DNA from: Oryzias latipes
Lineage: Eukaryota; Chordata; Actinopteri; Beloniformes; Adrianichthyidae
Direction of reading: 5' to 3'
NCBI RefSeq assembly: GCF_002234675.1
Contig: NC_019859.2
Location: 2,820,740 to 2,884,739 of the forward strand
Length of the DNA stretch: 64,000 nucleotides
Part shown: in pieces, positions 1-64,000 of the stretch
How positions within the stretch are numbered: the stretch's first letter is position 1
Layout of the letters: every line of letters starts with the position of its first letter
Notes under the pieces: model-generated
What the model saw: only the letters and a program-made list of their open reading frames with translations
Told to the model about the DNA's origin: nothing
Databases searched by the model: none
Position numbers and translations under genes: made by a program

Positions 1-38
1 TAAATACAATTGAATTGTATCTTTGTGTGTGAAACCAG

Positions 39-1523
39 AGCGACCAGCTGACCACCGAGCTCGCTACAGAGCGCAGCAACTCCCAAAAGCTGGAGGGAAG
101 TCGCTCCCAACTGGATCGGCAGAACAAGGAGCTGAAGCTGAAGCTGCAGGAGATGGAGGGAGCAATCAAGTCCAAGTACAAGTCCACAATCTCCACCATG
201 GAGGCCAAAATTGCTCAACTGGAAGAGCAGCTCGACAAGGAGGCCAAGTGAGTGCTTTGCCCCACATGCACAACCCCGCTGGCTGCAGCTGCTTCAATCT
301 GCCTCTGCTGCTGGTTTTAGGGATCATCAGCAAGCAGCCAAGCTGACCAGGAAGACGGAGAAGAAGCTCAGGGAGGTGATGCTGCAGGCTGAGGATGAGC
401 GGCGCCAGTCCGAAATCAGCAAGGATGAGGCAAGTCGGATCACACGCCGCCTTTTTTTTAACATTTTTTTTTTAACTCTCCGTCCCACCTTGTTTGTGAC
501 GGTCGAGTTTGACGTGCGCGTCTCGCCGCTCTGCAGGTAAACAAGGCCAACAGCAAAATCAATCAGCTGAAACGGCAGCTGGAGGAAACGGAGGAGGATC
601 TGTCGCGGGCCAACGCCAAAGCCAGGAAGCTGCAGAGGGAGCTGGACGACGCCAACGAGTCCGCGGATGCCATGAACCGGGAAGTCAGCAGTCTGAGGAG
701 CAAGCTCAGGTGCTGCAGCCCCCTCCTTCAAGAGCACTTTTGACTTCATTAGTCATCACTTGGAATCAACTTTTAAAGGCCCACTCGATCACCTTTTGAT
801 CAAAGTGTTCCCAGTGGACTTTTGATCATAGTTATGCTGTTTTTAGCCAAAAAAAAAGAAATACCTGTTGTTGGTTTTTTTTTTTAGGACATAGTTTCTG
901 CAGAGCAGCAGGAGTTCATTCGAAATTCACCTAAGTTGTGGGCGGGACCGTTGGCGCAGAGCAGCCCCGCCCCCATTACCAAAACTTGGAGTTTGCGGTC
1001 CACGCACTCTTCCACTAGCTTCCAGCCCTTCACCAATCAAATGTGAAAATGTGTGGCAGCAGGGAGCTTGTGGCCCCTCCAGCGTGTTTCTACGTCCCAA
1101 ACTCTATCTTTATCAAACAGAAATTTTATTTTTTCTCCACCTTCTCCCAATTCACAACGGTTCGAAAAAATACTAGATTATCTTTTTTTTTTTTTTTTTT
1201 TTGAGGACATTAGACAATCTGGGTGTAGTTGGTGTGCACATCCCATGTGCCCGTGGGATGTGCATCACATGCATGCAGCATTTTATGTAAACCTGTAAAC
1301 CTATTACTGATGGAGGTTAACAGTTTTACACAGAACTTAATAACTTGATTTAAATATGTAAAGTAAAAACTTTTGTTTGCGCAGCTTCTAACTGTTGTGA
1401 TCCTGTCTTTAAAGGCGTGGGGACCTGCCTTTAAATACGCGGCGGGGTTTGAATCGCAGCGGCCTGGAGAGCGACGAAGATCTGGAACTGACGGGCCAAG
1501 TGTCCGAGCCGGCGGCTGAGTGA
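39..1523 (+). CDS. myh9: Non-muscle myosin heavy chain, C-terminal end of tail (myh9-like, 5' partial)
   Basis: Four exons, 39-247, 321-429, 537-709 and 1415-1523, join in phase and end at TGA 1521-1523. The product is the end of the myosin II rod: a heptad-patterned coiled coil rich in E, K, Q and L, then a short non-helical tailpiece with an acidic SDEDLE stretch that in this family carries regulatory phosphorylation sites. Myosin II heavy chains dimerise through this rod and assemble into contractile filaments in the cytoplasm. The block [11 protein letters not shown] followed by KLRRGDLP is what I recall of MYH9 rather than MYH10, MYH11 or MYH14, so I call myh9-like; a/b paralogue cannot be decided. 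The exon ending at 429 is followed by GCAAGT, so intron 2 here looks like a GC-AG intron. The upstream motor and most of the rod lie outside the window. Confidence 0.88.
773..1030 (+). repeat. Dispersed CCCACTC-type repeat, copy 1 (in myh9-like last intron)
   Basis: Starts with a TTAAAGGCCCACTCGATC end and contains the family's internal blocks, AGGACATAGTTTCTGCAGAG and a gggcgggacc / ccccgcccc section. The same blocks recur at 2710-3122, 43106-43697, 60575-60790 and 61158-61300. The right boundary is uncertain because this copy diverges after about 1030. Confidence 0.6.
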
Positions 1524-4170
1524 GCGGCGGCGGGTTAGAGCCACAAGGGAGGAGTCATTGGTGCCCACCGTGAACATGCAACTACAGTTCTAGAACGTTA
1601 GCAGTCAGTCGATCAGCCCTTATGCTCCAGCTTTCCATAAAAAAAAAAAGGCTCATCTTCCAGCTTCAATCTCATTTTAATCCCAAATCATCAAATAATT
1701 CTATTTTTCTACTGGCTGGACTTCTTTTTATCATGCAAGCTGTTACAATGTCAGTTTTTCTGTAGGTTTACAGGTTGGCGTCACTGAGATTAACGGACTC
1801 GGCTTTGCACACATTTGGTGTTGAATGCAGTTCCAGCCTGTAGTTCTGAATCTGCACCGTTTAACCACCGTGTTCCACTGAGGTTCTGGTAGTTATGTCA
1901 CCGTTTGGGTTCTTCGTGCACCTGCTGATCTTGCATTCTGTCAGTTATTGGTGATGGGTTACTTTCTTAAAAAGGGATTTTCTATCGCTGCTTTAACCAG
2001 ATTAAGTGCATATTTTTAATATGTCCCACCACTGTATTATCAAAGTAGCTGCATGTCATCGATGCCAATGTTCAAAAAGTATTCTATTAAATGCCTTATT
2101 GCAATAAACTATCAGACTACTTTATTCTTTTCAGTTATTTTTTTAATATATACCGTACATTTTTGTATTGGTTTCCAATCATCAGTACAGAAAATGTGGG
2201 TTTTTCTGCCCAAAATCTCTATCTTTGAATCATATCTTCTCATTAAAATAGACCAAAAAAATCCAGGAAGGTTCTGGAATTTTACGGCTGAGGGTTGATT
2301 TCACCAACTTTCACCTTACAGAGTCTCATTGACTTAAAACTAAGGACGTTTTAAGAATTTCAAGTGGGGAAAAAATTATAACTAAATCTTTAAGAAAATT
2401 AAAAAGCAAAAGAAGTGGCATTTAAAAACTATCATGGATTTTCAGCAAGCAGCATAATTAAAAAGCATTTTAAAATTGAATACAAAAAAGAAGCTTTCAT
2501 GTCATTGTTTGCTTTAAATTCATTTTAGAGCAACTTGGACTGAAATTTAACATGTTTGTGTGCCATTTTTTCTGGACATGTATTGAGAAAATTAAATAAA
2601 ATATTACAACCCTGCATATTTTTTTTATTCTAGTCTTTGTGTTTAAGGCGCAGAAGAAGAAAAAAATGAAGTTTGCAAAAGATCGTAGCCTATTTGTGAC
2701 GTAGAAAATGCACTAGGCTGGCCTCAAGCTGCCTGCTCTGCTCCATTCTGATGCATCCACCTGTGGACAGATGGATCCACGAACATCTTGGGTTTTCCTC
2801 GGCTGAGCTGAAATCTGGATCGATTGCTCTAACCTTTCTTGCTTTTTTATTTTTTTTTTTTGTGTGTGTTGCACCGGTAGTGTTGAGTTGTGAGGGGCTG
2901 TAAGCTGGCAGGAAAGCGTATTAAAGGCAGCGCTAAGCATTAAGGGGTAGCATTGCTTCACACCAAAAGTCCCGCCCACAATTTAATGGGACAATCAACT
3001 CCTGCGGCTCTGCAGAAACTGTCCTAGACCTAGACAACAGAGTTTTTATTTTTTAACGACCATAATTCAAAGACTACTGAGTGTTTTTTTCTTATGGATC
3101 AAAAGATCAGAGTGGGTCTATAAACATTTATTGCATTTTAATTCAAAAGAAGTTGCAAAAGAGACAAAAGGCATAATTTCTCATCGCCCTCTTTCCTTTT
3201 TGGTCCTAATCATCTTCCGTACTAAATCAAAACGGGTAAAATAACTTCCAGAACTTTATATTTACATCGCCGTAATGTTTAGAAAAGACGCGCGACACAG
3301 TTTTAACCCCGCGTGACGGAGGACCGTCATTTTTAAACGACTGCTCATCATGGTTCACATTTTTAGAGACCGTGGATGGAATCCGGTATCAGCGAAGCGA
3401 GTTCTGGATCGGTCAGATGTCCGGTTCAGATGAGGCTGGATTACGGTGTTGATGTCCGGGGCAGCGCGCAGGTGCCGCGGTGTTTGACTTTAGTTATGCC
3501 ACCGGGCTGCTGCTGTGTCAGTCCGTGTTGTTGTTGGCAGACTGTGACAACTGCAGCGGATCTACTTCAAGTCTAGAAAACTTATTTTTTTTTTAAACTA
3601 AACCTACGAATAACAATTAAGCCAAACAACGCTAAATAGCCTTGTTTAACAATCATGAGGTAATGAGGTATGCTAACATTTTTGGAATGTAACTAGCTTA
3701 ATAAGTAAGATTTGTTTTTACTTTAGGCATAGAGTTTATTTACCGAGCTCAAAAAGTTTGTAAAATGATATCGGAGCGTAAGAAGACGCGGTTTTTGACG
3801 CTAAAAAGAGCAACTGTCTCCATGGATCCCTAACGGTAAGTTGCTAGCTTTTATAGTTAGCATGTAGCATTGTAAGCTAGCTTCCCCCGCTAACAGCTGT
3901 TAGCTATCTTAGTGTCCCTGAAATACTGTTTACTGTATTTATTTCATCACGATTCTGTCCATTATTTAAACGCATTGAATGTAGACACGAACTCTAGCCT
4001 TGTCATAGACTAAAGACGTCATTTTAACTTATTTTACCCGTTAGCCGGTCAGTCATGTAGCTAGCCGACTAGCCTAGCATGCGGCTACCGGTTTTCTTGT
4101 AGTTCTGCCACATGGATGGATTCATAGCTGTCGTGGTTTATTTTTTGTTTATTTATTTTTTTGTTTTCAG
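1524..4170. other. myh9-like 3' UTR, intergenic DNA and slc25a38 5' flank
   Basis: No coding exon seen. The first few hundred bases after 1523 should be the myosin 3' UTR; AATAAA-type signals occur near 2104 and 2594. An inverted copy of the dispersed CCCACTC repeat occupies about 2710-3122. The stretch from about 3240 to 3840 is richer in CpG and may hold the slc25a38 promoter. A possible untranslated first exon ends at the donor 3835/3836 (CG then GTAAGT), with the acceptor at 4170/4171. Confidence 0.5.
2710..3122 (-). repeat. Dispersed CCCACTC-type repeat, copy 2 (inverted)
   Basis: Reverse-orientation copy. It ends at 3105-3122 with GATCAGAGTGGGTCTATA and contains the reverse complements of the 'CTCTGCAGAAAC' and 'GGGGCTGTAAGCT' blocks seen in the other copies. 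Confidence 0.6.
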
Positions 4171-4251
4171 TAACCTTAGCTGAAATCAACCAGCTTCAAG
4201 TCAGCAACATCAGGAGGTAAACTGGAGTCCGGTTCAGCGTCCAGAGCAAAG

Positions 4252-7200
4252 ATGGAGCTAGCATCGGTGAGAATTTTGATTTATTTATGATTATGTCAAC
4301 TTAGCACCTTTTGATTCAGAACTAAAACAAAATAACAAATAAAATAAAATAAACTTTTGTGCAGTAAAATTGTTTATACGGGCAATTATTACTGTTATCA
4401 TTATAATAATTGTGAAGTGCGCCACAACAGTTTGTTTTGGATCATCGTCGATGTGGTGTTGATTTTATTTTCAGTATTTTAAAGTTTTTGGGTCTAAAGT
4501 TTTTCAATACTTTTAGCATTTTAAAATTAAATATAGGATTTCATTCTAAGTCTTTTGATGATAATGTTTCAATTCTTATTCATGCTCGTATATGTTTTCC
4601 TGCTCAGTCCTGTCATGTAAAGTGAAACTGAAGTGTTTCAAGGCAGAACCAAACACAAAAAACTGTCCAACTAATGTCCCCGTTTGAGGTTCAAACCAGA
4701 AACCTTCCTGCTATGAAGCACCACACAAAGTTTTGTTATATTTAAGCTGCTAAATTAATTAATTGTAAATTATTTTAACATTCAGCCTTGGTTTAAGTGC
4801 AGAAATAAGTCAATGCTGTGATGGTTAAAATGGTAGAAAATAGACATGTAAGGAGCAATGTTCTGTCATTTATCTGTTCTAATGCATGTCTTAATATTTA
4901 ACCTAAACAAAAACAAAAAAACCTTCCTGTTGGCAAATCTGTCGAATAAACATTTTTCCCCCCATTAAATTAATTATATATTTTTGCCATCGTTACTAAA
5001 GGCTCTACAACTTTTGAAGACGCACTTCTGTATTTTTGACCTATATTTTTAGTCCTAAGTTGCAGTTTTTGGAAATTTTGTGTTTAATGAGGATAAATTT
5101 TGGCAGAGAGGGAGGTGTCTAGCATGAGCAAGTGTGTTTCTGAAAGATAGAGATGGGGGGGACGGACGGACCGTCGAACGCGGGCGGATTAAACCGGGGG
5201 ACGAGGGGAGGGCTTGATGCAGCTGGTCGGTGAGAGAGAGAGAAGAAAGAAGGTTCACAACAGAGATGCAGGCTCATCCTCTTCATTGTCATATTTGTAG
5301 CTGCAAGATGGAAGAAGGGTGAAAGAGGCCAAGATGCAGGAGAAAGGGGACGCTCAGAGTCAAACCCCAGGCAGCCTGGGGAAGGTAGGACCGTCTGAAG
5401 ACACGCAGCGTCTTAACTGTGTGTTCAGCGTCTTGCTCTGTGAGGTTGTTGATGTTTCCCTACGGAGCGGTCATTTCTGTAGCAGCGGTTTTCTGTCTCG
5501 GAGCAACAGTTCACCTTCAAAGGCGGCTAAATTTAGCGTTTATTTGCCCCCGTCTGTGTGTCATGATGTTTGGACTCGACTGCAGATGACGCCGAGGTCC
5601 GGTTGGATTTTTGTGTCGGTGGGTTAAAGAAATGCTGGTGTGTGCTCCCCGTCGCTGTGGTGATCGACTATAGAAAGTCTCATTCTATGCTGTTTTGTAG
5701 TGTCAGGAAAATGACTGTAATTTGGTCTGAAGCCACAGATACCAGACTCTGTGTGTGTGTGTGTGTTGTGCGTGTGTGTGTTTGTGTATTTGTGTGAAAT
5801 GTCTGAGTGGATCTCCATCATCTTCGCTGTGTTGGAACCTGGCCTCGGTGCCGCAGGCTCGTGGCGTTTTTTTCTTTTTTTCTTTCCCCAGCATTCGATT
5901 GTAAATGTTGCGTTAACATTTGTGTTTGAATTGGATGTGTTTTTATGTATGTGAGAAATATTCTGCACATTTAGTCGTTTATGTTTGAAAGGAAATTGAC
6001 TGGATCCTGGCAGATTCTGTCCTTTTCTGCACTTCCATCATGAATTCATTAAACTAATCCTTTCTCTTTGCTGCTGCCTGGTCTCATTTCGCCTCTCTGC
6101 CATCTCCTGTCACTGTTGCCTCCATGTGTTTATGTTCCTCTTCATCCCTCTCTCCGCCCTCCATCATCCTCAGGCTCACCCGGCCCTCAAAGCCTTCATG
6201 TGCGGCTCTCTGAGCGGCACCTGCTCCACGCTGCTCTTCCAGCCTTTGGATCTGGTCAAGACGCGGCTGCAGACCCTGAAGAACAACGCCAAACCGGGGT
6301 GCGCACGCACACACATTTCACTACGTGTGGACACAACAATTTTACCTGCAGTCCATTGGTTCCATGCTGAATGCTGCCTGATTGTGCTTCCATGACCTAA
6401 ATAAAGTCATTAGTCACAGCAGGAACACAGAGCTGAGCTGTCAGATGCTCCAGTCGTAGTTTCCTGAATGGAAACGTGGATTTTATTGAAATAGTTTTAG
6501 TCATATTTTGACTTAAATCCTAGATTTCTTGTGATTTTTTTTCTTTTTCTGTTAGATCTTTAAACTTTTGTTTACATTATAAGTTGACTTATAAAATATG
6601 GTACTTTTATTCTTTTAGAGCACCAAACGTGGGAATGTTCCGAGTTTTCATCACTGTCATAAAAACAGAGAATTTCTTCAGTCTGTGGAAAGGAGTTTCA
6701 CCGGTGAGTAACAGAGGACGTTTGTTTGAAATCATTGAATTTTTCTAGTTTTTTTTTCTTTTCGTTTTTTTATTTAGACGACAGAAAGACGAACGCGTGT
6801 TATTTTTGTGAAATAGCTTCTTTTTTCTTGGTTGTACAAATCAAAGAAGTTAAAGCCATAATTCTTTCAAAGACCCACTCCGATTCTCTCTAAAGCTGTG
6901 GATCACTGAGAATGACTGTGGATCCGAAAAGTTAGTCCCGTTGGCTGAGACGCATCTAAGTGTGAGAAATTTATTCTCCACATTGACGCATCGCGTAGGA
7001 GAGCCGCAGAACCAACAATTTAAATAGAGAAATACTTAGAAATGCTATTTAAACTTTACTTTTCTTTCTATTTCATCAGAAAAATGCCTCAAGAATATTT
7101 TAAAAACACATTTTTTATCAGAGTGGGTCTTTAACTCTCAGACGGCTCAAATATGACGGACAGAAAAGCATCTGAATTGGTTCTCTCTGCGTCCGCAGTC

Positions 7201-9442
7201 GTTCGTGCGCTGCATCCCCGGCGTGGGAATCTACTTCAGCACCTTCTACTCGCTGAAGCAGCACTACTTCCTGGACCGAGCGCCCAACGCAGGCGAGGCG
7301 GTTCTGCTGGGGGCGGGCGCCAGAGCGGTGGCGGGAGTCTGCATGCTGCCCTTCACCGTCATCAAGACGCGTTTCGAGGTGCAGAGACGATTTCAGGACC
7401 TCTGTTCAGATCAAAGGATTTAGTTTATAGAGACGGTTAGAAGATCAGCTTCTCGTCTGGATTTATTCGTGAGGAATAATTGGTACAAAAGTAGGAATCC
7501 GACAGTAGTTACTTGTTTTGAGTTGCATCAAAATTTTATCTACATTTGCTCACCTGCTTTTACATTCTTGTAATCTGCAGGGATTATTGTGGGATTAAGA
7601 CAGATTCTGTAGTTAAAGCAGCTTTCAACCCTTCCACAGGTTTAGGAGTGTTTATGGGAATCTTAGGCGCTTCTAGAAGATCATTTATGAGCTCAGACAC
7701 TGATGTTGGATGAGAAGATCCGCCATTTCCTTCCAAAAAGGTTCTGTGGGTTCGAGGTCCGGACTCGGTTCGGACCAGATGTTTCTGCAGATGTTCTTCA
7801 TGATGCAGCAGGAGAAGGTCTCCCCGAAACCGTTGGGAGCATGGAAATGTCCAAAATCTCTTGATGAGACGGCTCAAAGGCCAATCCCAGAGTCCTCCAT
7901 CACAGCGTCGTGGAGGTGTGGTTCGCCTCTCTGCACCTCCGACGGCTGCGTCCCGCCTTCCACTTCCTGTCGTTTCCGTTTTCTTCCACCGACGGAGAAA
8001 TACTTAAATCAAAGACCTGAGTCACTTTTCAGATAATTTTGGCGAACGTATTTCTTTAAAGAGTTCATCTTAAAAGATTCCATAATATCTTGCATTTAGA
8101 TTTATTCATTTGAAATTCTTATTGACTCTTCTTACCGGCAGTCTGGGAGCAGCAGCTCTTCGTCAACGTCATAGACTTTGAAAACGGTTTTTGAAAGTTC
8201 GCCCACAGAGACGGCTTAAGGGCTTATGGAGTACCGACCCACGCCAAAAAAAAAAATACGATATTCTGAATTGAGGACTGAAAGTGAAGAAAGAGGGAGC
8301 AAACTCAAAAATACAAAGCAGCTGGTAGTATAAAGACTATCTTTCATTTGGTATTAGTTTATGTTTTTTTTACATTTTTAATGAATTCTTTTGAGTTTTA
8401 ACAGTTTTTAAAAAAATAGAAATCTTGTTTTTTTTATTCACTTTAGGCTGAACTTATGGATCGGGTCAAAAAGTTGCAGTAAATTCTCACCAGATGCCCA
8501 TGAAGTGACGTCATCAGCAAAGCGCACATTATTAATGTAGCTATAGATCTACTAGAGGCGCTGATGCTTTAAAAAGCTGCTGATTTAACCCGCAAATATT
8601 TGCGATTAAAAGAAAACAAACTTTTAATTGTTATTCAGAGTTGTGGTGATCTTCGTCGTTTCAGAGTGGCCGCTACAACTACGTGAGCGTGGCGGGGGCT
8701 CTCAGGAGCATGTACGAGACGGAGGGCGTCCGGGCTCTGTTCTCCGGGTTGACCGCCACGTTGCTTCGAGACGCCCCCTTCTCCGGCATCTACGTGATGT
8801 TTTACAGCCAGGCTAAGAAGGCGCTGCCTCCAGGTGAGGGCGGGAGGAAGCTGGAGGGGGGGTCGGACAATGCCTTACATTTTTACCCTCCCCCCTTCTC
8901 CTGTTTCCCACAGAGGTGACGGCAGCGCCCTACGCCCCGCTGGCAAACTTCGGCTGTGGGGTGGTGGCGGGCGTCATGGCGTCTCTGGTCACGCAGCCGG
9001 CAGACGTGGTCAAGACCCACATTCAAGTCAGCCCCTCCCACTGGAGCACAGCAGATGCAGTTCGCTATGTATTTAAGGTATTCACACACCTTTGTCCAAG
9101 AGGATTTATTTTTATTATTGCAGGTGTTTCACCTTTTCTCCAAGAGGCTCCAAAGGTGAAACACCTGCAATGATAAAAATATATTTAATCCACTTCCCTG
9201 TTTGTTTTTTCAATAAAAATCCACCTGGATGAATGAGAATATGCTAAAATAAACCGTTTGAGTCCTAAAAATCAACGTTGTTCAGGCGCCACAAACTGAT
9301 TTCGTCTGTGTCCTCCCAGGAAAACGGCGTGGCGGGGTTCTTCCGCGGGGCCGTGCCCAGGTCCCTCCGCCGCACGCTGATGGCGGCGATGGCCTGGACC
9401 GTCTACGAGCAGCTGATGGCCCGGATGGGACTGAAGTCCTGA
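4252..9442 (+). CDS. slc25a38: Mitochondrial glycine transporter SLC25A38
   Basis: Eight exons, 4252-4266, 5301-5384, 6174-6298, 6619-6703, 7199-7378, 8665-8833, 8914-9077 and 9320-9442, join in phase to 314 codons plus TGA. The protein is a mitochondrial carrier family member with three repeats; the signature P-x-D/T-x-x-K occurs as QPLDLVK (about 56-62), LPFTVIK (about 153-159) and QPADVVK (about 246-252). [49 protein letters not shown] and the end [18 protein letters not shown] are diagnostic of SLC25A38. The family imports glycine across the inner mitochondrial membrane for 5-aminolevulinate and haem synthesis. The first exon codes only five residues (MELAS); I chose its ATG because it is followed by a good donor and joins in frame with exon 2. 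The N-terminal 33 residues precede the carrier fold. Two co-orthologues exist in some teleosts and I cannot say which this is. Confidence 0.95.
5747..5800 (+). repeat. (TG)n microsatellite in slc25a38 intron 2
   Basis: Interrupted run of TG dinucleotides with TTG and TGCG interruptions. The short reading frames through it are low-complexity and not genes. Confidence 0.85.
6869..7133. repeat. Short MITE with CCCACTC ends, copy 3 (slc25a38 intron 4)
   Basis: About 265 bp flanked by inverted ends: AAAGACCCACTCCGAT at the left and ATCAGAGTGGGTCTTT at the right. The ends match the dispersed family found five more times in the window; the interior differs from the longer copies. Confidence 0.6.
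9105..9183. repeat. Long hairpin (inverted repeat) in slc25a38 intron 7
   Basis: The arms 9118-9135 and 9153-9170 are perfect 18-bp reverse complements (TTGCAGGTGTTTCACCTT), separated by 17 bases. The pairing extends outward to about 30 bp per arm with one or two mismatches. It begins about 28 bp downstream of the exon 7 donor, so it would form a strong stem in the pre-mRNA. Confidence 0.85.
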
Positions 9443-11189
9443 GAGGAAAAACACGCGTTTCCTGTCGAAAGCAAGAGCAAAAAAAAAAAAAAAAGGAGCG
9501 CCGAGGCGTTCACGGAAAGGTGGCAATATGTGTTATTTTAGAGTGAAAGGCGTGAAGATTCACCTGAAAACCCATCCCTCTCAGCTGTAAGACCATGAGG
9601 CGCTCCAGGAAATGACTTTGAAGAAGTCTTTAAAAAAACTGTTAAAAGCAGATGAAAGGAAGAAAACCTGCATGGAGGGCAAAGGTCAAAGAAGTGCTGC
9701 TTTCACTCCTAACTCCAGACAATCTCTAATGCTTGCACCGCTGCATCATGGGAAAAAACATCGAATCCACTTTGAAGTTTCTAAAACTTTAGAAGGAAGG
9801 TTTTTTTTTTTCTTAAACCAGAATTACCTTCAGAAATGTAACGTCTGGGCGTCTCAGATGGATCCGGATTCAGTCGATTTTTAGGAGTTTATTTCAATTT
9901 CAGATTTCCCTCCTGAAAACGACCCGAACAGATTTAAAAAGTGAGTTTGTTTTTTGGAATTGGTATAAATGAAGAAAACAAGCTAAATTTTTCTAACTGA
10001 ATAAACACGCAGCCGCTGCTTTTATCTGGAGATTTTATTAGTATTGATTTAGTCAGAAACACTGAATTTGTGCACTTTTGTGTTTCCAGTTGCACTCCAG
10101 GGATCATTCAAGCACCTTTACAAGTTCCATGTTTTTGTTTTTTTTAGTAATATATCCGATTACTCACTGAACTAAAAATGTTCCAAAGATGTTAAATTTG
10201 TAAATAAATAAAATCTCAAAGTGCAAAGATTGATGACGTCAGAATTTCTGATCTGTTCTTCTGCAGAATCCAGAATGTTTCCTGATGTTTTCAGAAATGA
10301 AGCCTCGAGTGGTTTTCGGTTTGAAAAGCTGTTTTCTGATTATTATGATTTCATTATTTTACTGATTATTATTATTATTATTTCCATCATTTCACTTGTT
10401 TGAAATGAATGAAACTTGCAGTCTGGTTCCAAAAAACTGTCTTTCTTGTCTGAGAAGCAGTTTGGATTTCATGTTTGAGTTTGTAAAAAAACAAAAACAA
10501 ATGAATTCAAATACTTAAAAACTGATGGTTCAGATTAGAAAACACTCCGGATAGAAGACACTGAAGTGATCTTTCAGTTTTAAGGAGCAGCAGCCGTGTG
10601 CCAAAATGTTCCCCTGTAGCCGTTTCCTGGATGGTTGTGATGTCATCACTTCTGTTGTGCATCTGTAGGGCAAAGTCTTCGGTCTGCGCTCACCTTCGCT
10701 GCCCCAATAAACTAACCCTCTTTTCATAAATTCTTCTGAACTTTTTTCCTGATTTAAAAACAGTTTATTGTTGGATAAGATGCTATCGAGGAAAATCACT
10801 GGCTGCTTGCTTTGTTGATGTGTGTGCGTGCATTAACAAATGTGTGTAACGCCGTCGAGTGTCATGGACGCTTTTGTAATGTTCGGACAAAACTTGACGG
10901 TCTAAAAAAACCTTCAGATTTGGAGGTTTATGCTTTTTTTTCCAATCGGTGATGAGGATTTCTGCTATTATTACCGTTTTAAAAACATGTTTACATCACG
11001 ACTTTATACCAGCTGCTGTTTAGACGGATGAATTTAGAAACCCGTAAACAAAAACTCCAGAAACTGACACAGATGAAGTTTCATGTCTTTATTTTTTGTG
11101 TTTTTTCTAAACGCACAGTTGGAGGTAGAGCCTTTAGCCACCACCTGTTTTGTGAAATAAGCTCCCAGCTCATGGAAGAGAGGCCGACA
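9443..11189. other. slc25a38 3' UTR and flanking non-coding DNA
   Basis: No coding exon seen. Candidate polyadenylation signals AATAAA lie at 10000-10005 and near 10203. The rest is AT-rich unique-looking sequence without recognisable features. Confidence 0.5.
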
Positions 11190-11197
11190 CAGTTTCC

Positions 11198-12317
11198 CAG
11201 TGGCGGTTTTTGATATGGGCGATGTGGGCGGTCGCCCAGGGCGGCACTTCATAGGGGGCGGCATTGGCCGTGTCCGATGAGTAATGTGCTACATACAATA
11301 TTCAAAGAGGTAGCTTGAAGTTTTAATTTGAAATTACTTCAGCAGCCGACACTTACTACTTTTATTTTGACACATCAGACTCTTAATAATGTCTTCCTCC
11401 TGTTTCCTCTTCACACTTATGGTGCAAAAAAAAAAAGAAAAAAAAAAAAGAATAATTTAGAGTGAAACAACGTAAAACAGGCACATGAAAAGGATTTAGG
11501 CAGAACAAACATCCGTGCTCAACCCAATTTCGACAAAAGCAGGCAATGGGGATTATTTCCCACAATTCTTTGCTCCGACACAGCAGACCCGATGCGCACG
11601 TGACCACCGCCCTCTGCTGCAAGACGCTTGCGGCCACACCTCTTTGCGGTAGTCTTTGGAACATAAGTAAAAAAAACTCGAGAGGGGAGCGCAACTCGCC
11701 GGTGGCTGGGTGAATCACACTAACAGGTGATTGGGAGTCTTTTTCTATCTAACAATCAACTCTGGGCCGCAGCTGCGCCTCCCGTCATAGAGACGGAGCC
11801 GCGTGTGTCAGAGGGAAGGGGAAGGGGGGGGGGGGGGGGGGAATGAGCGCAGACCATTTTTTATGGATTGAGTTTTTTTGGAGGATTTCTGCTGTTGGTG
11901 TTGCACAAATTTAGGGAAATGCCAAATATTTTTGGAGTAATCCCACTGATGAGTTCTAAGATTTAGTCTTTAATGTTTTATAAGACCTAAACATATTAAT
12001 CACAATAAGTTTTATTTTTTAGATCTAATCCCTCTGATATGTTTCACAAAGACACACACAGGACGTCACACATTAAGAAATTATTGCTTAAAATGAAGCA
12101 GGAGTCCAGCTCTAAAAAAAATGCTCTAAAGAAGGATGAAAGAGCATAAAAATGGAATTATTTGATATGTAATTTCTTATTAATATTTCCAGGCTTTCTT
12201 TGTTTTGTCCTGCAGCATGTTCATATTTGTATAATTTTGACAGAATATATTTCTATGGAGAACAAAATATTACAAGTTATTTAAGGTTTAACTTGAGTCA
12301 GTGTAGAACCGCCACTG
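11198..12317. mobile_element. hAT-type non-autonomous DNA transposon (1120 bp)
   Basis: The terminal inverted repeats are CAGTGGCGGTTTTT at 11198 and the reverse complement of AGAACCGCCACTG ending at 12317. An 8-bp target-site duplication flanks it: CAGTTTCC (11190-11197) and CAGTTTCT (12318-12325), seven of eight identical. The 8-bp duplication and the CAG-starting ends are typical of hAT elements. No transposase frame was seen inside. A G homopolymer of about 18 lies at 11824-11841. Confidence 0.8.
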
Positions 12318-12325
12318 CAGTTTCT

Positions 12326-12560
12326 ACATTCAAAGTTAGACTAAAAACATTCCTCTTTGGACAGGATTATTGTCAGACCAGCTAGTAATCAGAAAATATT
12401 TAACTTACTGTTAACATGTTTAAATTTAAATTAATAACAATTAGTTTTTAGTAGGATGCTAGAAGTTTGAAGCTGGGGAAAGTATGGTGCACTGGGGTTC
12501 TGTCCTTTGAATTGAACTGAATTTTCTCAATTGTAAGACATTTAAATCTCCATGTATATT
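12326..12560. repeat. Possible LINE 3'-end fragment
   Basis: The stretch with TTTCTACATTCAAAGTTAGA and the later TTGAATTGAACTGAATT resembles the 3' ends of fish non-LTR elements. The match is from memory and the family is not certain. Confidence 0.3.
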
Positions 12561-13230
12561 TGAAAAACCTCATTGTTGTTTAAATCTGAATATTGTGCAC
12601 CAAATAAAGAAAAAAAGTAAATTATTGCAGGATTTTAGAGAAGAACATTTGATGAAGAAACCAAGTTAAAAAAGATGAATGCACTCATTAAAATGATGCC
12701 AATTAACTTTTGAGTTTGGACCAGACTTTTTTGGGGTTTTGTCTCTAAATCTTGTCGATGCGTCTTGATGGGACACTTTTTTTTTTTTTAGAAAGTGTTT
12801 TTCCTCTCAGGGTCGTCTTTCAGGAAACTTCATATCTGTGTAAAAACCAGAGAACTGTGAATCTGAAGCTCAAAATCGTTTTATTTAATTTAAATATTCA
12901 AGTGTTTTTGTTTCCACCCGTTGGACGTTTGGTAGACGTGACATCATCACCTAAAGGTGATTTGGAAAGGTCTTAATAACCTCCCCACATTTAGATTAAA
13001 GGGTCTACAGCAAGTTTATAAAACATTATCTGTTACAGATTGATACGTTTTCCCATAGAGTTGGTCGGTAACGTTCATCATAGAATCACTTTAACTGAAA
13101 AAAAAAAGGATTTAGGAAAAACATTTTATTTTGAAACAAATTAATTTGTATGATGGTGCAGAAAATACAACAAAACCCTTTGTAATGTTACCCTGGTGAC
13201 AATGACGGAGACAAATGCAGCTTTAACCCT

Positions 13231-13263
13231 TGACCCCACTCCCAAACCTTGGGAGTGGGGTCA
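13231..13263. repeat. Perfect 15-bp stem palindrome
   Basis: TGACCCCACTCCCAA (13231-13245) and its exact reverse complement (13249-13263) are separated by three bases. The right flank, GACCCCATAGGATAGCAC at about 13269-13286, matches the right end of the piggyBac-like MITE at 28662-28682, so this is probably a collapsed copy of that element. Confidence 0.8.
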
Positions 13264-13329
13264 TCTGGACCCCATAGGATAGCACAATGGTTATTGTGAA
13301 AATGAAAAAGCATTTTCGACTTTTATTTT

Positions 13330-13830
13330 GAAATGAGGCACATGCTTCCATATTCCTGTAGATCTTCATCACACATACTTGATGCCATCAAGGTCCATTC
13401 TTCATTGTTCTTCATGCAGATCTTCTCCAGAGCTTTGATGTTTTTGGGCTTCCAACTCCCTCCACAGATTATCCCCGGATAGAACATTCCGGGACCTTGA
13501 AATGCTTTTCGTTGCTTTTCGTTGTGTTTGGGATTGTTGTTTTGCTGGAAGATCTTCCATTTTTCATCCTCACTGACGGAAGGAGGTTTCTGTCTAAAAT
13601 CTCACCACACACTGATCCATTCATCCTTTCCTTCAAATGGAGCGGTCGTCCCTTTTGCTGATAAAACAGCTCCAAACCATGATGCTTCCTCCCCCGTGCT
13701 TCCCGAACACAGCGAGTGTTGTTTATACCAAATAGTTCAACGTTGGTCTCATCTTGTCCCAACCCTCCTCTGGATCATCCAAATGGTCTCTGGAGAACTT
13801 TAGACTGGTCTGGACCTGTGCTGGTTTAAG
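13330..13830 (-). pseudogene. Decayed Tc1/mariner-type transposase fragment
   Basis: Read on the minus strand, short blocks recall a Tc1 transposase: DETNVELFG in one frame, then GKHGGGSIMVWSCF in the next, matching the DE-T-K-x-E-x-FG and GGGSIM(V/L)WGCF blocks of that family. Frameshifts and stops break the reading frame, so it cannot be functional. Terminal repeats were not located. Confidence 0.7.
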
Positions 13831-14063
13831 CAGGGGAACAATTGGATTATGTTGTGTGTTACCCTGGTAACCTTCACTTATGAGACACTTGGGTTGTTTC
13901 TTTCAACCCGTTTTTTGGGTTACTTGTGTCTGGACATCTTTTTGGGTTACTTTTTGAAACAATTCAAGTATGGGGGGGGTTATGGTGGTTTCATTTGAAC
14001 CCAATGTATGCTTTTTTTTCCCCTGAGTTTTTGTTTTTTCATTTTTTAAATTTCCTGAGTTAA

Positions 14064-14409
14064 GCTGCACGGTGGCGCAGTGGTTGGCGCTCTTGCCTCA
14101 TAGCATAAAAGCCCCGGTTCAAGTCCCGGCTGGGGGACCTGGACCAGATGCATGTTCTCCCTGTGCATGCGTGGGACTCTGGCTTCCTCCCACCGTCCAA
14201 AAACATGCTTCATAGGTTAATTTTTTGTCAACCTAAATTGTCCCTAGGTGTGAATGTAGAGTGTGTGGGTGTGTGATTGCAGACATTCTACCCTGCGACA
14301 GACTGGCGACCTGTCCAGGTCCCCATGCCTTCGACAACAAGTGGCCGGGATAGGCTCCAGCAGCCCCGTGACCCCGAAAGGGAACAAATAGAAGAAGATG
14401 AATGAATGA
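14064..14409 (+). mobile_element. tRNA-derived SINE with (GAAT)n-type tail
   Basis: A polymerase III box A (TGGCGCAGTGG, 14073-14083) and box B (GGTTCAAGTCC, 14116-14126) lie at tRNA spacing. They are followed by the fish SINE body (CTTCCTCCCACCGTCCAAAA, GGCGACCTGTCCAGG, GATAGGCTCCAGCAGCCCC) and a GAATGAAT tail. A tail-only piece of the same type, in the opposite sense, lies at about 63428-63495. Confidence 0.8.
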
Positions 14410-14574
14410 GTTAAAACAACTCAACATAAAGTTCGTCCACTTTTAATGCCGGAGTGACCCGTTCCCCCGTGTGGTTGCTTCCCTGCCAGGTGAGATCTTG
14501 CATGGAGCTCCAGGTGGATTGTCAGAGATCTTCTTCCATTTTCTCATAATTGCTCCAATAGCTGGTCTCTTCTC

Positions 14575-14766
14575 GTCAAGCTTTGGCACATTTAAAAAAG
14601 ACTTTCCTTATTAATAATGCTTTTTAGTACTTTTATTGTTGTTGTTTTTTGTCTTACTTTGTTCTTATTTTAAACCATTGTTATTCCTGCCTTCATTGTA
14701 GCGCTTTGAGATTTTACCTAAAATGTAAAACGCATTCTAAATAAAATTTATTATTATTATTATTAA
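14575..14766 (+). repeat. LINE/SINE-type 3' tail with (TTA)n end
   Basis: A TAGCGCTTTGAGATTTTACC block, then ATAAAATTTATTATTATTATTATTA. This is the usual end of fish non-LTR elements whose tails are short tandem repeats. There is no coding part. Confidence 0.5.
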
Positions 14767-15369
14767 GCTGCTGCTGTCACGAACTGGTGGTGGAGGACCC
14801 AAATGCAGGAGACAAAGCTTGGTGACAGGAACTAAAACATTTAATTAGCAAACTGAAACATGACAAAACTATGAGGGGAAACAAAACAGTGACAAAACAG
14901 AGCAGCTGACCTGACAATGAAGAACAGAAACCAAGACACTTAAAAAAGGCTGAGGGCAATTAACTGAACTGAAGACAGCTGTGGATCATGAACCTGAAGG
15001 TGTGACTGACAAGGAAACCAAAAACATGACAAAGGAAACCAAAAACATGACAAAGAAAACCAAACCACTGAATCCTTACAGCTGCTTCTTGTAGATTGGT
15101 TCATCCCATTCTTGTTCTGGTCTAGAATCTTATCCCTGGTGTCCTTTGACAGATCTTTGGTTATGGTGCAAAAGTTGCAGTCTGTTTGAAGGTGTGGAAA
15201 GGTCTTTTTAAACTAGTTCAAACAGGTGACATGAACACAAATAGAAAAGCTTCTTAAAGAAGAAGTAACAGATCTGTGAAGAACAGAATTTATTATTTTC
15301 TGAACCATAATGCAAATCTATAAAAGTCAAACATCACAGTGGACTTTTTAGTGGTTTTCTGTCCATTTT

Positions 15370-15620
15370 GTTTCGCTCATCTGGGATCCCCCTTCCAGGC
15401 TCCTCTGGGGGGTCTCTGAGGAGATCCCACAATGATCAAGAGGCGTAGTCTCTCCAGCGTGTCCTGGGTCTTCCCCGGAGCCTCTGCCCAGTGGGTCATG
15501 CCTGGTACACCTCCCCAGGGAGGCGTCCAGATGCCCGAGCCGCCTCAGCTGGCTCCTCTGAAAGTGGAGGAACTACTCCAACTTCTCTGCGGGTGACGGA
15601 GTTTCTCACTATTTGTACCC
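15370..15620 (-). repeat. Fish LINE fragment
   Basis: Contains GGGAGGCGTCCAGATGCCCG, GAGCCGCCTCAGCTGGCTCC and a ggtgacggagtttctcac stretch. I recognise these as a common non-LTR element segment (L2/Rex1-like) of teleost genomes. It is decayed, with no usable frame. Confidence 0.55.
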
Positions 15621-16270
15621 ATCTGTAAACAAAACTTCCTAAAACATCTTTTTGGTTTTTCTGTATTGCCTGGAGATCAGAGGAACTGCAGCCTGAGATT
15701 ATTGAGTTTAATGTTAAAAAATCCAATTGTTAGAACATTTCAGTGGGGTTTTTTTCTCCAATAAATTCAACAAAATTCTTAACTTGGATGGCTGAGGTTT
15801 TTTATTTTGTCATCTAGTTACTGATAGGATAAACTCCTGACACAAAGACAAAGGACAAAGATAGAAACCTCTAAACTTTATATAAACTTAAAACACAACA
15901 CAGAAAAAGTCAAATGTTAATGTATTTAAAAAGCAAATTCTTCATGGAAATGGTTGCAGGCTTCATTCAATGGCTTTGGAATGAAAATTAGCATCACGGT
16001 TCATTACACTTATGTAAAACGTCTTTTTTCCTTAATTGTTTCCTCAAAAACACCACTGCATGTTACATTACAATAACAAGGCTGGTTTTCCAGAATCGCA
16101 GAAACATTGTTTTCATTTAGGTGGTTTTTTTAAATGCAGCAGTTTATCAGCTAACAGAAATAACATTACTGACCATCAGGTTCAATCCAAACATAGAGAA
16201 AAGTCAGGAGTTTCTAAAACTGAGATTCTATGAAACTTTGTCTAAATCAAACCTTAAATTCACACATGTA
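15621..16270. other. Non-coding, 3' flank of lectin copy 1
   Basis: AT-rich, no coding signal. A minus-strand AATAAA (16271-16276 on +) lies about 49 bases past the stop of the adjacent lectin gene and may be its polyadenylation signal. Confidence 0.5.
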
Positions 16271-16324
16271 TTTATTTTTCAGGTCCATTCAGCTCCCAGG
16301 AGATCTTAGTTTTGGTTCTGCCGC

Positions 16325-17035
16325 TCAGATGCAGATGAAGTTTAGTTTCTCCTGACAGTCTCGGTTCTCCCACTCTCCCTGTTTGGTCAAAGCTCCACAG
16401 CGCTTCTGAACCGGACTCTGCTGGTCCGGATCTCCTGTTTGGGTCCAGGCCTGGAACTCCAGAGGATCCCCGTTCACCCACAGCCACGTGTCCCCCAGGA
16501 AACGCAGACCCACCCACACCCGCTGGGTGATAGTGGGGTCTTGGATCTCTCTCTGGGCCAGACGGTTCTCTGTCTCAGAGAGCAGGCTGGTGAGGTCGTC
16601 GTGGTTCCCTCTGCAGTGCTCCAGAGCCTCCTCCCAAGTCTTCTCCTCCTGGACCACGATCAGGTTCAGGCAAAAGAAGTTGCTGGGCGTCCCGCCATTC
16701 TTTGATATCCACTTTTCTCTGGTCCAGTAAACGCGATCCCAGATGCCCGGGAAGGTTTTCCAGGTTTGGTCTCTGTAGACCACCCCCCCTACGCAGATCC
16801 ATTTCCTTTGACCATCATCCCAGTAAATACCGATCCATCCTGACTGCCCATCTTTTACAGATTTTCTGAACACTTGTTCTTCCAGATCGTTGGTGAGGGG
16901 TGAAAGGTCTGTATATTTGCTCTGGCAGTATTGTTGAGCTTCATAAAAACGTCGATCCTCAGAGACAAAGACGTGTTTGGCAGCCAAAGAGCCCCCAGCA
17001 AAAATGGCAAGCCCCACGAAGAAGATCCTCTCCAT
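16325..17035 (-). CDS. Secreted dual C-type lectin-like domain protein, copy 1
   Basis: Intronless, 236 aa. The ATG at 17035 was chosen because it starts the signal peptide MERIFFVGLAIFAGGSLA shared with the other copies; 29 upstream in-frame codons are not conserved. Residues about 20-119 form a degenerate C-type lectin-like domain starting KHVF, with EAQQYC and SGWIGIYWD blocks, an added C in WICVGG and no clear inner cysteine pair. Residues about 120-236 form a complete CTLD with cysteines in EHC, KRC, RDC and FIC, plus WVGLRF. The usual calcium and sugar motifs (EPN/QPD and WND) read GDPDQ and WENRDC, so classical calcium-dependent sugar binding is doubtful. There is no membrane segment, so it should be secreted. 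It is closest in style to the fish 'macrophage mannose receptor-like' or CLEC20A-like predictions; the function is unknown. This copy lacks the octamer at the usual place; a TATA-like TTTATATGTAAAGG lies about 57-70 bp upstream. Confidence 0.88.
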   Translation of the reverse strand: MERIFFVGLAIFAGGSLAAKHVFVSEDRRFYEAQQYCQSKYTDLSPLTNDLEEQVFRKSVKDGQSGWIGIYWDDGQRKWICVGGVVYRDQTWKTFPGIWDRVYWTREKWISKNGGTPSNFFCLNLIVVQEEKTWEEALEHCRGNHDDLTSLLSETENRLAQREIQDPTITQRVWVGLRFLGDTWLWVNGDPLEFQAWTQTGDPDQQSPVQKRCGALTKQGEWENRDCQEKLNFICI

Positions 17036-17104
17036 CCTGAGACCGGAGCTTTGTGGTCCTCCTCTCACACTGAGGAGGTGACGGGAGAAACCTTTACATA
17101 TAAA

Positions 17105-18885
17105 CCAGACGTCCCATCCCACCCCCTAAAATTAAAATGAGCCTTCCTCTTTAGCTTCGGAGAAAAACAAATAAATGACGGGAAAGGCTTTTCTCTTTTT
17201 CTTTTTAGGAAAAACAAACAATAATAAAAGTGGAAAATCCTTAAATGGAGGTGTTTAATAAAAATAGAGAACAGTAAATCAAACCTTTTGGTTTTCTGCT
17301 CTTTTTCCCTTAAGCTCACAAACATTTTTGCTGTTTTACTACTTACATCATAAAACTTTGTAGAAACTCAAAAAGATCTACTGCATTAATGAATTTGCAT
17401 CACAAATATATTTGCATAACAAAAACAATCATAATATTCCAAGCAATTACCATCGTTTTCTAAAATGACAAACGTGACCTAATGTTTTCAATATTTTGAT
17501 GGTTTTATAAAATTTTACTAAAGTAAAACAGAATTTTTTAGAGCATTAAAAAAGTAGCCATGAGGGTCCGAAGCCCCAAGTCCTTCAGATGTGTGCAATG
17601 TGTGGTCCTCAATCGAGTTGGTGTGCATGGATGGTCAATAAGATCTCACAGATGGAATAACATGCATCAGTGTATGTTTTATGGTATTTATAAGGAGTTT
17701 GTGGTTAATATTGTTTGGACTGTTCAGAAAAGTCTTCTTGTCATTTTTTGATGTGGTAATTACAGTACTTTGGACCTGATGTTTGTTTGTCTCGACTGAA
17801 AAAAATCCCCCTGTTGTGTTGGAAAAGTAAATGTTGGAAGTCTGTTAAGGAAAACTTCATAAAGCCTTTTTTTACATTTAATTTTTGATCTTTTACTCGC
17901 TTCAATGTCGCAAGTTTAACCTGTAAAATTGATGCTTTTAACAGCAATTATTAGGTTAGAAAAAAAGTAGACTACTTTAATTAATTGTAATCAATTAATC
18001 AGAAAAAAATGAATCGCATGACAGCACTAGTAAAAACTGTAATGATAACTGTGTTTTTGTCGCAAGAAAAAATGAATGGGTGTATCAATGTGTGTCTTGG
18101 TTTCATTTAGTGGAACCGACTACAATAGTCTGAGTGAAATGTTTTCAGTTTTAGGAAATTATGTGAAAAGTTATGGAAAACCATGTTTGAAAATAGCAGG
18201 AACCCTGAATGTACTCTATTATCACAAATTTATTTGCATTGCAAATATTTAATAATATTCCAACATGTTATTCTCAACAATACAAACATATATCAGTAGG
18301 AGTTGAACCTTACAAATGTTCATGCAATAATCTGATGAATTCATTAAAGATTACAATAATACAACAGTTTTTTTTAAATAAAAGTAATTGGAAGAGATTT
18401 TTGGTAAATACTATAAAAGTTTGCACCAAAAGAAATTTGGAATAATTTGGTTTTGTTGATACATAAACAGTTAATGTGACAACAAAAACATAACATTAAA
18501 TCAAATTTTGTTTTGAATTATCTTTTAGATATCATAAATGTATTTGAATTTTTTTAACATAACGTTAAAAGAACAGTGATGGGGTTTTATGCCACTTTTT
18601 GGGAATAAAAATGCAACATTTATTTCCAAGTAAACTAAATCATATTTTTAGGGTTATATTGATAAAGTATGAATTTGTGCACAAGTTTTCATGTTGAATT
18701 ATTTTGCAGCTGTGGGAGTCTGCATAATATTGGAAATGTTTCCACGTAGCCATTATTGTTAAGGTAAACTCTTTATGTTTGTTTGTGAAATTTTCTAAAT
18801 CACAGACATTAAGGCATTTACAGGCCTTATGGTTCCTAGAGCAACTTTAACACACATTCCTGTTTTCCGCACAAGCAGTTCGTCT
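17105..18885. other. Non-coding upstream region of lectin copy 1
   Basis: AT-rich. Two octamer motifs (ATTTGCAT on +, i.e. ATGCAAAT on -) lie at 17393-17400 and 17410-17417, about 360 bp upstream of the gene's ATG. No other gene evidence. Confidence 0.5.
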
Positions 18886-18993
18886 CCGGAGTACGGAGCC
18901 CCTGACCTGACATGGGTAAAAAAGAAAATTAATTTGTGGGAACGAATTAATTTTCTTTTTTTACCCATGTCAGGTCGGGGTTCCGTACTCTGG
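18886..18993. mobile_element. 108-bp foldback MITE
   Basis: Arms 18886-18934 and 18945-18993 are near-perfect reverse complements (two substitutions and two one-base indels over 49 bp) around a 10-base loop. The end sequence GTACGGAGCCCCTGACCTGA is related to the sequences flanking the LINE at 36726 and 39925, so a family exists. Confidence 0.8.
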
Positions 18994-19689
18994 AGAACTA
19001 ATATGAAGTCTTATTTTTTCCTTTGTATTTTCTTTATGTCTGGTTGTGTTTTGTGTTTCTTGCCCTTCATTTCACTCATTTTCCTACTCTGACACACCTG
19101 ATTCAAATGCAGAGGGGATGAATGCGATCGCCTAATGTAGCTCAGCTTCTTTGCAGACGTGATTCCCTCATTTGACTGAGATTATTTGTGAGGGCTTAAC
19201 ACACAAAAGAGCCAGGAGTCTTTGAAACCACGACAAGTTGATTTATTGTCTCCTAGTTTTGTGTTTTATATTTGAAATGACTGACGGAAACTATTGAACG
19301 TTTTCAAAAATATTCACATATTTTAGATATACCTGTATATTTCCACAGAGGTGATGTATTCTAGTTTGACTAGAAATAAGAGAAATTCACTAATGATGTC
19401 CAGTCATCCTCACTGAAGTAACGGACTATTTACTTTAATGTTGCACGGACATTTGTGTGGTTTTTTTCCTTTCCTTTTCACTGTGTGTTTTGCAGCCTGG
19501 TGTCTTCAGCTCGAGGCTGACCTCTGCTGGACATCTGCACACAGACACAAGGCCCAAAGATGAACCAGCTGAGGGGAGTTGAGGTACTCACCTGCTTATT
19601 GTAGATAACCATCTGCCATGAAAGGGAGGAAAGGGGGAGTTTTTTGCATTAATGTTTTTTAACAGGTATTCTCGGGGGTGGGGGGTGGG

Positions 19690-20045
19690 GGGGGTTGCAG
19701 TGTTCCCAGCCTCCCTTTGTTCCTGTCTGAAGCTCCCAGATGTGGGAGTTGAGGAACTCCCTGATGTGGAATTCTCGTTCCCAGCAAACAATCCCAGTCC
19801 ATCTGGGTGTGTCGAGTCTTTCCGACCTCCTTCCCGGCCATCTGATCCAACCCACCGCCAGGTAGGGATCGGTTGACAGCCTCCCCCTCTCTATACCCAA
19901 GTGTCAAAGACACATGGCCAAAGGTCGCCTGAAACGCCGATAAAGTCGACCATCGACCTCCTGCCAAGAGCATCCTGGTGCCACATGTAGAGATGGACAT
20001 AGTTGTCCTGGGGTTCAGATCATGTTGTTGTTCAGACACACGAGG
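19690..20045 (-). pseudogene. Decayed LINE (endonuclease-domain fragment)
   Basis: Minus-strand blocks WHQDALGRRSMVDFIGVSGD and a later CWERE..IREFLNSHIWEL resemble the apurinic-endonuclease and linker part of a common teleost LINE whose consensus I remember as WHQDTLGRRSMIDFV. Frameshifts and stops are present. Only this segment is left. Confidence 0.6.
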
Positions 20046-20049
20046 TATA

Positions 20050-22300
20050 CATTTGTATGAACCCCTTTTGTATTTTAGGGTAAACTTCTTTTATATTAAT
20101 TATATTTGTTTAAAGATGGGGGTAAGGGTACAAAAGAAAATGGGAAATAAGTTGTTGAAGAAGTCCGAGTGATTTAAAAGTAGGAAGGGTGGAATTACAA
20201 AAAGAGGCAACAAGTTGCTGGAGGTTTATCATTATCAGGTTCAAATGTAGATGTTAGTCAAAGGGGCGGGGCCTATCCACACACTGAAATATTACATACA
20301 TACTGCTGGTTCTAAAACCCTTCACGCACATACATGTCGACATGCATTCAGTACATGCAGAGCAGCTCACACGCACATACTGCATGTGTGGGGCGCGTTC
20401 TCTCCTCGCAAAGAGCCTCAACTATTTTTGTCCCACCTGGCTTTCCATAGTACCCCGGTGCTTTGTTTACCGGTGGTCACGTGGCATGTTTTGAATGGCG
20501 CTCCGGAGACGCGTTTTTGAATACGTCACAGTGGCAACACGCAAATGTTTGGCGTTCAGTGGTACGGAACACCGGACCAAGCAAAAACAGTCACAAAACC
20601 TGAAAACACAACATGAACACAACAAATCGTAGCTTAAAAAAAAACTAAGCAAGTGGACACCGTTCCATAAGAAATGATGTCCGGATGTCTCTATAAAAAA
20701 CAAATTTCAAGGTCATATTTACAAGGAGTTTATAAACCGGAAATGTAGACTCATTTTCTTCCTATTGTTGATCAAAAATCTAGAAAAAAACAGTGAGAAA
20801 CTTAAAAAAAGGATGACTGTGTTAAAGTTTAGCCAATTCTGCAAAATTAAATTTCATTGCAGTCTAAGACAAAAGACATACCTTGGATTTGGTTCGGTCC
20901 AGTCAGTAGCATTTATAGAAAACACTGGAATGAATAAAAATGGTGTGTAAAGAAAAATGGTAGAGGTGGAGGGGATCAGTTCAACTGCGGGTCTCTCCCA
21001 AATTAGGTGGATGGATGGAATGTAGTATACTTTATAAAACATTTTAAAAATCTGTCATACTGTGACATTCCATATCCCACATTTTAATACAGGTGTACTG
21101 TATAAAATCCCGCATTTTTTGTTAATTTTTGTGTGAAATGAAATCAGTACTTTTTGTATTGAAAGAAAAAGAAATGTGTTTATAATTAACCATTACACGA
21201 TGTTAAAAATGAGTGGATCAAATTAGAGACAGTGGGTAAATAAGGTACTTGTTTTCTGAACACCCGAGTATATGTTTGTGTCTTAAACTAACAATGCTGT
21301 GAGCAAAAACTCACCAAAATTACCCAATATATCAAAATTGCAACTATCTATAACTAATAAAAGTTATTTTGTATAATCATTTTTGTATCATCAAAGGGTT
21401 TAGAAAAATTTACATTTCTGTACATTTGTTGATGTTGTGGACTTTTCGGGGGTAATAGGTGATTCATGAAGGCACTGGTAGGTTTTTCTTATCACCATGC
21501 AAAAAAACAAACAAAAAAAAACATGAAAGTAACTTTATATTTTCTGCTATAAAAACTGATATCTGCCATCAATGTCTTCTGGTCTGCAGACGTTTGGTTC
21601 CTCTAACTCTTTAGGTTTCACGTGAACCGGTGAAAAAATTCTTCTTTTCTGCAGGGATCTGTTGGTGTGTCAGTTTGTGATGCAAAAGAACAAAAGTTGG
21701 CAATAAAATAATGAAACTCCGGATACATCTGGTACATCTTTATTTTTTTAAACCCGAATGAGAACTGTCATTTCTTCATTAAAAATATGTTTTAAAGAAG
21801 ACTTCTTCACAACAGGTTTTTGTTTTTTTAAATAATTTATTTTGATCATTTTATTGTAATCAGTAGCATAAACTGCAATGGATGCACCAGTGAAATGAGG
21901 CTGGATGGCATCAATGATACATTTCATTACATCTAAAGCTTCCTAACTGTTTACCACTGTTTTTGTGCTTTTACTTTTTGGAAACTATAAAGAATTTGTG
22001 TAAAACATTTTGTTAACAAATATTTGAAACCCGATCGAGTTTTTCTTTTCATTCCATTCATGCAGAACAACAGAGATTCATTGCAAACAGAAATGTTCCC
22101 TTTCCTAAACAGTTTTTGTTGAATGTTTTTTATCTGATTTAATAGCCTGACTTACATCAGGCTGGACAGTAGAAAGTTCACATGTGAAGAATTTTTGGGT
22201 AATTTTGATTCAATGATCTTTTTTATAATGGCTAATGTAAATATAAGTGAATGCTAAAAGCAAACAATTGAAGATAATATAAAACTACAGAAAAAGACAT
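20050..22300. other. Gene-free stretch between lectin copies 1 and 2
   Basis: AT-rich, with no coding frame longer than chance. About 21300-21400 holds a segment whose reverse complement resembles 24374-24480 (a TTTGATG block, then GGTGAGTTTTTGC), probably an old dispersed repeat. Confidence 0.45.
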
Positions 22301-22362
22301 TTTAAAACGTTATAATTGGATATGAAAGCTAATTCTACTGTTCCATCCTGCAGGTCTGCCGC

Positions 22363-23082
22363 TCAGATGCAGATGAAGTTTAGTTTCTCCTGACAGTCTC
22401 GGTTCTCCCACTCTCCCTGTTTGGTCAAAGCTCCACAGCGCTTCTGAACCGGGCACTGCTGGTCCGGATCTCCTGTTTGGGTCCAGGCCTGGAACTCCAG
22501 AGGATCCCCGTTGGCCCACAGCCACGTGTCCCCCAGGAAACGCAGACCCACCCACACCCGCTGGGTGATGGTGGGGTCTTGGATCTCTCTCTGGGCCAGA
22601 AGGTTCCCGGTCTCAGAGAGCAGGCTGGTGAGGTCGCCGTGGTTCCCTCTGCAGTGCTCCAGAGCCTCCTCCCAGGTCTTCTCCTCCTGGACCATGATCA
22701 GGTTCAGGCAGAAAAATCGATATGCATAGGTGCTATCAGAAACCCAACTTGACCATTTGGCCTGAACCACAGCATCCGCAGAATTCGGCTGTTGCTCCAG
22801 AATTTCCTGGTAGACAGAAACAGCATCTGTTCCTCCGGACCACTTCCATTTCTGATCGGCGGTGTCCCAGTGCAGACCGATCCATCCTATGTGGTTGTCA
22901 TCCACAGACCAGAAGAACTCCTGTTTCTCCAGGTCATTGGTGAGGGGCAGAAGGTCAGTGTAATGGCTCCTGCAGTAATCTTGAGCGTACTGCCAGGACA
23001 TAAAGTCACTGATGAAGACGTGTCTTGCAGCCAAGCAGAAAGGGGTGAAAGAAACGAGCGTGATGAAGATGATCCTCTCCAT
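22363..23082 (-). CDS. Secreted dual C-type lectin-like domain protein, copy 2
   Basis: Intronless, 239 aa, from the ATG at 23082 that begins the signal peptide MERIIFITLVSFTPFCLA. The first CTLD (about 20-122) has KHVF replaced by RHVF, AQDYC, GWIGLHWD and KWKWSGG, and a long insert before FFCLNL. The second CTLD (last 117 residues) differs from copy 1 at six positions, one of them S to C, which adds an unpaired cysteine before KRC. As in the other copies, the calcium motifs are altered (GDPDQQ and WENRDC). An exact octamer (23166-23173) sits 84 bp upstream of the ATG, and a conserved block lies about 1.1 kb upstream. Likely a secreted immune-type lectin-like protein; ligand unknown. Confidence 0.88.
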   Translation of the reverse strand: MERIIFITLVSFTPFCLAARHVFISDFMSWQYAQDYCRSHYTDLLPLTNDLEKQEFFWSVDDNHIGWIGLHWDTADQKWKWSGGTDAVSVYQEILEQQPNSADAVVQAKWSSWVSDSTYAYRFFCLNLIMVQEEKTWEEALEHCRGNHGDLTSLLSETGNLLAQREIQDPTITQRVWVGLRFLGDTWLWANGDPLEFQAWTQTGDPDQQCPVQKRCGALTKQGEWENRDCQEKLNFICI

Positions 23083-23165
23083 CCTGCTGCTTCAGTCGTT
23101 GTACAGAACAAGCCAGACTGTTGTTTCTCTGTTTTGTCTTTCAGTGAGGTGGCTGCAGCAGCTAT

Positions 23166-23173
23166 ATTTGCAT
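23166..23173 (-). promoter_or_regulatory. Octamer ATGCAAAT upstream of lectin copy 2
   Basis: Exact 8-base match on the minus strand, 84 bp from the ATG. It overlaps an AAATATAG that may serve as a TATA-like element. Octamers are bound by POU (Oct) factors. Equivalent sites stand 76 and 82 bp upstream of copies 3 and 4. Confidence 0.5.
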
Positions 23174-24184
23174 CAAGACTTATCTAAACATACTCAAATG
23201 TTCACTTGAAAAACATGGATGAACTCAGGTTTCCACCGACGTGTCACCAAATATGTTAATGAAAACAAACTTTCTAATCTCTGTGGTTTGTTGTGTTATA
23301 CATAATTTAGACAGATAAAAAAAGAGTCTTTGCTTACTTGAAACAACAAAACGTTGAAAGCAAAAAAAAAATTTTTTAAAAGCTAATATTTTGTATTTTC
23401 CTTTGCAAGTTTTGTGTGCATAAATATTACTCCATACATCTGAGTTAAAGCTCCTATTTCTCATCACATTTACTCACGCTCTTGTTCACATCCAGCTGGA
23501 GGAACGTGGGGCTCGTTGCCATGGCTACAGAGATGCAGTCTGATGCTAAAATTCTATTTCCTGTTTATAACTTTAATTTCTTTTTATAAAAACATAATTA
23601 GAAGTTGTTGTTGTTGTTTTTTTATTGGCAGGTTGTGTGGACCCACTTTGTCTCAACCAACTTTCATTTTAGTACCCAAAGTAGGCGGGGGGAAAGGCTG
23701 GTTAGTTAGTTTTTTTATTAGTAAAGCATTCTGTAAATTGTTCAGTTTTTTTTTATTTTATGAATTGTACAACTTTAATAAAACTTTGCCTTTTCTCACA
23801 ATTTTATGACTTTGTTCTCAAAAAATGTTGACGTTTTTCTCATAATTGTATAACTTTATTCTCGTGAAATGTTACTTTTTCTTACATTATTGACTCACTT
23901 TTTTTTTTACATTATTCAAGTAAAAGTTGGACTTTTTCTAATATTTGTATGACGTTAATCCTGAAATTTGTTTAATTTTCTCCCTAACTTTATGACTTCT
24001 TTCTCCTATGTTTAGTTATTGTTCTTCTTCCATGGTGGCCCTGTTACTCTGTCACCTTTTGCTTCATAGATTCTCTGTTTGAGAAATATTTATCAAAAGG
24101 GAGCTGGTCTTCACTTGTTAAAAAACTGATTCATCAAATTCAATGATTAATGTTCTTTAATGGAAGCAGCTTTATCTCCTGCAC

Positions 24185-24270
24185 TGTTATTTGCAAGTGA
24201 CAGCGATGCATTTGAATGTGTTCACGTGTTTGCATGTGTGGTGAGGTCGGTAAGCCTGCAGCTGAGTCAC
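24185..24270. promoter_or_regulatory. Conserved non-coding block upstream of lectin copy 2
   Basis: Contains TTGCAAGTGACAGCGATGCA, then TTTGAATGTG, then TTTGCATGTG. Related blocks in the same orientation lie at 26830-26920 and 33464-33530, upstream of copies 3 and 4. It may be an enhancer or simply a relic of the duplication unit. Confidence 0.45.
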
Positions 24271-24279
24271 GGCGTCCAA

Positions 24280-25157
24280 CGTTTTCCAAGATGACAGGCG
24301 TCTCATCCTTAACCCAGTATCTCATCAAAGAACTAACAGAAAATCCAAATTTATTGGAATTAAGATGTATTTTAACCCTTTGATGTAATCCACATACAAA
24401 TCATTTTTTGGAGATATCAATTATGATCTGTTGGGTGATTTGGTGAGTTTTTGCCCTCATTTTGCCCACACATTTATATCATGGTGTAACTGTCTTATAA
24501 AAAGGTCAATTATCAACTAATTGTGCATTCTTTCAATGCAGCAAGTTGTAATTTTAAAAAATATATGGCAATGAGTTATTCTGACCATAACATTTTTTTA
24601 AAAATTGAACTTTTCTCATCATGTGCTTTTGAGGTTTTATGGAAAAAATAAAACCTTCTACTGCAGACAAAAATGCTAGATACGAATGGTTGTATGGGAT
24701 AAAAAACAAAAACAAAGAAAACTTGCATTTCTGATGTTTCTAAATTTTTCTTTAATGTTTTTTAAAGACCAAGAATTTTCCCTGTATGTGATTTTGCTGG
24801 TTTTATTGGATGTATTTTTTTTGCTGTGTTTTGTGTTATGATTAACGTTAAAAATGTAAATAATAAATAAAACCTCAATTAGAACAAAAGAACATTTGAA
24901 AAATAATGGACATATTGCACTTTGCCTTGTTTTTTTTTATTCTGAGGACTGACTGAAGTAGTTCACAGAGAAATCACACGAACCGACTAAATTATGACAA
25001 AATAAGGAGTTTAAACCGCTTTGCAAAATGCAGAAGGAGTTTTGATTTGATTTGTGGTTTAATGTTATAAAAAAACTCATTAAAGACAACAAAACTAATC
25101 AAAGAAAATGTATTTTTACTGCTGAGCAACAGAAGATCTTAGTTCTGGTTCTGCCGC
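24280..25157. other. Gene-free stretch, 3' side of lectin copy 3
   Basis: AT-rich, no coding frame. The part at 24374-24480 resembles the reverse complement of 21300-21400. Confidence 0.4.
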
Positions 25158-25871
25158 TCAGATGCAGATGAAGTTTAGTTTCTCCTGACAGTCTCGGTTC
25201 TCCCACTCTCCCTGTTTGGTCAAAGCTCCACAGCGCTTCTGAACCGGACTCTGCTGGTCCGGATCTCCTGTTTGGGTCCAGGCCTGGAACTTCAGAGGAT
25301 CCCCGTTCACCCACATCCACGTGTCCCCCAGGAAACGCAGACCCACCCACACCCGCTGGGTGATGGTGGGGTCTTTGATCTGATTCTGGGCCAGAAGGTT
25401 CTCGGTCTCAGAGAGCAGGCTGGTGAGGTCGTCGTGGTTCTCTCTGCAGTGCTCCAGAGCCTCCTCCCAGGTCTTCTCCTCCTGGACCACGATCAGGTTC
25501 AGGCAGAAGAAACCGTTGGCAGAGGTAAGGCTTTTAGAAGCCCATCTGTTCTCCTTCCACAACACACCCTCCCAGATATTTAGCCAGTCGTTGAGCCAGC
25601 CTTGGTCTTCGTCAGCGGCTCCTCCGGACCACTTCCATTTCAGCTCCGTGACGTCCCAATACAGACCGACCCATCCTGTCTGAATTCCACTCAGAGACTC
25701 CTTGAACACCCGTCCCTCCACAGCGTTGGAGATGGGTGAGAGGTCGGTGTGATGGGTCCTGCAGAAAACCTGAGCCTTATCCCAGGACATCTTCTCGGAG
25801 ATGAAGACGTGTTTGGCAGCTAAAGTGCCGGTAGAGATAAAAACCAGGACGGTGAAGAGGATCCTGTCCAT
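25158..25871 (-). CDS. Secreted dual C-type lectin-like domain protein, copy 3
   Basis: Intronless, 237 aa. The ATG at 25871 starts the signal peptide MDRILFTVLVFISTGTLA; a longer in-frame start at 25964 would precede it with 31 non-conserved residues and would place the octamer inside the coding region, so I reject it. First CTLD: KHVFISEKMSW, AQVFC, GWVGLYWD, KWKWSGG, IWEGVLW. The last 117 residues are the conserved CTLD, differing from copy 1 at seven sites (G/E, R/L, R/N, E/Q, Q/K, L/M, E/K). Same altered calcium motifs and the same four cysteines in CTLD2. Octamers at 25947-25954 and 26021-26028 lie 76 and 150 bp upstream of the ATG. No membrane segment. Confidence 0.88.
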   Translation of the reverse strand: MDRILFTVLVFISTGTLAAKHVFISEKMSWDKAQVFCRTHHTDLSPISNAVEGRVFKESLSGIQTGWVGLYWDVTELKWKWSGGAADEDQGWLNDWLNIWEGVLWKENRWASKSLTSANGFFCLNLIVVQEEKTWEEALEHCRENHDDLTSLLSETENLLAQNQIKDPTITQRVWVGLRFLGDTWMWVNGDPLKFQAWTQTGDPDQQSPVQKRCGALTKQGEWENRDCQEKLNFICI

Positions 25872-25946
25872 CCTGCTGAAACCGCCGTTCAACGGAACAA
25901 ACCAGACTGGTGCCAGACTCTTCACCAAAATGTTCAGACAGCAGAC

Positions 25947-25954
25947 ATTTGCAT
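25947..25954 (-). promoter_or_regulatory. Octamer ATGCAAAT upstream of lectin copy 3
   Basis: Exact match on the minus strand, 76 bp from the ATG. A second exact copy stands at 26021-26028. Confidence 0.5.
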
Positions 25955-26384
25955 CCAGTATCAATTTATTTTGCTTAAGCTGAGAAAACAGATGAAGTCA
26001 GTGTCTGTTGGGATGTTCTGATTTGCATACGGCAAAAGTAAGTTTGTTAAAAAAAAGGCTTTAGAAAAATAAAACAGTCTTTTAGAGAAAATATGAAATT
26101 TACTTTTGTACAGTACTTTTTGTAATAAACATGTACTTTTATATTTGAATCATTTGGTAGAGTCTGAAGTGTACAAAAACAATTAATTTTTTACTAAAGA
26201 ATTGGTTACAAACTAATATCTTTACATATTAAAAGATAAGTGAGGATCTAAAAGCTGTTGCGATGCGTCTTATCTCTTAAAACGGATATTTGTGAAAGGA
26301 TTTAATCTTTTATTTCAATTTAAAGTTTTACATGTTTAAGTATTTTATCTGTTGACTACACACCTGACTACACCTGGTTGTGGA

Positions 26385-26785
26385 CCCTCCCTCTGGCTCG
26401 TCTCGCGCCCCCAGCCGTCCGCCAACTCCCCATCTGCTGGACCATTTAGACATGTAGTTGTAGAGTTCGATGAGCTAATTCTTCTCTAAGAGTTCTGGGA
26501 CATCGCCTGTCCGTCCTGGGGGAGGATCCCTCCTTCATGTGGACACCCCTGATTTCATCTTTTTTTTCCCCGGAATCCGTTTTTCCTTACCGAGACGGAG
26601 GGTCTAAGGGCGGGAATTCCCAATTTAGCTTAGTCTAGTTTAGTTAAACAGTTATAGACTGTATTCTGTGACTTTATGTTCTTTATGAAATCATGTTCTT
26701 ATACAATTACCGGTATGAAGCCCTTTGAGACGACTATTGTGGTATTATTGGGCAATATAAATAAAATTGAACTGAATTAATACCT
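26385..26785 (+). repeat. LINE-type 3'-end repeat
   Basis: Contains GTCCTGGGGGAGGATCCCTC, TTTTTTTTCCCCGGAATCCG, AAGCCCTTTGAGACG and ATATAAATAAAATTGAACTG. This is the usual 3' tail arrangement of an abundant teleost non-LTR element. No coding part. Confidence 0.5.
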
Positions 26786-26829
26786 CAAAAGATCAGAAAG
26801 TGTCTGCATCAAAGACTTGATCTCATCCG

Positions 26830-26920
26830 CTTGTTTGCAAGTGACAGAGATGGATTTGAATGTGAGCCTTTGTCCGTCTGTATTTGCATGTGGCAGGGAG
26901 GTTAGCCACCTTGCAGCTAC
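26830..26920. promoter_or_regulatory. Conserved non-coding block upstream of lectin copy 3
   Basis: Contains TTGCAAGTGACAGAGATGGA, then TTTGAATGTGAG, then ATTTGCATGTGG (an octamer at 26882-26889) and TTGCAGCTA. Homologous to 24185-24270. About 1 kb upstream of the copy 3 ATG. Confidence 0.45.
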
Positions 26921-27105
26921 GAGGATGAGGAGGCAGGTTTTTGAAGAAGACTTCGAGATCCTTCACACTAACAACATTTTAGACGATTGATGTCTTGGAG
27001 CCAAAGACAAACTTCCATGGTGGAGATGTTCCTTTTTTTCTGAGTAGAACATCAGGTTTAGGGTTAGTGGTTTTATTCAGGACAAAAATTATAATTTTAC
27101 GTTAA

Positions 27106-28685
27106 CCCTTGTGCTATCCTAGGCATTTTTACGTTGGGAGTTGGGTCATCTAGACCCACTAGACCGGGGGTCGGCAACCCGCGGCTCAGGAGCCGCATGC
27201 GGCTCTTTAGCACTGCCCTAGTGGCTCCCTGCAGCATTTTCAAAAATCTTCTTAAATCTGTCTTAAGATGGTTTCTGTAGGAGTAAACAAGACACAAACA
27301 TTATTATTGTTTTCCAATGATGTAAGAATGCGTAGAAAAAAACTTTGTAACGCCAAGCAGGTACATCATTTGCAGAGGACAAATCGGGAGCCAAGCTGTC
27401 TGGAAGTTGAGCTGTCAACCAATTGGCTGCGCCGGAGAAATCTTTGTGTCCCGTACAAGGCATGTCTCGTTGCAGTCTCAGGGAGAAGCAGGCAGGAAGC
27501 TTAGCTGAGAGCATATAGCCTCCTTTCTGGCATTATAGGCCCCTTTATTTAACACATGCACCACATTGAACATTGCACAGGAGTCATCAACCTCTCCCCC
27601 TCCCACACTCACGGTAGAACAAAAAGAAACAAACATAACAGGAAGAATAAACTAAGGTGGAACAACAAAACTACCATATGAAAAGAAACGTGGGAAAACA
27701 GTAACGCTCATGCTGAGCCCTAATTAGATCGAGAGACCGCGTCCCACAATCCCCTACTGCTAACAGACCTAAAAATGCACATGACTGTCACTACAATATT
27801 ACTTTTTTTTAAACTTTATTGTACAAAACGAAAGTACAATACAAAACACAAATTTACAAATTAAACTTCAGATATGCCAGGGGAGCATTCCTTTGTTCAA
27901 ATCCTCAAAATAAAAATAACATCAAAAATCGGATTTCTTTATTACATTTCTTTAATTTTATCAAAGCAATGAAACATGATTCATTGATATTGTAGTGACC
28001 CGGGGGTTAGCCCCGCCTTCAGTCCCTAAGGCTCATGGGAAGTGGGGAGTTTTGGGGTAAAACTTTGAGTGAGAGTGTTGGGAATTGAAGTGAGGTCCAT
28101 GGTGTTTTGGCTTTTTATGTGTGCTTGAATAAGCGGACTTGATCCTGCAACGGAATTTCAAATAGCTTGTTATTTTAATTACATCTTGAAACTGTCCAGG
28201 GTTGTACGGGCAGCTCTCTAGTATTGCCGCTACTTTGATATTGTAATAAAGTTAGACTGGCACAACAGAGCAGTGACGTGACGCAGCGTTCTCCGCAGAA
28301 CGCACTGCAGGGCAAATAAACATTTAATTGTTAATAATGCTCATTTTGTATTTGTAACATCTTAGTCATGTTGATAGTAGGCTAATATAGCTAATATAGA
28401 AACACATTGCATGTGTTGCCTTCATTATAAGGCTTAAATAGGGCTTTTAATATTTTGCGGCTCCGGACATATTGGTTTTTTGTCTTTTTCGTCCAATTTG
28501 GCTCTTTCAACATTTTGGGTTGCCGACCCTGCACTAGACAGTGCTCTGAACCTTTTTTCTTCAATTATTTGTGATCTTCACTGGTGTCCATAGATTACAT
28601 GAAATCCTCTCCACCTTTATCCGCCTTTGTCATGGTAGGAAGAACACGTCAATGGTCATCTTGACCCCATAGGATAGCACACGGG
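27106..28685. mobile_element. piggyBac-like MITE, interrupted by a hAT element
   Basis: TTAA target-site duplications at 27102-27105 and 28686-28689 flank inverted ends CCCTTGTGCTATCCTA and, at the right, TAGGATAGCACACGGG. The TTAA duplication is typical of piggyBac elements. Without the inserted hAT (and its 8-bp duplication) the element would be about 200 bp. A partial relative lies near 13225-13290. Confidence 0.75.
27165..28531. mobile_element. hAT-type DNA transposon (1367 bp), nested
   Basis: Ends GGGGGTCGGCAACCCGCGGC at the left and GGGTTGCCGACCCTG at the right are inverted repeats. The 8-bp target-site duplication CACTAGAC is exact at 27157-27164 and 28532-28539. Inserted inside the piggyBac-like MITE. 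No intact transposase frame seen; the interior has a hAT-like 'CGGCTC..' subterminal motif. Confidence 0.82.
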
Positions 28686-28689
28686 TTAA

Positions 28690-30660
28690 TGCAAATGTAA
28701 AACTAAAGATAAATGTGGATTACTTATTTAGACACGTGCGGTCAGAAGAGGCGGATAACGTCTCACCTGTTAAGATGTAAACTAACAGTAAATTACCTGG
28801 TCATCTAATATTTGCTATAAATGAAATTCATGTGTAGATTTCTAAATATTCCAGTCATTGATGTCCTTAAAATGTCTGTACTTTGTGTATTTCCTGTGAG
28901 GTGAAGAAGCACTGAGCTCTACCTCACTGCAGATTGCACAAACCCATACAAACGGAGTTGAACGTGTTTTATTCACTCAGAAAGTAATACTTTATTACAG
29001 TTTCTAGACATTATAAACATTTTTATTACATGTCATTGTTTTCCATATATTTCACGTTTTGTATTGAAACTGACATACAGCTGCACTAAAAAAAATCACG
29101 TGTTTGGCAGGCAGTACCTCTGCCTTAATGTAGAGGGCGCTCGAGAGCTCGTGTTCTTCAGTGGTTGCTAATAAAGTTTTACGAGGAGTGTATTATTTTG
29201 TTTTGCTCTGAAAAAAAATCAGTAAAAATGTTTCAAAGTTGGACTTTCAATCAAAACCTGTTGATCGATGCTGTTTAATCAACACATCTTCATTCTGACT
29301 GAGACACTAAAAGAATGAGGATGAACTTAATTAATAAGTAAAGGTTGGACCAGTGTGTGAACACTGGCTGTGTGTGAGTCCATCTGTAGCATCCACCTTG
29401 GTGTTTTTTGGCAGTCATACTGAAGGGTACATTTTACATTCTTCCTTGGTCTCATATGAACCCGAAATGTTTATGAAAAGAAGCTAATATGAGATATAAA
29501 TTTACAGTTACACAACTTCTCATTTTAAAAATTCAGACTTTTTTTTATGATCGTTCGCTCATTGAAGGTCTTTAGGTAAGTCAGATTGTGTGTTTGTGTG
29601 CGTGTGTGTGTGATGATGATGATGCACACAGTTTAAATGACAAAGATGTAACAGACAGTTTGTGGAACTTTCCATACACGGAAATTTCCGATCCATCCTT
29701 GATGTGAAAACCTTTGTGTTTTAGGAAACATCTTCATAAATGACAAACGTTCTGACTTTTATTGATCGATGCTTCTTGTCTTCTTCTTTTTCTGAGTGGA
29801 TGTTTTCATGATAAATACTGAACTGTTTTGTATGGAAAAGAATCTTTTCTGCGTTGAAGCAGAAACAAAAGGACAAAATTGTTTATCCTCTTTCCCTCCA
29901 AAGGATAAAAATGTGTGAAAAGAAATCAAGTCTGAATCTGTTTTTTTTTTTTTGTTTGATTGTTAGTTTGGTGAATCAGGCTGTTATTTTGAATCATTTT
30001 AAAACTATAATGGGCTTTTTATTCTGTTAAGGAAGCAAACATTAAAATTGTAATGTTTTTACATGACTATTCTGAATTTTTTAAAAGTTTTCATGGTTTT
30101 ATTCTTGTATTACCTTATATTTTATTTCATACTATTGTTGTACCTAAAAGTGCCGTACAAATAAAGTTGAAAGGACCAGAAATTAAACTCCTGTTCTTTA
30201 TTTTCAATTGTCATTAAAAAAATCAATTTAATTCAAATATTGGACTGTTTCCTACATGAATTGAAAATATTTAACATTTTCATTCCTATTAATGAGCAAA
30301 TTATTGTTGCTGCAAACAATCAAACAATGAAATGAACAAACAATGAACAAACAACTTAAAATTAAAACAAACTTTCATTAACTACTACAAACAGTTTTAA
30401 GGAATTATCTTCAAGTACAGGTACAGCAAAATTCAGGTTCAGCTTCTGCTCTATTTTTATAGTTTAAGACTAAATTTAAATTCATATTTATTTCTTGAAC
30501 ATTTAGTTTCTAAATCACAGATCAGAAAATCTTGACCCAAAATGTTTTTGATTGATGAGATAAAATCTACAACATCACAAGCAGGACAAACTTCAGATTT
30601 TCTGACTGGTTTTGTTTGGAATATAAAGTTCTGCAAACTTCCGCTCAGATCTTTGGTTCT
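28690..30660. other. Gene-free stretch, 3' side of lectin copy 4
   Basis: AT-rich, with a (TG)n run near 29593-29612. No coding frame or clear transposon end seen. Confidence 0.4.
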
Positions 30661-30665
30661 GCCGC

Positions 30666-31349
30666 TCAGATGCAGATGAAGTTTAGTTTCTCCTGACAGT
30701 CTCGGTTCTCCCACTCTCCCTGTTTGGTCAAAGCTCCACAGCGCTTCCGAACTGGACTCTGCTGGTCCGGATCTCCTGTTTGGTTCCAGGCCTGGAACTC
30801 CAGAGGATCCCCGTTCACCCACTTCCACGTGTCCCCCAGGAAACGCAGACCCACCCACACCCGCTGGGTGATGGTGGAGTTTTGGATCTCTCTCTGGGCC
30901 AGACGGTTCTCTGTCTCAGAGAGCAGACTCGTGAGGTCGCCGTGGTTCTCTCTGCAGTGCTCCAGAGCCTCCTCCCAGGTCTTCTCCTCCTGGACCACGA
31001 TCAGGTTCAGGCAGAAGAAACCTTGCAGTTTCTGTTTTTGTTCCACAAGCAACCTATTTCTTTTCCAAAGAAGAGAAACGTTAGAATTTGTTTGCAGATC
31101 CGACGTATTTGACCAGCTGCACCCCGAAGTGCTCCAGTACACTCCGACCCATCCCGACTGGTCACCACCCACAGACCGCCTGAACACCGACTTCTCCACA
31201 TTATTGGTGAGGGGTGAAAGGTCGGTGTGGTTGTTCCTGCAGAACTCCTGAGCGTCTGTCCAGGAAAGTCTGTTCGAGGTGAAAACGTGCTTTGCAGCCA
31301 AACTGCGTGCAGCTGCGACTGCGAGCACCATGAAGGCGAGCTTCTCCAT
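30666..31349 (-). CDS. Secreted dual C-type lectin-like domain protein, copy 4
   Basis: Intronless, 227 aa, the shortest copy. The ATG at 31349 starts the signal peptide MEKLAFMVLAVAAARSLA. The first CTLD is about ten residues shorter than in the others (AKHVFTSNRLSW, AQEFC, SGWVGVYW, then CSWSNTSDL) and has lost the KWKWSGG block. The conserved 117-residue CTLD2 differs from copy 1 at seven sites. Five N-glycosylation sequons are visible (NHT, NTS, NVS, NST, NQT); NST and NQT, both in CTLD2, come from copy-specific changes. An exact octamer (31431-31438) is 82 bp upstream of the ATG, with a TATA-like CCAATAAAGT between them. Confidence 0.87.
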   Translation of the reverse strand: MEKLAFMVLAVAAARSLAAKHVFTSNRLSWTDAQEFCRNNHTDLSPLTNNVEKSVFRRSVGGDQSGWVGVYWSTSGCSWSNTSDLQTNSNVSLLWKRNRLLVEQKQKLQGFFCLNLIVVQEEKTWEEALEHCRENHGDLTSLLSETENRLAQREIQNSTITQRVWVGLRFLGDTWKWVNGDPLEFQAWNQTGDPDQQSPVRKRCGALTKQGEWENRDCQEKLNFICI

Positions 31350-31430
31350 CCTGCTGCAGCCTCTGAAGACAACCCCAGGCTGAGAGGCCGGGACTTTATT
31401 GGCAGGCAATGAATCACCGAGAGAAGAAGG

Positions 31431-31438
31431 ATTTGCAT
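31431..31438 (-). promoter_or_regulatory. Octamer ATGCAAAT upstream of lectin copy 4
   Basis: Exact match on the minus strand, 82 bp from the ATG; same placement as in copies 2 and 3. Confidence 0.5.
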
Positions 31439-31908
31439 TAAGACAAATAACCTTAACAAAGTCAAGTAATCTGTAAAGAAATCAAATGTATACATAGAAA
31501 CCTCCTGTCAGGGTAGTAGGAGGGAGGACACAAGGCAAAGAAATGCAAACATCAAATGCAAACAAAATGTAAAGGTATCCCAACGAAAATTCTCTAAGAG
31601 ATTCCTGTAAGGTGGGGTGTTTGGAAAATAGGTTTGAAGGCAGAAAAAAAATCAGATCTGACATTTTCAACAACCTTCCTATTAGGCAGCTGAGGGACCA
31701 GAGGACCAGAGGTGTGTAAAATAATGTTTTTGTCGCTAAAAGAAGAAAAAAAAATAATTGTCTAACTAGAAGGAGCTGCATTTCCAGAAGAAATGAAGGG
31801 TCCAATCCTATAGCTGAATGAAAATGAAACTTTAAGGGTAACATTTGGCAATAAATAAATGATCAGAGGTGACCATAAATAAGTGAAAACAGCAGAAGAA
31901 CTTTTTTA

Positions 31909-32000
31909 TGAAAAATGCCAGCGCCGGGGATCGAACCAGCGAGCTTCTGCACGAAGGATTCCCCATGTGTTCCAATGGAGGCAAAAATCCTGGAACATTT
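31909..32000 (-). repeat. Short tRNA-like dispersed repeat, copy 1
   Basis: On the minus strand it reads TTCCAGGATTTTTGCCTCCA, then CACATGGGGAATCCTT, then GCTGGTTCGATCCCCGGCGC. The last part folds as a five-bp T-arm with loop TTCGATC and contains a box B. No box A or full cloverleaf is seen, so it is a repeat and not a tRNA gene. A second copy is at 57283-57370. Confidence 0.6.
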
Positions 32001-33463
32001 TAAGTCTGATATCGCCGTGTAAAGGCAGAAATCCTGACGATAAATAAAACAGTAAACAAACATAATAAAAAAATAAATAAATAAATAAAAATAAAACAGT
32101 AAACAAACTTTTAAAAATATATAAATTGTAGCAAATTCCACGAGTCTGTTCATCATAATAAGATGGACAAACACAAAGACAACTGCTAATTCTTTGTGTA
32201 TTTGTAAAAGAAAAAAAATTAACCTGAAATACGTTGAATGACAAGTTTTTTTTTCAATTATCAGATTAAAAAATTCTAAATATAATTTGAAAAAAGGGGA
32301 ACAGGGTTTTTTGAAAACAGAAGTCACCAGTTGCTGGTGATTTTGTTTCATGCTCTGAAAATCCTCATGGAGGATTGACCTTTTGTTTGTTTGCGTCCAA
32401 AGCTGCATCTGAACCACAGGCCAGAGTGGAGACGGACAGAAGAGTCCTCAGCAAACAACGCAAAGCAAATCACTTCTGGGAAACCAAAGATTTGCAGACA
32501 TGGACTGAACCATGAACTCCTCGTAGCAAATGGAGTCAAAGGTGAAGCCTTTTTTTCTGCCTGACAGCCCAAACTGGCCTGAAATGAGGTCAATCAGCAT
32601 CTCAGCAGCCTGCTGGAAAATCCCTCCATCCATTATTCTAAGCTGCTACATGGGTGACGGCGAACCCAGACCCTGGCCTGGCTGCTGTTGGGCCAAGGCA
32701 GGGTACATCCTGGACAGGTCGTGCAACAAAAATAGGAAACACATTTTCTGAGAGGTCATTCGAAGTTCAAATGTCAGCGAGACGCGATTCCAATGTATTT
32801 CTGCAAACTCATCCGTGAAGTGAGGAAAGCAGGCAAATTGCATTAAACTGCCTGAATCCTCAAGATTGGTAAATAAAAATATGTTTTGCTTCCTAAAGGG
32901 ATCAGCAACAAGCTTTTTCTCTGAACATCGTGTCATTTTTCCAGGATGTCTCATACAGAAACAGGTTTAAATTGATTCCAAACAGCAGCTGCTGAAACTG
33001 TGGGATGTTTGATGATTTTAAAAAGAGATGTGTATTTATTTTTAGTCTTGTTTTGCCCACTTTGACACTCTTTTTATTTTTATTTTAAGTTATTCTTTTT
33101 AAAGACTAGTGCACATTTTGACAGTTGTAAATGAATTAGTTGTAATTTCTTTGTTTTTAATGACTAAATGATGCTGTTTTTCGCTAATAATTGTAGAGTA
33201 GGAAGTTGTTTTGTAATGACTGAATAGTTCACTGTTTCTTAGTTGTTAATTAATTAGCTGTAATTTTTTGTTGTTTGTTATTTATGAATGAATGATGCAC
33301 TGAACAAACAGGACTTTTTTAATTTCTTCGCACGTGTGACAATGACAAATAAAACTTCTATTGAAAAACCAGACAATGTCAAAAAACCAGAGTATGTCAA
33401 TCCACATGAGCAGTCAAACGATATTTGCTTTTCAAATCAGATGCTAAAGCTGGACTGTCAGCT
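32001..33463. other. Gene-free stretch with repeat fragments
   Basis: An AT-rich (TAAA)n-like run near 32065-32100. A SINE-tail-like piece (GCCAAGGCAGGGTACATCCT) at about 32620-32725. Reading frames here are low-complexity. Confidence 0.4.
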
Positions 33464-33530
33464 CTGTTATTTGCAAGTGCTAAGAATGGATTTGAATGTG
33501 AGGTTTGACAGCCTGTCTGCACGCGTTTTT
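33464..33530. promoter_or_regulatory. Conserved non-coding block upstream of lectin copy 4
   Basis: TTGCAAGTGCTAAGAATGGA, then TTTGAATGTGAGG; same orientation and core as at 24185 and 26830. About 2.1 kb upstream of the copy 4 ATG. Confidence 0.4.
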
Positions 33531-34185
33531 GAGGTATTAGATCTTTAATGAGTGTCTATTTGTAAACTGTTTGAAAATGTGTCAGTGTAAGAAAACAAAT
33601 GAATACACTTGTTTGTCCTTTTATAAATATCTATTTGTGATTTTTTTCTAAAAAGCCAAATTCTGGGGAACTTTAAAGAGACGATTTAAAAAAAGTCCGT
33701 ATTACTTTTTCTCTTAAATTTGTTTTCTTTGTATCATTTTTATTTCTAACAATAGGTTGTTAATCTGTACAAACAAAAACTATTAAAGCACCAATGATAA
33801 AAACCAACTTTATAGGATAAAGTGACCCAGGTGAAGCATGGATTCAAGCTTGTTTACTCATAATTAATACTTTTTTAATTGTTATAAGTGATAAAATAGT
33901 TTCATCGTCAGTGTTGATTAATAAAAATGAACAAAGTGGCTGTCCATGTGTCTGCTAAACTTCATAACATGGTAAAAAAAAAGCTAAATAGGCTGATAGG
34001 TTAAAGATACCATTCGTACACCAGGTGAAGCTGAAATAACTGTTTAGATATATTACAAAAGTTATTACTGTGAAACAAAAGCAACAGCTTACTAAGATTA
34101 GCCCCGCCTCATTTAACTTCGATTTAAATGTGAAAAATTGTATCTTGTTCTGGTCGCGTGTTGTGTTGATAAGGAGCGCCTCTGT

Positions 34186-34198
34186 GTTGCTAAGCAAC
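34186..34198. promoter_or_regulatory. X-box-like RFX site upstream of ttc26
   Basis: GTTGCTAAGCAAC, a 13-bp palindrome that fits the RFX X-box pattern (GTTGC, short spacer, GCAAC). It lies 543 bp upstream of the ttc26 ATG. RFX factors drive ciliary genes, which agrees with ttc26's role. A weaker half-site, GTTGCCTAGG, stands at 34682, 59 bp from the ATG. Confidence 0.5.
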
Positions 34199-34740
34199 GA
34201 AGTATAAACATCAGATAAGTTAAGTTCCATTTATCACATTAATTCATTTCCGGCCCAGGCACGCACACATATTAAATGTCTTTAAAATGGAAAAAAATAG
34301 CCTCACTTAATATTTTTTAAGAGCAATATATGTATAAATATATATAAAATGAGAAAAAGAGTTATTTCTGTAAATGTTGAACACAAATTAGATATGAGCC
34401 TCTTTAAAATAATGTTTTGAAGCGCTTATTTTGAAAATCAGCTACCGGAAATATTTAATTTAACCGCGGACGCTACTCTGTAATAACAAGAACGATACGA
34501 GGAGAGTGTCTTAGCACTTCATCTATTAAATAAAAGGGGAAAGGCACTGTCTATAATTTCATGTTGTTCTTTAAAATGTATCTTACGCTGGTCCCGTTAG
34601 CCTCGCTCACTCAAACCAGACAATAATGTAAGTTGAGAGAATAAAATTGCTAGGAGTGGAAGCTTGGCTAGCTAGCTAACGGTTGCCTAGGTTAGCAATA
34701 AATCTGCAAAAGCGAACCTCTTCGGGATAAACCAGCAAAA

Positions 34741-36862
34741 ATGGTAAGAATGTGTTTCAGCTTAATCAGTGTTGACTGAATGTGTTTTGGCCGCTTTTGT
34801 TCCTGAATGTTGCGGCTTGTTGTGCGGGCAGATCCTCTCGCGCGTGAAGCCTGCGGTTGGAGGAGAGTCGGCGCTGAGCATCAGCGAGAAAAAGAGGAAA
34901 AACAAAAACAAGGTTCCCAGTTTGGAGGAGTACCTGCAGCAAAGAGATTACCTGGGAGCTCTGACACTGCTGGAGGTCTGGCGTTTCTTCTCATTTCTTT
35001 CTGTTTTGGTTTTATGAAAAGTGCACCAATTATTAACTTGGTTTAGTGAAAATAATAGTACAGGTTCATTTGTAGATATTTAATGTAATGCTCACTAATA
35101 ATGTGTCTGTGTTAGAAATACAAAAACGCTGAGAAGATTGAAATTTGATTAATAATATGACACATAAACGATAATTAAAAAAAACCCAACAAATATGGCA
35201 TTGAGAGCAGCAATAGTGTTCTACAGCTAAATTCCTGAACTTAAAAGTTTATTATTCACTTTGATTTTTTCATCACAATAGTTTTCATTTACATCCATTC
35301 ATTGTGAGTTTTTACCTAAGGAAAAAAAAACCTCACAAACGAGCTGTTTTTGTCTGAAAAAAGATGAGAAAAGCAGCGATCTACATGAATATAAACCAGG
35401 GGTGGACAAACGTTTTCACTCGTAGGGATTTTAAAATTTCACAAGGAGGCCTGAGGACCAGAAGAGAAAGCAATAACGTAGAATCTGGATTAAAGCAAGC
35501 TTTAATTTTGATTGAAAATTATATAAATATCTAACTTATGTTGATGTCCTTCAAGGATACTTAGAGAAATGTTGCGTTCATGTGGTGTTGGAATGATGGG
35601 GAAAATGACCGTCTGACTTGGGAAACACTAATGAACATCAGAAAAGCAACAAATCTTCCAATTTCTGCACCTACGCAAAGGTTAATATATTAGTGAAATG
35701 ACACTAGAATAACAGGGAAAATAAAACATAAGGATTATCAATTAAATTAATGCAAATTTAATGGGCAATATATGGCATCCAGGCCATAGTTTGCCCACCC
35801 CTGCCCTGGTCTAAACTGCAATGCATGCGAAGCTTTTTGCAACCACAAGGCGGTGCAATATAGTGCTTCTGTGTGATTGTCCCAAATCCCATGAAACGCA
35901 GAGGGCTCTGTCTGGATGGGCCTCTGACATAAAACAGGATGATTCTCTCGTAAACGGAGCAGCCTAAAGGATTTGTTTAATTTTTTAAGCTCCAGAGGCG
36001 TCAAAACGGGCAGACTGCTGGTTCCAAGTGCAGCAGGTTTATTAGCACAGCTAAAAGTCAATAGCAAGCATGAGAGCATCAGAGAGGAAGTACTGGGTAG
36101 GCAAAGGGAGTCAGAGACAAAACAGGGTCAGGAAATTAGAAGATCTACAGTTCGGTAACGCAGGCAAAGTGGCACAAACAATACTTTGCACTGAGTGAGG
36201 CTCAGTACTGTGCTTAGGTATGCTGTGAGTGATTGCAAATAAGACTGTGTGACATCCAGAAACTGTGAGCTGGGGTTGCTGGGAGATGTAGTGCTTTAGT
36301 ACGGTTCCTGCCGGTGACCAGAGGGGGAGACAGAGCTCTGACTTCTGACGAAAGGGTGGAATGTGAAAACTGTAAACTGGATTTCATTTTCGGGAAACTA
36401 CATTTCTCCAAATTGTAATCAAGTAAAAGCTTTTTCAAAACAGTTGCACAGCAACAGACAGTTGTAGTTTCTGTGGCCTGAAATTACCTTTTGGTACCCA
36501 GCGTCACGGTTCTGAGGTGTTTCTGTGTCTTATTTAAGTTTCACAAAAGTATCGGAGAAAAAGAAGAGCATGCAGACCTCTGGATCGGTTACTGCGCCTT
36601 TCACTTGGGGGATTACAAGAGAGCCATGGAGGTAACAATTTCGCAATGGAAACTTCATTTAAAACCGAAAAAAGCCTCTAATGTTTCATATAGTAGACAT
36701 TTTTCATTGTCATTGGTTGTTTTGTACGGAGCCCCTTACCTGCCACAGGTTAAGAAAAAAAAAAACTTATTTGTTCCCACGAAATAATAATTCACGCGAT
36801 AAGTCATTCATAAACACGGACGTGAGCAATACTTGGATCCGTTGAATTATTATTTTGTGGAC

Positions 36863-36901
<39 letters not shown>

Positions 36902-39900
36902 TTGAAGCGATACAATGCCACGGGAGAGCCAGAACAACAGGTCAGAGAGTAGGTTATGCCACACTCCCACCCTGAGATTGGGTACACAGCCCCAACAACC
37001 ACAATTACGCTGAGCGAGGCAGCAATTGACCTGAAAGACAAGATCATGTCTACAATGAACACTAGGCAACCCCGACACGAACTACAACGGTTAAGTGACG
37101 TACCTGAAAGTCTACTGGAAACTGTGAATGAAGCATTGAGGGCAATTCCTACCACAAACATTACAGAAACCAATGAACTGGTTTACACTTCAGCAGCAGT
37201 GATCCTTGAGATGCTTGGCTACAAGAGCAACCATGGAAGAAAACAGTACCCACCATGGAAGCAACGGTTAGAGGCCAAAATCAAGGCAACTCGGAAAGAT
37301 GTGAGTAAGCTGACAGAGGCTCAAAGAGGTACAATGAGAAAGCAAGTACCTAAGAGATACAGCCAGATGCCCATACCTGAAGCACTGGAAACTGCCAAAC
37401 AAAGGCTCCTAGCCTTGAGCAGCCGCCTAAAGAGGTACACAAGAGACAATGAAGCCAGACGAATAAACAGTCTCTTCGCAACTCAACCTGCAAAAGTGTA
37501 CGCTCAGTGGCAGGGTCAAAACAGCCGAGCAGACCCACCAAGGCTAGAAACTGAACAGTACTGGAAAAGTATATGGGAGAAAGAGACAGCACATAACAGC
37601 AATTCCCAGTGGCTGGTCTCTCTGAGAAAAGAACATAGCAACCTCCCTGAACAGAATCCAGTAACCATCACAGTGGCAGACATCCAAGAAAGAGTCTCAG
37701 GTATGAAGAACTGGACAGCACCGGGCCCTGACATGATACATGCCTACTGGCTAAAGAAGCTTACCGCACTCCACGAGCGCCTGGCAGCACAAATGAACCA
37801 GCTGCTAAGAGATGGGACTCACCCCGAATGGCTAACGGAAGGGCGAACGATCCTGATCCAGAAGGATCCCTCAAAGGGTGCAGTCCCATCCAACTACCGG
37901 CCAATAACCTGTCTGTCCACAACATGGAAGCTCATGTCAGGCATCATTGCAACAAAGATAAATAGGCACATGGATCAATTCATGAGTAACATACAGAAGG
38001 GCATTGGTAGAGACTCCAGAGGAGCCAAACACCAACTCCTGGTCGACAGAACAGTCGCTCAAGACTGCAAGTCACGACACACCAACCTGTGCACAGCCTG
38101 GATTGATTACAAGAAGGCCTATGACTCAATGCCACACACATGGATCACTGAATGCTTGGAGCTGTACAACATCAACATGATTCTAAGAGCCTTCATAGGA
38201 AACTCAATGAAGCTGTGGAAAACCACCCTTGAAGCCAATGGGAAGCCACTTACACAAGTGTCCATCAAATGTGGGATATACCAAGGTGATGCTCTGTCCC
38301 CACTGCTGTTCTGCATAGGTCTGAACCCCCTCAGCCAAATAATCACCAAGACTGGCTATGGATACCGACTCAGAAATGGGGCCAACATCAGTCACCTCCT
38401 CTACATGGATGACATCAAGCTATATGCTAAGAGCGAGCGTGACATTGACTCCCTAATCCACACCACCAGGATCTACAGTACTGACATTGGGATGTCATTC
38501 GGGCTCGAGAAATGCAGCCGGATGGTGACAAAGAGAGGCAAGGTAGTCCACACAGGAGGGGTCTCACTCCCAGAAGGAACAATAGCAGACATCGAGGACA
38601 GTTACAAGTACCTTGGAATCCCACAGGCAAATGGCAACCTGGAGCAGGCAACAAGGAAATCTGCAACAGCTAAATACCTCCAACGAGTAAGGCAAGTCCT
38701 GAGAAGCCAGCTCAATGGCAAAAATAAGACCCGGGCAATAAACAGCTACGCACTGCCCGTTATCAGATACCCTGCAGGAATAATAAGATGGCCAAAGGAA
38801 GAGATACAGACCACGGATGTGAAAACATGAAAGCTCCTCACCATGCATGGAGGGTTCCATCCCAAATCCAGCACCCTGAGACTGTATGCTAGCCGCAAGG
38901 AAGGAGGCCGAGGACTAGTGAGCGTAGAAGCCACTATCCAGGATGAAACATCCAAGATCCATGAATACATCAAGCTCAAGGCCCCAACTGACAGTGTGCT
39001 CAGTGAATGTCTCAGGCAATGGAGAACAGAGGATACAGTGCTGGAGGACAGATCCTCATGGGAGGACAAACCCCTGCATGGGATGTACCACCGGACCATA
39101 ACTGAAGTGGCTGATATCAAGAAGTCCTACCAATGGCTAGAAAGGGCTGGCCTACAGGACAGCACCGAAGCGCTCATCCTGGCAGCCCAGGAACAAGCCC
39201 TGAGCACCAGAGCCATAGAGGCTCAGATCTACCACACCAGACAAGACCCAAGGTGTAGGCTGTGCAAAGAAGCGCCTGAAACAATCCAGCACATAACTGC
39301 AGGGTGTAAGATGCTGGCAGGGAAAGCATACATGGAGCGCCACAATCAAGTGGCTGGAATAATATACAGGAACATGTGTGCAGAATATGGACTGGAAACC
39401 CCAAGGTCAAAATGGGAAACACCTCCGAAGGTTGTAGAGAATGAGAGGGCAAAGATCCTGTGGGACTTCCAGATCCAGACTGATAGGATGGTAATGGCGA
39501 ACCAACCAGACATTGTAGTGGTGGATAAAGAACAGAGGAAAGCCGTTGTGGTGGATGTGGCAGTGCCAAGCGATGGGAACATCAGGAAGAAGGAACATGA
39601 GAAACTGGAGAAATACCAGGGACTCAGAGAAGAACTGGAGAAAGCCTGGAAAGTGAAGGTGACAGTGGTGCCTGTGGTAATTGGAGCACTTGGGGCAGTA
39701 ACCCCCAAGCTGGAGGAGTGGCTACAACAGATACCTAGAAAGACCTCAGACCTCTCAGTCCAGAAAAGCGCAGTGCTAGGAACAGCTAAGATACTGCGCA
39801 GGACCCTCAAGCTCCCAGGCCTCTGGTAGAGGACCCGAGCTTGGAGGAGAAACCACCCGCGGAGGGTGAGAGGGGCGTTTTTTTTTTTTTTTATATTTTT

Positions 39901-42900
39901 ACCCTGTCAGGTCACGGGCTCTATAGTTTTTCAATATTATTAATAAAATGTTTAGTTCATCATTGATCAAGTTTAGGCAAAACCTTTACTTTGGAGGGTC
40001 TACAAATCTGAAAAAATGTAATTTAAAATGCCCCAAATTCTCCTAAAACAGGCCATTAAAGATTATATCATGTAAGGTTAGATTCATATTTGATGATGAC
40101 TTGATGGGTTTATGGAAAATATATTTATAAATGCACTAAATCATTTTTTCAGCAGTTTTTTTTTCCTGTTGAAGTTTCTTCTGATTTTAAAATGTAGTGA
40201 TTCACAGAATATTTATGCTTCCTCTCCGATACTGTTGTTGCTTCTCCTTCCTCCTGATTTGACATTATCTTCTGACAGGAGTACAGAGCTCTCACTCTGA
40301 AACCGGACTGTCCCGCTGAAGTCTGGGTCTACTTGGCCTGCGCCTTGTTTTTCCTCGGCCTCTATAAAGACGCGGAGGACGCCGCATCCAAAGGTGACGC
40401 CGACAGACGACATAATTCACCTTTAGTCTGCAAAACCAAACCAGAGTGTTCCACAGGGTTTAAGGTTTGGTGAACACCGCTTTATGTTTTACCAGCAGAA
40501 CTAATCCTGTGAGCTATGTTTTCTTTATCCTATGTGTTCCTAAGGTTAAACAGAATTTCATCACAAATGTAAGGAAGTTGAAATCAAATACCTAGAAAAA
40601 GACATTTTTTTAAAATTACAGTGTCAGCAGAATGAAGTAGACCCTGAAAAAGGGTTTTATTTCACATTTTTTGTTGTTTATCAGTCTGAAGTTTAAAAAC
40701 TTTTTAACCTTAGAGTCTGTTTGGTTAAAAAATGTGTAAAGATCTCCTGAGAATTTGCCCATAAAAAAATCAGTTTTATGTTTGTCAGACTAAATTTAGA
40801 TCGGCTTCCATTTGTAGAATTTGTCTGAGAAGTTTTGTTGAGAATTTTACCAGAGTTTGACTTTTAAATGTCACACGCATGATTTGCTATCACGTGTACA
40901 AGTGATTCATGCTTTTTTAAACTCCTAGCTAGCGTTTGGCAAATCTTCAATGCCTCTCGTTTTCCGCAGCGCCCAAGTCGCCGCTCCAAAACCGGCTGCT
41001 GTTCCACTTGGCTCACAAGGTTTGAACATCACAACACTCTACAGCGAAATCACAAATGGGTCCTTTCTGATCGTTAATCTACCTTTCTGCCTGTTTTTTA
41101 ATGTTGTGTCTCAGTTTACCGATGAAAAGAGGCTGATGGGTTTCCACCAGAACCTTGAGGATGTGACTGAGGACCAGCTGAGTCTGGCGTCCATCCATTA
41201 CATGCGCTCGCACTACCAGGAAGCCATAGACATCTATAAACGCCTTCTGCTGCAGAACAGGTCCCAGTCTCCCTCTTTCTACTCCAATTCATGGCACAGA
41301 GTCAGCTTTTCACCTGGATGTTTGGAATGGATTTGATCTTCTTCATATCTCATTACGTCTCAGAAAGTGACGGAACTTTTCCAGAAAGTCGTTATTTGAG
41401 GGGTTATCTGAGGATCTTTTCAGTTTTCTCAAAAATGTGGAAAATTCAAAGTCCTCATCAGTTTGGAGAAGACATTCATTTTTTAAAAACTATTTAGGAA
41501 ATGCACAAATGTTCAAAAGGAAAGAAGTGGTTAAAGATTAGCTATTGAAAGGATAAATAGTAATGGGATTGTTCCTGTTTAAAATACTTGAATTGCTTAC
41601 ATATTGATGAACTTCACCTTTTTTATTTGTTGGTAAAGTTCAAAGGAAAATACTTTAACTATTGGCAAAAAACATCAAAAAACCCCAAAGCGATTTCTAT
41701 AAATGCATTTGACTCTCAGCCAATGATTTGATGTTTGATTGAAACCCAAAAATGAATCTAAGTTGTGGTTCTTTCCAGAGATTTCCTGGCTGTGAACGTG
41801 TACGTGGCTCTGTGCTACTACAAACTGGACTACTACGACATCTCCCAGGACGTGTTGGCCGTGTACCTGCAGAGCATCCCTGACTCCACCATCGCTCTCA
41901 ACCTCAAAGCCTGCAACCACTTCAGGCTGTACAACGGCAAAGAGGCCGAGGTGAGGGACTGCTCTGTAGCACATGTGTGTGGAGGAACATTTATGCCACC
42001 ATGTTGCAAACAAAACCTTTTAGGTTGCAAATGAAAATATTAAATATTTGCTTTCAAAAGAAATTTTTGCTTTCAATTTCTTTTGTTTTTTTTTCTCAAT
42101 TCTTTTTTTTTTTGCTTTCAATTTTTTTTCTTTCAAAAAAATTTTTTTTTTTTTTGCTATACATTTCTTTTTTTGCTTTCACATTATTTTTATTTTGCTT
42201 TCAAATTTTTATCTTTGCTTTCAAAAACTTTTCTTTTTCTCCAATCTTTTGTTTGCCAAACTTTTTTTTTTTTTGCTTGCGAATAATATTTTTGTGGTTG
42301 CAACCCCAATGTTTTCACATTCGTTATGTGTCGTCTTGCTTTTCCTACCTTTGGTTTTGCTCACATAAGTTTCAGTTTAGCTGCCATGAAGCAGCTGCTG
42401 GTAGTATTTTATCAGCAGGCCGATTGCAAAAGTATTTTCATTTTTTGTGTGCAACATGGTGGTATAAATATTACTCCATACATGTGTGTGTTCACCTTTT
42501 CGCCCCACCTCTGGGGTCATTAATTCACGCATAAACTTCTTCTTTTTTTTTTTTGTTGTCAGAGCGAGTTGAAGAACCTCATCGACATCTCCTCCTGCTC
42601 CTTTGAGTTTGCCAAAGAGCTCATCCAACACAACCTGGTAGGTGTCTGCAGAACGAGTTTGCGGGGCTTCCTGGACCCAGAGGTGATGAGCTTCCTCTGC
42701 AGGTGGTGTTTCGAGGTGGGGAGGGCGCGCTGCAGATGTTGTCTCCTTTGATCGATGTGATCCCCGAAGCCAGACTCAACCTGGTCATTTACTATTTGAG
42801 ACAAGGTGAGAATCACGACACGGAAACGAGAGACAGGAAAAAATAAAAGAACGTGTCCTGAATGCGCTTTAGCTCCAACGCTGCTCCAGCTCTGAAATAC

Positions 42901-45900
42901 TCCCGAGGGTCTTTCTTCTGTTGTTTCTTTTTTATTTTTAGGAATTCTTGTGTTTTCAGAATGTATTTGTGTGTGTAAATATATATTGCTCTAAATCAGT
43001 AAATCATTTTCCTCCTTTGATTTTGGCCTTTAGCTGCTTCAAAAGGTTCTGCGATTCAGAAGAAATATTAGCTTTTAAAAATGTCACAGGTAAAATCTGC
43101 ATTCAAAGTCCCACTCTGATCATCTTTTGATGTGTTTTCACAGCGTTCCCAGTGGTTTTTAATACATGATTTTAGCAAAAATCATATATTAAATGTTTTT
43201 CTAGGACATAGTTTCTGCAGAGTGGCAGGCGTTTGTTAGAAACTTACCTTTTGGGTCGATGGCAGGACTGCTGGCACGGAGCAACCCCGCCCCCCATCCC
43301 CTTCCCTGTTACTGAAAGCTCTCTGTTTACATGCTCTACCGCTAGCTTACAGCCCCTCACACCCCTAACCTAACATTAGCGAGCAATAACAGAGCAGTTT
43401 AGATCCAGATTCCAGTTCAGGCGTAGAAAAACACCGACGTTCATGGATCTTTTGGTCTGACAGTGGATGCATCAGAATGGAGCGGAGCAGGGAACTCGAT
43501 TTCTGCATCACAAATGCAATCTTGCATTTTTTTACCTGCTCCTGATTCATAACCATTTAAGTGAAGAAGTTGAATCAGAAATGCAAATTTTAGCTTCATT
43601 TTCCTTTTATATGTCCTCCATCAACAGAAAAAATACCACAAGAACACGTTAAAAACGCCCAAAACAGCATTTTCACCGGCGGCGCGCGTCTTTAATGTTA
43701 AACCAGACTGGACTGGAACCTAACTGCACGTTTTTGGTTTGACCTCTAGAGGGCAGAATAACGCTGTTTGAACTTGAACCAACTTTTCTGCAAAAGGATA
43801 TTTTTCTACCTTATTTAAAGAAAACCCTAATATATCTGAGCTTCTCAAAAAAGAGAAATAAAATCCAGAATAACCTCTTTGAGGTTTTTTCGAGTTGTCA
43901 TATTTCACTTTTCTTAAATAGATGACAACACGTCTTGGGTTCATGCAGGCTGCAGCATTTCCATCTCTTCTTCAGTAGTTTACAATAGAACTTATCTTTA
44001 CTGATTTAGTCACTAATGACAACAAAACATATGAATTGTTTGTCGTTTCTCTTTTGTCACATTGAAGTCGGGGTTGTCCAGCAGATGTTTTGGTTGTCAG
44101 ATGACGGAGCAGACCTGCTCTATTTCAGGGGCTGACACGCTCTACTTTACATTTATAGATGACGTCCAGGAAGCTTACAACCTCATCCAGGATCTGGTTC
44201 CCACCACGCCTCAGGTGACACATCTGACGAGGCGCGGCGGATGTTTTCCAGTGTTAAAGTCTCTATAATGAAATAGCAAAAGACAACAGATCATGAGATT
44301 ATGCTTACATAAGTGTTTTTGGTAAAATGTTGAAGAAGGAAATTATGTAAAAATTGACAAAAATCTTCAGCTATCTGTTGCAATGTTAATATTTCCTGAA
44401 AGATGGTATTTTTTTGCATTCTTTTAACCAAACCGGAATTTTCTTGATTATTTGTTTTAAGGAAAAAATTTGGTTTATTCATTATTTACTGACCATATTT
44501 GTGACATTTGAGTCTTTTGGATGCAGCAAGAGCTGAAAAACGTCTTTGTTTTGTTGTAAATCAGGAGTATATTCTTAAGGGAGTGGTCAACGCTGCGCTC
44601 GGACAGGAAATCGGATCGGTGAGCGTTTTCCTTCACGCTTTGCAGCCTTGCATGTAAACCCAGATTATGGAGTTTCTTTGTGTGTTTTTATCTTTTAGAG
44701 AGATCACTTGAAAATTGCAGAGCAGTTATTTCAGTTGGTTGGAGGATCGGCCAGTGAATGCGGTGAGGAAGATGGAGCCACGTCCTTAAATATGGTTCGT
44801 TTTTCCTTTGAAGGAAACAAACGGTGAGATGTTTTCTCCGTCTTTTCAGACACCATTCCCGGCAGGCTGTGCATGGCGTCCTGCTTCTTCCTTCTGAGGC
44901 AGTTTAAGGATGTTCTTATTTATCTGAACTCCGTCAAGGTCAGCGCAGCTCTGCCAGTCATCGTCGGTGTCGTCGTTGTTCTGTAGTTCAATGGGATGGA
45001 GCTGGTTTCATTAAAGTGGCTCCTATTTTTTTCTTTTTTCAGGATTACCTCTTTAATGACGACACGTTCAAGTTCAACTGCGCCCAGGCCAAAGCTGCCG
45101 TTGGGAAGTACAAAGAAGCAGAGGAGGTGCTTCAGTTGGAGCAACAGAACCGGCATTTCGTCCTGGTTTTTGTGTTAAACGTCTTTGTCCTCCCACAGAT
45201 TTTTCTGTCCATTCAGAGTGAAAAGATCAAAAACGACTACGTTTACCTCAGCTGGCTGGCTCGATGCTGTACGTATGGGAGTTATTCTATATTACAACAC
45301 CGCTGTCTAGACGGGCTTCACACCACAAAACATAAAATCAGTTAGAAACCTAAACTTTGGCACAGAAGGATTAAAATTGTGAGACAATTGTTGACGATGA
45401 ACAAAAGGCCTTTTTGTTTATCAAAACTTCTGAGATTTGTCGACAGTTTTCCAAAGAAGTGCAAAGCTTTTTAAGGTGGACGTCCTCCTGAGGGAATGTA
45501 AATGCTGGGGGATGAGCCGCTGCACACTTTAACTTTGCACTAAAAGGCTTTATATTATTATTTTTCTGACTCCAGAATCATTGCCTGAGGTGTGTGAGGC
45601 GTTTCAGGACAGCCTCTGCTGCTCAGAAAAGAAAAAAAAATGGAAATCCACACTGAAATGTTCTTCTCAGTGCATCACTTTGACCTCATTCGCAGCAGCT
45701 TCCAGAACATTTAGAATGTGGAGAAGCTTTGAGGAAATCTGACGCCTCGTTTTCTCTCAGACATCATGAACCAGAGGGGCCAGCTGGCCTGGGATCTGTA
45801 TCTGAAGATGGGCACTTCCTCAGATTCCTTCAGTCTGCTGCAGCTTATTGCTAATGACTGCTACAAGGTAACCCCCCCCCCCCCCCCCACCAGTTCTGTT

Positions 45901-47750
45901 TCTGCAGCTCAGCTTATGACCACCATGGGTTTTAAAACGTGCCTGATAATCCTGTTGCTTTAGTTGTCTTCTTGCTAGTCGTACGTTTTCATGTCGGAGA
46001 GATTTTACAGTTTTAGGCTTATTTTATATTTTACTTTCGTTTTATTTTCTTTTATGCACCTGAGACCTTCATTATTAAGCCTTTTTGTAAAAAGAAAAGT
46101 GCAAAAAGGATCTATTTTACTGACTTCCATCTGCTAAAAATGTGAACTTTAGATTTGACTTTGAAAGATGTGCTGCTTTTGAAAACTAAAGAGAAAGTGT
46201 CGAGCGCTTCAGGACACATTTTGGTTGGTCCGTCTCATCTGAGCATGCATGGAGGGATATTTATGCCACCATGTTGCACACAAAACCTTCTTAGTTGCAA
46301 ATGAATAATTGCTTTCAATTTTATTGTGTGTCAGATTTGTGAATTTCTGACTGAGGATCACCTGAAACTGTAAAGTGAATTCTCCGGAACAAAATATTGG
46401 AAAAAAGTTTGATTTTCTTAAAGATCTGTTAGAAAAAAAGAGAGAGAGAGATTTAAAGCATCTATTATTTATGCTGCACATGTTTTTTTTTTAAATAAAT
46501 TAACAGCAGTATTAAGCAAAAGAATCATGACTCACCAAAGTAAATTCAATGTATTTAGCAGAAGAAACATTTTTAACTTTTATGTTATTTTCACAGCGTC
46601 TTATTTTGAAGAACTTTGTCCAAAGTAAAAAAATAAATAAATACTCGTGAAAAAATGGAATTTTCTCTTTAAATTTCGACATTTATTGATGAAAATAAAA
46701 CAAAAGTTCAGATACAAATCTTAATCGGAATAAAATGTAACCTTCGGCTGGACGGAGTCGGAGCTCAGGACGTTTTTGTTTTTATCATTGGGTGTTTGAT
46801 CGCAGCTTCGTCGCGCTAAGCTGAAACTTATGAGAGCAAAGTCAAAGATAGGAAAAAAGCAAGATGAGACACTACGCATGAGAAAACATTTGTTTTGCAA
46901 ACGCAAAAATATTTTTTGAAAGAAAAGAAAAACTGAAAGCAAAAAAAAAATATTTATTGAAAGTAAAACAAAAAAAACTAAAAGCAAAAACTTTTTTTGG
47001 AAGCAAACATTTAATATTTTCATTTGCAACGTGGTGGCATAAGTATCACTCCATAAGCATCCATAAAAACTCTGAAACAGCAGAACACCGTTGCGTTTGA
47101 GGTTGCCTGAATCTGAAAGTGTGTCTATTTAAATTTGTTCTGGGATCATTTGACTGTTTTCTTCTCACCAAGCGGTAGAAACTCCCCAAAAGCTCAGACG
47201 AGGCCGTCCGTGTGTTCAGACACAACCACGTCGATTATCTGTCTGAACATTTGAATTCAACCATAATTCACCCAATTATTTTCTATTTTTACGACACAAC
47301 ACGTGTGTTTAGCGTCTGACGGGAAAGAGCCTGAGAAGGGGTTCTGATCACCGAGCGTCTGCTTTTCAGATGGGTCAGTTCTACTACGCAGCCAAAGCCT
47401 TTGATGCTCTGGAGAAACTGGACCCCGGTTCCAATTACTGGGAGGGCAAACGGGGGGCATGTGTCGGCGTCTTTCAGCTCATCCTGGCAAACAAGGAGTC
47501 CAAGTAAGTTCAGTGTCCCGTCCTCCTCACCGGCTTTTTGTCAGTTGGTGTGACGTAACCTGAAATAAACTGCTAAAACTCTTTTTTTTAATTGTATTTT
47601 TAATTGTTTTTCTGCACTTTCTGTCTGTGCTTCAGGGAGACACTTAAAGAGGTTCTGGCACTTCTCAGAAACTCTGGGAATCCTCAGGTTGAATACATCA
47701 TCCGTGCCATGAGGAAGTGGGCCAAAGACAACAGAGTCCTCTTGTCCTGA
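34741..47750 (+). CDS. ttc26: Intraflagellar transport protein 56 (tetratricopeptide repeat protein 26)
   Basis: Eighteen exons: 34741-34743, 34832-34975, 36539-36631, 40279-40393, 40970-41019, 41115-41260, 41779-41950, 42563-42637, 42703-42805, 44159-44214, 44565-44618, 44699-44762, 44850-44938, 45043-45126, 45199-45268, 45761-45867, 47370-47503, 47636-47750. All phases agree and give 557 aa, close to the human length as I recall it. IFT56 is a TPR subunit of the IFT-B complex that carries proteins into cilia. Recognisable blocks are [80 protein letters not shown] and [19 protein letters not shown]. Exon 1 supplies only the ATG (followed by GTAAG), after which exon 2 reads [10 protein letters not shown]. 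Intron 3 carries a LINE, introns 7 and 16 carry MITEs. ATTAAA at 47879-47884 may be the polyadenylation signal. Confidence 0.95.
35397..35803. mobile_element. hAT-type short element (ttc26 intron 2)
   Basis: Ends CAGGGGTGGACAAACG and GTTTGCCCACCCCTG are inverted repeats of the hAT (Charlie-like) form CAGGGGTGGGCAAAC. About 407 bp, no coding capacity. A target-site duplication was not convincing. Confidence 0.6.
36726..36865. mobile_element. Left part of a MITE split by the LINE
   Basis: Begins GTACGGAGCCCCTTACCTGC, like the foldback element at 18886. The right end of such an element (ACCCTGTCAGGTCACGGGCT) appears after the LINE at about 39900-39920. Its segment GATAAGTCATTCATAAACAC with AGCAATACTT resembles 58390-58445. 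Confidence 0.45.
36866..36897 (+). repeat. (AT)n microsatellite at the LINE 5' junction
   Basis: Pure AT dinucleotide run of about 16 units immediately before the first LINE codons. Confidence 0.9.
36898..39829 (+). pseudogene. RLE-type LINE retrotransposon polyprotein (R4/Dong/Rex6-like), 5'-truncated, two stops
   Basis: One reading frame runs to TAG 39827-39829 and is broken only by TAG at 36950-36952 and TGA at 38828-38830 (ACA TGA AAG, as from CGA Arg). It encodes a reverse transcriptase: [12 protein letters not shown] (motif A), [13 protein letters not shown] (motif B) and [11 protein letters not shown] with the catalytic YMDD at 38402-38413. A C-terminal CCHC finger, CRLC..H..C, lies at 39254-39307. 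After it comes a restriction-like endonuclease with [17 protein letters not shown] (catalytic-type PD...D) from 39505. The C-terminus [14 protein letters not shown] is one I associate with R4/Rex6-type fish LINEs. The N-terminal part is missing. It is inserted in the sense direction in ttc26 intron 3, next to an (AT)n run. Confidence 0.88.
39830..39925 (+). mobile_element. LINE 3' end and right part of the split MITE
   Basis: A short 3' UTR (GGGTGAGAGGGGCG) and a T-rich run to about 39899 are followed by ACCCTGTCAGGTCACGGGCT, the right end of the MITE whose left end is at 36726. Confidence 0.45.
41979..42479. mobile_element. TTTGCTTTCA-rich MITE, copy A (ttc26 intron 7)
   Basis: Inverted ends GTGGAGGAACATTTATGCCA and (reverse-complemented right end) ATGGAGTAATATTTATACCA, both continuing into CCACCATGTTGCA. 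The 8-bp target-site duplication ACATGTGT is exact at 41971-41978 and 42480-42487. The interior is made of imperfect TTTTGCTTTCAAA units. It fills most of the 612-bp intron. Confidence 0.85.
43106..43697 (+). repeat. Dispersed CCCACTC-type repeat, copy 4 (ttc26 intron 9)
   Basis: The longest copy: left end CAAAGTCCCACTCTGATCAT, internal AGGACATAGTTTCTGCAGAG and CTAGCTTACAGCCCCTCAC, then GGAGCGGAGCAGGGAACTCG, ending near GCGCGCGTCTTTAA. Confidence 0.65.
46249..47054. mobile_element. TTTGCTTTCA-rich MITE, copy B (ttc26 intron 16)
   Basis: Same inverted ends as copy A (ATGGAGGGATATTTATGCCA at the left, GTGGCATAAGTATCACTCCA at the right). Flanks GAGCATGC and AAGCATCC agree at six of eight positions, as expected for an aged 8-bp duplication. 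806 bp, non-coding. Confidence 0.75.
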
Positions 47751-47884
47751 CGACCTTCAGCGTCAGACGTGTGCGGGCTGGACGCATTTATGTGGCTTAT
47801 TCTCCGTCACACGCCTGTCAGTTTTAGTAAAAACGTGGATGTTTTGGGTGAAAGTTGTCCCTATAGATGTATATTTGTATTAAA

Positions 47885-50220
47885 GTTTTGTTTTCTTGTT
47901 TTTTTTGTATAAATGTGTTGATTTTTCTTGAACAATTTGAATGTACCTACAGTTTATATATGTGTATATATATACAAACAAACAAACATATGTCTGGTAT
48001 CAATGTGCTTCAGAAAACTTTTAAGAACTTTTTAGATACATACGTAAAAACCGAAGACGTTTTATTTTTTAGCCTGCTTCTGGAAACAAAAAGGTGCTTT
48101 ATATATACACTATATGTACATAGTTGTAGAGTGTCCACCCAGGCATTAGGAGCCTGAGGGTTTGAGTCCATGACTTGGTCATCCCAAAGAATCCGATCGA
48201 ATGCCTTCCTGCTTGTCACTCGGCTTCAAGGGGTCAAATTGGCGGCTAAAACCACCTAAACACCTTATTCCATCTCTAAGAAATTGCGTCAAACGCAGAG
48301 AACTACTTCATTCAGTTGTGTTTGACCGTAGTCAGACCTTCAACTCTATGTAGGTTTTGTTTTTGGATTACAAATGTAACTTTGAGTATACACTACTTCG
48401 AGCAGCAGGTGAGTTTCTTGCTGCAAATGTGTTTTATTATTAATTCCTGTAAAGGAATCGGTGCTGAGGGACTTTAGGGAAAGTTCTGAAATCTGTCTTT
48501 AGTCACTATCACAGACAGGAAGTTTTATTCCCACAATGCAACTGTGACATCAATCCAGCCCCAGGACAAATGCCTGACAAATGCCTTTTATGTATCGGGG
48601 TTTTAATGAACGGGGTAGTAAAGCTTCTACGGTCACTGCTGAGCCACACCGACAAGGTCATTTTCCTCACGTGACTGAGACGGCGCTCCCAAATGACAGT
48701 TAAGTTTGGCGTGCATCTTTTCTGGCTTTGCAGGGACGATGCAGTCATCTCTGCTGATTGGTCTGCTTTACCATGACTGGGTTGATTAGCTGCACCTTTA
48801 AAGATGTGCATAAATCATGCATGGTGTGGCCTGCAGGGAGATTATCATTCCTGGAGGGAGGTTGCTGCTCCTGCTCATCAGGCTGCTACTATCAAATGCG
48901 ATGAGGCTTTTGGGTTTGACTGCACGTTTCTTGACTCGACTATGGAGTTTGAACTCGATTCTTACGTCATTTTAAGGATCGGAAGGTTTCATTATGCAGT
49001 CAAAGTACAAATTTACAGATAGAAAATCTCAATGTTGTGAAACGCTGCAGAACATTGGAGCGATTTTACAGAAAATGTAAAAAGTTGAGTGGTTCCTACG
49101 TGCCCCTCGCTCGCCCCCTTCTGCCTTTTCACGGAAACCCCCCACTTCTTCTAGTTCTATCTCCATGGCAACCATTTTATTTTTTGGTTGTCTAGGGGTG
49201 ACGAACAGGCCTATGTAATTTTTAAAAGAATCTGCCAAAGTAAATATTTGAATTTCCTTGGCAACGGAAGTTTCTTTTTTGTTTAACCACACCCACATTC
49301 CTAATTTTTCCTATCATGTAGGCTAACACATCGTTTTATTTAGCATGAATTAAAATAAGTCATGCATTAAAATTTCCAAATATTTTGGGGAAAAAAAAAA
49401 GTACACGGAACAGGGAAACGCCACTTTTGCAAGCTCGCCACGCTAACGCCAAAATCAAATTCTATTCAAATTCTACAAACTTTAAAACCAACATATTTCC
49501 AAAGTAGCTTCTCGATGATGGTTGAGAAGTTAGAAGCTGATAGTTTAAAATCCGTAGGAAGGTGTCTTTGTTTGGACAACTCAAGATGGCAGCCTCTTCC
49601 TAAGGTCAAAGGTCAATGAAACTTTGGTTCTGGTTGTAGACTGAACCTGTGAAATTTCGTGAAGATTGCTTAAGCAAAAGTGAAAATCACCAAATTTTAC
49701 ATTTTGCCACAAAATGGCCACGTAGCCGTAGGTCATGTGGCCATCCCATAATAATTTGAAAGGCTGAGGTCTCTCCCACAGTGAGGTTACAGCGTAAATA
49801 TTCACTACGCCCAATCCTTGCAGTCAGACAGAGCTGCTGAAAGACACTACAGTAATAATAAATTAATAGATTATCTAAAATATGAATTTATATTTTTTTA
49901 CATATTTTTATTCTTGGACAATATACTAATAGTAACAAACTACATTGGTGAGAACAAATTACTTAGCACAAGTCATTTGCACTCACTAAAATAAAAGTAT
50001 TGTTTAATGAGTCATACTACATTTATAACTGTATCCTCTTGGAGGCTGTTTGTTTTACTGATATAATTTGGTAATTAAGCTTCACTATGTTTTTATTTCT
50101 CATCCTGAAGATGGTTAGTAGACCCCCCCCCCCCCCAATAAACCTAAAAATGAAGACCATGGGTAATGTATTTTTATTTCATGTGATGTTAAAAAAGAAT
50201 CAGTGTCCTCCTGTTCTCCG
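47885..50220. other. Intergenic stretch between ttc26 and ubn2
   Basis: No coding evidence. Holds an interrupted AT/CA-rich run near 47955-47985, a possible SINE-like piece at about 48130-48240, a C homopolymer near 50121-50137 and otherwise AT-rich sequence. Confidence 0.45.
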
Positions 50221-50279
50221 TCAGGACCAGTCCTTCAGTCCCACACGTTATAAAGGTCATTATAGGACCGATGATGGTG

Positions 50280-51480
50280 TTGTTATTATCGCCTGTTGTG
50301 ACGGGGGCGGGATCACGGCCAAGCTTTGCTCTGATTGGCTGCGATGCGCTCCACCGTAGCACATGCTTCCGCTCCGCGGAGGTGCGCATGCGCAGCGAAC
50401 CCTCTCCTCTGATATTTTATTTACTCCCGTAGCCCAAGATGGCTCCTGTGAATGTCTCAGCCCCGCAGTCAATCGAGGATGCAAGTGGCTGCTGAAAAAA
50501 CAACTTTTCCCCCACCGTCGCATCCCCTGGAGTTCAATCCGTATGCTGCGGAGGAGGCTTTAACGCCCGCCTAGGCCTCGAGCAGCCGTCGGAGCTCCGC
50601 GGAACCTTCTTCCATCCACCAATTTGGAGTAGTTTCGCGAAGTAGCTCTTCTCGCTGTCCGTCCGGAGCGAGGTCCAGGCAGACAGGCTGCTTATCCAAA
50701 TGGCCGAACCGAGAAAAGTGCAGTTTGTCACCCTCTCGGCCTTCACAGCCGGGGGAGCTGCGGAGTCGCGGAAGCGACGGTTAGAGGATGGGGCCGATTT
50801 TAACTTCGACAGAGCCGGGGAGCTGGAGGCAACCAGCGGGGCAGGAGACGCCGCCAGCAACGGTCGGCTCGGCAAGACCGGCGACAGGGACACGGCTGCT
50901 GCTGCCGCCGAGGGGAGGGCGACGGTTCGGCTCAACCTGCCCTTGTCCGAGCCGGACGAGCGCTCCTCCGCCGAGTTCAACTATGGCGAACTCATCCAGA
51001 ACCTCCAGGTAGGACCTCTGGGCTCGACCGACCTTAAGCGGCGCGTGGGAAACTGGAGCTGGAGTTCATTTCCAGCTCCTGGAAGTGTTTGCGGACTTGT
51101 CATTGCTGAGCAGGGAGGGGGGAGGAGTGCACCTTGCCCCGCCAGCTTGACTGCAACTGGCCGTTAGTGAGAGTCATCACAAAAGATCGCGTTGGTTCGT
51201 GGCCGCGCGTGCCCCGCGAGTCCACTCGTTTCTGTCCAACTTCAGCTGCGCTCGAGGCGGGGGTTCGCGTTTGGTGCGCGCGAGGCTGCCTCCCGCCCGC
51301 CGCGGCGCTACCTGCCTCCCAGCCGGACTCGCCCGGCAACAAGCCCGGTTTTACCCGGCCCTCCCGGCAGCCGCGGGCAGACCGACGGTCGGAAGGACCA
51401 GGATGTAGCGCGGGGCGCGAGGCGAACGTGAGAGGCTCGAGATCAAAAGACAGGCTCGCCCCATTTTGACCGAATGCGCA
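50280..51480. promoter_or_regulatory. CpG-rich region at the ubn2 start
   Basis: By eye the densest CpG and GC stretch of the window, covering the region upstream of ubn2, its first coding exon and the start of intron 1. This fits a CpG-island promoter for a widely expressed gene. The boundaries are approximate. Confidence 0.65.
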
Positions 51481-54400
51481 TCTGGAGCGCAACTGTCGCA
51501 TCCTTTCACCATGACAACACGGTCAACGGACAAACGGTTCACGGATAACCTGGGTGACGAATGATAATAAAAGATCATTTATTGACGCTGACACATTGAC
51601 TCCAACAGTATGTGACCCATATTTACCCAAAACAACTATTCCAAGAGACACAAAAAACACTCAAGTATATAATAATAATTTACTCCAAGGTAATTAAACT
51701 TCTCAGTTTGAACAAATCTGAATTTTAAACCAAAGTTATCTATATATATATTCTTCCCCACAATAAAACTAAATTGAGCTAAAAGTCTATGGAGTGATAT
51801 TTATGCCACCACGTTGCAAACAAAACTTTTCCAAAAAAAATGATTTTGCTTTCAAAAACTAAAAAAAAACTTTTTTTTTTGCTTTTCAAATTTGTTTAAT
51901 TTGCTCTCCAGAAATCTTTTGCTTTCAAAACATTTTTTTTGCTTTTAATTTTTTTTTAACTTTCAATAAATATACGCTTTCAGTATTTTTTTTCTTTCAA
52001 AATATATTTTTGTGTTTACAACAGAAATGTTTTCGCATGCGTTGTGTCTCATCACACTTTTTCCCCATCTTTGATTTTGCTCTCATAAGTTTCAGTTTAG
52101 CGGGACAAAGCTGCCGTGAAATCAAAAAAATCAAATCAATCGATGTCTGCCTCCAAGCACAATTTGAGAAAGAGACACCTGATTGGTTAGAATCTAGACC
52201 AATCAGCAGGCTGCTTGATGGCAGCTATGTCAAAGAAAAAAAGTGTGATGGGACACAACGGATGAGAAAACATTTGTATTACAAATACATATATTTTTTG
52301 AAAGCAAAAATATCTTTTTGGGGGGAAAAAATGAAAGCAAAAAAAAAAATTGAAGAAATTAAAACGTTTTTGAAGGCAAATATTTAATATTTTCATTTGC
52401 AACTTAGAAAGTTTAATGTGCAACATGGTGACATAAATATAACTCCATAGAAGTCTGCCAAATCAAAAAGTGCACTTTCTAATATTTTTGAAAAAAATAG
52501 TATCTAAACTAATTACAGCAAATTAGAAATTAGAGTGCTGCTTTCTATTATAAATGTACTAAAAAGTAAAATGCATGGAGTAATAAAACTACTTGCAGGA
52601 GTGCTCTGACTACTACTACTGACTTTTTTTTTTTAGGATTTTATCTACTTTTATTGCACAGTTTGTCCTCTAATTATACAAAAATGTTTATCATATTCTT
52701 TGTTTTTAGGTAAAGAGCAGCGTTCCAGCCCACAAGCCCAACGATCCCTTCAGCGATGAAGAGGAGGAGCGACTCCAGGTTGAAGCTCTGGCCAAGAAGT
52801 TTGAAAATAAATATGTGAGTTTTTATTTTTTATTTATTTTTTTAGCTAACGATGTTGAGTTTTATGAAATTCTGTCCAGAGGAAAGTTTTATGATTTGAT
52901 AAACAGAGTTTCTAAATTCTCCAATTCCTTTGATTCTTCTCGACACAAAGATGTTGCTTAGCAACAGATAATCCTGAAGACTGGAGGGGCGTCTTTACGG
53001 AAAGTTGCTTGCTAGTTTCCGTGTTTATTTTCTTTGTATGGCGTCCTGTCTGGAGGTGTTTACTCGTGCACCCCCCCAGCTCTAACTGCACTCCAAAGAC
53101 CTCCGGCTGTTTAGGTGATGATCTGGGAAAGTCTGAGCTCCTGGAACAGAACAGCCACATTCATGAACACGGCTTTCAGACAGGAGGAGTCAGCTGACAG
53201 GAGCCTCGTTTTCCTGGTTTTGTCTCCAAAACAAACTTTTTTTTATCAAGCACTGATATCTTTTTATAGGCTAGTTATTTAAATATTAGAAATAAACTAT
53301 CTATATTTATGATTATCATCTTTATTGGATAGGCTTTAGTCTAAGGATGCATACCCAGACTGTTTCATACTTAAAATATATTTCTGAAATTATCTTTTTA
53401 ATGGATCATGAGGATAATTCTTTTTTCTTTTGGGTCTCTAAAGACAATCAAGTAAAGATAGTATTTTTACCGAACGCAGCACTTGTAAAAAGACATAAAT
53501 TAAAGTCAATAGCTATTTTTTTAAATAATTTCTGTTGTTTTTATTTAGGGTAACACTGGCAAGAAGAGGAAAGACAGGATGCAAGATTTGATTGACATCG
53601 GCTTTGGTTACGATGAGACCGATCCTTTCATAGACAACTCTGAAGCTGTGAGTTGAAGAAAACCTAAATTACTTTTGCATAATTAGTTTCCGTCACATAG
53701 TTGTCCTGTTTTCTTCGTTTATTGTATGATTGTCTGGACACGTTGAGATAGAAATGGGTCATTTTGTTGCTAAAAAGTCACTGGTTGGCGTTCGAGCTGT
53801 TCTCTAAATCCAGAATGGGTCCAATGGACAGCTGGTAACGGGCCGCAGAGGAAAAAGAAAAAGAAACAAACACAACCTGCAATGTTTACATTTTATTTCT
53901 AATCTGATTCTGAAGGAAGATTTATTTTGGAAAACCTTTACTTTCTCTCACCCACGTTTGGCTCACCCGGTCTTCCTTAAAGTGGCGGCACCGACCGCAA
54001 AATTGAAACCAAGTTGGCAAAGTTAACAAAAAACAAAAAGTCAAAGAGGAAACTGAAGAATAATCTTCCACTTCAAAATAAAAGCTGCATATATCAGACA
54101 GAACCAGGAGTCTTTACTCCTTTAGACCAGTGTTTTTCAACCAGTGTGCCGTGAGAGATGGTCAGGTGTGCCGTGGGAAATTGCCCTAATTAACCGATCT
54201 AAAAACATTTCCCATCTCCAGGATATCAGCTCTTTGTTCATCCAAACAGTTCCTGATAAAACACTGAGTAGTTAGGAATATGAAAGATCATAAAATACTT
54301 TTTTCTTTGTGTTTATTTGATTCTATTAAAGACATTTTGTTAAGAATGACGGTACCGCGATTTAGCTGCAGCTACAGCTGTTTTTGGAAAAGTCCCGCCC

Positions 54401-57400
54401 CTTTAACTGTCTCCACCAATCATTCTTGGAGGCTTAATCACATGTCATCAGTCTGACCAATCAGAAGTGGTTAAAGTCTTTACTTCCTTGTTCTGGTTCT
54501 GCTCATAAAGTCGCTCAGTTCTAACAAAAATACCATCTAAAGCTCGTCTTTAGTGGTGTAGCTTTCCACAGTATCCGGTGTCAGACCGTGGAACAAGTGA
54601 ACAAAACAATGAAGCTCAGAGAAGAGAGTCTGTCTGCCATCACTACATCTCCCATGATGCATTGGGTTAAAGTGACAGCGTCTCAGTGTACAATGAGTCT
54701 TTCCTGTTAAAAGTCTTGAAACCACAACAAACACACATCAAACAGTTTTTATATCTTCTTGATGAAGTCAGAGGTTCAACAGTTTAGTTCTCCTTCAAGG
54801 TTTGAGTTTATTAACAGCCAAACATCCCAGAGTTTGGTCCAAGTCATCTTTACAACTGAAACACTTTTCTAAGAACGTCTGGATTATTTTATGTTAAACT
54901 TAAGAGGAAATAATAACAACATTGAAGAGACAGGATTAAGGTGAAAAAGCCAACAGACGCAATTAAAATAAATTGAAACAATTTAATTAAAAGAAATAAA
55001 ACATTTTTGTTAAAGTTTTCAAAGACTTCATCTTTGATTAAGACAAAAGAAAAGCTAATAAAACTTAAACATGTTCACTTTTTGTGGAGCTACAGAAAAC
55101 ATAAAAATAATGTTAGTCGTTTGTGTAAATGTTATCAAACATATTGCGATCATATAATTGTTTAAAAATTAGAGTTGCCTTTGAACAAATATTGAAAAAA
55201 ATATTTAAAAAAAGAAATAAATCACAATTTAGAAAGAATATATTTGTTTTTTTATGAGGTTACATACAATTGCATGTTAATAAACTGAAGGGTAAAACAA
55301 CTACCAGGGTAAAATTACAAATAATGAAGTTGAAAATTATTACGGAAAACTAACTTAACTTTTATTACATCTTTTAGAGAAAACAGCTGCAACTTCCCGC
55401 TTTTTCTACAATTATCACAAAAATGCACGTGAGACTGTGGGGGGGGACTGTAGATCAATACAGATTATAGAGTTTCTCCTTTTTTCAATTATTGGATGCT
55501 GGTGTATCACGGGGTTGAAAAACACCATAATAGACCATAATAATAAGAATATCCAGCAACCGGCTGTCCAGTGCTACGAGGATGCTGCTAATAAAGTTAT
55601 TCAAATGGTGGATTCATCATTACCGTACTTTCCGGACTATAAGTCGGCCTTTTTTTCATAGTTTGGCAAGGGGTGCGACTTATACTCCGCAGCGACTTAT
55701 ATTTGAAATAAATTGAAATAAATAGATTGTTTACCCTCCTGTTATGTTCATTTGTGAGGAACAGAGATGATGTTCCTGGGTCAATGTGATGTATGAGGTA
55801 TGTTAAGTGTTAAGAGGATGTTAAGTGACTCAGAGAATCAGCAAACTTTTTTATACAGTAAGATCTTGAAGGCTAACAACATAATATTCTATTTTCCAAT
55901 GATTTCATAGATGCAGAAATGCAATAAAAATGACAACTGTTTCTACAAATACAGGATGAAAACAGAGTATTAGTTGGCCAATGATGCTTCATGAAAGGAA
56001 TAAATAAATACGTATGAGAAAGAATTACTGTGAAATTATGAGATAAACAGTCTGCTATGATTGTGTCATATGAGGTTGTGAAACTTATTAGTTCTTGGTC
56101 TCAGATTTTGTCAAATAAATTTCCTGTCAAAATGCGACTCATAGTCCAGTGCGACTTATCTGTGTTTTTTTCGACTTTATAATGCATTTTTGGGCTGGAG
56201 TGACTTGTACTCCGGAGCGACTTATAGTCCGGAAAATACGGATATATTCAGAAAAATACTCATTTCAGTGATTGCTTTTTTTTGGTTTTTATCCGTCACG
56301 CATTAAAAGTCAGACGAAGTGAGGTTGCTAGCTTCCTTTTTTAGAGTTATGGGTTAAAACGAAATCTATTTTAAACATTTTAACAGGTCCAACAGGAAAT
56401 CTAGGGTACAGAGAAAGTTTAAAGCAGCTGCAGATATTTTACAGAGGATGGAGGCTGAAAACCCCTCAAATGGTGTTTCTGCACGCCGCTTGTGGACGTT
56501 CAGGACGACATCATTGTTGCTTTTGGGATTCAGGACGACTTCAATGGCTCCAATGATGCCCCCCCCCCCCCCCCCCATAGATTTTCTGCCATTAGGGCGC
56601 ATTTGTCTCGGCGTTTTGACGGCTGTCTTCTCTGCTTTCTTGAATCGACTGTCAGTTTGACTTTTTTTTTCTTTTTTTTTTGTCCTGATATGTGATATCC
56701 GTGTTTTTGTCAGTAGCCTGGAGGAGTTCAGACTGTTTTGAGGGATTTTTTTTTACCTTTTGCTGACCAGCAGAGGAGCAAAAAAAAGAAAAAAGAGGAG
56801 CTTTTGTTAACAAAACACACGGTCGGTTACTCGGAAATGCTTTTACTCCTATTCTGATGCGTAAGTGGAGTCATTGTTCTCCAGATTCCAGCCAACCTGC
56901 ACCACAAACCGCTCTCCATTGTTGTTTCTCCCAGTATGATGAGCTGGTGCCAGCGTCCCTGAGCACGAAGCTGGGGGGGTTCTACATCAACACCGGCACG
57001 CTGCAGTTCAGAGCCACCTCCGACTCGGAGGGGGAGGAAGACGAGGTGAGGCTGTGGCAAGAAAAGAAGCAGAAAGAATCACACGGTTTCTGTAACGGCT
57101 GTAAGAAGAACGGAACAAAACAACGGGTTGAACGCTGTAAATCCTTCAACCCATCGGTTCTCTTTCTTTATTCTAGTATCTGCCACCATTTGTTGCTGCT
57201 TAACTGCTTCTACTATTTTTCCGCTATTTCAACTATTCAGCTTTTTCCAGCTGTGACTTTTTGTCCTGCAAATCCTTGAACTTTTCCAGGATTTTTGCCT
57301 CCATTCAAACACATGGGGAATCCTTGGTGCAGAAGCTCGCTGGTTCGATACCCGGCGCTGGCATTTTTCACAAACAGATCTTTTTTGTTATTGTGCTTTT

Positions 57401-60400
57401 TTTTCACACATTTTTTCTTTTGTCAAGTATAATCAGTTTCCTTTTCAGTCAGCGACATCGCATCCAACCCTCTATTGTCTTCTGGAAATCCTTCTGGTTT
57501 ATTCGGGATGTCCCGATCCGATCGTAAATCAGACTTTCAGACCATCAGAATCGGGTGTTGCATCTTGATCAGGGATCTGATATTAATTTTATTAAATTAT
57601 TTCGATCAGCGCTGCCTATTCCATGCTTATTATTAACGCATATCATTTTTATGCCGTAAAACTCAGCAGAATACGGAATAAGAAGTTGGATAAAGTCAGT
57701 AACTCGGCAGAATATTCACAGATTCGGCCTTCCAGGCTCCATCACTTTTTCAACAAACGTTTAAAACTGACAGCTAGTCTCTCTTGTTGTGTCTCAACCT
57801 AAAAGGTGTTTCAAAAGAGTTAATATCAGGTTTTTTTTGTGTTTTTTTTTTTAATGAAAATCTCTGTGCAAGAGACCGTCAACAAAGCTCTGGGATTCAA
57901 ACTTGATTATAAACAACATACTTTCAGACTTTATCCTTTATAAAATAAATAATAAACAACATATATAATAATATAATAATGTAATAATAATATCCAATAA
58001 TAATAAACTTTATTTTTTAATGAGTTTAGCCCTCCTCTTTCACAAAAGCACATTTGTGTTTTAGATTTAATCAGTTATGGTGATTTTTTTTTGTTCTTAT
58101 TCAAGCACTAAAGTCTGTTTTCTGGTGTGGTAGAAGGGCAAAAACGAGCAGGAGCAGGTTCTAAAGAGGAGGAAGAAGAAGGAGGGCAACGACCTCGAAG
58201 AGAAGAACTTAAAGACGATCAAAGCCGCCACACCAGGGTGAGTAAAGAACGAAAGGATCTGTAATCATCGAGGTCTGACAGTTTTAGAGTGAAATGAAGT
58301 AACATGAAGACCAGCAGAGGGCTGATTTATCACTCCCACCCCCACAAAACTATTGATTGACAGGTTTTGTGACGCCCACTTTCGAGTGGTAAACTCACCC
58401 GATAAGTCGTTCAAAGACGAGGCGACGGATGTGAACAATACTTTGATTTTCAGCAGGTACATTCACATTGCTGCCACGGCTCTGGCGCTCATCATCATCA
58501 TCTGTCAAAGGAGACGCCGGCGAGTCTCATTCAGGCCGTGGAGCGGCGAGCTACGGATGAAGCCATCACGACACGCTAGATTTTGGATGAGCTGTGTGCC
58601 GCTGTGGGCCCTCTGGTGGCGCCCGCTGTGCGTTGCCCAAAGTCACGGGTCACGTGACTCATTCAATTCAAGTTTTGGGAAATATGTCAATTTGGATTTG
58701 CCACAAAAACCACCTCCTCAAAAAATCCTTTTGCACAATTTCATGGTCACTGGAAACGCAGCCAAAGGACAGTTGATGGGAAATAATCCATATATGGACG
58801 GCGGTGGATTTCACAGAGCCGTCGTGAGTCGTAGATGCTCTGAGCTGCAGGAACAAACCACCGTTGTCCTCCTAAACATGCCAAATACCTCCACACTCTG
58901 GAAACATCTGCTAAAAATAGCCTCCAGCTAATCTGCTGTTGATGCTGAATACAGGCGAGGATGGATGCGTGTGTTTGTCAGACTCTGGATCTTTAAGATC
59001 AGATGAGGAGCGGGTGGTTGTGAAGGATTCAGAGGAAGGTTTGGGATTAGAAAAAGACCGCCAGTCTTTGTACCACAGCAGATGTTCACCTACCGGTCAG
59101 TTGTGGCAAACGAGCACCAAAAGGAAGCGTCTCAAAGTGTCCAGATGTTTTATTTCAGTCTTTGCACTGTTGGATGGGAAAAAAAATACATTTTATTTCA
59201 GATTAAAGTGGAACAGAATGTTTTGTTTACTACAGAAGAGATCATTACACAGCAGGCCTGCATCAGCATGACGAGAGCTGTGAGCTGGCCTGGTGCCGGT
59301 GAGGCCAGGAGCTGCATCAGATGGAGGATTTGTCCTGTTTATCTTCCCTGATGTGTTTTTAATCACTCAGTTTAGGAGCGAAGGCGCCCCCCCCCTCGTT
59401 TAAATGCTGCTTCCTGCCAGACAAACAGAACATCAGGACAGAGGAGATGAGGATCTCTCCTTTGAGGAGCAGATTTTAGACTTCAGGTTCATCGGACGGA
59501 TGTTTCAGGATTCTTTTTGGAAACCTCTTTACTTTCTGAGGATCTTTGTTTTAAGAGAAGGATCCTGAGCAAAGCCAAAAGTTTAAATATTTACCTGAAA
59601 TAAGTAAATAATTTAAAGAGAAACAAACTTTTAGTGAAGACATGTTGCAGCATTTACTACACACGCAGTGATTGTGTTGATGTGTGAGTCAGAAAGGATT
59701 CACGCAAAGATTCTCAGCTCCAACCAAAGATCAGATCTGTGGGCCGAGAAGCCGGGACTCCAAAAAAAAACCCTGGACTTTCCAAAACGAGGCTCCTGAA
59801 GCTTGAGATTTCAGGAAATGTGGAGACTCGGTCACATCGCTGATACGCTGATGGGGATCCGAGTCTCTGGGATCTGACATCATTTTGCTTTTTGCTCAGG
59901 TTTCTTTGTTTGTTCCAACAGAGTGACGCTTCTCGACCTCCACCGGCCGGAGAAGAAGAAGAAGAAGAAACTGATGAAGGACTCCCTCTACTTGGCCTCC
60001 ATGCTCCGCCGCTTCACCCGAGAGAAGGAGGAGCTGAGGAGGAGGAACTCCAGCGCGCCGAACGCGCCTCCGGGAATTAACAGGACTCCCTCCGGCAACT
60101 CCTCCAACCTCCTTCTCGCCTCCAACCCCCCGCAGCCGCAGGGCAACGCGGCGGCCAACGACCTCTCGCTGGCAGAGCTCGCCACGGACCCGGCTGTGAT
60201 GTCACTGCTGGGCTCGGCCAATGAGAAGGAGCTGCAGGATCTTCTGAGCGACTTGGACTTCAGCCTGTTGGAGACTGACCAGCAGCACGTCATGGTGTCT
60301 GCCAGAGAGAATGGCATCCTGGGAGTTGGAGTTCCTTCCCAAAAAGGAGTGGGAGGTGGCCCCGGGCGAGGCCCCGGATCCTCCAGCGGGCTGTTTCCCC

Positions 60401-63400
60401 CCCCTCCGCTTCCCGAAGGCCTGCCCGCCCCCCTAATAAAACGCATTGAGGACCTGAGAACAGTGAGTAAAGACAATGGTGTGAAAATTGTGTTTTGGGT
60501 GTTTTTCATGTCTTCTTGTGGTATTTTTCTGATGATGGAGGACATTTATAAAGAAAATTAAGGTTCAAACTCCATTTCTGAGTGTTTCTTTCTTCAAATT
60601 GTTGTGAATCCGAAGCAGATAAAAAATGAGAAAGATGGTATTTGGGACGTAAAAAAACAGGCTGCCTCCTCTGAGCTCTCGGCAACAGGAAGAGGGGGCG
60701 GGGTTTCTCTGCACCAACGGTCCCGCCCACATCTCAGAGGTTTCTAACGAACTCCTGCCGCTCTGCAGAAACGATGTCTGAGATAACATCGTTTTTATTC
60801 ATTTAACAACAGCAAAATCGAATTTAAAAGACGACTGAAGAAGCTTTGAAAATAGATCGTAGCGGGATGGGGGAGGGGCTTGTGTTTTTACCTGGAGGCG
60901 CCATTTCCTGCAGAAACCTGTCGGATAAAGTAGATTTCTAAGGTTTTTATTGCATATTTTAGACACAAAAGTTGTTTTTTTATTTTTAATGTAAGAATTT
61001 ATTGTTTTAGTCATCAAAGTTCCACCTTTGTTTGGTTTAAATGATTATTTATGTGAGAATGATTATTTATAACCAAAACCAAATGAATTGGGTTTAGATT
61101 GGGAGTTTGGCACAGACCAATCAGAAATAGATGTCTTTTTAGCTCATCGTTTTCTGATAAAGCCCCACTCTGATCATCGTTTGCTCCCAGGGTTCTTTTA
61201 ATGACGATGTTTTTAGCCAAAAATCTAAAAACCTGAGTCGTTTTCTAGGACGTATTTCCTGCAGAGCGGCAGGAGTTCATCAGAATTTCACCTCTGAGTT
61301 GTGGACCAATCAGGCATTAATGTTCTTTTCTTCAATCTGTGGTGTTTGGCATCTTTAAAAAAAACCCAAAACCTTTTGTTTTCTGTCCTTTAAAGTTATA
61401 TTTTATTGCAAGAAAAACACCAAATGAGTGAAACCGTTTTGAATGGAATGAGGATAAAAAGGGTTTTAGGACAGGTTTGTGTCAGCCAAGCTCATGTCAG
61501 AATAGAGGCTTTGAAGGCCAAAGATCTGGAATCGCAGTGAGATGATGTTTGCTCTCCGACCTCAGGCCTCGCGGCAGTTTGACCAGGAGGGCAGGAAGAA
61601 GTTCTTCACGCTGGACATGAACGACATTCTCCTGGAGTGAGTCTGAGACCTTCGCCTCCTAAATCCCACATCCTCCTTTTATCCCACGGTGGGGGCCGTC
61701 TCTGCCTCTTTTTGGTTCTGACATCGTGACTTTCTCCCAGCATTGAGCTGCAGGTCCAGGAGCAGCCTCCTGAGGTGCGCTCGCTCATCTACTCGCACAT
61801 GGAGGCGTTTGTGCCGTGCAACAAGGAGGCCCTGCTCAAGCGGCTGAAGAAGCTCAGCCTCAACATCCAGGTGAGCGTCCGCCGACAAAGCGGCGAATCC
61901 CTCCGATAACGCCGACGGAGAGGCGGATCACGCTGCTGTCCAACAGTTTTCTATTCACTCTGAAGCTTTAAAAAAAAAAAAAACTCCTGTTGTTTCATGT
62001 TGAATGGAATGGAAATGTTGAGAAAAGACGGATTCTGCTGAAGTCTGGAAGGAGAAAAATATGTAAACAGTAAAATATGACCAACACAAGAGGCTTTCAG
62101 CGCTCAGCTGATGGACAAGATGAGTTAAAAAAAAAGAAAGCAAGATTTCAGATCTGAACAGAAGAGTCTGGATTCTTTCTTTCCCTTAACGGGAAATGAT
62201 TTCTTTTGTTTAAATAAAGTCTCGTTGGTTCTTCATGATCGGAATAACTAGTTTGTAGGATTTTTTTAAAGCCCAAACAAAGTAAAACTTTGTTTCTCCG
62301 CCTGCATCACTTTGTTCTGTGCAGAGTTAAAGCCGACCTCAAAAGTTCTTTTGTCCCTCCATCATATTATCTGAACTTTCACATTTGCTCCTTTTCTCTC
62401 TTTCTCAATGACTTTTTTCTCTTTTCTGTCTCGTCTTTCCTTCTTCTCCTCCCCCCGCCTCCCCCCTGAAGGACGACCGCCTGCGGACGCCTCTGCTGAA
62501 GCTGAAGCTGGCCGTGTGCAGCGTGATGCCGGAGCAGATAGCCACATTCAACACGGACTGCATGGCCAAGGCTGCAAAGTGAGTTGACCTCTGTGTGCAT
62601 GCGTGCATGTGTGTGTGTGTGATTGTGTGCATGCGTGTGCAACCACTTGAGTGTGTGTCTGAAGGGGAAAATTAGTTTAGGTGGGTTTTTTTTTGAATGG
62701 GTGACGGTCGTCTTTGTCGTAACGTGTAGAACATCCAAACTCCGATGATTTTTATCCGGAAAATCGAATCGTCTCGGTCTAGAACTCGCTCTTATTTATA
62801 TCACTTGCTTGAGTCGGTTCTGGATGCAGAACCTAGTTCTGACCCAGCTGGAAAGCTCAGCTCAAAAATCCTTCCAATAACCTGCAGAGTGACGGACAGA
62901 GGGGGGGGCATTTACGGGTTTGCGGGTAAAACCATTTTATTCTCTCCATCCTCGCCGTGTGAGCCTGGTATGAGGTCAGAGAACCCAAACGGGCAAATGG
63001 GCGGGACCAACAGACTTTAGACCGCTGAGGGTTTGATGTTCACCCGTCAATCTAAACACCACGCCCCCATTCGAGCATGACGCTGAGGCTCATAAACATT
63101 TCCTCTCTGAACAGTTGTCACGGAAACCAGTCATAGAGACAAAAGTCGAGCTTTAATTTAATTGACGTGGCAAAGTTGTATTATTTTGCTGTTGGAATAA
63201 ACGTGGATTTGCTCACAGATGACTTGGTGAACTGCACCTGTTTACACCCACTTTGGTTTTTGAATCTGCTTCAAACAGGAAGTGAAGAAGATCATTGAAA
63301 TTGAAAAAAAAAGGCTTGCTCCTGATTAAGTCTGTGCACCAATCCTCCTAAATGAAAAACAAAATTAGATTTTTTTTGTTGTTTTTACTTTAAGATACAA

Positions 63401-64000
63401 GTACATAAAAAGTAAACGTCTTCAGAACTATCCGTCCATTTTATCAACCCGCTGTAGCCCTTTCAGGGTCACGGGGTCACCAGAGCCTGTCCTTCAGGTT
63501 TAACACTCATGCTGTTTTTTGAACATGTCCATTTAAAGTTTTATTTTATTTTCATGGAAAGCTGCAGAGTGAAACTCCCTCAGCTGCTGCTGACAGCCTT
63601 GTCCTGATTTTAGATCTGTTTTTTTGTTTTTTTTATCTTCACATGTTTGTGTTTTTCAGGCAGCAGTCAGAAGAGGGGGATAAAAACGGCTCGGAGGAGG
63701 AAGACGACGAGAAACCTGGCAAACGGGTGATCGGTCCTCGGAAGAAGTTTATCTGGGATGACAGGCTCAGGTCAGGATCTGATGAAGCCCAGCGACCGAA
63801 CAGCTTTGCCTACTTGAATCAGAAATCTGCCCCAAAAAGAAAAATCATCTTTTTTGTGTCTGTGCGTCTTCAGGAATCTACTGTGCAGTTTAGTGCGCGT
63901 GAAGCTGAGCTGCTATGAGATGGAGAAGCAGTGCTCTCTGTCGGTGGAGGACTACCTCAAGGCCTTTCTGGAGAACGAGGTCAAACCACTGTGGCCCAAG
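50700..64000 (+). CDS. ubn2: Ubinuclein-2 (3' partial)
   Basis: Eleven exons in phase: 50700-51008, 52710-52814, 53549-53647, 56935-57045, 58134-58237, 59922-60462, 61566-61636, 61741-61870, 62472-62578, 63660-63770 and 63874 to the window end; 605 codons seen. Ubinucleins are nuclear subunits of the HIRA complex, which deposits histone H3.3 independently of replication. The Hpc2-related domain (about 115-197) has [29 protein letters not shown] and [12 protein letters not shown]; it binds HIRA. A lysine run ([19 protein letters not shown]) follows at about 250-270. From about 408 comes the ubinuclein middle domain, with [48 protein letters not shown] and [19 protein letters not shown] and [18 protein letters not shown] favour UBN2 over UBN1. 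The ATG 50700 starts MAEPRKVQF, as in UBN2. Confidence 0.94.
51789..52448. mobile_element. TTTGCTTTCA-rich MITE, copy C (ubn2 intron 1)
   Basis: Left end ATGGAGTGATATTTATGCCA, right end GACATAAATATAACTCCAT; inverted repeats of about 30 bp. Flanks AAAAGTCT (51781-51788) and AGAAGTCT (52449-52456) agree at seven of eight positions. 660 bp, built of imperfect TTTGCTTTCAAA units in both orientations. Confidence 0.82.
54129..55528. mobile_element. hAT-type element (about 1400 bp, ubn2 intron 3)
   Basis: Left end AGTGTTTTTCAACCAGTGTG with GCCGTGAGAGATGGTCAGGT, the familiar hAT start; right end GGGGTTGAAAAACACC is its inverted partner. Flanks TTTAGACC and AATAGACC agree at six of eight positions. 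No intact frame inside. Confidence 0.65.
55621..56243. mobile_element. MITE with TTTCCGGACTATAAGTCG ends (ubn2 intron 3)
   Basis: Left ACCGTACTTTCCGGACTATA and right TATAGTCCGGAAAATACGG are inverted repeats of about 25 bp with one mismatch. Subterminal GCGACTTATA repeats occur at both ends. A widespread non-autonomous vertebrate element type; superfamily not assigned. Confidence 0.75.
57283..57370 (+). repeat. Short tRNA-like dispersed repeat, copy 2 (ubn2 intron 4)
   Basis: Matches the copy at 31909-32000 over about 88 bp, including the T-arm-like GCTGGTTCGATACCCGGCGC; differs at a few positions. Confidence 0.6.
57500..57600 (+). repeat. Fragment of 'GATGTCCCGATCCGATC' repeat
   Basis: CGGGATGTCCCGATCCGATC and a later AGAATCGGGTGTTGCATCTT resemble an abundant fish DNA-element end. 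The rest was not delimited. Confidence 0.35.
58353..58931 (+). other. Open frame in ubn2 intron 5, possibly transposon-derived
   Basis: A 192-codon open frame from ATG 58353 to TAA 58929-58931. Its segment [17 protein letters not shown] corresponds to a shorter related stretch near 36791-36832, and a later [17 protein letters not shown] resembles the hydrophobic-then-basic start of PIF/Harbinger transposases. It does not belong to ubn2, whose exons flank it in phase. Product not identified. Confidence 0.3.
60575..60790 (-). repeat. Dispersed CCCACTC-type repeat, copy 5 (ubn2 intron 6)
   Basis: Minus-orientation piece with GAACTCCTGCCGCTCTGCAG, a cggtcccgcccac block and GGGGGCGGGGTTTCTCTGCA. 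Outer ends not clear. Confidence 0.5.
61158..61300 (+). repeat. Dispersed CCCACTC-type repeat, copy 6 (ubn2 intron 6)
   Basis: Starts AAAGCCCCACTCTGATCATC and continues through TTTTCTAGGACG and CTGCAGAGCGGCAGGAGTTC, as in copies 1 and 4. Truncated at the right. Confidence 0.6.
63428..63495 (-). repeat. SINE-tail fragment (ubn2 intron 9)
   Basis: CTGTAGCCCTTTCAGGGTCA and CGGGGTCACCAGAGCC are the reverse complement of the GATAGGCTCCAGCAGCCCC...GAAAGGG end of the SINE type at 14064-14409. Confidence 0.5.

Follow-up and report, generated by a model that had tools for sequence, protein, structure and literature searches.

Clustered protocadherins are membrane adhesion molecules of neurons, NLRs are intracellular, and the mannose receptor/PLA2 receptor family consists of large membrane receptors with many CTLDs. 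Regional gene conversion is reported, in the accessible part of the source, for the clustered protocadherins of fugu, which are divergent in their 5' part and near-identical in their 3' part with a discrete domain boundary in between; GC3 is raised in the homogenised part, identity between subclusters there is about 38%, and specificity is proposed for the N-terminal domains (PMC1852091). The zebrafish NLR-B30.2 family has nearly 400 genes, and the available text describes conversion that differs between NACHT and B30.2, a high dN/dS in B30.2, presumed to be the recognition domain, and NACHT as the domain which is uniform within groups (PMC4852459). Fish group F1, as far as its description is accessible, contains soluble proteins with two or three CTLDs, at least one of which has Ca/carbohydrate-binding residues (PMC514892).

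The window (the whole stretch of 64,000 nucleotides from Oryzias latipes that was analysed) contains, within positions 16325-31349, four reading frames counted from the ATG, all of which are uninterrupted and lie on the minus strand (Table 1). Each encodes a hydrophobic N-terminal segment resembling a signal peptide, followed by two CTLDs (CTLD1, the head, and CTLD2, the tail), and the stop codon is found one residue beyond the last cysteine. Pfam Lectin_C is found in two stretches of each of the four proteins, with 74-80 bits (cut-off 22.6), which places them in the CTLD superfamily. The highest 19-residue hydropathy past residue 20 is 0.74-1.14; a second comparably hydrophobic segment is absent and the products are therefore most likely secreted. 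CTLD2 contains four cysteines (five in gene 2) and CTLD1 two or three. In the PDB, the best matches by sequence for gene 3 and its CTLD2 are the PLA2 receptor, the yolk sac IgY receptor, LY75 and MRC1, and AlphaFold2 gave no usable fold on the alignment of the four window proteins (pLDDT 41). Rfam at gathering scores had no matches within the window, and the back-translated patterns found none in the IMG/VR viral contigs. The initial annotation had called the genes intronless; this is correct for the coding part of all four, for which alone it is shown, and an intron in the 5' UTR is possible.

Table 1. Positions of the four genes, their divergent first domains and their homogenised tracts in the window.
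Feature	Position	Strand	Details
Gene 1 CDS: signal-like segment, CTLD1, CTLD2	16325..17035	-	236 aa; ORF and Lectin_C
Gene 2 CDS	22363..23082	-	239 aa; ORF and Lectin_C
Gene 3 CDS	25158..25871	-	237 aa; ORF and Lectin_C
Gene 4 CDS	30666..31349	-	227 aa; ORF and Lectin_C
Gene 1 divergent CTLD1	16667..16981	-	domain search, dS, identity
Gene 2 divergent CTLD1	22705..23028	-	domain search, dS, identity
Gene 3 divergent CTLD1	25500..25817	-	domain search, dS, identity
Gene 4 divergent CTLD1, shortest loop of the four	31008..31295	-	domain search, dS, identity
Gene 1 homogenised tract, from FFCLNL to about 14 nt past the stop	16311..16678	-	96% to gene 4, 368 bp
Gene 2 homogenised tract	22355..22716	-	95-96% to genes 4 and 1, 362 bp
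Gene 3 homogenised tract	25150..25512	-	96-97% to the other three copies
Gene 4 homogenised tract	30652..31019	-	96% to gene 1, 368 bp

The two domains of these genes differ about tenfold in synonymous divergence. In the CTLD2 segment compared (117 codons or residues, FFCLNL through the last codon), there are 6, 7 and 7 residue differences between copy 1 and copies 2, 3 and 4, respectively, which agrees with the 6-7 differences counted initially, and each of the three pairs without copy 1 differs at 11 of the 117. The identity of CTLD1 is 38-47% (mean 43%, six pairs), a little under the 'roughly half' first put forward; the variation in length is present, with indels falling mostly in the loop half. 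By Nei-Gojobori counts over the six pairs, CTLD2 has a dS of 0.041-0.099 and a dN of 0.022-0.045, and CTLD1 a dS of 0.62-2.0 and a dN of 0.47-0.69. The change at FFCLNL is as abrupt as had been claimed: 40-60 of 109 third positions differ upstream (signal segment and CTLD1) versus 4-7 of 117 downstream (p between 1e-17 and 5.5e-11 by Fisher's test), and the four-fold sites agree (4-9 of 17-23 differ upstream versus 0-4 of 42-45 in CTLD2). GC3 is 0.75-0.79 in CTLD2 and 0.53-0.68 in CTLD1. Two marks of domain-limited conversion, low dS in one domain only and raised GC3, are seen in the window array.

According to BLAST, the near-identical tract is 362-368 bp long; its start is at the FFC codons. 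The identity reported to continue past the stop codon is there but ends soon, after 8 nt when all four copies are considered and after 12 nt in three of them. Self-BLAST (E 1e-6, hits of at least 80 bp) found no similarity between the units further than about 40 bp 5' of the ATG or more than 28 bp 3' of the stop. When the gene 3 tract was compared with the whole genome (734 Mb, 25 contigs), a DNA search which can miss places returned four, namely the four window copies.

Concerning recombination within the window, the five 2:2 sites inside CTLD2 are spread over every possible split (2, 2 and 1 sites), and the incompatibility of the three splits suggests more than one conversion event, in keeping with a succession of short exchanges. 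These splits and the dS contrast favour the repeated conversion of the 3' half that the initial annotation proposed, but in the window the CTLD2 tract is not picked out by a GENECONV-like permutation test; the test is uninformative here because all four copies are homogenised and just 28 of the 245 polymorphic sites lie inside CTLD2. At an uncorrected p of 0.03 it gives two pairs with runs in or at CTLD2. Also, genes 2 and 3 share a short run inside CTLD1 (0 of 5000 shuffles in the same test), so exchange has not entirely spared the window CTLD1.

The constant/variable layout finds strong support outside the window, in arrays on contigs C18 and C24 whose genes share a conserved last CTLD and have divergent heads. 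These genes have as many as three CTLDs, each encoded by its own exon, and the last CTLD is nearly identical from gene to gene. A genome search with this domain gave 58 matches, and further interrupted or partial copies are present; full-length copies without a stop, 93-99% identical, number 11 on C18 and 4 on C24. The stretches covered are 17 of ten kb on C18 (22.62-23.06 Mb) and five short ones on C24 (9.54-9.75 Mb), picked around matches of a separate genome search, so that the arrays are covered in part; the arrays at C16 29.7 Mb and C18 25.9-26.1 Mb lie outside. Array domains of less than 105 aa were excluded, which removed incomplete or interrupted pieces of L013, L017, L018, L019, L020, L021, L028 and L037, and one of the two domain sets was additionally restricted to genes with a long tail domain. 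The dS set comprises 15 CTLD1, 16 CTLD2 and 16 CTLD3 domains; one CTLD2 of L024 is unclassified in it, and L026 is in the dS counts and out of the CTLD3 PHI test.

Within C18 the median dS is 0.94 for CTLD1, 1.34 for CTLD2 and 0.068 for CTLD3 (66 pairs for CTLD3). Between C18 and C24 the corresponding medians are 1.01, 1.23 and 0.049 (48 pairs for CTLD3), and within C24 the CTLD3 median is 0.033 (six pairs); over all C18/C24 comparisons, the medians of CTLD1 and CTLD2 are 0.94-1.45. Near-identity (93.5-97.7%) is confined to -20..+380 of the 339-nt domain in 49 of the 66 C18 pairs; in the other 17 the similarity extends past the exon, partly because the genes are young relatives. The stop follows within 1-2 codons of the tail in 14 of 16 copies (later in L021; L026 is out of register). 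In the window genes, by comparison, no intron lies between CTLD1 and CTLD2, and the tract nevertheless ends at this same boundary of the domain.

GC3 medians of the C18/C24 genes are 0.664 for the homogenised domain and 0.518 and 0.536 for the others. Single genes also have a higher GC3 in the C-terminal CTLD (0.593 vs 0.486 on C5, 0.552 vs 0.42-0.44 on C16); given this smaller rise, GC3 is only partly a sign of conversion and is used as supporting evidence only. The PHI test with the short and the long neighbourhood is weak for CTLD3 (p 0.043 and 0.59), gives 0.014 and 0.67 for CTLD2, and for CTLD1 0.001 and 0 of 2000; the stronger signal in CTLD1 than in CTLD3 indicates that the C18/C24 heads recombine too. 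Young whole-gene relatives are common to C18 and C24 (L026-L036, CTLD1 dS 0.056), so that the CTLD3 values between the two are not proof of exchange between chromosomes. Some of the C18/C24 copies could be duplicates created by the assembly: CTLD1 is identical in L025 and L029, and pieces found on C21 and C22 score the same in their matches as pieces of C24 and C18, respectively. There was no sign of an octamer as a family-wide promoter mark, with 4 forward and 4 reverse occurrences in a total of 28,526 bp taken from upstream of 15 C18/C24 CTLD1 exons, these being stretches upstream of the exons rather than mapped start sites, three of them of about 300 bp or less.

The tails of the different arrays belong together. 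In a tree of 66 domains of at least 95 aa (117 columns), in which the bootstrap is not fully settled and long branches are flagged, all 24 C-terminal CTLDs, from C1, C5, C16, C18 and C24, form a single clade (support 99/96), and the window tails (98/96) and window heads (97/98) each form their own clade. The tail class may be ancient: it ends both the two-domain single-exon genes of C1 and C5 and the three-domain multi-exon genes of C16, C18 and C24. On C5 a fifth single-exon two-CTLD gene is found (L005/L030); it shares 37% identity with gene 2 across the matched part, and its tail shares 40% with the window tails. Tail identity averages 0.92 in the window array, 0.93 in C18/C24 and 0.31 between the two, and the head identity is 0.43-0.53 within the array sets and 0.21-0.24 between them; the tail stems measure 0.71 (window) and 0.48 (C18/C24), and the tips 0-0.07. 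A tail which is uniform within an array and changed between arrays indicates concerted evolution, array by array. Conflict between the trees of CTLD3 and CTLD1+2, for the ten C18/C24 genes having all three domains, was found for two of the four groupings tested. The CTLD3 DNA tree splits L016 and L026 from the other eight genes (99/98), and CTLD1+2 reject this pair (AU p 7e-69); L014 and L016, grouped by CTLD1+2 (100/100), are rejected by CTLD3 (AU p 0.034). The two further CTLD1+2 groupings are not significantly rejected by CTLD3 (AU p 0.115 and 0.348).

The initial annotation had also described the 5' half as diversifying; in the window, dN/dS of CTLD1 is 0.32-0.85 and dS, near saturation, is too high for selection to be judged. 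Among the C18/C24 CTLD1 pairs whose dS is greater than 0 but less than 0.35, which are not independent, dN exceeds dS in 17 of 24, with a bootstrap share of at least 0.95 in three of the 24. Nonsynonymous and synonymous differences stand at 17:1 for L027-L028 and 24.7:2.3 for L014-L016; the ratio for L022-L033 is 0.58, not above 1. For CTLD2, dN exceeds dS in 8 of 34 pairs and for CTLD3 in 7 of 119 (CTLD3 median 0.48); here too the pairs have sequences in common. These counts suggest diversification of recognition in the C18/C24 heads.

Canonical sugar-binding C-type lectins have EPN or QPD motifs plus a WND calcium site. By motif, EPN, QPD and WND are found in none of the four window proteins, and CTLD2 has GDPDQQ ... 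WEN where the canonical site motifs are expected; ordinary Ca-dependent sugar binding is therefore not indicated for the window array. Of the 15 CTLD1 domains of the C18/C24 genes, 10 have EPN and 14 have W[VA]D, which makes sugar binding plausible for those genes; the QPD hits there sit elsewhere in the domain. The heads may serve in ligand recognition.

The starting point that we propose is an old tandem family whose members are secreted and have two CTLDs. Ectopic gene conversion among the copies would repeatedly overwrite the C-terminal CTLD; the signal segment, the greater part of the N-terminal CTLD and the DNA on either side would drift apart. The tail may be kept uniform by one shared job (self-association, docking to a common receptor or effector, or retention at a surface), a uniform tail would leave different heads interchangeable, and the heads would bind different ligands. 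Judged from the sequences, gene conversion confined to the C-terminal CTLD very probably explains the uniform tail, and we consider a shared tail kept by conversion, combined with divergent heads, the likely best explanation overall. As for function, on heads as ligand-binding modules our judgement is evenly balanced, and the tail as a common docking or assembly module is put forward more tentatively. It is by analogy with the fugu protocadherins and zebrafish NLR-B30.2 that we infer a common partner from the constant sequence. A more far-reaching and rather unlikely version would see germline antibody-like secreted lectins with many diversifying N-terminal heads, in which conversion keeps the tails interchangeable per array for mixed complexes or a common receptor.

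A possible though doubtful alternative is neutral persistence, in which conversion goes on only where sequences are still alike and the tail needs no shared job; CTLD2 would have remained convertible through ordinary purifying selection, and the weakly constrained CTLD1 would have diverged first and escaped. None of the window CTLD1 dN/dS values is above 1 and the tract edges coincide with the end of similarity, as such an account would have it, but the same C-terminal class is homogenised in two array sets of different gene structure, and the young C18/C24 heads often have dN above dS in the non-independent pairs counted above. Synonymous constraint on the CTLD2 DNA or RNA (RNA structure, splicing, codon use), acting without conversion, could produce the high GC3 and low dS of CTLD2; it is very improbable, given the incongruent C18/C24 trees and tails that are only about 31% alike in amino acids between the array sets, so that there is no general constraint on the protein or on the DNA. 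An assembly artefact is highly improbable for the window, since each copy has its own unique CTLD1 and flanks; exact recurrence of some C18/C24 pieces on other contigs (C21/C24, C22/C18) speaks for it to the extent that errors of assembly may be present in those arrays. A simple, recent tandem duplication with rapid change of CTLD1 afterwards, which the tandem arrangement on one strand might recall, has a negligible probability and is refuted by synonymous divergence that is not equally low in both domains (dS 0.62-2.0 in CTLD1 vs 0.04-0.10 in CTLD2) and by flanks without similarity.

The nearest family, going by the accessible part of its description, is probably the fish soluble multi-CTLD group F1 (PMC514892). 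The window genes have its architecture of two or three CTLDs in a soluble protein and lack, by motif, its Ca/carbohydrate residues (0 of 4), and the array is accordingly called F1-like and not filed as a member; the C18/C24 genes have both the architecture and, by motif, the residues, with their tail ends covered and their start regions outside the data. Homogenised C-terminal CTLDs are not among the features given in the available text on F1 (PMC514892). Such CTLDs in fish are likewise undescribed in the titles and abstract openings of an open-access literature subset, the searches being partly limited by wording. The mannose receptor/PLA2 receptor family provides the closest solved structures by sequence; unlike its members, the window proteins have two CTLDs and no membrane segment.

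In these clusters, reads from the last domain are not assignable to single genes. Conversion which holds one module constant and leaves another free to vary is known in fish from the protocadherins and NLRs. The window array resembles the fugu protocadherins, as far as the source is accessible, in its tandem paralogues with a divergent 5' part, a uniform 3' part, a boundary at a domain edge, raised GC3 and homogenised parts that are unlike from cluster to cluster, and differs from them in that its products are secreted and lectin-like and each gene is complete. Like zebrafish NLR-B30.2, a fish immune family, it has conversion that treats two domains of the same proteins differently; in the available account of that family the uniform domain is NACHT in intracellular proteins, whereas here it is the C-terminal CTLD. 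In the present case the proteins are secreted and lectin-like, and one genome has two array sets with the same C-terminal domain class, a layout that predicts a single partner or way of assembly for the tail and many ligands for the heads.

The layout of the four minus-strand, two-CTLD lectin-like genes of the window (genes 1–4), a divergent first domain (CTLD1) and a homogenised C-terminal one (CTLD2), is found on a larger scale on two other contigs of the same genome (C18 and C24). In the three-CTLD gene arrays located there, the last CTLD (the tail) is near-identical between genes and the two upstream CTLDs (the heads) are divergent. The NPEDQIW variant is common to the tails of the C18 genes L026 and L016, the heads of which are quite different. 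The tail of L026 ends in a different reading, and therefore the gene may be damaged. Partial copies of the tail domain with equal match scores are also present on separate contigs, reflecting either assembly duplication or recent movement.

Features located in the window and on the other contigs
Feature	Location	Strand	Remarks
Open antisense frames spanning CTLD2 (4/4 copies)	16346-16702, 22384-22749, 25179-25580, 30687-31109	+	119-141 codons
Octamer ATGCAAAT	23166, 25947, 26021, 31431, 17393, 17410	-	gene orientation
Three-CTLD array L013-L029	C18 22.62-23.06 Mb
Three-CTLD array L033-L037	C24 9.54-9.75 Mb
Partial tail copies, matching pair	C21:2034399-2034736, C24:9477780-9478117		equal scores
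Partial tail copies, matching pair	C22:22130685, C18:22864353		equal scores
L026 tail copy	L026 7112-7432 (C18)
RVT_1 reverse transcriptase frame, one stop, then zf-RVT-like frame	36953-39826	+	family matches
Mitochondrial carrier-matching frame	8838-9170	+	family match
TPR-type frame	36482-36784	+	weak match
Ubinuclein-type frame	63523-63915	+	weak match

Concerning CTLD1, genes 2 and 3 share 19 polymorphic sites in one run at the start of the loop (KWKWSGG; 0 of 5000 shuffles), which points to a short exchange within the variable half; outside this run CTLD1 is otherwise divergent. The antisense frames across CTLD2 are probably a by-product of the common GC-rich tract.

Upstream of the start codon, all four window genes contain the octamer ATGCAAAT within 400 bp in gene orientation; in genes 2, 3 and 4 it is found at -91, -83 and -89, respectively, in DNA that is poorly alignable. 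Across the window it occurs 12 times (5.4 expected), and no enrichment was seen upstream of the C18 and C24 heads. It is a possible candidate for a shared Oct-type promoter element.

The window also contains what looks like a non-LTR retroelement broken by at least one stop; the zf-RVT match of its second frame is weak, under the family cut-off. The carrier, TPR-type and ubinuclein-type frames resemble SLC25A38, TTC26 and UBN2, respectively. Since the human CTLD genes KLRG2 and CLEC2L lie near TTC26 and UBN2, the surroundings of the window genes could be an old lectin neighbourhood.
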